From the NCBI GenBank assembly GCA_000733355.1, contig JNVV01000077.1:98893-162892 (forward strand): a stretch of 64,000 nucleotides of DNA, given 5' to 3'. Shown piece after piece: positions 1 to 64,000 of the stretch. Every line of letters begins with the position of its first letter. The stretch's first letter is position 1. The position numbers and the translations under genes are program-made. A model generated the notes under the pieces. The model was given only the letters and a program-made list of their open reading frames with translations, did no database searches and had not been told where the DNA came from. The DNA is from Falciphora oryzae (taxonomy: Eukaryota; Ascomycota; Sordariomycetes; Magnaporthales; Magnaporthaceae).

Positions 1-1
1 C

Positions 2-2316
2 TTTTTCTCCGAGGACGGCCTCAACTGGATCCGGTCTCGCTGCGGAGCGGAGCCATCCTTCGAGAGCGCTCTGGCCATCGGGTCCCGTCGCAAGCCTCCT
101 GCCGACCAGGCTCCCATTGGTGAGCCAAAAACCCCCGAAGAGGGGAAGCCTGGAAAACAAAAGCTCTGGCAGACCATGCCGGACGGCTGGTGGCAAGAGC
201 AGCCCGGGGTCGGCGACATGCCCTCGACCCTGCAGCGTCTTCCGCAGGTCGACCTGCCTAACAGGAGAGTGGTGGAAAAGTTTGTGACCGCCTTCCGAAT
301 GTCGCAGTTTGGCATCTACATGCCCATCATCGACCCCGTCCTCTTTTCTGAGACCCTCGATCTCGCCTATACCGAGTGCCCAGGAGTAAGAGGGAAGCGC
401 GACCTGAGCAGCAGCTCCGACGGGGCTACGGGTGACGACGACGCCGGCGAAGCCTGCTACGTACATCCCCAGTACTACACTAGGGAGGACGTGGCTGTAA
501 TGACGGCTCGAGCCGCCGTCTACGCCTTCATCTCCCTCATTGGCCCCATGGCGGTCGTGGACGAGGACGAGTTTTCCGCAATAGATGGTGACGCGTATTC
601 TGCCCAGGCGCACAATATGCTCCCGCAGGTCCTCCCAGGGGGCTCCCTGATGGCCTTGGAGACTGTACTTTTCCTGGTAAGTGACACTTTACACTAACAA
701 TGCAGCACGTGTGTGAGACGAGGGAACGAACCCTCGTTTTGGGGCCCTGACCTGCTGGCCGCGGTATGGATAGGGGACGGAGAGGAGCAGGGGCATACCG
801 CTGGGTTGTTGGCACGTACTGACCGTTGATATAATGCATAACAGGTCCTATATAGCCTCTTCACGGGCCAGATCCAGGCCACCAGTACATTTCACTCCAC
901 CGCCTGTCGAATCCTGTTTCTCATAGGCGGACACACCGAAGAAGGACTCTCCTCGGCTAGTGCTGAGGAACTCACCCGCCCGATGCAGGGGATGACTCTA
1001 GAAAAACTAGAAAGGGGCCCTCTGTTACCCAGCTCGGGAGCGTCCGAGAAGTGTAGAGAGAACGAGGAACGAACCGAGCGGGTGAGGCGACACATCCGGC
1101 AGCTGTACCGGATATCGTTTTTGCTCGACAAAGAGCTGGCCATACGCACGGGTCTTCCACCCATCATGCATGACGACTACTGCGACCTGGAGATGCTGGA
1201 GCGGGCCTGGTCTATCGATCTCACTGGACTGCCGATTCACCAGCGGGAAATGCGAAACGGATTACCCACAGGCCCTACCCTGTTCGAGGAGGTTTCGCAG
1301 AAGGAGGGGCTGGAGCCGTACGCGATGCGGCTGGTCATTCTCAAGTCTCGAACCTGCCAGCTGCTCTACTCGCACGCCTCGAGCCGCAAGACTGACGCCG
1401 AACTGCTTCGAGACATCCGCGAGCTCGATGCCGAACTCGACCGCTGGCGCTCTTCGGTACCACAACGCTTTCGGCCGGTGCTGACCTCGTCGCGGAGCGC
1501 AAGCCTCAGGCCATTGGCGGCTAGGGCGGCAGCTGCGGCGTCTGGGGGCCTGGTGGGTGACCACAGTGCGTCACCTGCCAGCGGCAGCGACGCCGGCTTT
1601 TTTGGCACAGCGATGGCCAACACACCGTCGCCTCCTGGTGTCTCTGGCGCACAGCAGCTGCAGCCCGGCTGGGGCAACGCTGGTGGGGTCGTGCAAGATC
1701 TGGACGACCAGGTGACAATGAAGGAGATCATGCAGCACTTCGAGTACTACTTCCTCATGGCCACCATCCACCGGGCCAGCGGTCGATGCCAGGTGTGGTC
1801 ATCCGGACCTACTGAAGGAGGTCGGGAACTGGCAGTGGTCAGTTCAAGCCACGCCTTGTCTCTACAGGCGAGCCGGTCGACCTTGATTTACCTTCGCGCG
1901 GCGTCTCGGTGCGCACAGGGCATGAATTTCTGGCAAGTTGTCCTCCACCTTTCTCCGAGTCTTACACAATGCAGTGTGATCATTAGATTAGGAAACTCGG
2001 CTTGTCATCTGGCGTGTAACTTGCGGCTAACAATATCTCATCGGTCAGGATGTTGTTCTTCTACCCGGTCTCGGCAATGCTGACCATCTTCTGCAATGTT
2101 CTGCTCATGCCGCTTGACCCCGAAGTCAAGGATGACGCGGCTCTGCTCGAGTCGGTGCTGGAGCTGGTTGACGAGATGGGCCGGAGTCGGAGACTTACCC
2201 CCAACGAACTGATACACCTCCAGATCATGAACGACTTTGTTTCGGAACTCGTGCGCCTGGCCCGCTGCGCAATGGACAAGGCTGCCCGTGAGGCCGTCGA
2301 GGGAGCTGCGAGTTGA
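2..2316 (+). CDS. Fungal-specific Zn2Cys6-type transcription factor, 3' part (5' truncated by window)
   Basis: Likely a nuclear regulator of the fungal Zn2Cys6 class. The zinc cluster itself would lie upstream of the window, so the class is inferred from the rest. Base 2 opens in frame (FFSEDGLNWIRSR), followed by the fungal-trans middle homology region: FGIYMPIIDPVLF, RHIRQLYRISFLLDKELAIRTGLPP, DDYCDLEML, LVILKSRTCQLLY and EASRST-like LQASRSTLIYLRAAS. Exons are 2-676, 845-1932 and 2049-2316, the last ending in TGA. The first intron is GTAAGT...ACAG. The second has a GC donor (GCAAGT) at 1933 and restores Trp-Met across the junction. A Ser/Ala/Gly-rich loop at about 1490-1680 looks disordered. 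Target genes are unknown. The call as a regulator is fairly safe, while any specific pathway would be a guess. Confidence 0.85.
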
Positions 2317-3792
2317 GATAGTGCCTCAGTCGGGTTCCAACACCAGCGGTCGAGACATCATGGAAAGTCCGAATCGAGGCGGGCTCCTCTGCAGCAGAGT
2401 CGATCGCGCAGACAGCGACGGCCGGTGGCGCGAGGGAGCGGCAAGTCGCGAGACAAGAACTCGGGGCCGCCCCACTCACACGTCGTCACAGCAAGGGCAG
2501 ACGATCGGTCTTGGCGGCTCGGGTTGAGCCGCGGCTGATCTGAAAACACTCGAGGAATACGGGAAAGGGGCCCCTTGGTCTCGCCCACCGAGTATTGCCT
2601 GCCGGACCTGGAAGGAGCAGAGATGAAGTTGAGAGGCCGGCCGAATGTCAAGGCCTAATTTTGTACATTCAAGCTAACTTGTCTCGATACACCATTTTGT
2701 CGATGTGTCATTGCATGGGTAAGGGGCACCGGAGTAGAACCCCCGATCGGGACTATCTTTCGATGGCTGAAGGGCGAGGTTCCCAGATGAGAAACGGGCG
2801 CAGTGTCACGAGAAGACGAAATCCGGCACTTGCTCACTGGATAGGGAAACCCAGCAGCACCGGCAACTGGCTGCGACAGGCGTCTCCCACGCTGTCGACG
2901 GCAGAACCTGATCATGTGATTGTCCACGGCGCTGTCCGCCTCTTCAATTTCATGCGCAGCCCGCACATCGCGCCATCCAGCCACAGGATTTTTGTTTTCT
3001 TCTTTTGATCGCAAAGCTCCCGGCCCTGTGAATCTCCACGAACCCCACGATTTTCCAGGCAATCATGCAAGCGGCGGGCAAGGGTGGGGCAAGCAGAATA
3101 TCGGCGCCAAGCAAAATACCACCTCGTGTTCGACCTCTTGGCTGTTTTTCTCGGCAGGGGGGATTCCGCAAATTGGAAGCTTGGTGTGCTGGGAGCCGCT
3201 CCCATCGTGGCGGTCGGCACAGGACTGACAAAATCTGCTTTCGGTAGGACCCGTGTTACCCGCCTTGCATGCAGTCGGAGCTTGCTTTGGGTTGATAAGC
3301 CAGCTTGGAGATGCGATGACCAGTCGTGAAGATGGTTTCACTTTAGCCTCCGGCATATGCTGTTGCGACGACAAGCCGAGTCAAGAGCCACATTCTACAC
3401 CCCAAATTGATCCTCCCCAGATCGCGAGCCCCTCGTCAAAGCACCGACTGGATTGCCATCAATTGATCTCGACATCCCGGCTCGAAGCCATCGCATCTCG
3501 ACCGTAACGTCACACAACTGGCCGCGGCAATCACGATGGCGTCCCTGGCAGCCCTGGTAGCCCGGTGGAGCGAGGCCCCCGCTGCTCGATGGCTAATCGC
3601 ACCTCGACCCATCGCGACGGGGGTATAAGCATAACCACCTGCCGCTTTCGGATCCTCCGATTCCACTCCCACGGACAAACCCCGGCTCGCGGGCGACGAT
3701 CCCTCGCGCGCTACGGTATCATCTCTCTGCCCAATGCGCCCAGCCTTCTGTGCCATGGCTGGAGATGGACATGTCTGCCGGCCTTGATTGCG
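2317..3792. other. Intergenic region, no convincing gene
   Basis: No reading frame here shows a recognisable domain, and the short ORFs lack family resemblance or splice continuity. It holds the 3' flank of the transcription factor and the upstream region of the secreted protease. Confidence 0.6.
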
Positions 3793-3798
3793 TATAAA
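3793..3798 (+). promoter_or_regulatory. TATA box of the subtilase gene
   Basis: TATAAA 178 bp before the chosen ATG at 3976, the only well placed TATA element in this upstream region. It supports the signal-peptide ATG rather than upstream in-frame codons from 3565. Confidence 0.5.
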
Positions 3799-3975
3799 GT
3801 CGGGCAGAGCCGCAGGACTACGGCTGGCTGTCTACGATGGCTTCTTCCTCATCCCCACCTTCGCTTTAGTGTCGGGAAGCGCAGACCGTCCTCAAGGTCG
3901 GCCGGAGAAAGGGAGCGTTGCTGTGCCGTTGTTCGTTTGCCAGGTCACTCGCTTTTGCCTGCTTTCCCCTTCACC

Positions 3976-6779
3976 ATGGTCGCCTGGTCCTCGCTCGCGC
4001 CCCTCGTGGGCTTGACCCTCTCGGCTGTTGTCGGCGTCTCTGCCCAGGACGTCCCTGCCGAGCCGTCGACCAAGACGCAGTTTGAGGACGTGCCCGGCGC
4101 CTTCATCGTCGAGTTTGAGGGCGACTATGATGCCGACGCGCTCGTCAACGACCTGCGCGGCGAGCAGCTCGACGCCGAGAAGCGCCTGAGCCTCAAGTAC
4201 AAGCTCTTCAACGGCGCCTCGGTCAACGTCAACGCCACCGGCGACGCCGAGGAGACGGCGGCCAAGCTCGCCGGCCACGAGAAGGTCAAGAGGGTCTGGC
4301 CCGTCCGCAAGATCAGCATGCCCATGGACCGGGTCCAGTCCGTCGGCAGCGGCGCCGCCCGCGCGCACGCCGAGATCATGGCCAAGCGCGGAAACATCCC
4401 GTACAACAGCACCTACTCGACGCACGTCATGGGCCAAGTCCAGAAGCTGCACGCCGAGGGCTTCACTGGCAAGGGGATCCGCATCGGCGTCATCGACAGC
4501 GGCGTCGACTACACGCACCCCGCCCTCGGCGGCTGCTTTGGCCCCGGCTGCAAGGTCTCGTACGGCTACGACCTGATCGGAGACGATCTGAGCAAGTGGC
4601 CCATCCCGGACCCGGACCCGATGGAGGCGTGCTTCGGCCACGGGACCCACGTCTCGGGCATCATCGCCGCCAACCCCAACGACATGGGCTTCCAGGGCGT
4701 CGCGCCCGACGCCGAGATCGGCATGTTCCGCGCCCTCAACTGCATCGGCGGCAGCACCAACGAGCTGCTCATGGCGGGCTTCAACATGGCCTTCGACGCC
4801 GGCTCCGACATCATCACCTCGTCCACCGGCATCCTCGGCGGCTGGGAGGACGACCCGTGGTCGCTGACGGCGTCCCGCATCGCCGCGGCCGGTGTCCCCA
4901 TCTTCATCGCTGCCGGAAACGACGGCGAGAACGGCATGGGCCAGCCGAGCAACCCGGCCGCCGGACGCGGCGTCGCCTCGGTCGCCTCCATCGACAACAC
5001 GGACATTCCTCGCGTGTTCATCGCCGGTTCCTACCGGGTCGACGGCGACAAGGCGGAGCAGTTCCCCTTCCACACCGCCGCCGACGTGCCCCTGGGCAAC
5101 ATGACGCGCCCTCTGGTCATTGTCAAGGACCAGTCCGGCGCCATGTTGGACGCGTGCAGCCCGCTCCCCGACAGCGTCCCCAGCCTGGCTGACGTCGTTG
5201 CGCTGGTCGGCACGGGGTCGTGCACTATGATGGAGGCGAGCGCAAACATTAAGGCTAAGGGTGGAAAGCACATGATGAAGGTCCATTCTAACGACGAGTG
5301 AGTACAACCTAAAGGCTCTTGAACGTGTCCACGTGAATTTCACAACACTTTTGCTAACCGCCCACGCCAACGTCTAGCCCGCAGCCTTTCTGGTTCGCCC
5401 CGGAAGCTGGCATGCTTGGCGTCGCAATCACCACTGCGTCTCAGGGCAAGAAGTGGGCTGCCGACTTCGCTGCCGGCCACAACATCACCTTGACCACTCG
5501 CGATGCGGACAAGTCCCCCAACATGGTGACGCATAGCCCCGCCACTGTGCTGGGCGGCTACACATCGTTCTGGTCCACCTGGGGTCCCTCCTGGCAGATG
5601 GACGTTAACCCCAACCTGGGCGCTCCCGGAGGCGAGATCCTCTCCACCTACCCGCAGGCCGTCGGCACCTACGCCATCCTCTCGGGCACCTCGATGGCCA
5701 CCCCGTACGCTGCCGGCGTCGCCGCCCTTCTCGCCCAGAAGCGCGGCGTCCGCGACGCCGAGACCATCCGCGCCCTTCTCGCCAGCACCTCCAAGCAGCT
5801 CGTGTCCCACGACGGCAAGCGCGCCGATCCGGCCGGCCGCCTGGCCAGCGTCCTGCACGCCGGCCCTGGCATGATGCAGGCTTGGGACGCGAGCGAGGCC
5901 AAGGGCCTGCTCAGCACGGCCGGCATCTCGTTCAACGACACGGCCCACATCCGCGACGTGACCTTCTCGCTCAAGAACACGGGCTCGGCTGAGGCCACCT
6001 ACGAGCTGGGTCACCAGCCCGCGGCCACCGTGTACGCCTACGAGACGGACGGCGTCAATTACGCGTACCCGGTCCTCCTCGCCGACGAAGCTGGCTCCAC
6101 GGCGCAGCTCTCGTTCCCAGCCACGGGCGACCTCGTCACCGTGCCGGCCGGCGGCTCTGTCGACATCACGGTCAAGTGCAGCCCTCCCTCGGGCCTCAAC
6201 GCGACCCGCCTGCCCTTCTACAGCGGCTTCGTCACGCTCAACGGCACCAACGGCGACGCCCTCGTCCTGCAGTACCAAGGGCTGGCCGCAAACTTCATCG
6301 AGCAGCCCGTCATGCGCACCGCCCTCGGCCGCACGGGCCTGCCCGTGACATACCTGGCCGCCAGCGACACCCGCTGGCCCATCCCGATCAAGGACGACCA
6401 CGTCTTCCGCGTGCCCCGCCCCACCAACCCCCCGAGCCGCGAGACGGGCTCGTGGCCCCAGGCCCGCGTCATGATGACGCTGGGCGTGGCCGAGTTTGCG
6501 CTCCGGGTCGTACCGGTGGGCGATGAGACCAAGAATAAGGGCAACGTGACGGAGTGGTTCGGCCACGAGACTTTTGGGACGGCCTACTACAACCCGGTGC
6601 TGCGCCTGCCCCGCGAGCAGTACCGCCTGTCGTTCCTGGGCCTGCTGAGCGACGGCACCGTCGTGCCCGAGGGCCGGTACAAGCTCCTCGCCACGGCGCT
6701 GAGGGTGTTTGGCGACAGGGAGAAGAAGGAGGACTGGCAGGTGCTGGAGCTGGGGCCGTTCAAGCTCGAGTACCGGTAG
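3976..6779 (+). CDS. Secreted subtilisin-like serine protease (S8, minor extracellular protease Vpr-like)
   Basis: Extracellular endopeptidase of about 907 aa from two exons, 3976-5297 and 5378-6779 (intron GTGAGT...CTAG; the junction reads D-PQPFWF). The ATG at 3976 starts a clean signal peptide (MVAWSSLAPLVGLTLSAVVGVSA) trimmed before QDVP. An I9-type propeptide follows (AFIVEFEGDYDADALV). The S8 catalytic domain shows Asp174 in IGVIDSGVD, His222 in GHGTHVSG, the oxyanion Asn in AAGNDGENG and Ser546 in SGTSMATPYAAG. A PA-like insert lies between Asn and Ser. The last 300 residues match the Fn3-like/DUF1034 C-terminal region of fungal Vpr-type enzymes. All triad residues are present, so it should be active. 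The role is probably nutrient or host-protein degradation (inference). Long antisense ORFs over this gene are GC-driven shadows. Confidence 0.93.
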
Positions 6780-7016
6780 AGGGTGGATCTATTCATGCGG
6801 CTATTCGTGTCGCCGCAGGCAGCCTAGGAATGTAAATATTGTACGACACTGACTCAAATGCACATATTCTCTGCAGAAACCTGTCTTCTTTTAGCGCTTT
6901 ATGATTTTTTTTTTCTCTATTTGGGCAGCGAGCCACGTGGGGTGTTTAGCCCTCTATCTCTATCCATGTATCCCTAGTCTATTTTTCTTCGCCTCACCCC
7001 GGACCCTTTCGCCATT

Positions 7017-7850
7017 TTACTGAACGATCTTCTTGCCCAGATCGCCAACGGCCTTGCCAGCCTCCTTGGCGTCCTTGCCGATGGCCTTCCCGGCATCCTT
7101 GACGTCCTTGCCAAAGTCCTTCCCGGCCTGCTTGGCGTTGCCGGCAAAGTCCTTGCCGGCCTTCTTGGCGTTGTCGCCAAAGTTCTTGGCGCCGTCCTTG
7201 ATGTCCCCCCCGATCTGCTTGCCCGCGTTCTTGATGTCCTTGCCGACCTTCTTGAGGTCGTCGATGAGCGAGCGCTGCGTGATCTTCTTGCCGAAGTCGC
7301 CAATCGCCTTGCCGGCGTCCTTGGCGCTGCCGGCGATGGCCTTGCCGGCGTCCTTGGCGTCGCCGCCGATCTGCTTGCCCGTGTCTTTGACGTCGCCGGC
7401 GAAGCCCTTGCCGGCCTTTTTCACGTCGTCGCCGACCTTCTTGCCCGCGTCCTTGATGTCCTTGCCCGCCTTCTTCAGGTCGTCGAGGAACGAGCGCTGC
7501 GCGATCTTCTTGCCCAGGTCGCCGACGGCCTTCCCGGCATCTTTCGCGCTGCCGGCGATGGCCTTGCCGGCGTCTTTTGCGCTCCCGCCGATCTGCTTGC
7601 CGGTGTCCTTGACGTCGCCGGCCAGGCCCTTGCCGGCATCCCTGACGTCCCCGCCGACCTGCTTGCCGGCGTCCTTGATGTCCTTGCCGGCCTTCTTGAG
7701 GTCGTCGAGAAAGCCGCGGACGTGGAGGGCGGCAATGTTGGCGGGGCCGCCGACGAAGCGGCGCTGGACGGCGGCGGCGTTGCCGGCAGGGCTCTCGCCC
7801 AGGACGGGGAGGGCGAGGGCGAGGAGGGTGACGAACTGGACGAGCTGCAT
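7017..7850 (-). CDS. Secreted protein built of 11-residue LEA/synuclein-like repeats in three modules
   Basis: Intronless, 277 aa. A signal peptide (residues 1-18, MQLVQFVTLLALALPVLG) is followed by a short prosegment with a dibasic QRR at 29-31, a possible Kex2 site. From residue 47 the protein is almost wholly repetitive. Three modules start FLDDLKKAGKDIKDAGK (47), FLDDLKKAGKDIKDAGK (121) and LIDDLKKVGKDIKNAGK (about 195), a 74-residue period, with module ends like LGKKIAQR, FGKKITQR and LGKKIVQ. Inside each, 11-residue units of the type KDAGKAIAGSA recur. Lys/Asp/Ala/Gly 11-mers are known from group 3 LEA proteins and synucleins, which fold into amphipathic helices on membranes or on drying. 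That suggests surface or membrane binding or stress protection, but no named family is recognised. Cysteine is absent. A TATA-like element lies about 220 bp upstream. Confidence 0.8.
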   Translation of the reverse strand: MQLVQFVTLLALALPVLGESPAGNAAAVQRRFVGGPANIAALHVRGFLDDLKKAGKDIKDAGKQVGGDVRDAGKGLAGDVKDTGKQIGGSAKDAGKAIAGSAKDAGKAVGDLGKKIAQRSFLDDLKKAGKDIKDAGKKVGDDVKKAGKGFAGDVKDTGKQIGGDAKDAGKAIAGSAKDAGKAIGDFGKKITQRSLIDDLKKVGKDIKNAGKQIGGDIKDGAKNFGDNAKKAGKDFAGNAKQAGKDFGKDVKDAGKAIGKDAKEAGKAVGDLGKKIVQ

Positions 7851-8071
7851 TTTGATGGCTGTGGGGTTGGTAGAGGAAAGAGAGGATGGGGCAAAAGGCG
7901 CTGCCGGGGGGTATCGGAAGTGAAGAGAAGCAGAGGAAAGAATGTAGAAGATAGGCGAAAAGAAGCGAAGGCAAGATGAAATCTGGGGGATACCCGATCC
8001 AAAAGACTGTTGGTGAGGATGGAGATGGAGACAAGCTTCTGTTGGACGGATGCCCAGACGGGGGCCGAGAC

Positions 8072-8078
8072 TTTATAT
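8072..8078 (-). promoter_or_regulatory. TATA-like element of the repeat-protein gene
   Basis: Reads ATATAAA on the minus strand, about 220 bp before the ATG at 7850. Position and sequence suit a fungal core promoter; there is no other evidence. Confidence 0.4.
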
Positions 8079-9173
8079 CCAGATCGAGCAGAGCCTCCAG
8101 ATCTTGAACATCCCCGACTTACACCGCGAGCCAGGCGACGGGGAGGCCGACTTGGGGCATGCGCGAAGGTGCCGATGGCATACGCCACTGTGGGTACGTT
8201 TCCCCAGGTTATTCCCTGTCCACCACGATCAGGCATTCCGGGGCGAGGGGCCTCGTCGATTCGGTTCCTGAACAAGCCTTACAGGAAGGCCATCCCCCGT
8301 CGGGGCAACGCCGTTTTAGGAAGAAAAGAAAATAGGGGGACAACGCCACTCCTGTGGCGGGGTTTGCCGATGCGACTTCACGCGGCCTTTTCGCGACTTA
8401 CAATCTGCTCCCATAATGCACCGCGGGAGCTCGAGTCGGTGCCCCCCTGGCCCGGGCGGTGCCAGGCATCCACTCTTTATCATGCCGACCTGCCCAAAAA
8501 TGGTTCGCAGATCGATCGGTCCTGACGGATTCGTCGAGGATTTTTGCCGTTTTCGACTGCCTCGGGATATTTTGGATCATTCGCACGGCGAACTGCGGAG
8601 TTGAAGCGCGTATCCACAAGGCGTCGGGCTCCGAAAGTCTCCTGGGCAGTGCCCCTGAAAAGAGAAAGGCTTGAAAAAGTCCCCGGGAGAAAGTAGCTCC
8701 CAAGCCGACATCGCCAGGAATGCGTCCCCTGCTAACATGTCGATGTGCTGACCAATCTCGTGAGGTGCGCATGACATCTGCCCATGGGGACATCCCCTAT
8801 TTTCTCCCCATTTCCATCTCAACTTGCAACGGGCTCCCTTCACCACAACGCATGGCACTAGAGAGCTTGGTGGAAAGTGATGTGCAGGCGCAGATCTGTC
8901 AGTACCAAAATCGGCCACACCAGGATATTTCTCGGACGTATAACGGCATAGGTGATCATTTTGCGTTAGGAATAATACCCGACTGTAAAGTTATCTATTT
9001 TCGGCAGATTGTGCGTGCCAAGCCTAGCCTCGCTCCCCAGGTCGAATCTATTGTGTGCAGGCGGCTACAGGTTGTCTTGGCAGACCAAGCTCCTCATTGT
9101 GCGCAGGTGGTTTACACTGCGATATGGATTCCCGCCAGGCTAATCGCCGATACAAACCGGCGAACATCCCCCC
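8079..9173. other. Intergenic region, no convincing gene
   Basis: Only short ORFs without recognisable motifs. The region carries the distal upstream DNA of the repeat-protein gene and the 3' flank of the four-domain enzyme gene. Confidence 0.6.
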
Positions 9174-12100
9174 TCAAGCCCCCTCAAAGACCAAAAGGCT
9201 CTCGACGCTGACCATGCCAAAGCCGCGCTCGCGCAACCGCTCCCGGCCACGGTGGGCTGGGAACTCTGCCACGACCAGAACCTTGATATCCCACGGGTCA
9301 GCCCCATTCTTCCCCAGGAGCTTGAGCACAGCGTGAAGCGTCGTCCCCGACGCGAGCACGTCGTCCACCACCACAATGGGCTTGCTGGCCTTGAGGAGCA
9401 CGTCGCTGCAGGCCATCTCTAGCATGAGATCCCTCCCCTGCTCCTCGCCACCGCCGTCAACCGCGACGGACGAGATGTATGATTTGAGAACAGGCACCGA
9501 GACCTTGGGCCCCGGCAGCTTGCCGCCCTTGCGGACGAGGCTCAGCGGCACGTCGAGCGCCCCCGCAAGGCTCGCGGCGAAGACGAAGCCGCCCGCCTCG
9601 CAGCCCACGATGCCGCCAACCTTGGGCTCTTCGCTAGCGCCTAGCCGGCTCTGCATTAGCGACGTGCACAGGCGCAGGCCGCCCGGCTGCTCGGCGATGT
9701 TGAGCACGTGGCGGAAGTCGACGCCCGCGCGCGGGAAGCCGGGCACCGTCGGGACCATCCTGCCCAATCGACCAACATCGGGGTCGAGGAGCGGCAGAAT
9801 GCGGGACCGCGCAAACGCAACCGCGTCGTCGGACCCGCCCACATTGTTGTCGAAGACGAAGCAGGGCTGCCAATGCGACAGCGGCGCGACGGGCCTGTAG
9901 CCGGGAGCAGCGGCTGAAGCAGCGTAGACGCCGCGCCTCACAGCCCGCAGCTCCGGTGTCGCGACGACGAGCACCTCGACGACGCGCGCCCACGGAGCGA
10001 GGCGTGCCCGCGTCGCGACGGGCGCCTCGTCGCGCATGCCCGTGATGAACAAGACCTCGATAGCACCGACGTGGCCCGCCAGCTCGGCAAAGACCTCCTC
10101 GGGCAGGCCCGGGCGGGCCGCGAGCTCCGCGCGGTAAAACGCCGCCAGCGCGGCCCGGTGCTGCTCCTTGTAGCCGCGGTCCGCCAGCAGGCGCTGCGCG
10201 TCGACGCCCGGCGTGGCGGCGGCGTATGCGCGCTTGGTCGCGTCGCTGATGCTGGCCACGCGTGCGGGCACGCCGGCAGAGGCGAGTGTCGACGCCCAGA
10301 CGGCTGCACAGTAATCCTTGCCCGCGCCGTGCTCGCCCGTCACGACGACGATGAGGCGCGGCCGCGCGGGCGGGCCGAGCAGCGGGCAGGCGAAGGGGAG
10401 GACGCTGTGCGGGTCTAGGATGCGCTTGAGGCGTGCCAGGCGCTCGCGGTTGCCGCCGAACGCCTTGGCTGCCAGGGCTGCATCGCGGGGATCTGGGCCC
10501 AGGTCGGCGCTGTAGGCTCCTGCACCCAACGGGAGCACCTTCTTGGCGACATCGTACACCCAGCGCGTGCAGGCGCGAGCGTCGTCGTTGTCGTCGTCGG
10601 TGCGCCGCCAGACGCCCGTGATGTTGCAGGCGAAGCGCCAGCCGCGGCAGCCAAAGGCGGTAGCGTCGTCAGCCACGTCCCGCACGGCACCGTCGCCGGC
10701 GTAGACGAGGTGGATGTAGCTGTAGATGGAAGGGCGGTTGTCAAGGGCGGCGAAGAGCTCGTTGCGGACGGCCTCGGTCGATATGTCCTTGAGTAAAATG
10801 CACCTCTTGAAGGCCGAGAACTTGTCCCCGCCGTGTCCTCCGTGCATTGCCTTCACGGACATCTCCGTCTCGAACAGCCCCATGTTGTCCACCCCCTTAG
10901 CCAGATGCGGGTGCTGCTCGAGGATTGACGATATGGTCTTGGCTGCATTTTCCGGCTCCACGGCTGGCCCCGAGGGACTGTATGCTGTGACGCCAAGGCG
11001 GACTTGGCCTCCCCCGGGGAGAAGATAGAAATCCGCAGCCATCCCCCGCGAGAGCTTGTCGATTCCTTCGTCCAGCCTGGAGAGCGTGCGATGAGCCTCG
11101 GCCACGCTGCCTATGCAGGTATTCCAGTTCCGGACATCGTAAGTCGCGTCAGGGGTTGTCCTGAAGACCACGCTAACAACGATACAGAAGTTGGTTCCGG
11201 CTCCCTTGAGCGCCCACAAAAGATCGGCCTCGTGCTCCGAGTGCTCGGCATTGTCGGGCCTGCCCTCGGCCGGCACGTGTCCGAGACACAGCACGCGCGG
11301 GGACTCGACGCTGACGACGACAGCGCCAATGATCGAGTCGCACGCCAGGCCGAGCTGCCTGGAGAGATGTCCGATGCCACCCTGAAGCCACAAGCCGGCA
11401 CCCACGCTTGGCCGGCTCCCCAGAGGCACCGTCACGCCCGCGGCCATGGCAGCTTCGATGATTTTGCCGCTGGTGCACCCTGCTCCGGCGATCAGCAGCT
11501 TCCCCATCGACGGATCGTGGACGACTCCGATCTTGTTAAAGGACCTCATGTCGAGAGCCAGGATCCCAGGCTGCTGGCAGTGGCCGCTGTGTCCCCCTCC
11601 GATTACCGTGATTCCGACCCCCCGCCATACGGCCCAGCGGACAAGCAGCTGAATATGATCAAGTGACGTCGCCCTAACCACTCCTGCCGGTCGGTGAAGA
11701 CGCGCTTCCCTATTCTTGACTTGCATTTCGCCCTCTGGTCTATCAAAGGAGATGGGGAGCAGAGTCTGCAGCGCAGCCACCGAGGCGGCGTTCTTGTCAA
11801 AGACCATCATGATCTGGGGCGCGTCGAACAGGAGCTCTCCTGGCCGGTCCTCTTGGTAGCGGCCGAGGAGCCTGCACAGGGCTGTCCACGCGAGGGTCGT
11901 CTCCTTCCCGAGTGGGCTCCCGGGAACCCAGTACCCGGCAAGGAAGGAGGCTGCGGCGACTAGAGCCTTGTCGTTGTCCGGCAGCCGGAGGCAGCCCTCG
12001 GGCCAGGACGCGACCTGGCGACAGACGAGGCCTGGGAGGTCCAGCGTCCCATCGGGGTGGAAGACGGCGACAACCCCGCCCTCTGCGAGCAGCTGCACAG

Positions 12101-12599
12101 CCTTTTCGATGAAGTGAGCCTTGGGGCCCAGGCCATACATACTGCGGCAGAAGAGGACCAGGTCGAATTTGTTATTGTGAGCCCGGGCGGCGTCGACGTT
12201 CAGGCCAAAGGGGCGTCGATGGATGATCGGCGGGCGCTCGAGCCCGGGCAACATGGACCCGGCCTGGAGACCCTCCTCTAACTTCTCTGCGAACAAGCCG
12301 TTGCACTCGTATGCCTCGTACTTGACAATCTTTCGGCAGGTCTCTAGGTCGGGTACGGATGCGAGGACGGTCTCTGGTCCAGGTCCGATCTCGAGCACGG
12401 ACAGTCCGCCGTGGCGGCCGGGCAAAGATGCCAGAAGGTGGGATAGCTGGGGGAAGATAAAGTCATTGTAGTTTCCCGATTCTGCGACACGTATGATCTG
12501 GTGGGCCTGGCTGTATTGCAAGTCAGACAGGTTGGTTCGTGTAGCGCCCCTGCTGGTGTGCTGCCTGAGGGCAGACTTTAGAGCGTCAACGGTAACCAT
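9174..12599 (-). CDS. Four-domain fusion enzyme: methyltransferase / FAD-linked oxidase / phosphomevalonate-kinase-like / adenine-phosphoribosyltransferase-like
   Basis: A single uninterrupted frame of 1141 codons. Residues 1-270: class I SAM methyltransferase, HNMT-like, with motif I VLEIGPGPE (68-76) and FDLVLFCRSMYG. Residues 300-740: PCMH/berberine-bridge-type FAD oxidoreductase with GGGHSGH (334-340), whose His is the expected 8-alpha FAD link, GGIGHLSRQLGLACD, and a C-terminal RLKRILDPHSVL. The second covalent Cys of bicovalent enzymes is absent. Residues 745-900: resembles animal-type phosphomevalonate kinase (PF04275), with P-loop GEHGAGKDY (755-763), LLADRGYKEQHR and TGMRDE. Residues 945-1141: resembles adenine phosphoribosyltransferase, with PGFPRAGVDFRHVL, RKGGKLPGP and PRPP loop VVVDDVLASGTT (1077-1088). 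No signal peptide, so probably cytosolic. Domain calls are by motif. The substrate is unknown. The combination suggests making or tailoring a nucleotide-linked small molecule (inference). Confidence 0.8.
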   Translation of the reverse strand: MVTVDALKSALRQHTSRGATRTNLSDLQYSQAHQIIRVAESGNYNDFIFPQLSHLLASLPGRHGGLSVLEIGPGPETVLASVPDLETCRKIVKYEAYECNGLFAEKLEEGLQAGSMLPGLERPPIIHRRPFGLNVDAARAHNNKFDLVLFCRSMYGLGPKAHFIEKAVQLLAEGGVVAVFHPDGTLDLPGLVCRQVASWPEGCLRLPDNDKALVAAASFLAGYWVPGSPLGKETTLAWTALCRLLGRYQEDRPGELLFDAPQIMMVFDKNAASVAALQTLLPISFDRPEGEMQVKNREARLHRPAGVVRATSLDHIQLLVRWAVWRGVGITVIGGGHSGHCQQPGILALDMRSFNKIGVVHDPSMGKLLIAGAGCTSGKIIEAAMAAGVTVPLGSRPSVGAGLWLQGGIGHLSRQLGLACDSIIGAVVVSVESPRVLCLGHVPAEGRPDNAEHSEHEADLLWALKGAGTNFCIVVSVVFRTTPDATYDVRNWNTCIGSVAEAHRTLSRLDEGIDKLSRGMAADFYLLPGGGQVRLGVTAYSPSGPAVEPENAAKTISSILEQHPHLAKGVDNMGLFETEMSVKAMHGGHGGDKFSAFKRCILLKDISTEAVRNELFAALDNRPSIYSYIHLVYAGDGAVRDVADDATAFGCRGWRFACNITGVWRRTDDDNDDARACTRWVYDVAKKVLPLGAGAYSADLGPDPRDAALAAKAFGGNRERLARLKRILDPHSVLPFACPLLGPPARPRLIVVVTGEHGAGKDYCAAVWASTLASAGVPARVASISDATKRAYAAATPGVDAQRLLADRGYKEQHRAALAAFYRAELAARPGLPEEVFAELAGHVGAIEVLFITGMRDEAPVATRARLAPWARVVEVLVVATPELRAVRRGVYAASAAAPGYRPVAPLSHWQPCFVFDNNVGGSDDAVAFARSRILPLLDPDVGRLGRMVPTVPGFPRAGVDFRHVLNIAEQPGGLRLCTSLMQSRLGASEEPKVGGIVGCEAGGFVFAASLAGALDVPLSLVRKGGKLPGPKVSVPVLKSYISSVAVDGGGEEQGRDLMLEMACSDVLLKASKPIVVVDDVLASGTTLHAVLKLLGKNGADPWDIKVLVVAEFPAHRGRERLRERGFGMVSVESLLVFEGA

Positions 12600-12927
12600 G
12601 TCGCCGGTTTTCCTTGCGAGGTAGTAGTGGAAGAACGAAGCTTACGAAACCAACCAGCGGAAGCCCTAGGAGGCTCTGTCCTTTTATTTAGCCATAATCT
12701 GTTGCTTGCTTGAGCTGCTGATGCTTTCGTTTGCGTCGGTAAAACATGGTGGCGATGACCAATGCCGGATGACGCGGACGAAGATTGCCTCTAGCAGCCC
12801 ATTTTTTATCTGAGTCTAGAGATCGGTGACTGGTCAAACAAACGAGGGCAGCTTCTGTAAACTGTCAATGAAATTTGACTGTGATCTGACAGTCTAGATA
12901 GTCCCTTTCTCCGTATGCAGATGTTAT

Positions 12928-14773
12928 CTAAATAACGTCTAGGACATATTTAACCATGGCTATCGCCTTCTCCTCTTCTAAGCGTCGAGCGACAAGCTGT
13001 AGACTGATAGGCATTCCATGGACCGCATCGGCATCATCTAGTATTCAAGTTAGCTTTGATCACCCATAATCCCTGGTATCATTGTCTTACACTCTGTGTG
13101 GATAGCCTCGCACGTCGGCCCCAAAGGCCGTTTCGTGGCATCGGGCGTGTCGAGGCTCTTATCCACCGACAGCCCTGTCGGGAAAGAAACGCAAGAATAG
13201 TCGAGAACGTTGTAGACGCCAGTGTATGCAACTAAAAAGCCGAATTAGTTCCCAGAAAGAAGATCGGAGGAGCAGAGCAAACTTACTATGCTTGAAGCTC
13301 CCGTTCTTGACAGAAGCAAACGGCGTCGTGGGACACAGAATGGCGTCGATGCCGGCTGCGTTCCACCGGTCGAGGTAGCGCTTCTGGAACGCCGTGCGCT
13401 CGAGGTGGATCTGCCACATTTCGTACGTGCCCACCTCGGCGGCGCACGAGTAAGCCTCCATCTCGGGCCTCCACGGCTCGCCCGTCCTCTCGAGCTCCCG
13501 CCGGATCGAGATGCCGCCGTCGGCTACAAACATGCGCTCTAGCAGGCTGAGCCCCTGCGTGTGGTCAACGGGGTCCCAGTTAACAACCTCGACGCCGGCG
13601 GCCTTGAGCTTCGCGGCCGTCTCGTGGAGGGCGCGCGCGACGGGGGCCGTGGGGCGCACGATGCCGTCGTCCCACATGACGGCGATCTTCAGCTTGGCGG
13701 GCAGCACGGCGTCGCGCCAGGGGATGGGCACGCAGCGCGGGTCCCGGAGCCACGTCTGCCGGCCGACGACGCTGCGGCTGTAGTGCTCTAGGTCAGCGAT
13801 GGTGCGCGCCATGGGCCCGTTGACGGACTGCACGGCCTCCTGGCCGGCCATTCCCGAGCGGCAGCCGAGGGTGGGGAAGCGGCCGAAGGAGGGGCGAAGG
13901 GTGAAGATGCCGGTGCAGGCGGCGGGGATGCGCAGCGAGCCGCCTGCCAAAATAAATGTCAGCAAAATATTTATCTCAGAAATCAGTTTCTCTGGTAGGT
14001 CCTAACCGATATCGGTGCCGATGCCTAGTGGGCTGCCCTTCATGACGATGAGGGCCGACTCGCCGCCGGAGCTCCCGCCGCTGGTGAGGTTCCGGTTGCG
14101 CGGGTTGACGGTGCGGCCGAAGACATTGTTGACGGACTCGGCGATCATCATGGCCGTCGGGACGTTGGTCTTGACGTAGAACACGGCGCCGGCCTCCTCG
14201 AGGAGCTCGGCGAGGGCGGCGTCGCGCTCGGCGGGGCAGCCGACGTGGGACGCGAAGCCGACGGTGGCGTCGAGGCCCTTGAGGTTGAAGTTGTCCTTGA
14301 GCGAGATCGGCAGGCCGTGGAAGGGCCCCAGCGGCTGGCCGGTGCGCTCAAGGTGCTCGTCCAGGGCGGTGGCTGTGGCAAGGGCGCGGTCGAAGCATGT
14401 TTCGGAGAGGCAGTTTGTCTGGTGATGGGGTTCAGCGTTGCTTACGCACGTATGGAGACTAGGGTAGCAAGTGTACCAGTTGATGCGCCGCCGCAGCTCT
14501 CTTGCAAAATGCCTTAGTCACGTCGACAGATTTGAGGTCACCGGAGGCGAGCTTAGAGAGCAGCTCAGTGGCCGTGCTGTCGGTGATGGCGAGCTCCTTG
14601 GGGGTGAACCAGCCGGAAGCCCCGGGCCAGCCGGTGACGTCCTCCTGGGAGTCCGGAGGTAGGAGGTCTTTCGGCACGCGCCATTCAGGGGGAATGGAAG
14701 CGGCGAGGGCCTCGCGCTTCCTGGCGGCGGCGAGCTCCCAGGGGGCGGTTTTGTCGGCCCCCAAGCTTCCCAT
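12928..14773 (-). CDS. Amidase-signature hydrolase (fungal acetamidase type)
   Basis: Hydrolyses a carboxamide by a Ser-cisSer-Lys mechanism. Five exons on the minus strand (14773-14477, 14418-14007, 13943-13287, 13231-13091, 13037-12928) give 538 aa, the usual fungal acetamidase size. All four introns are GT-AG and every junction restores family sequence (AHQL-TNCLSE, GTDIG-GSLRIP, SFKH-IAYTGVYN, IHTE-YDDADAVHGMP). Lys140 in SLKDNF, Ser215 in TSGGSSGGE and Ser239 in TDIGGSLR keep the spacing of the FAAH triad (75 and 24 residues). Start: ATG of MGSLGADK rather than an in-frame codon eight residues upstream. It has no signal peptide and is probably cytosolic. It sits 328 bp downstream of the four-domain gene start on the same strand and is divergent from a DAL5-like transporter, suggesting uptake plus amide hydrolysis of one compound. 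Confidence 0.9.
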
Positions 14774-15861
14774 ATTTTTTTTTTCTTTTTTGATCAAAAG
14801 CCGGGAACGTTTATCCTTGTCTTACTTCGAATCAGGCACCTAACCATGTCTCACCGCCTCATCTTCTCGTGAGGGGAAGTGGTGGGTGATTGATTCGGGC
14901 GCCCCATCATTGTTAAATAGGCGCGCGATTTAGATACTCAACTCAGGGCATAACGGCATCATGGCGCCGGGCCGGTCATCGGTAATACCAGGACTGGGCT
15001 GACTCGCATTGTCCGCCAAGGATCCATTGCGATGCGGAGAAGGAGGGGCTTTTGCGGGGGGATTCGGAATCGGGAAAGTAGAGATAAGGCGACCAGGCAT
15101 GTGGGCGGGGAATCGTTAATATCAAGATGATGGTGGTGATAGTGGGCTTCAGTGTGGAAGTACCTATGCCCGGACGGTACTCTGCAGTGGAGGTTTTGTC
15201 GCCGCTTTGATAAGATAAGGGACCCCATCAAAACAGGTCGGCCTCCACACGACGAGCCCTCCGCACGACTGACGCCAAACCTTTCGGACGCACTCCCGGC
15301 CAGGCCCCCGATCTATCGTCGGCTTATCGCACCCATCTGTTTCGTCGTCGGACGGGAATGCTGCAGGTGGACTGCGATCTTCATCAGCAGGATCAGGTAA
15401 GACAATGATGACGAAATCGAGCTGGGAAGGCTCACGGGCAGTGCCGCAGGGTTTTCGTCTAATCAAGATACGATCGGCGTCCAACAGGAACGCATACATC
15501 AGATAAGACAGGAACAGGACCAGGAGGAAAAAAATGCCGACAGTCGGCCAATCCATATTCTCCTCGCCGATACTGATCCCGAAGACCCAAAAGCCAAGGC
15601 CGCCTAGGAATTCCAACCAGAGCAGAGGCAGTTTGCAGGCCCCTTAACAGGCCCCCTATCATCTTGTCTCGACGGGGTCAGCAACGGGGGCTGCGGTAGC
15701 TTCAGACGCCCAGACATCGGGCCCTGTTCGGTGCCTAGATTATCCTCGACTCCCACGGCCTCATAAGAGGTCGGCCGCCCACCCTCCGCGCGGCTACTGA
15801 AGCATCCAGCCCGTTGTAACTCCTCTGTGGCGAAGGGTAGCCACCCGAGACTCAACTCACG
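14774..15861. promoter_or_regulatory. Bidirectional upstream region between amidase and DAL5-like transporter
   Basis: Both flanking genes start from this 1.1 kb, so shared regulation is likely. GATA cores are visible (for example GATAAG at 15073-15090 and 15210-15218), which would fit nitrogen control, but such short motifs also occur by chance. Confidence 0.4.
15164..15616 (-). CDS. Doubtful ORF with one membrane segment
   Basis: A 150-codon frame inside the shared upstream region of amidase and transporter. It has one strongly hydrophobic stretch (TVGIFFLLVLFLSYLMYAFLL) followed by DADRILIRRK. The rest looks like non-coding translation, no family is recognised and there is no splice support. 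It may be noise, or a small membrane protein transcribed from the intergenic region. Confidence 0.15.
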   Translation of the reverse strand: MEFLGGLGFWVFGISIGEENMDWPTVGIFFLLVLFLSYLMYAFLLDADRILIRRKPCGTAREPSQLDFVIIVLPDPADEDRSPPAAFPSDDETDGCDKPTIDRGPGRECVRKVWRQSCGGLVVWRPTCFDGVPYLIKAATKPPLQSTVRA

Positions 15862-17528
15862 ATGGCGTTTGACAAGGTCAAGCAATACCTGCAAGTCGAG
15901 TATCAGCCCGGAGAGCGGAAGCTCATCCAAAAAGTCAGGTCACACTGCACACACCGCACCGGCTGCTAGACACTCGGCTGACCCATTCGAGCAGATTGAC
16001 TTCTTCATTCTTACCTTTTGCTGTCTGAGCTACCTGGTCAATTATGTAAGTCTCTACTGCCTCCGCCTCCCTGATCTGAGCACAACTGACGAACACCCAG
16101 CTCGACCGCACAAACATCAACAATGCCTACGTCTCGGGAATGAAAGAAGAGCTGGGCTTCGTCGGAGACCAGCTCAACCAGATCAACACCTGCTTTACCA
16201 TAGGGTACGTCACTCCATCACAAGCAATCCTCGCCCCTTTCGACCCACCACTAACACTCGCCACAGCTACGTCCTCGGCCAGGTCCCCTCCAACCTGTCC
16301 CTCCACTACGTCAAGCCGCGCTACTGGTTTCCCCTCATGATGATCATCTGGGGCGCCCTGACCATGTGCACCGCCAGCGTGCACAGCCCAACCTCCATCA
16401 TGGCCATCCGCTTCTTCCAGGGGTTGGCCGAGGCCTCCACCTTCGTCGGCACGCACTACATCCTCGGCGCCTGGTACACAGAGCGCGAGCTCGGCAAGCG
16501 CAGCGGCATCTTCACCGCCTCGGGCCTGGCCGGCACCTTCTTCGGCGGCTTCATCCAGACGGGCATCCACAGCAGCATGGACGGCCTGCACGGCCTCAGC
16601 GGCTGGCGCTGGCTCTTCATCATCGACGGCCTGCTGGCCGTCCCCGTCGCCGCCTACGGCTTCCTCTTCTTCCCCGACACGCCCCACACCACGACCGCCT
16701 TCTACCTCACCGCCGACGAGAAGGCCCTCGCCGCGTCGCGCGTACCGGAGGTCAAAGAGCGCTCGCCACTAACGCTCCAGTTCGTAAAAAAGGTGCTTAC
16801 GTCGTGGTACTGGTGGGGCTTTGTCGTGCTGTGGATTATCGCGGGCGAGACCGAGTCCTTCAGCACCAACTCGCTGCTGGGACTGTACATGAAGAGCCAC
16901 CCGGTGAACAAATACACGGTTGCACAGCTCAACAATTACCCAACGGGCGTGCCGGCCGTCGGTATCGTCTCAACACTCTTCTGGGCGACCCTGACGGACT
17001 TCCTGGGCGGGAAGCGGTACCTCGTCAGCTACTTCATCGGCATTGTCGGCATCGCCACCTCCGCCATGATTCTTGTCGCGTCCCGTGACCCGACGAGCGC
17101 AGCGTCCACGTCGGTCGTGTTCGGGGCGTACTACTGGGCCGGCGCTGTGTACGCCTGCCAGGCGACCTTCTTCGCGTGGTGCAACGACGCGATGCGGTAC
17201 GAGGAGGGCGTCTTCCGCGGCGTGGTGCTGGCGGGGATGAACCTCAGCAGCAGCGCTGTCAACGCGTGGTGGAGCATCGTCTTTTACGGCGCGTCCATGG
17301 CGCCGTGGTTTATCGTGAGTCTTCTCGACGCCGACGAGTCTTTTCGGGGTGAATTCGTGCTAATGTGCAAGCTTGCAGAGGGGCATGTGGGCTATGATCG
17401 CCAGCTCCGTTGCGCTGATCGTCTGGACCGTCGGGTTGACGTACCTGACGCACAGGGAAGACAAGCGAAGGGTCCTAGACGCGGAGGAGACGGTGCCGGT
17501 TCAAAAGGGGCAGGACGGGAAGGACTAA
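15862..17528 (+). CDS. MFS anion:cation symporter, allantoate/nicotinate permease (DAL5/TNA1) type
   Basis: Plasma-membrane importer of small organic anions. Exons 15862-15933, 15995-16045, 16101-16204, 16267-17314 and 17379-17528 (GT-AG throughout) give 474 aa. Hallmarks of the fungal DAL5/ACS family are KLIQ-KIDFFILTFCCLSYLVNYLDR across the first two introns, NINNAYVSGMKEELG, GYVLGQVPSNL, RYWFP, RFFQGLAEASTFVG, GKRSGIF and GWRWLFIIDGL. Twelve hydrophobic segments are expected. The small 5' exons are typical of the family. The substrate cannot be read from sequence; relatives move allantoate, nicotinate, pantothenate or dipeptides. The gene is divergent from the amidase and convergent (54 bp apart) with an O-methyltransferase, so its cargo may feed those enzymes. 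Confidence 0.9.
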
Positions 17529-17582
17529 AGTATAATGATGATATCGTGGATGGTCGAACAGGTCGGGCCCCGGCCCAGTCCT

Positions 17583-18377
17583 TCAGTTGAAGCCTACATA
17601 CACGAGCATCTGGAATCCACCGCCATATGGGAGCACAGTGCTCCTAAACCCACTATCCGGTTCGTTCACATACCCCAGGAGATCCTTGTAGCCTTCCTTT
17701 GCAGCATCGATGTTGTCGGCAAGTATGATAGCACCCTTCTTGAGATGGGGCTCCACAAGCTTGAGCGTCGGGAGTGCCAGCGGCGTCCAGACTGTGTTCT
17801 AGTCAGCGAGAAGGTCCTCTTTACCAGTACCATATGGGGAAGACTTACTGTCCAGCAGGAGAAAGTCCACCTGAGACGGCATGTCCCTCTTCAAGGTCTC
17901 CAGCAGATCCCCCTGGCGGAGCTCGATCCACCGCTCGACCTCCTGGCCCGCCTGCGCCCAGTTCTCGCGCGCCCGCTTCGCCTTGGACGGCGCCAGCTCG
18001 GTGGCGATGACCTTGCCGGAGCCTCCACCCCCAGTGGCTCTGACGTTCTGGCCGACGGCGAGGGCGAGGTAGATGGTGGAGAGGCCGAAGCTGGTGCCGG
18101 CCTCGACAACGCTCCGGGCGCCCGAGGCGCGCAGTAGCAGGTAGACGAGTGCGCACTTGTCCGGCTCGAGGGCGACGAACAGGTCCAGCGTGCGCGCCTG
18201 GCGCGCCTCCTGGACTGCCGCGGCGCCGGCCGCGGCGCCGGGGATGTCGGTGCTCACGAAGGGCGGCTCGGCGAGGGCTTCGGCGTGCAGGCGCGCGAGC
18301 ACGTCGAGCACGCGCTGGCTGGCGCTGATAGAGGACAGGGCCTTGAAGATTTCTGCTTGGGCGAAGGGGGAAGGCAT
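17583..18377 (-). CDS. Class I SAM-dependent O-methyltransferase (caffeoyl-CoA OMT-like)
   Basis: Methylates a hydroxyl or related group of a small molecule using S-adenosylmethionine, cytosolic. Two exons, 18377-17849 and 17791-17583, give 245 aa. The 57-nt intron ends at the second of two AGs (AACACAG), because only that choice yields the family sequence DFLLLD-IWTPLALPTLKLVEPHL. SAM motif I is VVEAGTSFGLSTIYLAL, then KVIATELAPSKAKRA and GDLLETL. The end is GGGFQMLVYVGFN. Length matches fungal Methyltransf_24/OMT-3 proteins. The 3' ends of this gene and the transporter nearly touch, so it is a plausible fourth member of the 9-18 kb metabolic group. The substrate is unknown. Confidence 0.88.
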
Positions 18378-18617
18378 GGTTTCGGTGGTGGGATGTTTCT
18401 GGAGGGGTGACTGAATGTGATCTCGTATCTGGGGATCGCTGGGGTATAGATGTGGTTTATATGGAGAGTGCCTGACTTGGGCGTCGCTGGAATTGTGTGG
18501 TGCTAATTAGTGGTGGTTACCAGGGCTGGTGCTGGTGACTCAGATCAGACCTGCGAGCTTTCGTGGACGCATCAGTACCCAACGAACTCCACATACCTGT
18601 AGCCTTTGCCCATTATC

Positions 18618-18765
18618 ATCCCGAATTCAAGCCTGGGAAGCCGAACTGTGGTCCTGGGACGAAAGGAGACCGCACCAATAAAGCCAGGCATCTACAACTT
18701 GCGATGACCATTGGTCGCCAAGGCTACCTAGATGTACGCAACCCCGCACTTGGGACTTGAATCCC
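18618..18765 (+). repeat. Degenerate direct repeat, copy A
   Basis: Shares blocks with 19240-19400 in the same orientation: CGAATTCAAGCC, ACCGCACCAATA, AACTTGCGAT, CCATTGG, AAGGCT and CCCGCACTTG, in the same order. Divergence is high. It may be a decayed solo LTR or short interspersed element. Confidence 0.5.
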
Positions 18766-18919
18766 AGCCCTCTTATGACAGAGCAGAGGGTATGCAGTAG
18801 ACCTATGTACGTCGATCTGGATCCATGAGGACCTAAAAACAAGGCTTTCAAGGGAAGGAGCCTCTTCGGCTTTAGATATACAAGTGTACACAGCGGTAAG
18901 GAACCCGCACATGGTAGCG

Positions 18920-19184
18920 CAAGTCTAGTCTCCGCGCCGCCCTTGCCCTTGGCGGGGGTCGCGAGCTTCTCGTCCATCAAGTTGCGCGCGCCGGCGTAGA
19001 CCTGCTCGAGAGTCGCGTACCGCTGTTCCGGGATGCCGTACATGTTCTCGCCGGTGATGGCCATGACGGCCTTGATCGAGACGAAGCTGTCCGTCAGCCG
19101 CCGCACCCGCCCAAGCCCTTGTGCCGCCGACGCGGGGCAGAAGGGTGCCTCGTTTGCGGCGTCCTGGTACCTAAATCGGTACAT
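18920..19184 (-). pseudogene. Short coding-like fragment of unknown family
   Basis: Minus-strand frame reading RRLTDSFVSIKAVMAITGENMYGIPEQRY and then LEQVYAGARNLMDEKLA. It has protein-like composition but no recognisable family and stops making sense toward 18900, where it runs into repeat copy A. It lies exactly between two diverged direct repeats, so it could be a remnant carried or cut by a repeat element. Confidence 0.25.
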
Positions 19185-19239
19185 GTAAGCAAGTTGGGCT
19201 GTGACTCAGATGCTCTGCTAGCTTGGGTTGTTGCGTGCC

Positions 19240-19400
19240 CGCCGAATTCAAGCCGGGAGCCGACCTGGCTGCGACTGCCCGCCCGTGTCTTGGAGACGAG
19301 GAGATAATTACCGCACCAATAGAGCCACGGCGTCTAACTTGCGATAGCCATTGGCCATTAAGGCTGCATGTGTGCAATCCCGCACTTGAAACCTACTTAA
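19240..19400 (+). repeat. Degenerate direct repeat, copy B
   Basis: Second copy of the element at 18618-18765, with the same ordered blocks and many transitions between copies. The two copies are about 620 bp apart and bracket the coding-like fragment. Confidence 0.5.
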
Positions 19401-21127
19401 CTCCCAGCTATTTGCTCCTCCCCTTTCCCCCATAATATCAGGGTTTTATCCGACCTCTCGTATGTCTTGGGAACAACACGTCGAAAAAGCCGTAACATCG
19501 TAATACAACTGTCACTGAGTAGAGACTTAATTATCCTCCTCGTCAAATTATCGTCTTGAGCTCGCTCTGGTATTCCTTCCGAGTAATTAACCAAGCAGAA
19601 CGGAGCCTTCCTCAGTTACTAGCTTCCTGGTCGGGACGGTCGACAAGGCCCAACGGCTCCTGGAAAAGTCGGAGCAGGTCAAGTCACAGGTCACCCGGGA
19701 TGAAGATGAAAATGAACTCGGATCACATCTCGAGCTCGAGATATTACTCTTCAGATCCAGTGTTGGGCGGCTGATGCTTCCACTCGGGGTTGACGAAGAA
19801 ACGTTAGGCCCCCCCCTCCCTGCCGAGCATCTGGATTTTTGCGTTACCTAATTAATGATCGACGACCGTAGCATCCACCGAACTCGGCTTGAAAGTCTCG
19901 AGGGTGGTGAGCGGCCTAATCCAATGTTCCTGGAGGCACTCCTTGAGCGACTGGGTGACGCACGCCCACGTTTCCTGAGCGTCATGAAAACGCTCTCCGA
20001 GAAGATAGAGTGGCTGTGTCAGGAGTTGGATATGACGAATACGGATATCGAAAGCTCGGCGGAACGCTTGAGCTTCACTTCCAGGCCTGCACTCAGACAA
20101 CTTGTTCACGAGTTCGCAGAGTGCAACAAACAACTCCAGCTGCTACTCGACCTGGTAGACCTCAAGTCCAAGGACTCTGGGTATGAGTCTCGAGAGACTA
20201 AATCTGCGTCGGTTCAAGATGGCCTCAGTACACGAAGGCGATACCGAGATAGTGCATTCGGATGTGTCCAGCATTTTGGGTTACGACCGCAACGAGCGAT
20301 ACATAGCCAGTTTGGCGGACGAGATATCCTTTCTGATTCCGTCTGGATTTTACCCCATCAACCTGGACAGGATTTTGTCGACGCTCCCACCGATCCTCCA
20401 GGAGTTTGTCATTAAATTTGGTTACCAGAGCCAAGAAGCTATACAACGCCAACTTATGATTCTTATTTATAAATTCAGGGGGTATGTTTCATTGTCTTTT
20501 TCAAAATTCATTTTTTTATTCATCCACTCCTTTGTGCTAAAGTTGTTCACCCAACTGAACTGGGCCCCTTCTCCAGAAAAATTGTTGAGCACCTCAAACG
20601 CGACCTCCATTTGGCGCCAGGACCCGAAGACGCCAAGGACCGGGTATTTGACTCGAATATGTCTCTTCAGGATAAAATGAATCTGTGGGCTTCCCGGGAG
20701 AACGCTCCAAAGACTATCCAAAAGATAGTAGAGGGCCTCGAAAACTTCCAAGATGATGATGTGGTTCAAGGGAGGCAGTAGATTTGTTCCGTTACCTTCG
20801 GGCTCTAAGAGAACTGCCGGCCTATCGATGGCTCCAATCCTCGATTGGAACAGCTGCGCGATTGGGTGTTCCTGGGAATACCGGGAAAATTCCAGATCAT
20901 CTGTCGATCAAAGACCAGGTTATTCGAGCAGTCTCCAAAGGCCTTCCAACCAAGGCCAGCCGCGGCCAGGGCAGCCAAAAGCTCAGAATGCATCTCTCGA
21001 TCGAGTGGGACCCGTTTCAATTTGCTCGCGATCAAAAGTTTGAGTAACCTCTGAGCCAGGTTCTTGCTAAAGCCATCGCCACCGCCGGCTATGAAGGTGA
21101 CACGCTGGCAAATACATGTGAAAACTA

Positions 21128-22055
21128 AGGGCCTGTCCTAGAGTAAATCGGGTTTTTGGTTTTTCCCATACTATTTTTAAAAACCGCTTGAAAACCAGTT
21201 TGCGGGTCCACGCAAACCCTTGTGAAGATCTTTCAGAAGACCCGCCAGAAGTATCTTTTCGCAGGACAACGAGTCGCGGCCCCCGGGCCCTAGCCAGCTC
21301 CTTTGCCACCTCCTGTGCTACCTGTTGAATATATAAAGCTAACGACCCTCCCGCCTTCGAAAAAGTTTGATTTGGAGAAATTTCGAACCTAAAAACAGGG
21401 CCGCCCTAGGGAGGGCCGGGCATGTTTAAAAGGCCGGGCACGAGGGTTTTGGCGCGTGCAAATAGGACCAGATAATAATAATTTTTTTTTTTGCTACTTC
21501 CTAAAGGGGAAATTCGCTTGCAAACTGCTGCCGCCTTTACCCCGCCGCCTTTACCCCGCTGCCCCACGTTTAGCCTGTGCACAAAGCGGTTTCGCTGCTG
21601 ACAAACTTAATGCCATTAGTCGCGCATTTGCGATAAAGCCACTGAGGCCCAGGCATCCAGCCACAAAATCCGCGCGAAACGGTACGCGCGAAAAGGTGCG
21701 CAAAAAGGTGCAAGTAGAGGTGCAAATAAAAGTGCAAAGGTGCAGAGGTGCAGAGGTGCAGAGGTGCAGAGGTGCAGAGGTGCAGAGGTGTAGAGGTGTC
21801 AATTGACGCGCCCGTGCTGTAAATGCTTCCCTTTTGAAGCCCATGTCCGTTTTGTGTGGGTGCGCTATAAAAAATTGCATGGCGATCGATACCGGGGTGG
21901 GGGTGGGTGCGGGAGAAAAAGGGTGCGTGGCCGGGAAGAGCCTCTTTATAAAGGTACATTTTTTATTGCAGGGCCCCTTGTGACGATCCTCGCTTATCCA
22001 AAAAACCGGCAAGGGGGGTCAAAAAACCAAAAAACCAATAGTCTAGGACAGGCCC
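21128..22055. mobile_element. MITE-like non-autonomous DNA transposon, 928 bp
   Basis: Imperfect terminal inverted repeats of about 38 bp begin AGGGCCTGTCCTAGA on the left and, read inward from the right, GGGCCTGTCCTAGA, then continue into T-rich GGTTTTTTGG stretches. It is flanked by TA at 21126-21127 and 22056-22057. It contains no coding frame with a recognisable domain, and carries an internal 8-bp satellite. The TA duplication places it with the Tc1/mariner superfamily. The ends differ from those of the neighbouring pogo element, so it is not simply a deletion derivative of that element. Confidence 0.75.
21737..21799 (+). repeat. 8-bp tandem repeat AGGTGCAG inside the MITE
   Basis: About seven copies of an AGGTGCAG unit in a row, the last ones changed to AGGTGTAG. 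Looser forms (AAGGTGCG, AGTAGAGGTGCA) precede it, indicating growth by slippage. Confidence 0.85.
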
Positions 22056-22057
22056 TA

Positions 22058-22100
22058 AGTCGGAGTACCCCCTGTCGGCCACCCCCCCTTCCGGCCACCT
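22058..22100 (+). repeat. Left terminal inverted repeat of pogo element
   Basis: 43 bp identical to the reverse complement of 23873-23915. The inner neighbour bases differ (GG versus CA), which marks the repeat length. Confidence 0.9.
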
Positions 22101-22159
22101 GGCCGGGGCCCACTGCACCACCAAACCCGGTGTATTCAATTGCAAATATCTACCGCTAT

Positions 22160-23770
22160 TCAACCAACCATGATGCAAAAGTGTACTGATTCCTGATCAG
22201 AATTTTCCGCTGTTTCAGACGCACTTTCCTCCACCTCTATAGCATCACCCCTTGTCTCTGCAACTCGGCGTATATCTACGAAGGCCTGGTTGGGGTCCGG
22301 CACAACCTTTTTCCTTTTGCGAGGGCGTTGCGCCTCCAATTCGGCCTCTAATTGCCTGATTTTTTGCTGGGCCGTAGCCAACTCGAATTCACGCACTTCG
22401 TACCCTTTTTGGACCTTCCGGAAGAACAGGCGCGTCGTGGGACTCGGCGGGGCCCGGGCTTTGAAAGTGCTGATTTGGGTGGCTAGCCCTCGGCTTCGTT
22501 TAGGAGTCTCCCAGCCAACTTGGGACAGCCGGAGGGGGACCTCTGAACGTCTTTTGGCCCTGTTATCCTCAGCGGATTGTTGAATTGCGGATCGCCGGCC
22601 GTCTCGGTTGGAATTTTCAAGCAAAAGCCGGTTTATAAGCGGCTTAAGCGGATTCCGTGGCCAAAGGCCTGTTGCCCGCCACCCTGACGCAATTATATAA
22701 GGGGTAAAGGCTTTGGTGCGTGCGTAGGCATAGGCCGTTAAAAATTGACGCTTTCCCACCACTGTAGAGCAGGTAAATAGAGCTTGGGACCCTAGTTTTT
22801 GGCGGTAGGCGTGTTTGAGAGGGCTGAAGACGGATAAATCCAAAGGTTGCAGAACGTGGGAGGTATAGGCAGGTAAATATAGGAGATAAACGTCGTTTTG
22901 CAGGCAAAGAAACATAAACTCTTTAGTTACGTAGGATCCGTGGCCATCCAGTATCAAAAGACGTGGTGCAGGGGTAGGGGGTTGGGTGCCCGGGAGGAAG
23001 ATTTTTTGCAACCACTCGACTCCAGTACTATCAATAGTCCACCCGTTATTTGTTGCAGTGAATTCCCAGCCTCTAAAAAGGCCTAGATCTTCTGGAAACC
23101 ACTGCTCCTGCACGCTTTTTCCTTTGAATATAATAAGCGGAGGAAGGGTGACCCCCGTGGCCGAAACGCACTCGATAAAGGAGGTCCAAGTGCGGGTTCC
23201 GGGCTCTTTTCTTTGCAAAGGCCGGGCCTCTGCAAGGCCTAGAACAAGCCCGTTACCCGTTTTACCCTCTTGCAGGCCCCCCTCGTCAGCGTTGTACGTA
23301 TTTTCCGGCTTTATCCGGGCCACCCCGGGGACCTGCAGGCGTGCCCACCACTCTTTTATTATAGTAGTAGTAGCGCCTTTAACCCGTGCAAGTTCCATGC
23401 GCCGTGTTCTCCCATGACGGATCTCCGGATATCGGCCTAAAAAACCGCGTATCCAATGTTTCCCTAGGGGCTGGGAGTCTCCCTGTTGAAGTAGGATCTC
23501 TTGCGCAAAAAAGCGGACTTCTGCGTGCGTCGGTGGGAGCCCCAGGGAGGCCTGAAGAAGCACCCAATCTGCTAGGCGCTTCTCCTGCTCCGGAGGTATC
23601 CGCTAATACTGTTCTTGTGCCTGTCGGCCGGGTAGGGATCCCGCTAGACGCCGGCGTAGGGTGGTTCTCGGTATGCCCCAAAGTCGGGCGGCCCGCGAGA
23701 TAGGGACCTTTGCCTGCACGGCCGCGACGGCCCGTTCGACGTCTTCTTCGGTATACTGTTTCTCTGGCAT
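22160..23770 (-). pseudogene. Pogo-family transposase with one in-frame stop
   Basis: Cut-and-paste transposase, 536 codons from ATG 23770. N-terminal psq helix-turn-helix (YTEEDVERAVAAVQAK, ISRAARLWGIPRTTLRRRL), then TAG at 23603-23605 within EQY-stop-RIPPEQEKRLADW, a CENP-B-type HTH (GKHWIRGFLGRYPEI) and the DDE_1 domain. The catalytic Asp candidates are in YNADEGG, LILDGHGS and LQPLDLSVF, the DDD pattern of pogo. The C-terminus is Arg/Lys-rich with a coiled stretch (ELATAQQKIRQLEAELEAQ). The frame is otherwise open through the stop, and the stop sits where the family has Gln-rich linker sequence, so a CAG-to-TAG change is likely. As it stands the element could be inactive unless readthrough occurs. 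Confidence 0.85.
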
Positions 23771-23872
23771 ATGAGCATTGGATTGCAGTAAAAAGTATGG
23801 AAAACGGATCAAAATTGAGGGATTTACGGCGGGTTGAAGACGTGGCCATATCTGAGGCAGTGGGCCTGTTTG

Positions 23873-23915
23873 AGGTGGCCGGAAGGGGGGGTGGCCGACA
23901 GGGGGTACTCCGACT
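23873..23915 (-). repeat. Right terminal inverted repeat of pogo element
   Basis: Perfect inverse copy of 22058-22100, followed by TA at 23916-23917 and then host coding sequence. Confidence 0.9.
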
Positions 23916-24529
23916 TACATGCAGCAGACATGGCCAGAGTCAGGCCCCATCTCCTCGCGCTTCTCCAGCGAGCCGTCCAATGCGAGCCCGAGATGGAGTG
24001 TGCAGGCAAGTAAATCCAAATACATCGCGTTCCCTTGGAGCTATGGTCAATCATCGGCGCATGACGACTGATAATCCCACGAGCGGGCAATCTCCCGGAT
24101 TTGACACGGCTCAGGGCCAAGTTCATTCATTCATCCCTATTTGTCGATGTCACCGGCAATGCCTACTCGGTGGCCGACGTCTGCCATCGGCTCGGCTGGC
24201 TGGCGGCCACCCTGTCAACCTTGCCGTTTGACAATGACCCTGCCCAAAGCACTCCGTTCATCAACCAGCTGACTGTAGGAAATTCATTGGATACCGGGGC
24301 CAACGATCTCCATGCAACCTGCAATATTGCTATCCGGATGAACGCCCTCACAACCTCCTCCTACACAACAAAAGTGTAAGTTCCACTGAAATTCGCCGCC
24401 GAATTTGGTTGGTGGAGCAGGTGCGAGTGGCCAAACTTGTTGCAGCGGCTAAAGAGAGCAAACGATTGGTGTGTTTCCATCCATCATGTTGATCGTCTTC
24501 CCAGCGGCAACGCTCGCTCACTGGAATCC

Positions 24530-24991
24530 CTACCTGTTACCACAGTACGAAGTCGTCATGCGGTTTCGCAGCCTACAAACCAACAAGCTTTTTGCAGCTG
24601 CTGCACACCAGACAGCGGAGAAAATGAAGCGCGAAAACGAGCTTGATGCATACCATCACGCTCGTCACGCTGGTCTTCCTTCCAGGCACATTCGTTGCGG
24701 TAAGACGTGCGAGCCACGAGGAAAAAAAATGAAGAGATACGGCGCCAACGAAACATCGGGGGCTCTCGGCAGACATTCTTTGGCAGCGGTCTTTTCCAGT
24801 GGGACGACAATGACCCTGGGCTGCAGCACCCGCACTGGCGGCCTGAATTCTTCAAGCTTTTCTGGCTGATCTGCTTCCCGCTGATGGCGGGTACCATCCT
24901 GGTGTGGGTGCTGGTCTTCTTGGCCAGCAGAAGACGGGGTCGGTGGGTGGGATGCTGCGGCTCACCAAAGGCTGGGCACGATCTGGTCTAA
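24530..24991 (+). pseudogene. Remnant of a CorA-like / two-TM C-terminal fungal protein
   Basis: Starts with FRSLQTNKLFAAAAHQTAEKMKREN, then needs a one-base frame change near 24647 to read TITLVTLVFLPGTFVA, the typical first membrane helix of fungal CorA-like C-terminal domains. A GT-AG intron (about 24699-24768, GTAAGA...GGCAG) leads to TFFGSGLFQWDD and a second helix (LFWLICFPLMAGTILVWVLVFL), ending at TAA 24989-24991. The upstream part of the gene was not found in readable form. It is probably the tail of a dead gene. The frameshift might also be an assembly error. Confidence 0.5.
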
Positions 24992-25753
24992 GGCCGCCCC
25001 ATCTATCCAGATGTTTTGGGCATGCGCCTCGAGGAGGCCCCGAACGATGTCCCAAAGGACGTTCTGGGCGTCGAGGACCCCGAAACGGTCTCCGAGCAAG
25101 CGCGTAACATCGCGAATTGGGTCCGCACTGACTTATTCCGTCAGGAAGTAGGTGTGGCCTTGGTGGCTGCTGGTAACCGACACAGTCGACGACCGCGTAC
25201 GAACGCCGCTCGGGATGGGGCTTCTGCTCCAACATCGAAAGGGCTCTCTCCAGCGCCGGCCCCTCGAGATCGAGGCGCTCCGCATAATGTCGCCTATTGC
25301 CGCACATCGTCGGCCCCCATTGTGCGCCCGTTGTAAGGCGGCTCTTGTCTCGCCCTGCTCCTCTCCTGGGCGGGCGAATTCTGCCTGGGTTTGCCTGCTT
25401 TTGTGTCACATTTCAATCGGCGTTGCCGAATATCTGTCCAATGGGCCGTGGCCCATGGGGGAAAAAAATGCTGAGGTCAGATCCAAGGTGCGAGCCGCCG
25501 GCGACCCCCCGAGACAGTTCTGACTGCTGATCTTTCCCCTTGCATGCCAACTCGTGAGGGGCTGACGGGCTGCTTCAGCCTTACCTACCATCCCCGACCC
25601 CTCTGCCTGTCACCACCTCGCCCCTTTCGATGGATCTTGAAGTGCTGACAATAAACGTCACCAAAGGCCATCGCATCACGGCATTCAAATGCACGAGTGA
25701 GCCGACAGGGCGAGGGCGCGCCTGATTTTGAGGCCTACTGAATCGACTGTTCA
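24992..25753. other. No recognisable gene
   Basis: Both strands carry medium-size open frames (for example 24852-25409 minus) with Arg/Pro-rich translations and no family motif; these look like composition effects. The region may hold decayed coding sequence. Confidence 0.5.
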
Positions 25754-27305
25754 ATGGAGGACGACGCGGGCACAATAGCCGCCTGGGCGGCGCTGGCGGC
25801 GGCGCTCTTGGCCCTGGTCGTCGCCCTTGCGCAGGCCGTGCAGCAGTACGTCGCCACGGCCCAAAGCATGCGCAAGTGCGAAAAGTCGGTCTGGGGTCCG
25901 ATGCCGGGCCACGCCGGCCGTCGCGTGTGCGTGTGGCGCCAGCTCCGGTTTCGCGTCGTCTTTGACATGCCAAACATCTTCATCCCGACCGAGTACTGGG
26001 AAACGCCCGGGAACGCGCGCCAGTTCCCCGTCCATCGCGTCACCGGCCTGCCGGCGCCGTTCGACCCCCCAGCAGTCATGAGGGCGACGAAGAGGAAGAT
26101 GGAAAGCGGGGCGCACCTCGACGCCGACAAGGGGAGGACTCCCGCCGCCGCCGCTGCCGCCGCCTTCGTTTCAACCGACGACATCCCGACCAGGTCCGAG
26201 GCTTGCTGGGCCGTCTGTTGCACTTCACCGCATTTTCGTCATCGAACCTCCGTTCGACCCTCTTAAGGGGTGACATCAGCCGGCCCTGGCTCCGAAGGCT
26301 CGAGGGGATAGTCTTGGTGGCCAACCAGCCCTTCGACGAGGACAAGCGGCGCTACTACGAAGGCATCGCCATGAGGTGGCGGACGAACAAGACGCGGCTG
26401 CCCGGACCTTTTCAAGCCACGTCTGCGGACTCTGACATGGGCTCTGACGCCGCCAGGGGTGAAGAGGCACCGCTTGTTCCACCATTCATCGACCTGGAAG
26501 GGATAGAGCATTCAGTGCCTGCCACCAAGTGTGAAACCTGGGAGGTGAGCCTTGGCCACTCACCCCTTTTTATCTGGCCACTGGGCGGCTGACGACGTGT
26601 CCTGAACCAGGCCCAGCGGAAGCTTCAAGGAGCGTGCTGAGCCCCATCAAGTAATTACGGGAGCCCAAAGAGCCCAGCCCCGCTGATAGGGTTCAGGTGC
26701 TTCTGCCGACCAACTTCCCCAAGCTCTTTGCACGGGGCTTGTGCAGTCCCCAAAACATCGCACCGCGGGGCGCCGTGTTGTTCGAGCGCAGTGCCAAGTT
26801 CCCTCTGCGGTGGTGTCTGGAGCGGACGAGGGACGGCGAAGCCCAGCCGCCACCACAGGAACGCCCGCCAGAGGCCCCAGAGAACGGCCAATCAGACGTG
26901 CGCTCCGTACACTCGGTCTCCGACCCGCTGAGAGACAGCGGTATCGGCACGAGCATCGGCAGCTCCAAGCCTCCGCCTGTGTCGACACCATCAAAGTCCA
27001 TGTATGGCGTCGGCGACAACCCCAGGATATTCCTGAGCGTGCACCGCGACGTCGATGAGCCTTCATCCATCGCGTCGGCTTCAGTTCCCGAAGCCGAATC
27101 GGAGATTGACACGCCAGGACCTTCATATTTGGACAAAGGGAAATGGGTCGAGGCTGCCCCGCGACCCTGGTCAGCCGGTCTGGAGGGGCAGGCTACCGGT
27201 ATCCAAGACATCATTGCAGCTCCTCGGCCAGCAAGAACGCTTCGGCGTGTAAAAGGGGGTCCGTTGAAAAGCCCTCGTGAATCGATTGGCGTTACTGGGC
27301 CGTAG
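25754..27305 (+). pseudogene. Modular fungal membrane protein gene with apparent internal deletion
   Basis: Resembles a large fungal-specific family with an N-terminal membrane helix. Frame 1 (25754-about 26205) has AAWAALAAALLALVVALAQAVQQYVATAQ and then MRKCEKSVWGPMPGHAGRR and FRVVFDMPNIFIPTEYW, breaking off at PTRSEACW. A second frame picks up at about 26203 with GRLLHFTAFSSS and RRLEGIVLVANQPFDEDKRRYYE. In relatives as I recall them the SEACW and LHFT blocks are separated by more than 100 residues, so a segment is missing and the frames are out of phase. A GT-AG intron (26545-26696) then leads to LLPTNFPKLFARGLC and a Ser/Pro-rich disordered tail ending at TAG 27303-27305. A small intron at the break cannot be excluded. 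Confidence 0.5.
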
Positions 27306-27640
27306 TGAGCGCTAAATCGGTCTAATGATGACAAAACTAGCAGCAAAGGTGTTGTAGGAAGAAAGATGACTGAGGAACAAAAGATTTCACAGTATTCTGC
27401 GCATCATTGCTTTTGTACAGCTACCCCCTTCCAGCAGGCCCCCTTGTGCTTGGCGTTGTGGCTGGTGGGTCGCTCTCTATTCCCTATTTTCGTTACGGCT
27501 GTTTCTCCCTGCGATGTGCCCGAGAGCATCCGCAAACAACCGGTCAGCACACGCGCGCCAACGGCTTGATTGAGGGCTTCCTCTCCACTTTCATCCCCAA
27601 AGGACTACAATCCGGAAACTCTTCCCCAGGACTGCCGGCC

Positions 27641-28200
27641 ATGGAGACCGATGCCTTGTCCAGTCTCGCACCGCGGGGCTGCGCTGATTGCTCGACAACC
27701 ACCAGCTTGCTCCGCTGCGGAGGATGCCTGGTCACCCACTGTTGCAGCCGGGAGCGCCAGCCGGAGCACAGGCAAGCCCGCAAGGCCGCCTGCACCGCCA
27801 TCAAAAAAACTCGCGCGGCGCTCCGGGAGGAGATCGAGCTCCGCAGCCACCCCGGCGACACGTGGATGCCCGCCAACGTCTTCGGCGAGTGCGCCGGCCA
27901 CTTCTGGACGACCACAGAGACCCGATTGTACATGAGGGCCCGCTTTGCCGCCTCGGAGGCCCTGCTCAGTCCGCAACGCCGACGCCGTCTAGGCGTCGCT
28001 CGGCCGCCTTCTGGCTATGTTGCATCTGTGCCGCGGCGACAACATGGGCGTGCGGAGCATAGTCCCCTTCCTAATGCTGCGCTTCGGCCAGCATCAAGAG
28101 TGCTACGACTTTGTCATGTGGTGGGCCACCACCGACGAGGACATGGACTACGACTAGGGCGACACTGAACTGCCGTACCTCGACACCAAGAATTTGGCGT
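27641..28200 (+). pseudogene. MYND-like zinc-finger gene remnant
   Basis: Starts METDALSSLAPRG followed by a Cys-rich MYND-type finger (CADC, LLRCGGC, HCCSRERQPEH, KAAC) and then TPAN-like WMPANVFGECAGHFW and RLYMRARFAASEALL. At about 27965 the frame shifts. The continuation is AMLHLCRGDNMGVRSIVPFLML and RFGQHQECYDFVMWWATTDEDMDYD, interrupted by TAG near 27989 and TAG at 28156-28158 before GDTELPYLD. The stops fit CAG-to-TAG and TGG-to-TAG. The family (MYND plus helical repeats, fungal) is recognised by pattern; its function is unknown. Confidence 0.55.
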
Positions 28201-28750
28201 CGGTCGGCCTTCGGAGCGACGCCGGTCGTGGCCCTCAAGTCCCTTGTGTTGGCCCGGAGAGAGGCCAGCTGGCCATGATGCCACGCCAGTCTGGGAACCC
28301 ATTACCAGGTCTCTCTCCCGCCGACAGCAGCAACCCCATCACCCCCAGCCACCTCTTCGTGCGTGTTGGTGCCGCGCTGGGCCGGGGCGCCCAGGAAAAA
28401 CACAAAGGAACAAGGCCGTGCGCCTTGTCACTTCCCTACATGCCATTTTTTCGCCCATTCTGCCACTCAGCTCCCAGTCTTGTCACAAAACGTCCACTTG
28501 TCCATTGCGCGGCTGAGGATGGTCAGGCGTCGTCTATTGACGCCTGCTCATTTTATTGCATGGGAGAAGCCAAACCTGGAGCCCTCCGCAACCCATATGT
28601 CTTTGTCCTGAGCCGCCTAGTGCGTTTCCGATCCAGCCATGCCGTCCTTGCGGTTCACGATGGCGGTGTCTCTCAAAGAAAAGCCTCTCGGGCTGTCCGA
28701 CTTGGTCCACCCCTATGCCTATGGTTGGGGACATAAAGGGGCGGGATCCC

Positions 28751-28922
28751 TCCTGCTCTCTCGGTTTCCCACCGGCGTCTGCATTGCCTCCATCGGCCTT
28801 TGCCTTGCACGCCACACAAAAACCTGCGGGGACCTCTCCTGCCCTCTCGGTTTCCCACCGGTGTCCGCATCGCCTCCATCGACCTTTGCCTTGCACGCCA
28901 CACAGAAACCCCCATCATCGCC
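28751..28922 (+). repeat. 86-bp tandem duplication
   Basis: Two copies, starting at 28751 and 28837, of a unit beginning TCCTGCTCTCTCGGTTTCCC and running through CCTTTGCCTTGCACGCCACACA. They differ by a few transitions (C/T, G/A). No coding role is apparent. Confidence 0.85.
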
Positions 28923-29213
28923 AACCCGGGCGTATCGCGGCGTTCCGTTTGCGGGCACGCTTTCGTTCCACTTCCCCGCCCACCAACCAGCCCCTGGGCA
29001 TACTGCGCATAAGCATCACATCCCCACCATCACCGACACCATCGCTGCCCAAGAGGAGCATCAGATCTCCAGCACACCGCCGCGGCCGGCCCGCCCACCG
29101 CCCTCTAGACCAAGTCACCGTCGGGAGCCCTGGGCCCGACCTCGCGAGGTTTCGCCATCCAAGACAGCGAGGCAGCCCCGCCCCCGGCCCCCGCACGAGG
29201 CACCACAGTCGCC

Positions 29214-29648
29214 ATGGACCCCGTCACGCCATTGCTGGCCGTGGTCAAGGCCATTTTTGGGACTGCCACCGCCATCATCAACCTCTACAAGGTGTGGAGC
29301 ACCTGGAAGGATGACCCCCGGGAGTTCCTAGAGCTTCTGCGGCTGCTAGCCAGGCTGGCGGACAAGATCGTAGCGGCCCGTAGGCTGCGAGCCGCCCACA
29401 GGGAGGGCACCTCCCATCTCAAGCGCGCCAACCTGATGGCTGAGGAGAGAGCCACGCGCCTCCTGGTCGATGAGCTCAACTCCCAGTTCAAGGATGCGAT
29501 CGTCGTCGCCAAGCGTGGCGAAGACATGGTTCTGTGGGATAGGGTCATGATCTGCTTCAAGAAGGAGGGCAACAGAGAGATAATCGCGAAGCTCCGGCAA
29601 CAGGCGGTCATGCTCCACACGAGCCTCAGCGGCAGCCAGAAGTTTTAA
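29214..29648 (+). CDS. Orphan SesA/HeLo-like N-terminal signalling domain protein
   Basis: Intact 144-aa frame from ATG 29214 to TAA 29646-29648. The beginning MDPVTPLLAVVKAIFGTATA and the all-helical remainder (NLYKVWSTWKDDPREFLELLRLL, ELNSQFKDAIVVAKRGEDMVLWDRVM, REIIAKLRQQAVMLHTSLSG) resemble the short N-terminal domains (SesA/HeLo-like) that precede NACHT or NB-ARC modules in fungal STAND/NLR proteins. Here no NTPase follows: the frame ends and the next gene is on the opposite strand. It may be a stand-alone partner of an NLR elsewhere, or the surviving head of a truncated gene. The family assignment is tentative, from pattern rather than alignment. Confidence 0.5.
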   Translation: MDPVTPLLAVVKAIFGTATAIINLYKVWSTWKDDPREFLELLRLLARLADKIVAARRLRAAHREGTSHLKRANLMAEERATRLLVDELNSQFKDAIVVAKRGEDMVLWDRVMICFKKEGNREIIAKLRQQAVMLHTSLSGSQKF

Positions 29649-29809
29649 TGGGAGAATTCTGGGAGAGCCCGACGTGGAAGGGCTGGGTGCCTGTGCGGCA
29701 GATGGCCGTTGTATTTGCAAATCCTTGTATTCTCGACTGGCGTTTCCTCGTCTTCGCCGCCTTGTCACCGCTATCCTGTACCTATAGCTACCCAGGCTGT
29801 GGCCCTCTA

Positions 29810-31717
29810 TCACTCCATGCCCGCAAGCTTCTTCACTGCGCTCCAGTTGAACAGCCTGAAGCGAGGCTTGCCCTCCTGCTGCCGCAGCAGCTCCATGTGC
29901 TTCCTCGTGTGGTGCAGAAGGACCCCTTTGCAGATGCACAGGCGGGGCTCCTTGGAGACAATGAATTTGAGATTCTTGATGTTCGTGTGCACCGGCTCCA
30001 GTGTGCCGCGGGGATCTTTGTGCCAGCCGTCACCCTTGTAGCCCTCCAGCGCGGCGTCGCGCTCTGCGAACAGGGCGCCCTGGAGCTTCTTGAGCATGTA
30101 GGGTGAGGATCCGAAGCCGCCAGTCAGGAGGATCCGGTCGACAGACTGGTAATCTGGAGCGATGCCGCTCACCGGCTCCGGGCCAGGGGTGCCGTTGGGG
30201 TTCTTGCCCGATATCCAGACATCCTCGATCATCAAATCCAGCTGCCGCTTGATGGAGTTTTGACCGCCCCTCGACAAGCCCAGTATCTGGCCGTCGAAAA
30301 GGCTCTCGATCAGGTGACTTCGAGCACAGGTGGCAGTACGCATGCAAGGTTTCCCAGAGTCAAAACAGTGTTCTCCTTTGGGGGCGAGACCCTAGGCCTC
30401 GCCACACAGGGGAAATCGGGGGCTGAACTCACTTCTTGATGAGCACACAGTCAATGGTTGGCAGCTTCGGTTTCTTTGACAGGCCGTCGGTGGGCGACGG
30501 AGTGGGACCGGGCGCCTTGCAGTCCTCTGGTGGTGAACGGGTCACGTAGAATTCCAGAGCGTCGTCGTCGAAAACCCCTGAGCCGATCTCAATCTTGCGC
30601 TTCTCGACCCTGGGGTCGGCCACTATGCTTCGTGCCGTCGCTTCGGCGTGGTCTCGGGGGTAGGACTGGCCGAGGTACTCGGCCAAGAGCTTCTCGAGCT
30701 CTCGGTGGACCCAGGTCGGGCCGATCTTGGCCCCGGCGATGGGATCGGCAAACCGAAGCGAGACCTTGCCCGCCTCCCTGTCCTCGACACGCAGCACGCA
30801 GAGATCCTATATTTCCGGGGGTTTGGTGGTCAGCTTGTCGACCTCAATGCCGACTCATTCACCGGGGGCTCTTCCCTGGCACGTACCGAGGTGCCGCCTC
30901 CGGCGTCCACAACAATGGTCGTCTGGCCGTTCTGTCCGAGGCATCGACTCTGTCAGCAAGCCAAACTTGGCTGTGCGTAAATGTTCTGTAGCATCCTCGA
31001 CACCTCGAGGGGCAGCTAGATGGACAGTATACCTGGAAAGCCATGGGGTCGCTCTCCGTTATGACACCCTCCAAGATCGAATGTCCGGGGAGGGAGTCGA
31101 AGCCGGCACCGCTGAGGACCTGCCGGAGCTTCTTGCCCACATGAGCGTAATCTCCCGCCGCAGGCACGCTCAGGGCGAAGTCGATGGTCGCCTGCTCCTA
31201 CCGGGGCGCCTGGTTGGCGTCCACCAGGCTGCTGTGATAGAAAGACTTGATGTCTTCGGAGAGCTTCTGCGCCATGGTGACGAATAGCTCGTCCGCGCTC
31301 CTGTCGGGCCCCGAGCCGTGCAGGGGCTTCACCAGGCCGCCCGGGAACTCATTCTTAAACATGCCGTAGACCACCCTGCCTCACTTGCTGCCGTCGAGGT
31401 CCATCTTGGCCTCGAAGCCGTACGAGATGCGTTGCTCGCCACTGTCGTCCTCGCTATACGACAGCAGGCTCGGCACCATCGGTAGCTTATGTTCATCTTC
31501 GGGATACCCCTTGACCACGTGGATTTCGGGCTTGCCTCCGGGCTTTAGGATGGCGATCGCGCACTTTGTGTCTGATTGTTTGCATACGGAGCATTGTTAG
31601 GGCGGACAGACTGGGGGCAGGCTGAAGTTTGAGGTTCTGCGGCTTACAGGTGGTGCCGAAATCAATGGAAATGACGGTCCGGCACTGGCCACCCTCGAGC
31701 GTCGCCGCCGCCGGCAT
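29810..31717 (-). pseudogene. Fungal Hsp70-like ATPase gene with two in-frame stops
   Basis: Belongs to the fungal Hsp70-like (actin-ATPase fold) group often found near NLR-type genes. Exons 31717-31648, 31571-31033, 30949-30887, 30806-30433 and 30317-29810 are joined by GT-AG introns that keep one frame of 517 codons. Phosphate 1 motif ISIDFGTT-YTKCAIA spans the first intron. Then come LPMVPSLLSYSEDD, NGQTTIVVDAGGGTS (phosphate 2), a substrate-side region, and ILLTGGFGSSPYM (adenosine motif). TGA at 31381-31383 (likely from CGA) and TAG at 31198-31200 (likely from TGG) interrupt exon 2. The start might lie further upstream through another intron. Without readthrough no ATPase can be made. 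Sequencing error is the alternative. Confidence 0.75.
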
Positions 31718-31939
31718 CGTGGGCAGGGAGTCGGATGGCTGAGGTTGGAAACGACCTGGCTTGCTTGTTGGGTTCCGGCCTGCAGTGCTCACCCAGGCGT
31801 GCTGAGGAGTCCGGCTGGGAAGGGATTTTGGAGACGCAACTCTCTACCTAGGCAAACAGAGCTTGGGGACAAACGGAGATGTGCGAGGTTTATGCCAGGG
31901 AGAGTGGGAATAGGCCGGGCAATAACCCTACCCTCAGTA

Positions 31940-32215
31940 CCCTCCAAGTACCTACCCACCAGGTAGGCACTAGGTACATCTACCTGCACGAGAGTACCAA
32001 GGAGGGGGACTAGGAGCCCGGCTACCCACATGGGTATTGATACTACCAAAGTGCGTCTAGGTAGGAGACGCCTCTAGGTGCCATGCTGCCAGCCGTCACC
32101 ACCCGCAGAGACGTTTGCCCGATTCTTGCCGACGTTGTCAAGCCCCTGGCTTTGCCCACCTCAGAAACGGGATAAGCACCCATCTAGGTACCTAGGTACC
32201 TACACGCCTCTCCAC
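31940..32215. repeat. Cluster of short TAGGTACC-type palindromic motifs
   Basis: Many copies of CTAGGTA / TACCTAG / GTAGGTACC words, in part overlapping palindromes, around 31945-32000, 32053-32075 and 32183-32210. Such motifs are commonly scattered in intergenic DNA of some Sordariomycetes; no function is assigned here. Confidence 0.6.
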
Positions 32216-32871
32216 ACAGACGCCCTCTATCTATCATATTCATTGAGGCCGGGTCGATGATTTATGATCAAGACCGCTAGGTCAGCCCTCCCGCCGGCCG
32301 GATGCGTGCGGATCCGTGGCCTGAAGGGTGCCCGATTTCATTTCGCACGGCCACCACAAGCTAGCTTTCCCTGCCGCTTTGGTTCTGGGCAGGGCAATGG
32401 AACGCAGCGAGGCATAGAGGACTAGGGGGCTCCCATTCCAGCTGCCGGGATGCCACCGAAAACAGAGTGGTGTGAGTGTTTTCTCCCTTTTTTGGCCCGT
32501 GCTACGACCAATAGCAGCCGGCTGGGCGTTTGCGTCTGTTGTGGCCAGGTGATTCCGAAGGTTTCTGTCCGCAACTTGCCTAGGCCAGGGATGAAAAAGA
32601 TCCGGGACAGTGATTGGGAGGTGGGTGTGCAAACGTGGCGGCGTCCTCAGGCAGACGACAAAAGCCCTCCCTCGCGCTCCATCCCTTCTTCCCTCCTCCC
32701 CTTCTTCACCACCCACCGTCTCTCTTCTTCGCCGGCTTGCCTTGCGCCTTCCTCGCACTCGCTTTGCACTGCGTTTTTCTTCGTGCGGCCAAGCAACTGC
32801 ATCCCGTCGCCGCCTTTCTCCTTGCCAGCACCCATACCTCTGTCGCGGGCTTCCCTCCTCCGCGGCCTACC

Positions 32872-33987
32872 ATGTCTCTCTCTATCGGGGCCATGGCCGG
32901 CGCCGCCGTTGGCTTTGCAGCTTGCGGCGCCCTCGCTGCCGGAATCATTGCCTTCGCCATCTGCCGTTTCCAGCCGACCAAACGGAAGCCCCTCCGCGAC
33001 GAGCCGGAGGCCGCCGTCCCTGATAGATACTTTGACCAACACCACCCGGCTATCCAGTACGCGGCAGATGTCATCTCTGACAGCCGCCTACAGCACGGGG
33101 ATCTAGCCCAAAGCCTGAGCTGCGCGGTCCATCAGATGGTAACATCGTGCTGCAACGGGCATCGCATGGGGGACTCGATTGACAGCTCTGCCCTTGTTGC
33201 CGCAGCAGGCGACGGCGAGGATTGGGGCGAGCTACTCAACCACCCGATCGGACGTTTTTACGGGCTGCAGGCCCTGGTGATGCGCGTCCTCGTCCGCTGG
33301 ATGGACGCCAAAGGCGACCCGGACCACACTCTGCTCCCACCCGACCTCCTCCGCCTCTACCAGACCAGCATCTCTAAGCTCGGAAAGGAGCCGCGTCTCC
33401 AAGCCGCCCAGAAAACATGGCTCACGATCACCTTGAACATCATGACCGAGGCCACGCCGCGGCTCGGGCTGGGGCGCCCTCATGCACATAACTTCGCCGA
33501 CGACGACCCGAGGCTTCCCAACGTGGTCAAGCTCGAGGAGCTGCTCGCTCGGCTGCTCGAGCCCTTCGATTTCACCGCGGAAGATCTGGCGTGGATCCCC
33601 GAGGACGAGAGGGAGTCCGCCGCCGGCATACACGCCGGTATACGCTCCGAGAAAGGCCGCAGAAACCTCCGCTCCACCACCGCGGCCGCCGCGAGACTCG
33701 CCCTGTCGGTCTTTGCTGCCGGCCCCAAAGTCGCGGAGCTTCACTTCCCGCCCGGCCGCCCTCCGTCCGCTGCCGACCGCCGCATCATGATCTTCCCCGC
33801 CATTGGGTACCGTGGCGGCACCGCCCCAGGTGCGGACGAGACCGCCGGCGCGCCGGAGCCGGGAGCCGCTGTGGAATGGCATGATATCACGCCGCCCATG
33901 TTCTCGCGTCAAAGCTTGACGGGGCTCAAGTACGCCAGCCAGTCGGACGAGGCCAGCGTGATTGACTGCATAGCCACCGTTTGGTGA
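32872..33987 (+). CDS. Single-pass membrane protein, fungal, function unknown
   Basis: Intronless, 371 aa. The ATG at 32872 begins a short luminal stretch and one membrane helix (IGAMAGAAVGFAACGALAAGIIAFAICRF), followed by positively charged QPTKRKPLR, so the C-terminal 340 residues should face the cytosol. That part is rich in helices (LLRLYQTSISKLGKEPRLQAAQKTW, FDFTAEDLAWIPEDERE) and ends PPMFSRQSLTGLKYASQSDEASVIDCIATVW, which looks conserved-protein-like. No enzyme motif is visible. In-frame codons from 32614 upstream are Pro/Ser-rich leader-like sequence and were not used. It borders the gene graveyard but itself has no defects. Confidence 0.75.
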   Translation: MSLSIGAMAGAAVGFAACGALAAGIIAFAICRFQPTKRKPLRDEPEAAVPDRYFDQHHPAIQYAADVISDSRLQHGDLAQSLSCAVHQMVTSCCNGHRMGDSIDSSALVAAAGDGEDWGELLNHPIGRFYGLQALVMRVLVRWMDAKGDPDHTLLPPDLLRLYQTSISKLGKEPRLQAAQKTWLTITLNIMTEATPRLGLGRPHAHNFADDDPRLPNVVKLEELLARLLEPFDFTAEDLAWIPEDERESAAGIHAGIRSEKGRRNLRSTTAAAARLALSVFAAGPKVAELHFPPGRPPSAADRRIMIFPAIGYRGGTAPGADETAGAPEPGAAVEWHDITPPMFSRQSLTGLKYASQSDEASVIDCIATVW

Positions 33988-36382
33988 CGCGAGCAGCAAG
34001 TACCCAAAGAGATGGTCTGCGAAGAAGCAACCGCGAAAAACTTCCCAAGGACCAGTATAAAATCAGGGCCGCAGTGGCCAAAATTCCCCGATTCTAATCT
34101 CTGGTCCTCTCTCTGGCAGTCTCTCTAGCAGTTTGTAGCAGTTCGTAGCAGTTTTTTTTTTTTTCTCTTTGGAAATCTCTCTGGAAATCACTCTGGCAAT
34201 CTCTTTGGCAGTCTTTTTTTTGGCAGTTTCTTTTACGCAGGATACTGTCATAGCTATCAATCGCACACTGCCGTGTAGCTCAACATGCTAATTATATCTG
34301 ACTTGCGCAAACTCTCTCCCATGCCTGTCTCATCCTCACTTTGGCGCCGCAATGCAAAAATTGGAGGGAACCCTTCCACAGCAGGGCCAAGGCTTTGAGC
34401 AAATCTCATTATTGGGGGGGCAGCCCATGCAAGAAATCGGCGGATTCGCAAAATCTGCATTCGTTCGATGATTGGACGCTGGTTGCCAGGATTGGAATAG
34501 ACAGTATCGCTGGGAGACCAGTCGGACTCTCTCCTGAGGCGGCCAAAAACAGAGGCGTTCCTGTCGACCGGGCAGCTCAAGTCGGATCTCGTCTACTAGC
34601 GTCGAGCAAAACTTCCAACTAGAGCTGTTCGTTCGATATGGCCTGTACCAAACGGCTAGGATCTGTTGGCTTGATCGTAAAGCGATCTGGCTGCTCCCGT
34701 CAGATCCTTGCGCGCCGAAACTCCCAAGGGAAGTGGTCAGCCCCTGCTTAGCTACCGCTAGGCGCAGCATGGGGAGCTGGGCTGCTGCTATCATCCTGCT
34801 CGTTGTTTCTTTCCCCTTCTAGGCGACGTTTACCGATGCTGCCAGTCTCCAAGGTCCAGGTTCGGGGACCTGGGGCTTGGCACCCGACGTCAGCTGCAGG
34901 TAGCCAGCCATGTCATGGAAAGCTTCTCAGCCCAAGCTCCGTGAGAATGGTAAGCCACCAGAAGCTGTGCTACGCGACTGTGACGCAAATAGGCTATAGC
35001 GCCCCGTGGATGTTCGCGGCGGCTACGGCGGCACTGCCGGGAATCAGGAGCCATTGGTGCCAGAGCAGCTCTAGTATGGCCTTCCTGGGGAGGACGGGTG
35101 TGCCTTCCGCTTCCTTCCTGTCACCAATACATTTTCTTCCATTCATTCACATCTTTCTGGGATATACCTCCTCCCTTTACAACTTCAATCGGAAATGCCC
35201 CTAGGGCATTCCGGACACAGAACCCCGTGGGAAGCGAGCCTGACATCAGACGTCGCTTGCCATCCATGACGACCTCTCAAAATCGGCATCAAGCTCCAAT
35301 GCAGCGAGATGTTCGACTTGCCTGTTTAGGAAAGCGGTCCTGCCAAACGACATGACAAACACTGGGGGTAGAAACTTCACCTTTTCGACGGGCGTTGGGC
35401 CGACTCCCGGGTGCACCCGCCCCGCTTGGGTCTAGAACGCCCTCCTGTCAAAGGGACGTGTTGATCTGACGCGCAGCGCTCGCGCATATTAATCGTAGCC
35501 AGAACTATGAATGCCAAGAGAAGGGTCTTAGTAACGAGATCTCAACGGCGGTGTGAGACGAGGGGTTCCAGCCAATATGGCCGACTCACGACTCAGTAGG
35601 GCTGCATCGAATGGCAATTTGTTCAGGGGTCTTTTTCCTACACGGACAGTGCAGGTCGCATGTAACTGGGTCCAGCATGTTGACGGTGTGCCTGGAAAGG
35701 ACTGGCTGTGCCGCTCGCCCACATCACCCGCACCGGTTCCGGCATTGGGCGGCCATCACCGTCATCACCATCAGCCGCAAAAGCAAAAGTCTAGACCCCT
35801 TCAGAAACATCCCCAGCATGCCGTTCCACGGAAAGCGGGTTTAAATGCTTGGCTTGCGGGCTTTCGGGCTCCCATGGACATAAGCTTATGTCGGCCCCCA
35901 TCCTCAGCTCCTCAACGCCATCCGGGGAGAGTTACATCGGAGGCATCGTTGAGGCGCGGTTTTACGCAGCAGGCCTCACGATTGGCGGGCTCCCCGCCGC
36001 GGCCCGACGGCCGACCTCTTCCTATGGACCGAGAGACGGCCATGTACGGAGGATTTTACCAAGGAGCTTCACTTACCTTCTTTTTATACACAGTCTAAGC
36101 CCTAGGTCAACAGCTAGGCAGGACGTCGGTTCCCTGAACCAATCACGATGGAGTTCCTGTGGGCCATTATCGACGTCGCCTGACGAAGGCATCGTGGTTT
36201 GGGATCATTGGAGGCACACGATGCTCTTGGCATACGACGTCGGGGGCAGGAGGAAGAATCCGCCTTGACAATCTCACCTCACGACGCCGCTAGTCTCGTA
36301 AACGACGACGCTCTCGTCGAGCCAGGAGGCCTTGTTGCAAGAGAAGATGGCTGAATAGAAGACAATACGAGGCCAGGATGCC
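33988..36382. other. Long intergenic region with a low-complexity tract
   Basis: At 34093-34235 a CT/T-rich tract repeats CTCTGGCAGT, AGCAGTT and CTCTCTGGAAATC words with runs of 8-14 T. The rest (34250-36380) has only short frames without motifs on either strand. No gene is supported. Confidence 0.6.
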
Positions 36383-36389
36383 TATAAAA
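36383..36389 (+). promoter_or_regulatory. TATA box of Cys-rich secreted protein gene
   Basis: TATAAAA 152 bp upstream of the ATG at 36535, followed by a pyrimidine-rich CT leader typical of highly expressed fungal genes. Confidence 0.5.
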
Positions 36390-36534
36390 CCACACACATC
36401 CTCTCCTCTAACATGTCCCATCTTTCCCCAGCTCAGCAGCCCTCAGCAAGCCCTCACTCCAGCTCCCTCGCAGCCCGGCCTTACACAGCTATCAAACGAG
36501 CCTCCGCTCCAGCTTCTTCCATCACCTCCTCAAG

Positions 36535-37053
36535 ATGCAGCTCCTCATCGTCGTCACTGCCCTCCTGGCCTCCGTGGCCTCGGCCGCCGACATCTGCGGC
36601 GCCACCGGCTCCAACTGCAACGGCAACCGCTTCTGCTGCCCCGGCATCCAGGAGGGCGGCTGCTGCACTTTCGGCGGCCAGGCCAACTCTGTCGAGTTCA
36701 AGCTCCCCGCCAGGAGGTAAGCACCCAATCCATCACCAAACATTCTCTTGTCGTGACCGCAGTCGGACTGACCCCTCCCCTCTTCCATCCACAGCCGCGG
36801 ACGCGCCTGGTCGGCCACGGGGTGCCCCGGCAACCCGCAAAACACCTTCAGCACCAACGTCGCCGGCACCTTCTGCCAGCAGTGGCAGAGCCGCCGCTCC
36901 GGCAAGTGGCTGCAGGGCACCTCGCTCGTCAAGGCCAAGCGCGAGCCCCTCACCAACCCCGAGGAGTGCGTCCAGGCCTCCCAGGTCATCACCGCCCGCG
37001 GCGAGGTGCTCACCATCGCCGAGGCCGAGGAGCGCGGCATCAGGATGGAGTAA
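36535..37053 (+). CDS. Small secreted cysteine-rich protein, effector-like
   Basis: 146 aa from exons 36535-36716 and 36795-37053 (intron GTAAGC...CACAG; the junction rebuilds LPAR-SRGRAW). The signal peptide is MQLLIVVTALLASVASA, cut before ADICG. The mature N-terminal part is Cys-dense (DICG, SNCN, RFCCPG, GGCCTF), and three more Cys follow in TGCPGN, TFCQQW and PEECVQ, nine in total. No enzymatic motif. Such small Cys-rich secreted proteins are candidates for effectors or antimicrobial proteins, but that role is inference. A TATA box and CT-rich leader suggest strong regulated expression. No known family was recognised. Confidence 0.8.
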
Positions 37054-37874
37054 GGTGGTTGCCAGTCCGACGCAACTCACACGTGGTGGAGGCCAATAGG
37101 GTCGGCATGGTGACTTCGGTTGGGCAGCATGTCTCTCCTGCTGCAGGAGCTTGTTGCCCCGTCATGTCGCCCGCTTGACCCTTGTTGGAAGCGAGTATGG
37201 GGAATTCGGGGAGTCTCTGGGATGGGATAGGGATTGCGTGTGGTTTTTCCACCCATTTGCTCTCGTCGGCCAACCTTCTTGGGCGCGAGATTTCACGTCT
37301 CTCTTTTTTGACCCTTGAACGAGCTGGGCCCGGCTTGTTCAAGGCGACTTTTCTTTTCCTTAGATGTCAGGGTAATGTTCAGCTGAATTTCGCTCCAAAA
37401 ACCAAGACTCCAAAGTGATTCGAAGATGCGTGAAATTGGTTGATCACTTCCGCCGCTTGTGTCCGAGTCCCCAGGATCGTTGACCACGATGACGGCGTCC
37501 TTGGCATTGATCCGTCACGTCGCAGATCTCCCGGAAAGACGCCAAAGCACCAACGGTGGCGTCCGTGGTGCTTGCGGACCGACTGCAGCGTCCAGCACCA
37601 ATCCTCACGTGTGCACTAGAAAACTAAAATTTACGGCTTTTGCTAGATGATTTAGTTCCAGCGAACCGAACCGTCCGTGGTTCACCAAGCTCCGGTCGAT
37701 CACCCACAAGATTAGAAGGGCCCAACACCACGTGCTGCGCAGCGTCCGTGAAGGGCCGATCTCGTCTGTGTGCGACAGATCCATGATGGGTCTAGACTTT
37801 GAGCTTGAGGGCTTATTGCTGCTAATTATCTATGGTCAAAAGGCGTTCAGGGTCGCTCTCGTTCTATCCAGAAA
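37054..37874. other. Intergenic region, no gene seen
   Basis: Lies between the 3' ends of two convergent small secreted protein genes. Only short frames without motifs. Confidence 0.6.
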
Positions 37875-38471
37875 TCAAAGCCCAGACATCTCCTCCTCGG
37901 TGCAGGGCCCCTTATGAAGGGCTGAATACCTCCCAAACCCCAGCCTGCCAGCAGCTATGGGCATCTGCAGGACCGTCGTGGGCTCGTCGCCGGGGTAGTC
38001 GGTCGTGTGGCCCAGCCCGGACACGTCCCTCGTGTCCGCAGCGACGATGATGCCGTTCCTCCCGCCCCTGATATCGACGCTGGTGCTATTCCCGCCGCCA
38101 CCTCCTGTGGAGGATGGCAACGTGATGCGCGCCATCCCCGACAGGAAGACGACAAACTGGAGGCGCGGCGCGTTGTGCAGCCCACTCGTGGTGTTGGCGG
38201 GGAAGACGGTGTAGCTGACCTGGCTCGCCGCGCCGCCCAGCAGCAGCGCCGACGCGCCCGAGACGCCCGGCGCGGACACCGAGGCCAGGGGGCCGAACTG
38301 CCAGCACTCGAGGACGGATGCGTTGGAGGCGGCCGAAATGGCGGTGATGTTGAGCGGGGGCGGCGGTGTGCTGTTGTTGTTGGCCTGCGCGTGCGCGCCG
38401 TGGCTGGAAAGGATGACAAGGGCCACGAGTGCGGCCCAGCGCGGTAGCAAAGGAGCTCCGGCTGACGGCAT
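37875..38471 (-). CDS. Small secreted protein, cupin-like fold suspected
   Basis: Intronless, 198 aa from ATG 38471, with a signal peptide (PRWAALVALVILSSHGAHAQA). The mature part is Asn/Thr/Ser-rich with several N-glycosylation sequons (NNST, NITA, NAS, NTT, NST). A beta-rich core has LECWQFGPLASVSAPGVSG, VSYTVFPANTTSGLHNAPRLQ, FVVFLSGMARITLP, and DTRDVSGLGHTTDYPGDEPT. The repeated H/D/T pattern and strand spacing resemble fungal secreted cupin-like proteins, though the metal ligands are not complete, so the fold is only suspected. A Gly run (GGGGGNSTS) breaks the middle. It is convergent with the Cys-rich gene. Confidence 0.65.
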   Translation of the reverse strand: MPSAGAPLLPRWAALVALVILSSHGAHAQANNNSTPPPPLNITAISAASNASVLECWQFGPLASVSAPGVSGASALLLGGAASQVSYTVFPANTTSGLHNAPRLQFVVFLSGMARITLPSSTGGGGGNSTSVDIRGGRNGIIVAADTRDVSGLGHTTDYPGDEPTTVLQMPIAAGRLGFGRYSALHKGPCTEEEMSGL

Positions 38472-39588
38472 GGTTATTTTGGGAAGCCCGCGATAGTCTG
38501 GTGAGCCCCTTGCCGGTCGACGTCTGGATGTGTAAGTGATCGGCACTGCAACTTTCAGGGGCAAGGGTATAGCAGCAAGGGCGGCAGGGCTGGATTCGTT
38601 TTAGTGAGTTGAAATACGGGGAGCTGGCGCCACGAAATTATCTTCCAAAACAAGAAAAAAAGAAAAGAAAATCTCAAGGGGCCTGTCAGGGTCCGGCTCC
38701 TTTTCTGCTGCTTCTTCTGTCCTGGTCTTGCCGACCGTGCATCTATCGCGCTCGGGCGAGCGCTGCATGGTTCGGGGCAAGCGGTTCCCCGATAATGTTG
38801 TCGGCCTTTCTTACGACGGTTGATGTTGGTCATCCTGAGGATAACTTAGAATGTCACCGACAGCCTAAATCTCGTTGGAAAGGGACACGGGCATATTCGG
38901 TAGGTAGTCGGTATTATATCTGCCGCACGTTGGCTGATGCCCTATGGTCCGGCGAAACGGCCAACGGCCTTCGCCCCAACGCCGCGCCACGACAGCTGCC
39001 AACGGTCCGGGCAAGACATGGGATGGGGAAGCGGCCAGTGTCACGGACCTTTTCGCGCTCTGGGGAAAGTCTTGGCGGAGATATCGTTGTTAGGTACGTA
39101 ACCTGCTCTGCGAACTGCGGCTGATGCATTTGTGGCGCTCTGGGCGACTAAGACGCCGCGCTAGCCTGGGGGCCGTCCGTCCTTCGTTTTGTTTTCCCAG
39201 GGGAGGAGCTTCTGGGGTTAAGGTCTCCCACCCATGCAGCTAAAATGTGTCCAACGCGCATAGTTTGGTTTGTTGAAATTGAGGTGACCAGGGCAGCAAG
39301 CGGCACGGCGCTTCGACGAGAGGCACACTATGGAGGGCAATGGTGGAGGAGCGTTTGCTGCCTGTTTTTGTCTCGCCGAGTTCCAGCTACTGCCACACCG
39401 TCGATCCTCCAAGGAGCTAAGATTGCTTTTCTGTCTCGAGCTCAGACCCCAGGCTAGATCTCATCCGGATGCTAGCCAGGTGCCCCTACTTTTCTTCATC
39501 TCGGACTTGAGCCTACCAGTTCTCCGCGAGGGGCACTCGGAAATGGAGGGAGGATGGCAAGTCGCCGAGAGCCGCTCGTGATGGAGCA
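38472..39588. other. Intergenic region, divergent promoters
   Basis: Shared upstream DNA of the secreted cupin-like gene (minus) and the HsbA-like gene (plus). No coding frame with motifs was found. Confidence 0.5.
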
Positions 39589-39594
39589 TATAAA
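39589..39594 (+). promoter_or_regulatory. TATA box of HsbA-like gene
   Basis: TATAAA 218 bp upstream of the ATG at 39807, followed by a CT-rich leader. Confidence 0.5.
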
Positions 39595-39806
39595 CCCAAC
39601 CAGTCCTATTCCTCCATCGCCTTTGTTTGTTCCAGTCAGTCAGGAAGCCAGCTTCGGATTCTCACACTCCTTGAATCTTTTTGCCAGTCACTCTTTTGCA
39701 ACAGGCACACTTGTTGATCACACGCTCCTTACTTTCCCTTACCGACACTCCTTGATCAGATTTCGATACCCCTTCTTGCTCCGAGCAAATAGTTCCCCTT
39801 AACACA

Positions 39807-40718
39807 ATGAAGTTCTCCATCCCCACCATCTTCGGCCTCGCCATCGGCGCGAGCGCCAGCGCCGTCGCCCCGCGCGCCGCCGTCGAGGCCCGCTCGCTCG
39901 AGGTCGTGATGCGCGTCATGACCGACGTCTACGACCACATGGGCCGCCTGGACGGCGCCATCACCAAGTTCCAGGGCGTCGGGGACATCGAGGAGCTGAA
40001 GCTGTGCGGCAGCGAGATGATGGCGGCCGTCAAGAGCGCCGACGCCAAGGTCCTCAACATGACCTCCGTCACCCTCCAGGAGGCCATCCAGTTCCAGCCC
40101 CTGAGTGACAAGCTCAACGCCATGGGCGAGACGCTGCTCGGCCACGTGGTCGACAAGATCCCCACGTTTGGCGAGGTTGGCGTCTGCTCCCACGCTCAGG
40201 AGATGATCAGCCAGATCGGTAGGCCTGCTTGACACACCTAACCCAATGTAATAAACCATAGCGCTGACTTAGAAAAAAACACAGGCGCCGGTGTCGTCAA
40301 GCTGATGGGAGACGTCGCCGCCAAGTTCCCGACCGACGGCCAGGGCAAAAGCAACCAGGGCATCATCCAGCACTTCACCAGCATGTTCGCCGACACGGTC
40401 GCCAAGCTCAAGAGCTGCGCCGCCTCCTCCGGGCCCAAGGCCAACGACGCCAACGACGTCTGGGTGACGGCCACCATCGAGGCCACCTCGACCGTCGACT
40501 GCACCACCAGCACCGGCATGCCCATCCCGCCCACCAAGCCCCTGACCTTCGCCGCCCCCGCCACCCCGACCTCTGTCTACCCCAAGGCCAACGGCACCGC
40601 CGCCGCCTGGCCGCCCGCCCCGACCGACACCAAGCCCGTCATCGTCACGGCTGGTGCCGCCCTGAATGGCGTCGCCAAGGCCGCTGTTGCCCTGATGGCT
40701 GCTGCCTACTTCCTGTAA
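39807..40718 (+). CDS. Hydrophobic surface-binding protein A (HsbA)-type cell-wall galactomannoprotein, GPI-anchored
   Basis: 281 aa from exons 39807-40218 and 40285-40718 (intron GTAGGC...CACAG, junction SQIG-AGVV). The signal peptide is MKFSIPTIFGLAIGASASA. The HsbA/PF12296-type helical domain covers about residues 30-200: VMTDVYDHMGRLDGAITKF, LSDKLNAMGETLLGHVVDK, and VVKLMGDVAAKFPTDGQGK. A Thr/Pro/Ala-rich linker (TPTSVYPKANGTAAAWPPAP) leads to a hydrophobic end (VAKAAVALMAAAYFL), which fits a GPI signal. Family members bind hydrophobic surfaces and sit in the fungal wall. The gene is a likely wall component or adhesin-like surface protein. Call firm, exact role inferred. Confidence 0.88.
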
Positions 40719-41537
40719 ATATTACAGGTGTCTCATGGACGAGCGGGAGAGGTTTGGGGATGGTTTCGAGGCGAATGTTCCGTGTACGTGTTTAGTTGGC
40801 CAGCGGTTGGCTGTATTGGGGCTCTTCATAACAGGAACATATTATACCCAATGAAGCCAGCCTTTGGTGATTTGTTCAGCCTTACAGCAAAACGCCGGAA
40901 AGCCGACAATGTGATGAAGTGTATGCACGCAAATGCGCGCGCAGCACGTGTTTGGGCACATGTCCCAGGGATGGTACAGTAATTCTCGCTTCCAGGCTAA
41001 TCGGCCATGTAGTGTGGTGATCGACATGAAAATGAACACATTTGCCCAGCGCGCACACGACACGGCCTGGCCGTCTGGTGTGGCCGGCACACGTGCTTGG
41101 CAAATAGCGCTTGGACGGGGGCGCGCGGGTGCACGGCATCGGCGCCGAGACCACCGGGTCCACGGCGTTACGTCAGGGGGGCGCCGTGGTGTGGGCACTT
41201 CCGGGAAAATATGATGCAACATGGGACCAACAAGACCCCCGATCGGCGACATCCTGACGCGCCCTCCAGACTTGACCACAAGCTGCTGGAAATGATGTCG
41301 GGTGCGGTGATGTTGGTCTGGAAAAAAACAGGGAAGTTGGCCTTGTGGCACGCATTATTTCAGGGCCTGCCTATTGGGGAGATTCCAGGTTCTGGGAGTG
41401 ACAGAACACCCATTTGCTCGCCAGCCGGAAACATAGGCAGTAAAAAATAAAAGAGACGCAATAAGATCTCCCCGGCTGCAGTAGCAAAACGCAGACAAAC
41501 CAAGAAACGCGCCCAAAGGGGAAAATATCCAATCCAG
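40719..41537. other. Intergenic region, no confident gene
   Basis: Contains 3' sequence of the HsbA-like gene and the upstream region of the Arg/Asp-rich protein gene. A minus-strand hydrophobic frame at 41360-41686 is open, but it overlaps the uORF on the other strand and has no family likeness. Confidence 0.5.
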
Positions 41538-41723
41538 ATGCCCGTCAAAAAGTTGCTGGCAGGCCACCTCCTGAGAAAGTCCATCAAGGTCCAGCTCAAG
41601 CGCCTGTTCAGCAAGGACAAGAAGACCAAGAAGAACAAAAGCACAAAGTACTCTAAAATACCCAGGCGGGGGCCCAGAGACGTCAACGTCAGGGAGCCCC
41701 GACGGCACCGCTGGGCACTGTAA
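41538..41723 (+). CDS. Basic upstream ORF in the leader of the Arg/Asp-rich gene
   Basis: 61 codons from ATG 41538 to TAA 41721-41723, ending two nucleotides before the main ATG at 41726. The product would be very basic (KKLLAGHLLRKSIKVQLKRLF, KDKKTKKNKSTKYSK). The placement suggests a regulatory uORF permitting reinitiation, or a small protein in its own right. An intron removing it from the mRNA is possible. Confidence 0.35.
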   Translation: MPVKKLLAGHLLRKSIKVQLKRLFSKDKKTKKNKSTKYSKIPRRGPRDVNVREPRRHRWAL

Positions 41724-41725
41724 AC

Positions 41726-42478
41726 ATGAGCTACTCACCGCGAGAAGGCCGGCACGGCGCGCGGCGGCACCACCGCGACGAGCAGCAGCACGACGACCCG
41801 TACGACCGGCGGTCCCGCCCTCAGAGCCGGGTGCGCTTCGACGACAGCGCGAGCGCGTACATGCCGTCCAAGTACCGCAGCAACCATGACGGCTATAATA
41901 GCGACGACAGCGAGATCGCCATCGAGCCGCCCCGCAGGCACAAGAGCGCGCGCCGCTACGACGAGGAGGGCCTCAACCACAGGCGCCACCACAGCAGGAG
42001 GAGCCGCAGCCACCACTACAACGACACAGACGACGAGTACGACTACGATAGCGATAGAGATCGCGACCGCCGCCACCGATCATCCCGCGACCACGGCCGC
42101 CCCCACAGCCACCACCGCGGCCGAGACCAGGACCGCGGCAGCCGCCGGCGGTCGCGCAGCAGACGTCGAGACGGCAACCGGGCGCGGTCGGAGCCCGGGG
42201 CGCGGGGAGGAGACGACGAGAACGAGGCGTCGATGCTCAAGATGGCGGCGTCGGCGGCGCTGACGGCGGGCGGGATCGAGGCACTCAAGGCGCGCGCCGA
42301 GCCCGGGTCGTGGGTCGGGCCCAAGGGGAGGCGCGTCGTGACGGCCGCGCTCGGCGCCGCCGCTGTGAATCGGCTCGTCGACAAGGGGCTAGAAGGGAGG
42401 CCGGTGCGGCAGAAGGCGGGTGCTACGATAGGGGGGCTTATTATCAACAGGATGGTGAATGGCAAGCGGAAGGACTGA
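41726..42478 (+). CDS. Arg/His/Asp-rich disordered protein with C-terminal Gly/Ala-helix domain
   Basis: Intronless, 250 aa. Residues 1-165 are low complexity: HRRHHSRRSRSHHYND, DRDRDRRHRSSRDHGRPHSHH and RRRSRSRRRDGNRARS, mixing RS/RD repeats with an acidic YNDTDDEYDYDSD patch. The last 75 residues form an ordered block, SMLKMAASAALTAGGIEALK, GSWVGPKGRRVVTAALGAAAVN, ATIGGLIINRMVNGKRKD, with glycine-zipper-like GxxxG/AxxxA spacing. This two-part build resembles fungal DUF3824-type proteins, but the assignment is tentative. RS/RD stretches often mediate RNA or condensate interactions (inference). A 61-codon uORF ends just upstream. Confidence 0.75.
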   Translation: MSYSPREGRHGARRHHRDEQQHDDPYDRRSRPQSRVRFDDSASAYMPSKYRSNHDGYNSDDSEIAIEPPRRHKSARRYDEEGLNHRRHHSRRSRSHHYNDTDDEYDYDSDRDRDRRHRSSRDHGRPHSHHRGRDQDRGSRRRSRSRRRDGNRARSEPGARGGDDENEASMLKMAASAALTAGGIEALKARAEPGSWVGPKGRRVVTAALGAAAVNRLVDKGLEGRPVRQKAGATIGGLIINRMVNGKRKD

Positions 42479-42976
42479 CGGACCTTTTTCCCTCTTGTTT
42501 TGTTTCGTTTTCTTCTTTTTTCGCGTCTCCTCCTTTTCCTCGGGTTGATACGTCGATTTGTTCAGGGCATAGCAACACAAACGAACATGTACATCTATAG
42601 GAACGCGAATAACATGAAAAATCGAAAGTGCGGAGCTTTGATGGTTACCACTGATACGCAAATGAGACGGCTGAGCGCCGGCTGGCTGACGCTGCTTGAT
42701 CCATGGGGCGGGACAGGGCAAAATGCAACGTCCAGCATTAACATTAGCGTAGCACAAGAGTCCGAGGATGGGGGATTAGCAAGAGAATGAGATGGTTAAA
42801 AGGAAAAGAAATAGAAAAAGAATGCCAAAAGTAGAAATTCTGTCAGTGATTTGTAGCGGTTTGTCGAAATATTGCATTGCGGCTCTACGTAGACAATAAA
42901 AGATGCATCAATTTAGACCCAGAGAGGTGTTATGTAGAACGAACGATATAGGCTTGATACCCAAACCGCCGCTGGT

Positions 42977-44844
42977 TTAGATATAGGCCAGGGTATTGTC
43001 CTCCCGAATCTTCCCCGATACCCCGAGGCACGCTTCGCCGCCCGCCACACAAGGTCCCCGAACAATGATCTGGAAAGAACAGGTAGTTAGCGTCATGTAT
43101 AAAGGGGGGAGTAGGGGGCAAAAAGGAATGTAACAGGGAAAAAGCTTACTTCGCCTTCAATCTTCTCCTCAGTCGTCTTGTGCTCGCCCTTGTCACGCAG
43201 CAGCACCTCGGTCGTGGTGAGCGGGGGGCCAAAATGCGAGGCTCGGGACACGGCTGACGGATCCTCGACGACGCGGTAGTCATAAAATCCCGTCTGCGCG
43301 ACGGCGCCAGCGACCTTGGGCGCTGTGAGTGCGTACACCACGCGCGCGCCCGTGAAGACGCGGAGGTCCGACAGCACAGTCGAGGACAGCGGCGGCGTGC
43401 CCGCGCCCGCGCGCTCGGCCACGAAGACGAGTCGGAGCTTGCCGGGAGTGCGGCCCAGCGCGGGGCGGAGGCTGTCGTTGAGCGAGGAGAGCAGCGAGGC
43501 GACGGGCATGACGCCAGACTGGGTGAGGGAGCGGGACTGCATGCCGTGCACGCTGCGTGCGAGGGCCGACTTGGCGACCGAGGCAGAGGTCTGCGCGTGG
43601 GTGCGGAGAAGCGCGGCGGGCGTCGCAACCAGAACGGTCGGAGAGATACCGCGTGTGGCCAGGGTGAGGTCTTCGGCACGGCCAGCGGCCGAGTTGAAAG
43701 CGACAGAACTGTTACTGTAGAGGGCGGCGAGCGTGAGGATAAGTGTGTGGGTGTTTGCGAGCGAGTCGGCGGGCAGGAACAGATCCGAAGGGCCAAGGCG
43801 CTGCGACGTGGGGATTGCCAGCATCTGGCCAGCGATGGCGGCGACGAGGTTGGCACTCGTGAAGCGGACCATCTCCTCCATCTCCCCCGGCTTCGACTGC
43901 CAGAAAATGGTGACATCGCGAGCTTCATTCTGGCCTTCAATAGCAGGCAAGTCCCGACCGGCATCGACGGGCTGCTCGGCCACAACATCGTGCCACGTCG
44001 AAACGTTAACGGCGCCACCCGTGCCCTTGGGTACTTCGTTCCAGTCCAGGTGCCGGTTACCCTCCTCAACAACCCAGACGATGTTGCGCAGGGAGGGGTA
44101 GTTCTTGACTACGGCGTCGAAGGGGAAGGAGCCGGGAAGCGCCACGACCGTGTCGGCGGCGGAGCGGCGCAGCATGGAGAGCACGGCTTCTTCGGTCTCG
44201 TCGAAGGGAAGAATAATCGCTGTCAGGTTGTGGAAGGCGCAGGCGAACAGCGTGGCGACCAGCTCGACCGAGTTGGGCAGGTAGACGGCGACCCGGTTTC
44301 CGCCCTGGTCAAGAATGTGGGCTCCGATGAGGTTGATCTGGCGGGTAACATCGTCTGCGGCGGGGTGTTAGTGTTAGTGAAGACCATGGGCAGTAGCATG
44401 GCAGAATCAGCAAGACCTACCCAGGTTGTGCTCTACGGCGTTCTCGCCGTGGACGGTGAGTAGGCGACCCTTGCCCTTGACATGTCCCTCGGTCTCGGGC
44501 GTGCCAGCGACAGCCTGCCTCCAGACGTCACGCAGATCGCCATCGCGGCCCCTAGCCCACTTGGAGGCGCCTGGGTCCTTGACGTTGAGGCCGGTGTTGA
44601 GGGGCATGCCGTGGGGCGAGGCGTGGCAGCGGTAGACGGCGGACTCGCCCTCCTGGCGCACGGGAGCCGCCTGGGCCTGTCGGGCGAGGAGCATGGGGTG
44701 GGTGTCGGGGTCGGCGCGGGTGAACAGCGAGTATGTCAGGATGCCGAGGAGGATGGTGATGAGGGCGGTCGTGTACGAGTTCCACTGGCCGACCATGCCG
44801 GTCAGGCCCTCGTCGATGTGCCACATGATGTTGTCGAGACCCAT
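42977..44844 (-). CDS. Membrane-anchored AMP-binding (acyl-CoA-synthetase-like) protein with degenerate ATP motif
   Basis: 573 aa from exons 44844-44421, 44354-43150 and 43069-42977. Introns are GTAGGT...GCAG and GTAAGC...CCAG, with junctions VEHNL-DDVTRQIN and EEKIEGE-IIVRGPC. The N-terminus has one membrane helix (TTALITILLGILTYSLFTRA), so it is probably anchored in an organelle or ER membrane. The body follows the ANL fold order: NLIGAHILDQGGNRVAVYLPNS, ELVATLFACAFHNL, SLANTHTLILTLAALY, and a late EGEIIVRGPCVAGG. However, where ANL enzymes have the P-loop TSGTTGxPK, this protein has FWQSKPGEMEEMVRFTS, so adenylation ability is doubtful. It could be a pseudoenzyme or a specialised binder. 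It is divergent from the Pom34 gene. Confidence 0.8.
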
Positions 44845-45865
44845 GGTGATGGTAGAGGTGTCCGGTGCTCGCGTGTCCGTGATATCCGGGTGTCCCGTTC
44901 AGAAGGAGTCGCGCCAGCACGTTTGCGACATCGAAGGCCGGAAAGCGAGAGGGCGAGGGCGAGGGCGACGGGGAGTTGTGGTTATTTATTAGGTTTCTCT
45001 AATAACCGATCGTGCCGGACGATAGCTCGTGGGAGCGACGGGAGCTTGGGGCTCCTAGGTTAGTGTCGGGTCGGGCTGGTGCTGTCTGCGAGCTCCGAGA
45101 CAGCGGGTACCTGTCCAGTGGCCACGATGCACGGCGATTACGTTATTGGCGGGGCTTGTCGCAGCCCGTCGCAGTTTTCTTGAACATATTCCCGGACCAC
45201 CCCACTTCGTCCTGCCAAGATGGCAAGAGCTCTTGCCTCCGAGAGGTTGTGCTTTAGAATCTATCTGTGGAAGCTACCTATGTACAAGCTTCCCGTCGAC
45301 AGCCATACTGGATTACATACGATATGTAAACACCATGTAGCCTCGATGTAATGGATGCGCGAGCTTTCTTCGGGGAAGGCGCAATTAGGCGTCGATGAAC
45401 CGGGCCGTTGCTTCTGCCCCCTGGGATCTAAACGCACCGCCACATTCCGAGAAGTGTGGCCCCATCCTGAGGCTGATGCGATCTGGTCCACAGAGTGGGG
45501 CCGCCGTTTATTGACTTTGCTGCAGGGACGAATTTCAGGTGCAACCAGAAAACAACAACAATCCCAGGCACTTCTAAACGGTCAACGGGCTGGGGCACCA
45601 TCGCCCTCAATCCGAGGGAAGCCTCGCGAGTTTACTAACCCAACAGCATACAGCAGCGCGCAAGCGGTCTTCTCCTCTCCGGAGACCGACGACAGGAGCA
45701 TCGAGTCCTCGTGGCCGAGTTTAGCGGTGCTTTCTCCGCTTTCTCTCTCGTTATCAAACCGGCAAACTAGTTGCGGAGGAACTAGCTTTGACATCGCAAA
45801 GTCGCGACAACCGCGTCTAAACGACCCCGACAGCCACCACCCAGCAATCACCCGATCCTCGCGCA
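44845..45865. promoter_or_regulatory. Divergent upstream region of AMP-binding and Pom34 genes
   Basis: About 1 kb separating two genes transcribed away from each other. The frames inside are short and without motifs. CT/TC-rich leader sequence precedes the Pom34 ATG. Confidence 0.4.
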
Positions 45866-46856
45866 ATGTCGTCTACCGCTGTTACCTCCAGGTCGGCGGC
45901 CGTCAGGACACCGGTCGGCACGCCCCAGAAGGCCGCTGCGAGCAGCGCCGCCGTCACCGAGAGCCCTGGCAACTGGAAGCATCCGCGCTTGGCCGAGATC
46001 ACCAGGAGGCAGAATGCCACTAGGTTCTCGGAGAAGAACCTTAGGATAATCCTGTACAACACGCTCGCCTTTGTCATGGTGGTCGTCGTCCGGTCAAACG
46101 TCGCGGTCCAGAAGCACACGCAAAAGTTCGTCAGCACATCCCTTGAGAACCCACGTGTCGCCGAGGCATGATCTCCAAACAAGCAACGAAAGCTGACATC
46201 GAACTTACTCGGTCAACAGATACAGCCCGTCAATAAGAGGATACATCTGGTGGGCCTTCCTCGGGCTGCACCTCATCCCGCTCCTCAACATCGGCCTCGC
46301 CCTCCTGCCGCTGGTCCGCGCCAAGGACGACATATCCGATATCCCCCTCACGGCCGCCCAGCGCCAGCTCCTCGGCCTGCCGCCCAGCTCCGCCCCGGCC
46401 ACACCTGGCTCCGCCTTCAGCACGCCGCCGCGCTATGCGCGCACCCCGTCCTTCTCGGGATCAGTCGGGAGTGCCAAGAGCTTCTCGACCTCTCCCCTCT
46501 TAGGCAAGGGTGCCGGCAGCCCCGGGGCGTTTTTGGGGTCTCCCGCCAATCTCAAGGCTAACGGCAGTGGCAATGGCTCTCCGTTTTCGCCTTTCTCGCC
46601 TGGCGGTGCCGTCGGTGGTAGCCCGCTGTTCCAGAAGGCCGTTAAGGGCGGTCAGCGGAAGGCGTCGTTTGGTGGCTCGCCAGCACCCCTGCTGAGCGAG
46701 AAGTCGCTAGCGTCGGCTCCCTCCCTCGTCCCCGACACTTCGGCTACTTCGACCGGCACTCCGAGTCCTTCTGGCAAGCGCACTTCGGTGGCTTTGAATA
46801 GCAAATGGCTGTATGAGAAGGGCCGGAGGAGCTCGGGTTCTGGGTGGGCCCATTAA
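45866..46856 (+). CDS. pom34: Nuclear pore membrane protein Pom34-like (NPCC family)
   Basis: 298 aa from exons 45866-46125 and 46220-46856. The intron begins GTTCGT and ends CAACAG. This donor is chosen because only it keeps phase and gives [20 protein letters not shown], the conserved loop of the family. Two membrane segments, [13 protein letters not shown] and [23 protein letters not shown], form the pore-membrane anchor. The start region has [23 protein letters not shown]. The C-terminal half is Ser/Gly/Pro/Phe-rich ([36 protein letters not shown]), ending [19 protein letters not shown]. Pom34 with Pom152/Ndc1 anchors the nuclear pore complex in the nuclear envelope. Length and two-TM build fit. 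Confidence 0.82.
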
Positions 46857-47327
46857 AGAGGGAAGGGTAGTGAGGTGGAGAGGAGACGGCCGGTCGGATG
46901 AGAGACCGTACGGGCTCACAGCTGGGCTAGCCAAGATCTTGCGTCATGATACCATACGACAGGACAAATAGAAGCAGGGACGACTGATGTATAACTAGGT
47001 ACATACTAATGGATAAAAGAACATTTTAATGCATGCGCTTCATCTACGTGACTGGGCTTGCCGGCCCGATATACACTTCCCTTTTTTTTTATTTTTTATA
47101 TCAAAATACGGTAACTGTTTCTGCGAGTGATCTCTTCGCTATTCGGTCCCATCCAAAACGAACGTCTGAAAACAAGCATTCGCGCAATTGCAAGTGGGCA
47201 CAATATCACAATCAACATCGGACGCAACGTCTGGACACATCGAAGTCGCTAAACTCAGGACTCCCGAACAAACCTGTCCATTTATTCAAAAACATCATCA
47301 TGGCAAACATATCGCTCTAGACGGCGC
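46857..47327. other. Convergent 3' region, no gene seen
   Basis: About 470 bp between the stops of the Pom34 and acyl-CoA dehydrogenase genes, AT-richer than its neighbours and with a T run at 47083-47092. No motif-bearing frame. Confidence 0.6.
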
Positions 47328-49003
47328 CTACATTTTACTCTTGACAATACCCGTGCCGAGCTCCAACCTAGCGACCTTGTACTCGCGCAGCAGCTCCTCG
47401 GTCCTCTGCCTCTGCCTCTCGATGGACTCGGCCACGGCCTTGCCGCGCTTGTTCTCGTTGCGGCCCATCTGGGCGAGGTGGACCTCGTCGGGCCCGTCTG
47501 CGAAGCGCAGCGTGCGGATCTGCGCCCACATGTTGGCGAGCGGCGTGTCCTGGCTGACGCCGGCACCGCCAAACGACTGCACGGCGCGGTCGATGACGGT
47601 CAGGGCCATGGTCGGCACCAGGACTTTGGCCTCGGCGATCTCCTTGAGCGCGGCCTTGGGACCCTCCTCGTCCATGCGGATGGCGGCATTGAGGACGACG
47701 AGGCGGGCGGCGTCGATCTCGATGCGCGAGCGCGCGACCCACTCGAGCACGACGCCGTGCTCGCGCAGCTGCTTGCCAAAAGGCGCCTTCTTGGGGTCGT
47801 TGATGCGCATCAGCATCCAGTCGAGCGCGCGTTCGGCCGCGCCGATGGTGCGCATCGCGTGGTGGATCCGCCCCGGGCCCAGGCGGCCCTGGATGATCTC
47901 GAAGCCGCGCCCTTCGCCGAGCACCATGTTGGCGACGGGCACGCGCACGTTCTTGAAGGTGATGTGGCCGTGGCCGTGGGGGGCGTCGTCGTAGCCGTAC
48001 ACGCTCAGCATGCGGTGGATCGTGATTCCTGGGGTGTCGGCGGGCACCAGCACGACCGACTGCTGGCGGTACGTGTCCTTGTTGGACGCGTCCGACTTGC
48101 CCATGACGACGTNNNNNNNNNNNNNNNNNNNNNNNNNNNNNNNNNNNNNNNNNNNNNNNNNNNNNNNNNNNNNNNNNNNNNNNNNNNNNNNCTCAGCATG
48201 CGGTGGATCGTGATTCCTGGGGTGTCGGCGGGCACCAGCACGACCGACTGCTGGCGGTACGTGTCCTTGTTGGACGCGTCCGACTTGCCCATGACGACGT
48301 AAATGGCACAGCGCGGGTCGCCCGCGCCGCTGGACCACCACTTTTGCCCGTTGAGGACGTACTCGTTGCCCTCGCGGCGGATGTCCATCTGGATGTTTGT
48401 CGCGTCCGACGACGCGACGCCCGGCTCCGTCATGAGGAACGCGGACCGGATCTGCCCCTCCATCAGCGGGACCAGCCAGCGCTGCTTCTGGGCCTCGTTG
48501 CCGTACTTGGCAAGCACCTCCATGTTGCCCGTGTCGGGGGCGGCGCAGTTGACGGCCTCGGAGGCGACGCGGGACCGGCCCAGCCACTCGGCCATCAGGC
48601 CGTACTCGAGGTTCGTGAAGCCGGGCGACTCCTTGTAGTGGCCCTTGGGCAGGAACATGTTCCACAGGCCCAGCGCGCGCGCGCGCTTCTTGAGGTCGTC
48701 CACCACGGGCGGGTGGCTCTTCCACCGGTCATCGCCCTTGCCGAGCTGTGCTTCGAAGACGGGGTCGGCACTGGGAAACGGGTCGAGGGTTTGTTAGAGG
48801 TGTCGTCGGGTTGAAGGGGCTTGGGGGGAAGCTTACGGGAGACATTCTTCCTCGACAAACTTGGCGACAAGGTCCAATGTCTGCTTGGCGCGGTCGCTCA
48901 CGCGGTCGCGGCACTGGGAGCCGAGGAGTTAGAAGAGCCGGTCTGGCCACTTGACGAATAGGGCTATTGGCAAGCTTACAATAGCGGGTATCCTGGCAGA
49001 CAT
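47328..49003 (-). CDS. Acyl-CoA dehydrogenase, peroxisomal type (gene interrupted by an assembly gap)
   Basis: FAD-dependent first step of fatty-acyl beta-oxidation. Exons 49003-48980, 48913-48837 and 48770-47328. The first read [19 protein letters not shown] and [18 protein letters not shown]. Motifs: [70 protein letters not shown] and [21 protein letters not shown] 79-N gap and a duplicated 109 bp lie inside exon 3. They total 188 bp and shift the frame. Treating one copy plus the gap as artefact gives an unbroken 451-aa enzyme, normal for ACAD10/11-like proteins. The C-terminus VKSKM is a plausible PTS1 variant and no mitochondrial presequence is evident, so peroxisomal placement is inferred. 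Confidence 0.88.
48004..48112. repeat. 109-bp duplicate flanking the assembly gap, left copy
   Basis: CTCAGCATGCGG...GACGACGT, base-for-base the same as 48192-48300, and ending exactly where the N run begins. Confidence 0.95.
48113..48191. other. Assembly gap (79 N)
   Basis: Run of 79 undetermined bases inside the acyl-CoA dehydrogenase gene, bounded on each side by the same 109-bp sequence. Confidence 0.99.
48192..48300. repeat. 109-bp duplicate flanking the assembly gap, right copy
   Basis: Identical to 48004-48112. A true tandem duplication would break the enzyme's frame, whereas collapsing it restores the frame. Confidence 0.95.
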
Positions 49004-50349
49004 TTTGAAGGGACGAAGGCCGTTGAGATGTGGAGGAGGTATTCGCAAGTATTGGCTAGGTTTGGAATCAATCAATGGGGAGCCACCTTCAATGTCCAGA
49101 CAGCAGTAGATGTAGTCCCTTTACCCCAGAGCAGACCGAGGCTGGCGAGCTTCCCCAGGCTCGGCGTGGGTCGATTTGCTGCTGTGCTATGGAGACAAGC
49201 TGACATTTTGCCGAGGTCCGTGGCGGCGGGGGTGGGTCGGTGGATTGATTGTGTGTTTTATTTACTTATCAATTCTTAGCACGGTGCTGTTAGTGCACAC
49301 TGCCAAATTGCGCACAAATCCTCAACACCTGCCAATCAAACGATATAACACCAACAACCACGCCTGCCAAAAGCGCCGGCAACGGTAATATGCCGTAGCT
49401 GACAGCCCACCCCCCTGGCCAATAAGGTGGCATAGTGTAACGGAGCGGGCCCAAAGTAAAGGTCGCGTTGGGGGCTCCTGGCGAAGTGATGAATTCAAGT
49501 AGTAGAGGAAAGGAATCTAGGTGACAGAGGTCCGGCCCCCAGGGGGCAGGCTAATCACAAGGCAAAGCCTTGGCCAAAGAATAGGGCCACCAGGCTCGAT
49601 CCATGACATGGGTGCCTATTGCCACCAGAACACCCGTGTTGTGCCTAGCGTCGGCCAGAAGCATTCCAGGAGAAGCTTGATGGCGGCAGTACCAGTAATG
49701 GAGACAAGTTCCATACTGGACGGAAATCCAGGTGTCTGGAGGCAGGACACCCAACCGGCGTCATTTACGAGAAACGCTATTCCGCAATGCAACCTCGTCA
49801 GAAACAATAAACTGCGTTTCTTACATTGGTTCATTCCGAATCCCATACCGCGCATCCCACCCGTGCAAATCGTTACCGCCGCGTTTAGTGTTCGCTAAGG
49901 CACCCCACTTCGATTTGCTCGAAATAGTGCCATCCGCGTCCGGGAACAGGGAGCAGGACCAGTGTGTAGAACTTCGGATCCTCAAGCGAGTCCTGGCACC
50001 CCCTTTCAGTCTGCTGCTTCCCGGTTTTGCGTTCACAACCGAAGCTTGCGTCTGTGGGTTCAGGCCCACAGAGCTGGAGTCCGGGGAATGTCAGGAGGAG
50101 TAAGCAGCCAGAGGGTGCCTGGATCCCGGGGCTCTGCTGCTACAGGGAAAGGGGGAGTCTGATGCCTCAGGGCGCGAGACCCGGCCTCGCTTCCGGTTGT
50201 CTCAATCAGGCCCCGATTGGCCTGGCATGCATGGAAGGCATGGGATCCTTTGGGTGTTGCCCAGATTGGGCTGTGTTGGTGGTTGCACCCTTTTCCTATA
50301 TCCCTTTCCTGTTTTCTTGTGCCCTTCCCTTTTTCCGAACTGGTAAGGT

Positions 50350-50376
50350 GGTGCCAGGTGCCAGGTGCCAGGTGCC
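50350..50376 (+). repeat. 7-bp tandem repeat GGTGCCA
   Basis: Three full copies and one six-base partial copy in a row. Confidence 0.9.
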
Positions 50377-50588
50377 GATAATATTTTAGAGAAGGTTGCT
50401 AGCCATTGGCCGCTGCCCATTGCTTGATGATAAAGGCGGTGACGTGGAGACGCTGGTTAATGATCTTCTCGGCGGATTGCTGCTGACGGAGCAGTGGGCG
50501 CCCATATCCCCATTCATCCACACATCCCTCCCGACGCGGAACTCAGCGAGGGAACACGGACGGTCGAAAAGCCAACAGGGGGGAGAGC

Positions 50589-50696
50589 CAGCATCAGGCC
50601 GCTCCCCAGCAACAGGCTGCTAGCCAACAGCAGGCCGCTCCGCAGCAACAAGCAGCTCCCCAGCATTAGGTTGCTAACCAGCAGCAGGCTGCATGC
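50589..50696 (+). repeat. 18-bp minisatellite, six units, possible Gln-rich coding relic
   Basis: Six imperfect 18-bp units based on CAGCAACAGGCTGCTCCC. In one frame they read QHQAAP, QQQAAS, QQQAAP, QQQAAP, a unit with TAG, and QQQAAC. The hexapeptide period and the synonymous third-base differences suggest former coding sequence, but flanking frames are not gene-like. Confidence 0.7.
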
Positions 50697-51453
50697 ATGG
50701 TCCCTTGAAGCGGCCGGCCTGATCGAAAGCCAGGAGGCCAAGATGGAGGAGGCACGGAGTCGCCTGGTTGCCCGGCTTCCGATACGCAGTACCTCTTTGT
50801 CGTAATTATCGGCACTCCTACATGCGAGGACGTCGGCTGCATTTAGGTCTAATTATACTTGGGTACGGCCGGAGCTCTGGCCCGCCTCGTTCCACCAGCT
50901 CCTGCTTCCCGAGACGTGCTGTATTAATAGCATTGTCGTGAAGGGCGAGTTTCTTGGGGGTGTGGCTGCGGTGATGTAGCACAAATGGACGTAGGAAGGG
51001 AAGGAAGGGTCCCAAAGGAATTTAGATGGGAGGGCGGCCCTTCGCGGCCCGGGCAAAGGCATGGTGGAGGCATGGAGACATGGAGATATGAGCGATACCT
51101 CCTCCCTCGGATGCCACAGTTCTGGAACCCGAGGCAGTCGCGCCCCTAGCGACCCGGCGCAGCGCTAGGATCCGCGCGGCTGCAACACTGCAGTCCTCTG
51201 GAAGCGGCGCCACGTCTGCCCAAGTCGCACCTCTGAAGAAGTCAGGTGTCGCCGCCAGGCGGCGCACGCGCACCAGCAAGTCGTTGGACGGGAAACACAC
51301 AACGCCATCAACGGCTACCAAGGGCAAGGCGGCAAGAAGAACTGGGCTTCGCAAGCGGAAATATGGCCAGGTGGGCGTCTGTCTACTTCCCCTCGAACTT
51401 GGGGAGAAGTTGTCTAACCCATACTCCCGCCGAAGATCCGTGCCTCGGCTCGC

Positions 51454-54213
51454 TCAAACCGCAATGGTGTCAGTGTCTAGTAAGGGCTTGTACGTCGGCG
51501 CGATCGCGGCAGGCGGCCACTCTTCTGCGTCGTAGGCACACGTCAACGAGTGCTTCCCCGGTCCAAACTGCCGCGTCACCTCCTTCTCCTGCGACGGGTC
51601 TCGCCTGAGGTCCGACGGCAGCGTGACTACCGCACATGAGTTGGGCGGCACCACCAGCTCCATCTCGAAGTTGCCACTCTCCTCAACGAGCCTCCACTTG
51701 CACCCTACCCGGCCGTACGGCCCGTCGAACCCGACCTCGGCCGCCGTGAGGTTTCCCCCCGGCACCGGGCGCACCCTGACCGTCTTCCAGCCAGGCTCAA
51801 GCGGCGAGATGCCGCCCACGGTGCCGTGCAGCCAGTCCGCGACGGCGCCCAGCGCGTAGTGGTTGAAGCTCGTCATGAGCCCCGGGTTGATGCTTCCGTC
51901 GGGCAGCATGCTGTCCCAGCGCTCCCACACTGTCGTCGCCCCCATGGTCACGGCGTACAGCCAGCTGGGGCACGTCGTCTCGAGCAGCATGCGGTAGGCG
52001 AGCTGCGCCTGCGCCGTCCGCGTCAGCGCGTGCGCTATCGCCGGCGTCCCCGCGAACCCCGTCGTGATGTGGAACCGCGCCGTGCGCACGAGCTTGGAGA
52101 GGCTCGCCGCCGCCACGCGAAGGTGCTCCGGCGACGCGTACAGGTCGTGCTGGATCGCGAGGGCGAGGCCCGTCTGCGTGTTGCACATCAGGTTGCCGTA
52201 GGGGGTTATGTACTTGTGCTGGAAAAAGATCTTGAGCCGTTGCGCCTCGGCCTCGTATTTTCCTGCCAGGTCTGTCTTTCCTAGGATGCCGCATATGCGG
52301 GCAAACGTCTCGGTCACGCGGACGAGATACGCGTCTGCGACGAGCACGCTGTCAGTGCGCGCGTTGCTCGGGTCGTCGGGCGGGGCGGACGGGTCCAGCC
52401 AGTCGGCCAGCTGCCACCTGTCGAAGCTCCATAGACCGTCTGGCCCTCTGTCAATGCCCTGTTCCAGCCACGCATGCATGCTCTGCAGCTGCCTCTCGAG
52501 CAGGGCCGCATCGCCGCTGTACCGGTGCAGCACGTCCGGAGTCAGCACCACGACATCGCCCCAGACCGCCTGCGGCATGAGCGGCCATGATAGGACGTCT
52601 GGGCAGACAAGCGGCGGAATGCCGCCCCTGTGCTCTTCCAACTGCTCAGCCGCCACATCTTCCAACCAGCTGCCTAGGAATCCTACAGTGTCGTACAGGA
52701 AGGAGGCCGAGGGTGCAAAGACCTGCAGGTCGCCCGTCCAGCCTAGTCGCTCGCTGCGCTGTGGACAGTCGGTGGGGATGGAGAAGAAGTTGCCTCGCAT
52801 GGACCAGACCACGTTCTCGTGCAGTTTGTTGACGGTGCGATTCGAGCAGCTGAAGAAACCCCGCCTCCTAATGTCGCTATGCATCACGAGAGCCACCAGG
52901 TCGTCCTTGGGCGGCAGCGGCTTCTCCGCCGACGACGGCCAGCCCTCGACCTGGACGTACCTGAAGCCGTGATACGTAAACCGTGGGGACCAGCCGACTA
53001 TGGGCGTTCCGGCAGAGATGATGGTATCGGTACACTTGGCTCGGCGGAGCGGGCGCGTGCCGAGCTCGCCGTGCTCCATGACCTCGGCGTGGATGAACTT
53101 GATGGCGTGTCCAGCCGGCAGCTCTAGCGACCTGACTAGAAGCTTGCCTACCAGGTTCTGCCCAAAATCGACGATGGTCTTGCCGCTCTTGGTCTGGAAT
53201 ATTTCAACGGGGTTGATCTGCTCCGTGACCCGCACTGGAGGCATATCAGGCAACACTAGAGCGGCCTCGGGCCAGGGGTGGATTTTCGTCGGCAGAAAAC
53301 GGGACTTGTCAACACTGTCGGCGATTGCCGTCTTCCATTGTCCACCTGGCTCCTCTTGCCTCATGTCGCACACCTCGCCGTCATAGATCTCGCTCGTCTG
53401 AACGGAGCTCGCCGTGCAGGACCACGTCTCGTCAGACGCCACTGTAACGACCGCAGACCCGTCGAATGTGACCTCCAGCTGCGCCAGGACGGCGAGCTCG
53501 TCCCCGTATATGAAGCGCTTCGCATTCATGATCCCCAGGAACCCCGCGTACCACCCCTCGGCCACCTCCACACACAGCGAATTCACCTCGCGCCCAACCC
53601 GCAGCAGCGCGGTGATGTCGAGGACGCGGTAGGGCAGGCGGTGACGATAGCTCGTCCAGCCAGGCGCCATGCACTCATCGCTGACCGACTCCCCGTTCAC
53701 GTAGACGTCGAACACCCCGAGCGCGGTGATGTACAGTCGGGCCTTGGCGACTGCGTCCCCCGCCGGCAGGGAGAACTGCTTGTGGAAGCGGACTGGCCGC
53801 AGAGGAGAGTCGGGTGGCTGCAAGGGCTCCGACGGGGCAGCAGCAATGAACTGCGCGTCCCAGTCGCCGCGGTGCAGCAGGCCCGCCTCGACGGTCGCGG
53901 CGGGCGACCACTCGGTCCAGTCCCCGGCGTTATTGCCCCGCGCGCGGACCCTGACGGCCGCCGAGTTGCGGGACACCAGGCTCCATGGCGCCGGCCACGG
54001 CACCAGCACCGACTCCACGCTTTCGACAAAGAAGACTTGGGGCTCCGCAGGATGCGCCGACGACAACTCGATTTCGTACGCGGCCTGCATCCAGCCGGTG
54101 GCCGTGTCGTCGTCGCTCAGAAACCGCCATGATATGCGAGGCCTGGCGTGTCCGACGCCGAAGCCGGTGGGGTGGTGCTCGAACGTCGGCTTCGTCAACG
54201 TAGGAGGCGCCAT
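51454..54213 (-). CDS. Alpha-L-rhamnosidase, GH78, intracellular type
   Basis: Removes terminal alpha-L-rhamnose from plant glycosides or pectic oligomers by inversion. Intronless, 919 aa, starting MAPPTLTKPTFEHHPTGFG, without a signal peptide, so probably cytosolic and acting on imported rhamnosides. Domain order is that of GH78: N-terminal beta domains (GVFDVYVNGESVSDECMAPGWTSY, WYAGFLGIMNAKR), a concanavalin-like domain (IVDFGQNLVGKLLV), the (alpha/alpha)6 catalytic domain and a C-terminal beta domain. Asp482, Glu488, Trp492 and Asp495 in DCPQRSERLGWTGD keep the 0/+6/+10/+13 spacing of the active-site residues D630/E636/W640/D643 reported for Streptomyces SaRha78A. It is divergent from a sugar transporter across 711 bp. 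Confidence 0.93.
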   Translation of the reverse strand: MAPPTLTKPTFEHHPTGFGVGHARPRISWRFLSDDDTATGWMQAAYEIELSSAHPAEPQVFFVESVESVLVPWPAPWSLVSRNSAAVRVRARGNNAGDWTEWSPAATVEAGLLHRGDWDAQFIAAAPSEPLQPPDSPLRPVRFHKQFSLPAGDAVAKARLYITALGVFDVYVNGESVSDECMAPGWTSYRHRLPYRVLDITALLRVGREVNSLCVEVAEGWYAGFLGIMNAKRFIYGDELAVLAQLEVTFDGSAVVTVASDETWSCTASSVQTSEIYDGEVCDMRQEEPGGQWKTAIADSVDKSRFLPTKIHPWPEAALVLPDMPPVRVTEQINPVEIFQTKSGKTIVDFGQNLVGKLLVRSLELPAGHAIKFIHAEVMEHGELGTRPLRRAKCTDTIISAGTPIVGWSPRFTYHGFRYVQVEGWPSSAEKPLPPKDDLVALVMHSDIRRRGFFSCSNRTVNKLHENVVWSMRGNFFSIPTDCPQRSERLGWTGDLQVFAPSASFLYDTVGFLGSWLEDVAAEQLEEHRGGIPPLVCPDVLSWPLMPQAVWGDVVVLTPDVLHRYSGDAALLERQLQSMHAWLEQGIDRGPDGLWSFDRWQLADWLDPSAPPDDPSNARTDSVLVADAYLVRVTETFARICGILGKTDLAGKYEAEAQRLKIFFQHKYITPYGNLMCNTQTGLALAIQHDLYASPEHLRVAAASLSKLVRTARFHITTGFAGTPAIAHALTRTAQAQLAYRMLLETTCPSWLYAVTMGATTVWERWDSMLPDGSINPGLMTSFNHYALGAVADWLHGTVGGISPLEPGWKTVRVRPVPGGNLTAAEVGFDGPYGRVGCKWRLVEESGNFEMELVVPPNSCAVVTLPSDLRRDPSQEKEVTRQFGPGKHSLTCAYDAEEWPPAAIAPTYKPLLDTDTIAV

Positions 54214-54924
54214 CTTTCGTTGTTCAGCTCCAGCTTATTTTGACAAAAGTGTATTGCAGACGATCCCCGGGAAGTACTAGGCCAGTCCCCACGTAGGATT
54301 TTGGATGCTTGCCGCGAATGTTCTCCCGTGAGAGAGCCAGGGGTCGCAATCTCGGGGCAATGATGGACCGCTCCTGGAGGCGGGGAGGATGTCCGGTCGA
54401 CGGGGACAGCACGAGTCAACCTCGGGGAGATTAGACCTGGGCTGGCATCGACTCCGCTAAATGTTGGATAAGCCCAGAACGCACGGGAAGCAGACTTTTA
54501 GCGTCCGGCCAAGCACCCCAAGACGCGGCTTCGGGATAAAGCTACGACGACCTGGATGCCATCAGCCACGGCACTTGCTGGGCGTTCTCAGCATCCTGAC
54601 GCATATTGGGAACTGGCAGAGGAGGCCCCTGGCCTGCTTTCCCCGGAGATGCCTCCATCCCAGGACATGGGGAAGGCTCCATAGCCCCTGCAATCCCCCG
54701 CAATTACCCCATATTCCAGTCTAGTCTGGAGGAGACGCCCCAGTTCTCGGTGCATCCAAGGCCATGGGAATGCTGGGGTCCTTTGCAGGATCGTGGGAGG
54801 GGCAAAGAAGCGTCGAGGCGGCAATTTCCACTCCTGCTTCTTTGCTTTCCTGGTCGGCCGGCGCTTGATCGATCGCGCCTCGAACTGCGTCGGGCCATCT
54901 AGTGACACTGCCAACAAAAAAACC
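54214..54924. promoter_or_regulatory. Bidirectional promoter of rhamnosidase and sugar transporter
   Basis: 711 bp between two divergent ATGs with no coding frame of its own, the usual layout for co-regulated catabolic pairs in fungi. No specific operator was identified by eye. Confidence 0.6.
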
Positions 54925-56781
54925 ATGGCGCGCTTCACCGTCATCTTCATCGCCCTGGTCGTCGCCATGGGCGGCTTCGTCTTTGGCTTCGACTCGGGCA
55001 TCATCGCGACGACCCTGGGGCAGGACAGCTTCAAGCTGTACTTCTTTGGACCTTCCAGACGGAATACCTCCTTGACCGGTGCCATCGTGTCGCTGTACAA
55101 TGCCGGACAGGCCATCGGAGGACTCTGCTGCGGCCACCTTGCCGACAGGCTGAGCCGCAAGCTCACCATTTCGTCCATGTCCTTGCTAGGTTCGTGCCTA
55201 GCCAACAACCCTACGTATACCCCAAGGCAAGTCCCCTTCTAACACCATGGACCAGCCATCATCGGCGCCGCCCTCCAAGCCGGAGCCGTGCACATCGCCA
55301 TGATGATCCTCGGGCGCTTCATCGCCGGCATCGCGTGCGGAACGCTGCTCTCGGTCGTGCCCATCTACATCGCCGAGGTCGCCCCGCCGGCGCGCCGCGG
55401 GTTCATGGTCGGCCTGAACGGCATGACTGTCGCCGTCGGATTTGGGGTGGCCAACTGGGTCGGCTATGCGGGCGCCTTTGCCGACGGCGACGCGCAGTGG
55501 CGAATCCCATTGGGCATGCAGATCCCCGTCCCGATCATCCTGACGGTGGGCGCGTGCTTTGTGCCGTTTTCGCCGCGATGGTGTAAGTATCGTCCGACGC
55601 CGTCCTCGGTCTGGAACAGAGAAACAACCTGGCCATTTGCTGACGCTTTGGGGCCGAATGCAGTGGTCCGGCGGGATCGCATGGAGGAGGCCAAGCAAGG
55701 TAAGTTCCACAGAGCTCCAATCTGCATCCGACGCCCCACGCTCTAACCACATATGTCTACGACACAGTCCTGCTGAGGCTCCACGGCGACGAGACCTTCG
55801 CAGACCAGGAGCTCATCCAGATCCGCGAGCAGATCAACCTAGAAAAGACGTACGCCGACACCACCTGGGCCGCGGCCATGGCCCAACTCTTCTCGCGGCG
55901 GTACCTCCGACGCACGGCAACAGCGGCCTTCATCGTCTCCATGAGCCAGCTGAGCGGCGCGGCCGTGATCCAGAACTTCCAAAACACCTTCTACGAGGCC
56001 GTGGGGTTCACCGGCCGCCAGTCGCTCCTCATCAGCGGCGTCTACGGCATGATGGGCGTCATCGGCACCGCCATCTACCTCGCCGTCGTCGCGGACCGCT
56101 GGCCGCGCGTACGCACGCTGTGGACGGGGTCCCTGCTGCTCAGCGTCATGATCTCGGTGTGCATGGCGCTCAGCGCCGTCTACGGCAGCGGCGGGGCGGC
56201 GGGGGCGGCCGGCACCACCGACGGCGGGGCGGGCGCCAGGGGCGCCATCGCCATGATCTTCATCTACTCGGCCACCTTCGCCGTCTTTTTTAATGCTATG
56301 GTCTGGGTCGTGCCCTCGGAACTGTTCCCTTTTTTCCTGCGGTCCAAGGGCCTGTCGCTGGCCGTCACAGCAAAGTCGGTCCTCGCCATTGTGTTGTCGC
56401 AGATCACGCCCGCCGCGCTGGTCAACATCAGCTGGAGGCAAATATTTCCCTTGGTCTGCCTCCGTGACTTTGCAGTTCGTTGCTGACTCGCTTCTCTACA
56501 GATTCTACGCTGTCTTTATCGCCACAAACCTCGTTGCTGGCATCATCTACTTCTTCTTCCTTCCCGAAACGGTAAGCGGTTGGACCTCCTCCTTTCTTGG
56601 TGGTGGAACCCCTTGGTTACTAACATAATCTTGTTTCGATCACAAGTCCGGGAAGACACTGGAGGAAATCGCGGAGCTTTTCGGAGACACGCTTGCCACG
56701 GACGACGTCAACAGGATTGACGTCCAGGCCAAGAATCGGATGTCCGAGGAGAGCGTTCGCCACGTGGAGCACAAAGTCTAG
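54925..56781 (+). CDS. MFS sugar transporter (sugar porter family)
   Basis: Plasma-membrane sugar:proton symporter, 500 aa, from exons 54925-55189, 55256-55582, 55664-55699, 55768-56437, 56502-56571 and 56647-56781. The fifth intron uses a GC donor (GCAAAT at 56438), required for NISWR-FYAVFIATNL. Sugar-porter marks: GFVFGFDSGIIATTL, the loop 2-3 motif GHLADRLSRKL, LGRFIAGIACGTLLSVVPIYIAEVAPPARRG, SPRW-LVRRDRMEEA, VPSELFPFFLRSKG and the end PET-SGKTLEEIAELFG. Twelve hydrophobic segments are present. The 36-nt third exon is easily missed by gene finders. Because the gene shares a promoter with a cytosolic rhamnosidase, a rhamnoside or rhamnose cargo is plausible (inference). Confidence 0.92.
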
Positions 56782-56967
56782 CGCGAGATAGTTAACTGGG
56801 AAGGAGTGATGTGTTCATTCTTGCAACTTTGCAAAGCTAGAGTGTACACATTGCCGTCTAATATTCTTTACTTGGGAGCTCAGGAAGTGCAAGGGCGATT
56901 GCCCTCCAGAAATAAGGCATTCTGAACAGGCGCACACTGGAGGTTGCAAACCAGAAGAGTACCACCT

Positions 56968-57447
56968 TCAGAATGAACCTGGCGGCTTGGCGGCAGAGGC
57001 CCGACCGCATACGCGGGGTTGCGGCCCTCGCGAGCCCGGCCGCGAGGGGTGTGCGCAGGCGGCATAAACAGTGAGCCAGAAGCAGAAGTTTGCGGAGAAG
57101 AACGAGCAGGTCAGCGGAATACCCAGAAACTTCCGAAGATACCACCAGGTGTTCACGTCCTCAGAGGCCACGCGCTCGGCCGCGCGCAGGAAAAACACCA
57201 GAGCCGTGCTTGCTTGGAACACGATGAAGGCTGTGACGTGGATCCAGTTGAGTTTGGACATGCGCAGGACGTTGTCGCGTGTAGTCCAGAGCTCGGCCTT
57301 GACGTCGGGCGGGATCGACTGGGGCGCCTTGGTCAGCTGGCCACACCAGTTTCCAGCGCTGCCCGTGGACTGATGTGGGACGTCGGGCATTGAGGCTGTA
57401 ACCTCCGGCTCCTTCGAGGCCGCGGTTGCCTGTTGAAGCGCAGACAT
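56968..57447 (-). CDS. Small multi-pass membrane protein, function unknown
   Basis: 159 aa from ATG 57447 (MSALQQATAASKEPEV). An N-terminal soluble part is followed by WIHVTAFIVFQASTALVFFLRA and LGIPLTCSFFSANFCFWLTVYA, two membrane helices, and then a low-complexity tail (HPSRPGSRGPQPRVCGRAS). Downstream on the same strand, in another frame, 56860-56975 reads RFILKVVLFWFATSSVRLFRMPYFW, a credible further helix. This suggests either a missed intron around 56985-57075 or a frameshift, and the native protein may be longer. No family recognised. A TATA-like element lies 137 bp upstream. Confidence 0.5.
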   Translation of the reverse strand: MSALQQATAASKEPEVTASMPDVPHQSTGSAGNWCGQLTKAPQSIPPDVKAELWTTRDNVLRMSKLNWIHVTAFIVFQASTALVFFLRAAERVASEDVNTWWYLRKFLGIPLTCSFFSANFCFWLTVYAACAHPSRPGSRGPQPRVCGRASAAKPPGSF

Positions 57448-57583
57448 GATTTTGATGAAGTTTGTTCCGGTGATCTCAACGAGGCAATACGACTTTGTTG
57501 TGTTTGGGTGCATGTGTTGTGTTTTGTGTTGTCGACGGAGAGAGTAAGGAAATCGGGAAGACGCTCTGAAGGATGGAGGAATA

Positions 57584-57589
57584 TTTATA
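57584..57589 (-). promoter_or_regulatory. TATA-like element of the small membrane protein gene
   Basis: Reads TATAAA on the minus strand, 137 bp before the ATG at 57447. Confidence 0.4.
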
Positions 57590-58190
57590 TCCAGATAACC
57601 GGCGCGTGGATGTGGTGGAAACGAAGGTGCTCTTGCAAGAGCAAGACAAAGGAAGGGCTAAATATCAATTACTGTTGGGTTAGTTAGTTAACTAAAGAAA
57701 AGATTAAATAATGATGATTGTTGGGCTGTCACGGTTATGCTAGAGACAGAGTGATCGGTCTCGCAGCTATACCAACGAAGAACGCTTCAGGTCTTCCTTG
57801 CAGTCTTTATTACCGTGCGGTCTTATCCGCGAACATCGGCGTTGATAGCCCGGTCGGGCAGCACCGTGAGAAAATGCCAGGCTCGAGCGCTCGCGAACCG
57901 AGGTGCACACCAAGTGGTACACGCCGTATATGCGGTCGGTCAACTTATCGTCAGCGGCGGCCTTGAGCCTGATCTTGCTTGACAGGAAAGAATCGAGGCG
58001 TAGTGTCTTGGTGGCAACGCTGAGGAGCCGGCCTGACATGCGCACTTCTTCATTGAGGTCGAGATGTCGATGAGAGTGCTTTTGTGGTTATGGGCGTAGT
58101 CCTCGCCACAGCAACTTGGAGCGATAATGCGAAGCCCATAGGCTGAAGAAAGATGCCCAGACACGCAGGGCAGGGCATTGGGTTTTGGTT

Positions 58191-58223
58191 GCTGCCTGCT
58201 AGCTGCCTGCTAGCTGCCTGCTA
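58191..58223 (+). repeat. 11-bp tandem repeat GCTGCCTGCTA, three perfect copies
   Basis: Three identical units in a row, 38 bp before a 36-base A run. Confidence 0.9.
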
Positions 58224-58260
58224 GACGTGTAGGTTGCTGCGCGGCGGTGTAGCACAAAGC

Positions 58261-58261
<1 letters not shown>

Positions 58262-58297
<36 letters not shown>
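58262..58297 (+). repeat. 36-base poly-A tract
   Basis: Uninterrupted A run 67 bp upstream of the ATG of the next gene. It could be a retroposon tail or a promoter poly(dA:dT) element. Confidence 0.9.
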
Positions 58298-58299
<2 letters not shown>

Positions 58300-58364
58300 C
58301 CCTCAATGCCCCGTGGGTGCTGGTGACGGCTGGGACGTGTTCTCGCCATCAACACAAACCAACA

Positions 58365-59882
58365 ATGGCAGAAAACACCAGCAGGAACCACGCCGTCCTG
58401 GCGCGTCAACTGCCCAGCATCGACGGCCAGCTCGTCACAGCCGCCAATCCGGCCCGATCCGACCCTTCGGGCATGGACCACGCGCGATGCGCCGCCCTCC
58501 ACAACTACCTCGTCGACTACCACCTAGCAGCCGAAGGTCTACTCAACCCTGGCAGTGAGGATGACAACAACAACTACTTCGGCACGCACGGCGCCGCCGC
58601 CACGGCCATCCTCTCAAGGCTGCACCCCTCTGTGGCCGCCTTTCTCACCGCGGCCCGCACAGCCAGGTCTCCGTTTTTCTTTTTTGCCAACGACATGCCC
58701 GACCCGGATGGCGAGTTTGGCAGTCTATTCGCCAACGAGGTGGCTGACCTAGAGGACGAGCCGGTGGACTCGCTCGTGCGCCTGTACTACCCTCTCCAGG
58801 AATCCGGTGGCGAGAGCGGCGGCGGCCTTTTCTACCACCAGGGCCGCCACCTTGCCGCCTTCTTCATGTACATGTACGACGCTGCTTTCCCCATCGACGA
58901 GCACCTGCAACTATGGCACCCTCTCGAGACCATCCTGTCCCACTGGATATCCCTGCTCCATATTGGGAAAGTCGTCGCCTCGCCAACCGACTGCCCCTCC
59001 CTGTACGGCAGTGAAAAGATCGGGCCCTGGGAATGGCGGCCGTACAGCGACGCCCAGGTCACGAGCTGCGTGGCGGCTTGGGATCATCTTTGTAGTGCCG
59101 TCGAAGCTCGTCGTCGTCAGGGCACCGCCGCGGGCGGTAAAAGTGATGACGGGGACCATCCCAACGAGCCACTCCTCACGCCCGCGGCCATGGACGCGGC
59201 CAAGATCCCGGACCCCTGCTTCGCGCGTGCGTTTCTCGGACTCGCCCGCCGGCCGCGGCACATCCGCCACATCGCCCCGGGAATCTCCCTCCCTCCCGCG
59301 GACGGGGACGCCTTTGCCGCCGCGCAGCCTTACACTCACCTCACCCAGCGCACAGCTAGCTGGAACTACTGCACGGACCAGGAGGAAGAAGGAAACGCGC
59401 TGATACCGCCCGTGTACATGTTCTTCAGCAGGCCCGGGGATCCGCCGGTCGACGTCGCGGAGTGGAGGTCCCCGTTCCGTGGGCACTACGGCAACGGCCG
59501 CGGGCAGCAGGTGCGGAGCGGCGTGGTGCTTCCGCCCTTTGTGCCCGCCGGCGTGTACAGCGAGTGCGTCGAGCGGCAGAGCCTCGATAATGCTGAGGAG
59601 GGGTTCCGCCTGCTGCTGCCCTTTGACCTGTCCGGCGCGCGCATGAGCGATGGGCGCGAGGTCAGGAGGGATGTGGTGGACGGCCTGTTCCAGCACGGGT
59701 ACAAGCCGTTCGGGGGGAGCTCGCACAGGCCACAGCGCCTGGAGAGGCTGCTGGATCACTGGGCGGGCATGGTTGAGCGGGGGGTATGGGCTGTTGGCCC
59801 GCATGGCGTGCAGGGCTCGATTGATGTTTTCAAGGACGCTATGATCAACTCGGCCGACTATGTGATTCCGCGGAGTTGGTGA
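58365..59882 (+). CDS. Conserved-looking fungal protein, function unknown
   Basis: Intronless, 505 aa, start MAENTSRNHAVLARQLP; no signal peptide or membrane helix. Protein-like features: HNYLVDYHLAAEGLLNP, PSVAAFLTAARTARSPFFFF, LETILSHWISLLHIGKVVAS, FARAFLGLARRPRHIRHIAPG, and a C-terminal block PPFVPAGVYSECVERQSL, RLERLLDHWAGMVERGVWAVG, GSIDVFKDAMINSADYVIP. A poorly conserved loop (RRRQGTAAGGKSDDGDHP) lies mid-protein. The composition is globular and helix-rich. No enzyme motif or known domain was recognised, so no function is proposed. In-frame codons upstream (58317) lie in the leader and were not used. Confidence 0.8.
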   Translation: MAENTSRNHAVLARQLPSIDGQLVTAANPARSDPSGMDHARCAALHNYLVDYHLAAEGLLNPGSEDDNNNYFGTHGAAATAILSRLHPSVAAFLTAARTARSPFFFFANDMPDPDGEFGSLFANEVADLEDEPVDSLVRLYYPLQESGGESGGGLFYHQGRHLAAFFMYMYDAAFPIDEHLQLWHPLETILSHWISLLHIGKVVASPTDCPSLYGSEKIGPWEWRPYSDAQVTSCVAAWDHLCSAVEARRRQGTAAGGKSDDGDHPNEPLLTPAAMDAAKIPDPCFARAFLGLARRPRHIRHIAPGISLPPADGDAFAAAQPYTHLTQRTASWNYCTDQEEEGNALIPPVYMFFSRPGDPPVDVAEWRSPFRGHYGNGRGQQVRSGVVLPPFVPAGVYSECVERQSLDNAEEGFRLLLPFDLSGARMSDGREVRRDVVDGLFQHGYKPFGGSSHRPQRLERLLDHWAGMVERGVWAVGPHGVQGSIDVFKDAMINSADYVIPRSW

Positions 59883-60006
59883 GACTGTTTTGATTATTGC
59901 AATACGATGAACCTACACCTTCTTTCTGCATTACCAGAGATCGGCACACCCCCAAGTTCGCCTCAATCATTCCTCACCGAAATACACCCCATTATTAGCT
60001 ACACAA

Positions 60007-61413
60007 CTACTGCAAAGCGGCGGCGGCTACTTTCACCGTCTCCATGAATATGTTGTAAGCCGTCTGGTCCTTCCCCTCGATGACACTCTCTGCATCCGCA
60101 AAATCGCACTCGAACAAGATCCCGCCATTTCCTGTGAGGACTGTGTACGGAAAGACGCGCAACGCGGGGTTGGAATCTAGGAGCGCCTGGGCCTCGGCGG
60201 AATCTTCGCCCATGGCAGACTCGTCCTCAATCGACCAACCCCTAACGCTCATTTCGAAGCGGTGGACGACGACCCCCCGTTCGACAAGACAGTTGAAAAA
60301 GTCCGCCCATTTGTACTCGGTGCCCGCGTCAGCGCAAACGTTGACGAGCGTGAGAGACAGTGGTTTTCTGTGCTGGGTTTTGCCGTAATCGTGGAAAAGG
60401 AGCTCGAGGTCGGGCCCGACGACGACGTTGGACAGCTCCAGCTCCTCGAGGAGCGGCATGCGAAATACTTGGCGGGTGAGCGCTTTAGGCAGCGCCGCTC
60501 CGCCCGGGCTGTGGCCCGCATCGTTGAAGCCCAGGGGCGCGTGAGGCGAGCCGTGGAACTTGAGACACTTGACGGAGGAGAGCTGATCGAAGATCCCCGA
60601 AGGGAAGTTGGTAAAAAAGTCCCAGTAGTCGTATTGACCGTTGCTTGTCGCATACATATGATTGACCGTCTCCCCGAACATAGAGAGCTCGAACCTCTCG
60701 ACACGGTTGAAGATGAGATTTAAATCCTCCGTGCCAAACGCCTCGCTGTTCACGGGGGGCAGATGGAGAATCGACAAGGCCATGATGTGCGGCGTAGGGT
60801 AGGTCGCGTCTGCCAAGGTTGTGAGGACGAGGTCAACCATGTTGTCGTTCGCTTGGGCGAGATCACCCAGCTCACCCCTGTCTGGAGCATCAAAGTACAC
60901 CGAGACATGGTGCGGCCCAAACGCGTCGGTATCGGGGAACTGGATGACTAGCTTCTCGAGATCTGGGAACAGCGGTCCATCGTGAGGGTTGCCGACTCGA
61001 ATCAGGGCCATGGCGCTGTCCGGAAGCGTTGCCTGCTCGTAGTCGTTATCATCCGGATCCTTTTCGCCTTCTGCTTCCTTTTCTCTTCCCGTTTCCTTCT
61101 CGCCTATTGTGGCCTCGCCGCAGCCGCAGCCACGGTCGCGACAGGGCGGGGGACCCACGATCAGCCTCAACCCGCGGACCATGCTGCCGTACCGTTTGGC
61201 CACGAGAAGCGCCGAGCCCGACGCGACCTCGTCCCGGACGGTAACGGAGAGGGTCTTGAACAGGTGCCACTGGTGGATCGCGGTCTCACGCAGACGACGG
61301 GTTGCGCTGCTGAACCGCACCTGGTCGACGAGGTCAAGTGATTCGTGGATCTTCAGTGACAGCTCAGCCGGAAGCCTGTCGAGCAAATGCGGCGCCATCT
61401 TTGAAGGCATCAA
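60007..61413 (-). CDS. F-box protein
   Basis: Substrate adaptor candidate for SCF ubiquitin ligases. Intronless, up to 468 aa. Starts at 61413 (MMPSKMAPH) or the Met five codons later. The N-terminal F-box-like helix set is LLDRLPAELSLKIHESLDLVDQ and VRFSSATRRLRETAIHQW, and no canonical LRR follows. The remainder is a leucine-spaced fold (LEKLVIQFPDT, MALSILHLPPVN, RVERFELSMFGETV, SSVKCLKFHGSPH, LLEELELSNVVVGPDLELL) resembling the LRR-like region of other fungal F-box proteins. A Glu/Lys/Asp-rich insert (EKETGREKEAEGEKDPDDND) lies at about 110-130. The target is unknown. Confidence 0.8.
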   Translation of the reverse strand: MMPSKMAPHLLDRLPAELSLKIHESLDLVDQVRFSSATRRLRETAIHQWHLFKTLSVTVRDEVASGSALLVAKRYGSMVRGLRLIVGPPPCRDRGCGCGEATIGEKETGREKEAEGEKDPDDNDYEQATLPDSAMALIRVGNPHDGPLFPDLEKLVIQFPDTDAFGPHHVSVYFDAPDRGELGDLAQANDNMVDLVLTTLADATYPTPHIMALSILHLPPVNSEAFGTEDLNLIFNRVERFELSMFGETVNHMYATSNGQYDYWDFFTNFPSGIFDQLSSVKCLKFHGSPHAPLGFNDAGHSPGGAALPKALTRQVFRMPLLEELELSNVVVGPDLELLFHDYGKTQHRKPLSLTLVNVCADAGTEYKWADFFNCLVERGVVVHRFEMSVRGWSIEDESAMGEDSAEAQALLDSNPALRVFPYTVLTGNGGILFECDFADAESVIEGKDQTAYNIFMETVKVAAAALQ

Positions 61414-62384
61414 ATCCCAGAAGGGATGGGAGCGCGAGTTTGAGGCCGAGAGGTTGAGAGCCTGTGGACTTGCGGTGGTGGAGGTTTTGAATGCCGTTTT
61501 CCGGATGTGAGGCCACGCATGGAAGGAAGCTCTCGATATCCATTCTGCCTGCCGCCTACAGGTTCAGCCACACACCACCAATCATTCGCCGCCATTTAGT
61601 GCCCCACGTCTCCCTGTCATTGCTAAACGCGTTCCCCAGACACGAATAGACAGCCAGCACGATGCCTCTCGACGCCACTAGACCTTGCTCGATGCCACTG
61701 ATCTCATAGATCCCAGGCACCAAGTTGGACTTCTGCGCCCCTGGCAACTATCATTCGGACCCCTGCGGACCGAGCAACACCGGAACAAGACCTGTGCCGT
61801 CCACGGTTGTACGGCCTGCTGCTCTGTCTGTGGACTGTGGGGGAGGGGGGGAACGAGGTCCGCTCCAGATCTGGATGCTACAGCGGCGCCTGTGTCCCCT
61901 AACCGCACTCCGGGCTCCCTGGCCGATAGTGGAGGGCATATACTTCCCAGATCTTCTTCCGCAAGATGGCCCTGTGCCTCACAACAAAGCAAATAAGCAG
62001 TCGAGCAAACACGTATTCGAGCTTGGTCTCTTTAGCCGTGTATCTACCCGATGGATAATTGTCAACTGGGCTGACTGAACAGGACATCGCTGCTATCCAG
62101 GCAGTGCAGGACCAAGCTGAGCAGGTATACGCGTCAGCTTCCTGCATAGCTCTAGCCCGGTGAGGATCTCACCGCACTGGCCGGCAATGCAAGAGAGCGC
62201 GGCCGTGACTGTGGTCATTGCAACGTCGGGGAAGAATTCGGGTGGTTTTGTCGTCGATATCCTCTCCAGTTGGCGGAATAATTCATGGAGGAAAGTCGCG
62301 TCGAGTCGACAGATATCGCGAGATGATGCAAAAATGATGTCCCAGACAGCTTTGCAGGAGCAGCGGTTCGCGGGGAGGATCGTT

Positions 62385-62401
62385 GTCGTCGTCGTCGTCG
62401 T
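62385..62401 (+). repeat. GTC microsatellite
   Basis: Five GTC units plus GT, following CGTT. Confidence 0.8.
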
Positions 62402-63978
62402 GTTCTCGGCTTTGTCGCGGGGAGTATATAGGATGCAACCCTCCCTGGGCGGAAACAAGGAACCCTCTTGATTGCCCCAGTCGGCAGATGGACCGTCAGA
62501 TCTCTTGGCCTTTCCGATGTTCTCAGGCCCCGGCCGCCGCATCATTCAGGCACGTTGTTTAGCCCTCTAGTTTGAGTTATCCCTTGCGCGAGGATCGTTA
62601 GCGGCCACGGCAAAGACGGCAGCCAGGTCAGCGAGCACCCCGCGCGGATGCAGACCCGCCCCTTCTCCCCCAGATTGCTCGCCATCCGGCAATTCAGGGG
62701 CACCAATCAAGGGAGACAAGCTTTTTCGTCCCGCACTTTGTCGTCGCCGTGCATCTTTAGCCGCAACGAAAAAGCACCTGCTCAGAGGTGGAGGTTCATG
62801 CTGGCTCAAATCGGTATTGTCCGTCGCGAGGAGTCCCACGTATCCCGTCATCGTCGCATCCGCTGGTGGAACTAGGCCGGCGTCCTTGTAGTCGAGGCTT
62901 TCGCGGCTCGTCTGGCCATGCTCCCACCTTGTCCGCTCGAAACAAGCAGGGCTGATGAGCCTAGGCTTTGAAGGTCTTGCTCCGGGTCAAGTGACCACCG
63001 AACAATATTTGCGAGACATACGGACATACTAGTCTGCCAAAGGCCAGGAACCAGCAGTTGCAGTTAGCGAATTTGGCATATCCGCGGTCAACTATGGGAT
63101 TGTGGACACCCCGTTTGGGCTGGCTGACATCCCATGTTTCTTGATCCCGCAGAATGCTCGCGAAAACCAGCGTTCCAGGTTTGGACTCGCTTCGGTAACA
63201 AGCAAGACCACCGAACTCCAGGACTCAATCATCATCGCCCCTTTGTCCTCCCACACAGAGGGCCAGCCAGCCCCCTCTTCCCCTCAGGTCCGCATTCTTC
63301 CTTCTGCAGGCCGGCCAACACCCGGGCTTTTTCTTCGGAGCTGGTTTTCCTGGTTACCATACAGGGTATCCTGCCCGCCCTGAGCCGGGGTCTCGACCGA
63401 GGTGCTTTCGTCGATCATGGCATCACCGGTCGTCAGCTGAGCCTGCGATGTCGCTCACGGGCTGTTGATACGGCCGGCCTTTTCGCTATCCCCGAACCAC
63501 TGCCATTCCTGCGCTACTTCGGCCCTTCTTCCCATGTGCCCTATGCCGGTGGCTAGGATTCAGTCCCTCACATACAAGGTGCAAGGGGTTTGCGATCTGC
63601 GTCGGCGCCATATGGAAATACTTGCACCATTTCGAGCCGTTTCCTCTGTCACACATTCTCTGCCGCCCCGTAAGCTCGATATCAGTACGCGTAATGCGGA
63701 CTGCGTTTTGTGGTTCGCTCCGGGACCGGAACTAGTTGTGCGTTTCTCCTCACTGGACTGCAAGCCCGACCCCAAGACCTTTCGTTATCCCTGCAAATCA
63801 CGCTCTCCTATGGCTGCTTGAGGTACCTGGAAATATGTTTGCTAGAGGGTGCACCTATATGCACTCCTTAGGAACGGCTTCGAGCCCCATCCCACGCAGA
63901 AGGGGCGCGCTCTCAATATAGGTCCTATTCTTCCATATTGCTTGCAATATCCTTCCCCACGAAGGAGTCGTCAGCTTC

Positions 63979-64000
63979 AAAAAAAAAAAAAAAAAAAAAA
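63979..64000 (+). repeat. Poly-A run at the window end
   Basis: At least 22 consecutive A, continuing to the edge, so its full length is not visible. Confidence 0.9.

Follow-up and report, generated by a model that had tools for sequence, protein, structure and literature searches.

The window, a 64,000-nucleotide stretch of the Falciphora oryzae genome, carries a single open frame for a protein of 1141 amino acids (Table 1). The first-pass annotation had read this frame as four enzyme-like domains, in the order methyltransferase, FAD oxidase, phosphomevalonate kinase (PMK)-like kinase and adenine phosphoribosyltransferase (APRT)-like domain, and had quoted four motifs. That order was borne out by Pfam, by the modelled fold of the methyltransferase and by full-length relatives, and all four motifs are present. 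In the Pfam search that it proposed, both Pribosyltran and P-mevalo_kinase scored above cut-off. The fusion exists as one full-length copy among the nine matches found in the genome; seven of the others are FAD-type parts and one is an APRT-type part.

Table 1. Coordinates of the fusion gene, its domains and motifs, and other features of the window.
Feature	Position	Strand	Remarks
Four-domain fusion enzyme	9174..12599	-	single frame, ATG at 12599, stop ending at 9174; relatives over full length
Class I SAM methyltransferase, histamine-N-methyltransferase-like fold	11757..12599	-	residues 1-281
VLEIGPGPE	12372-12398	-	residues 68-76
PCMH-type covalent-FAD oxidase	10380..11717	-	residues 295-740
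GGGHSGH	11580-11600	-	residues 334-340; includes H337
P-loop kinase related to animal PMK	9768..10379	-	residues 741-944
TGEHGAGKDY	10311-10340	-	residues 754-763; quoted as GEHGAGKDY, 755-763
APRT-like type I phosphoribosyltransferase (PRTase)	9177..9767	-	residues 945-1141
PRPP loop VVVDDVLASGTT	9339-9374	-	residues 1076-1087
Amidase frame	13159-13965		adjoins fusion gene
MFS transporter frame	15827-17590		near fusion gene
Methyltransferase-like frame	~17.6-18.4 kb		read by eye
AMP-binding frame, sub-threshold	43093-44184	-	21.5 vs 29.9 bits; 30 kb from fusion gene
Acyl-CoA dehydrogenase frame	47328-48725	-	~3 kb from AMP-binding frame
Subtilase, two frames	3565-6779	+	second with Fn3-like domain
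Repeat-protein frame	7017-7850	-	277 aa
Short tandem repeat	~21700-21800		unit close to aggtgcag
DDE_1 transposase frame	22160-23563	-	weak Tc5-type DNA-binding match
Alpha-L-rhamnosidase frame	51454-54213	-	919 aa; five Pfam domains

The amidase and MFS transporter frames lie adjacent to the fusion gene and the methyltransferase-like frame is nearby, an arrangement that would be expected if the fusion acted as a tailoring enzyme within a small biosynthetic cluster at this locus, together with these three neighbors. However, the window frames that were scanned, 20 of the 47 with at least 200 amino acids, contained no synthase backbone, and the AMP-binding frame is both sub-threshold and distant. 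We consider a role in such a cluster unlikely.

Several other features of the window were recorded. The two Subtilase frames are probably one gene with introns. The frame at 7017-7850 has a signal-peptide-like start followed by tandem units rich in Lys, Ala, Gly and Asp, and only weak, sub-cut-off Pfam matches (ApoLp-III, DUF6507); its sequence suggests a small secreted protein built of repeats. The transposase and alpha-L-rhamnosidase frames and the short tandem repeat are listed in Table 1.

The architecture is not a one-off. A full-length search with the 1141-residue protein returned 844 relatives at E<=1e-3, and in the best 120 of these the query coverage was 96-100% and the same three Pfam domains were found in each (precomputed), so that at least 120 proteins share the layout, in a widespread family that is already catalogued. 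Chance or a gene-model artefact is ruled out, as the whole layout is common to the full-length relatives. The organism-named matches among the best 120 are ascomycete. The two nearest relatives, both Gaeumannomyces proteins, share 69% and 68% identity with the fusion protein, against 47-50% for the other 118 among the matches listed; the nearest (RB599_010095, P0001) is filed as a hypothetical protein. Gaeumannomyces also possesses copies of the common type (P0058 and P0099). An alignment of 38 sequences includes 35 common-type copies, whose pairwise identities are 63-93% (median 72) and whose mean identity is alike across the four domains (70-76%). A scan of genome contigs for bacterial relatives, conducted with two short patterns, matched 284 stretches, none of which was a relative. 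One 593-residue member from the search with the kinase-PRTase half, P0222, is labelled as a Sphingomonadales bacterium and lies on a 3.6-kb contig; it may be a fungal sequence that contaminates a metagenome bin.

Conservation counts cover 121 sequences, namely the window protein plus the best 120 of the 844, and apply to the nearer part of the family, not its remote end. In the N-terminal domain, the glycines of motif I (G72 and G74) and the acidic residue E98 are invariant (121/121). The Pfam score for Methyltransf_23 in the window protein is below the cut-off (16.9 versus 27 bits); a methyltransferase Pfam match at E<=0.01 was obtained for 30 of the 38 family members. Modelling of residues 1-281 (pLDDT 88) gave the fold of a class I methyltransferase, and the domain combines this Rossmann-like fold with the glycine-rich motif I of class I SAM methyltransferases.

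The second domain matches FAD_binding_4 (PF01565) at 53.8 bits against a cut-off of 26.4, and both the domain match and the fold are those of VAO/PCMH flavoproteins. The flavin-linking His of these proteins corresponds to H337, which is kept in 120 of 121 sequences, and a covalent bond to the flavin is predicted. The best sequence match among solved structures is 6-hydroxy-D-nicotine oxidase (6-HDNO); EncM and others come out ahead of it in the fold comparison. R396 is present in all 121 sequences at the presumed position of the Cys that forms a second flavin bond in berberine-bridge-type enzymes.

The kinase domain scored 56.7 bits with PF04275 (P-mevalo_kinase; cut-off 33.8), and the family profile matched the solved PMKs 7xnd (E 1e-5) and 3ch4 (E 2.7e-5). 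The P-loop residues G760, K761 and D762 and the YKE residues Y810, K811 and E812 are found in 121/121 sequences, and the MRD motif is likewise invariant or nearly so. The earlier description of an animal-PMK-like kinase holds in part: the domain is related to PMK and distinct from the fungal GHMP-type kinase, but it lacks the PMK signatures and falls far short of the PMK equivalog TIGR01223 (21.4 versus 188.15 bits). The KRK, ARR and DDAESECGLD motifs of PMK bind substrate, and none of the three was found when the kinase was compared with P0294 and P0296, in which KRK stands in the P-loop before SGKD; KRK is also present in 3ch4 and 7xnd. P0294-P0296 are short proteins resembling true animal-type PMKs, the nearest found outside the family, with 27-29% identity to the kinase domain.

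One could suppose from the PF04275 score and from the solved relatives, which are PMKs, that the domain is a mevalonate-pathway PMK fused by happenstance to other enzymes. Because the PMK motifs are absent and the equivalog score is so low, nothing ties the kinase to mevalonate. Furthermore, the fungal GHMP-type kinase is encoded separately, as had been expected from fungal mevalonate metabolism: an ERG8-type PMK gene on contig C3 was recognized as three pieces matching positions 1-87, 86-322 and 360-452 of 456 in a six-frame search that ignores introns, in which no piece exceeded the cut-off alone and one contained an internal stop. PF04275 was not found elsewhere in the F. oryzae genome. The mevalonate enzyme was rejected on the equivalog score, the missing motifs and the separate ERG8-type gene, and we regard the accidental fusion as highly improbable.

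The C-terminal domain matches Pribosyltran with 61.6 bits (cut-off 26.3) and has the type I PRTase fold and the PRPP loop, in which D1080, G1085 and T1087 are invariant (121/121) and D1079 is kept in 119 sequences, with Glu in the other two. As an adenine-PRTase-like domain, the description given in the first-pass annotation, it therefore stands as a type I PRTase, but it scores below the cut-off of the APRT equivalog TIGR01090 (75.6 versus 185.85 bits) and its catalytic loop is changed. The pyrophosphate loop contains Gly in 121/121 sequences instead of the Arg of human APRT (DSRGF), which we take to be of functional importance. Ahead of the PRPP motif lie about nine more residues than in APRT, and the spacing from GKLPxP to VVVDD has a median of 37 residues (measured in 118 of 121 sequences). 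The EYG of the human catalytic loop occurs in none of the 121; the nearby Glu residues E1052 (99/121) and E1061 (119/121) are kept and could stand in for the catalytic Glu of EYG. The genome also contains a separate APRT locus, found as two pieces of 134.3 and 33.1 bits that are themselves below the TIGR01090 cut-off, a strict threshold when the introns of a fungal gene are left out of account. Given the equivalog score and this separate gene, a housekeeping APRT is unlikely.

A different hypothesis is that the fusion serves in salvage or detoxification of N-alkylated or modified adenines, such as cytokinin-like bases or those from RNA turnover: the oxidase and methyltransferase would release or tag the base, the PRTase would capture it as a nucleotide and the kinase would phosphorylate it. 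The adenine type of the nearest solved PRTase relative, the relationship of the FAD domain to a covalent-FAD amine oxidase and the broad ascomycete spread of the family agree with this hypothesis, whereas the remodelled APRT catalytic loop and the separate APRT gene speak against it. Cytokinin oxidase, the closest candidate for a FAD enzyme that acts on adenines, was not among the matches listed in the FAD-domain and related sequence and fold comparisons, which proves nothing. We think that salvage is possible but doubtful.

With the kinase-PRTase half as query, 120 proteins were examined from protein sequences alone, and 14 of them start with a Met no more than six residues from the kinase match and reach the end of the PRTase (P0174 in two pieces). 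Eight of the 14 begin with MEQK or MEPK, like a Met inside the full-length consensus, and may thus be truncated gene models or products of an inner start; the remaining six (P0122, P0134, P0161, P0174, P0186 and P0211) begin differently. These 14 proteins, the replaced pyrophosphate-loop Arg, the changed flexible loop and the presence of the Pur operon repressor among the PRTase profile matches could be accommodated by a protein of two catalytic and two regulatory domains, in which the methyltransferase-oxidase half produces a metabolite and its kinase-PRTase partner acts as a sensor of PRPP or ATP, in the manner of PurR-type regulators with the PRTase fold. However, the PRPP acidic pair, the P-loop Lys, YKE and MRD are invariant or nearly so over the 121 sequences, as one would expect of catalytic sites, and a sensory half seems to us rather improbable.

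The history of the family was examined with a FastTree phylogeny of 54 sequences (the window protein and 53 organism-named members of the best 120 of the 844) and an IQ-TREE phylogeny of 30 hand-picked from these; the classes of the named ascomycetes are those we presume for them. In both trees the window protein and its two nearest Gaeumannomyces relatives form a separate deep clade. In the 30-sequence tree, where the tested groups were chosen after the first tree, a single clade for the five Leotiomycetes sequences was rejected (p-AU 1.2e-8), while single groups for Sordariomycetes (p-AU 0.053) and Dothideomycetes (0.40) and Orbilia as the first branch (0.15) were not; Orbilia was placed among Leotiomycetes and lichen-forming fungi. 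Because the four class labels are clustered in this tree (4 changes against a minimum of 3 and a shuffled mean of 11.6) and the Eurotiales form one group (98), most of it follows the classes. Transfer between fungi may be one explanation for the imperfect clustering, and duplication with loss may be another.

These results demonstrate that four domains lie on one chain and are kept together with their cofactor-binding residues. Judged by its sequences, this is a real and conserved four-domain fungal enzyme family whose predicted active-site signatures are retained, and the signatures fit four working sites. The nearest solved relatives, histamine N-methyltransferase (HNMT) by fold, 6-HDNO by sequence and adenine PRTase, point by analogy to an N-heteroaromatic substrate. 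Relatedness of this kind does not settle the substrate; on the most economical reading, one ring compound would be modified step by step into a nucleotide. We tentatively favor, at somewhat less than even odds, a multifunctional enzyme that processes one small purine- or imidazole-like N-heteroaromatic compound; what we infer is the activity of all four domains, a substrate common to them, its class and the order of the steps, together with the nucleotide-like product that the first-pass annotation had proposed. The HNMT-like domain would N-methylate the ring compound, the covalent-FAD domain would oxidise it with O2 through the flavin linked to His337, the APRT-like domain would transfer the ribose-5-phosphate of PRPP onto one of the ring nitrogens, and the nucleotide so formed would receive a phosphate from the PMK-like P-loop kinase. 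Because the related PMK phosphorylates a phosphate group, a nucleotide from the PRTase would be a natural acceptor for the kinase, and the separate ERG8-type PMK and APRT genes argue for a dedicated pathway. A bolder version, to which we would give only a small chance, is that this one-gene pathway turns an N-heteroaromatic precursor into a methylated, oxidised and undescribed nucleoside diphosphate and that the gene was passed, complete in itself, between distantly related ascomycete lineages.

The first-pass annotation knew of no described pathway with this architecture, and in one open-access library, judged from listings and the starts of abstracts, we found none and nothing on the function of the family. 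What is new here is a further member, in a divergent clade, and not a new architecture; the family was already catalogued, with no description of its product found. Catalogue labels for relatives include 'phosphoribosyl transferase domain protein', 'adenine phosphoribosyltransferase' and 'CAZyme family AA7', and the source labels APRT, PMK and CAZyme AA7 carried by some of them are probably each misleading. The product could be a new nucleotide-like metabolite and its identity, once known, would correct the family labels; with all four domains on one chain, expression of a single protein may be enough to test function.

Each domain resembles a known system and departs from it. HNMT (2aou, 1jqe) is the best fold match of the modelled methyltransferase, yet the identity is 12% and there is no sequence-level match between the two. 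The FAD domain has the VAO/PCMH fold in common with EncM, 6-HDNO and berberine-bridge-type enzymes, but identity is about 22% and in the fusion it is part of a larger chain. Animal-type PMK (human 3ch4, and 7xnd) shares PF04275, the P-loop GKD and YKE with the kinase domain, which differs in being without the three motifs of P0294 and P0296. Finally, the PRTase domain has FPxxGxxFR, GKLPGP and VVVDDVLAxG-like motifs in common with adenine phosphoribosyltransferase (human 1ore and others), but is set apart from it by the Gly in the pyrophosphate loop, the longer loop, the absence of EYG and the sub-cut-off score.
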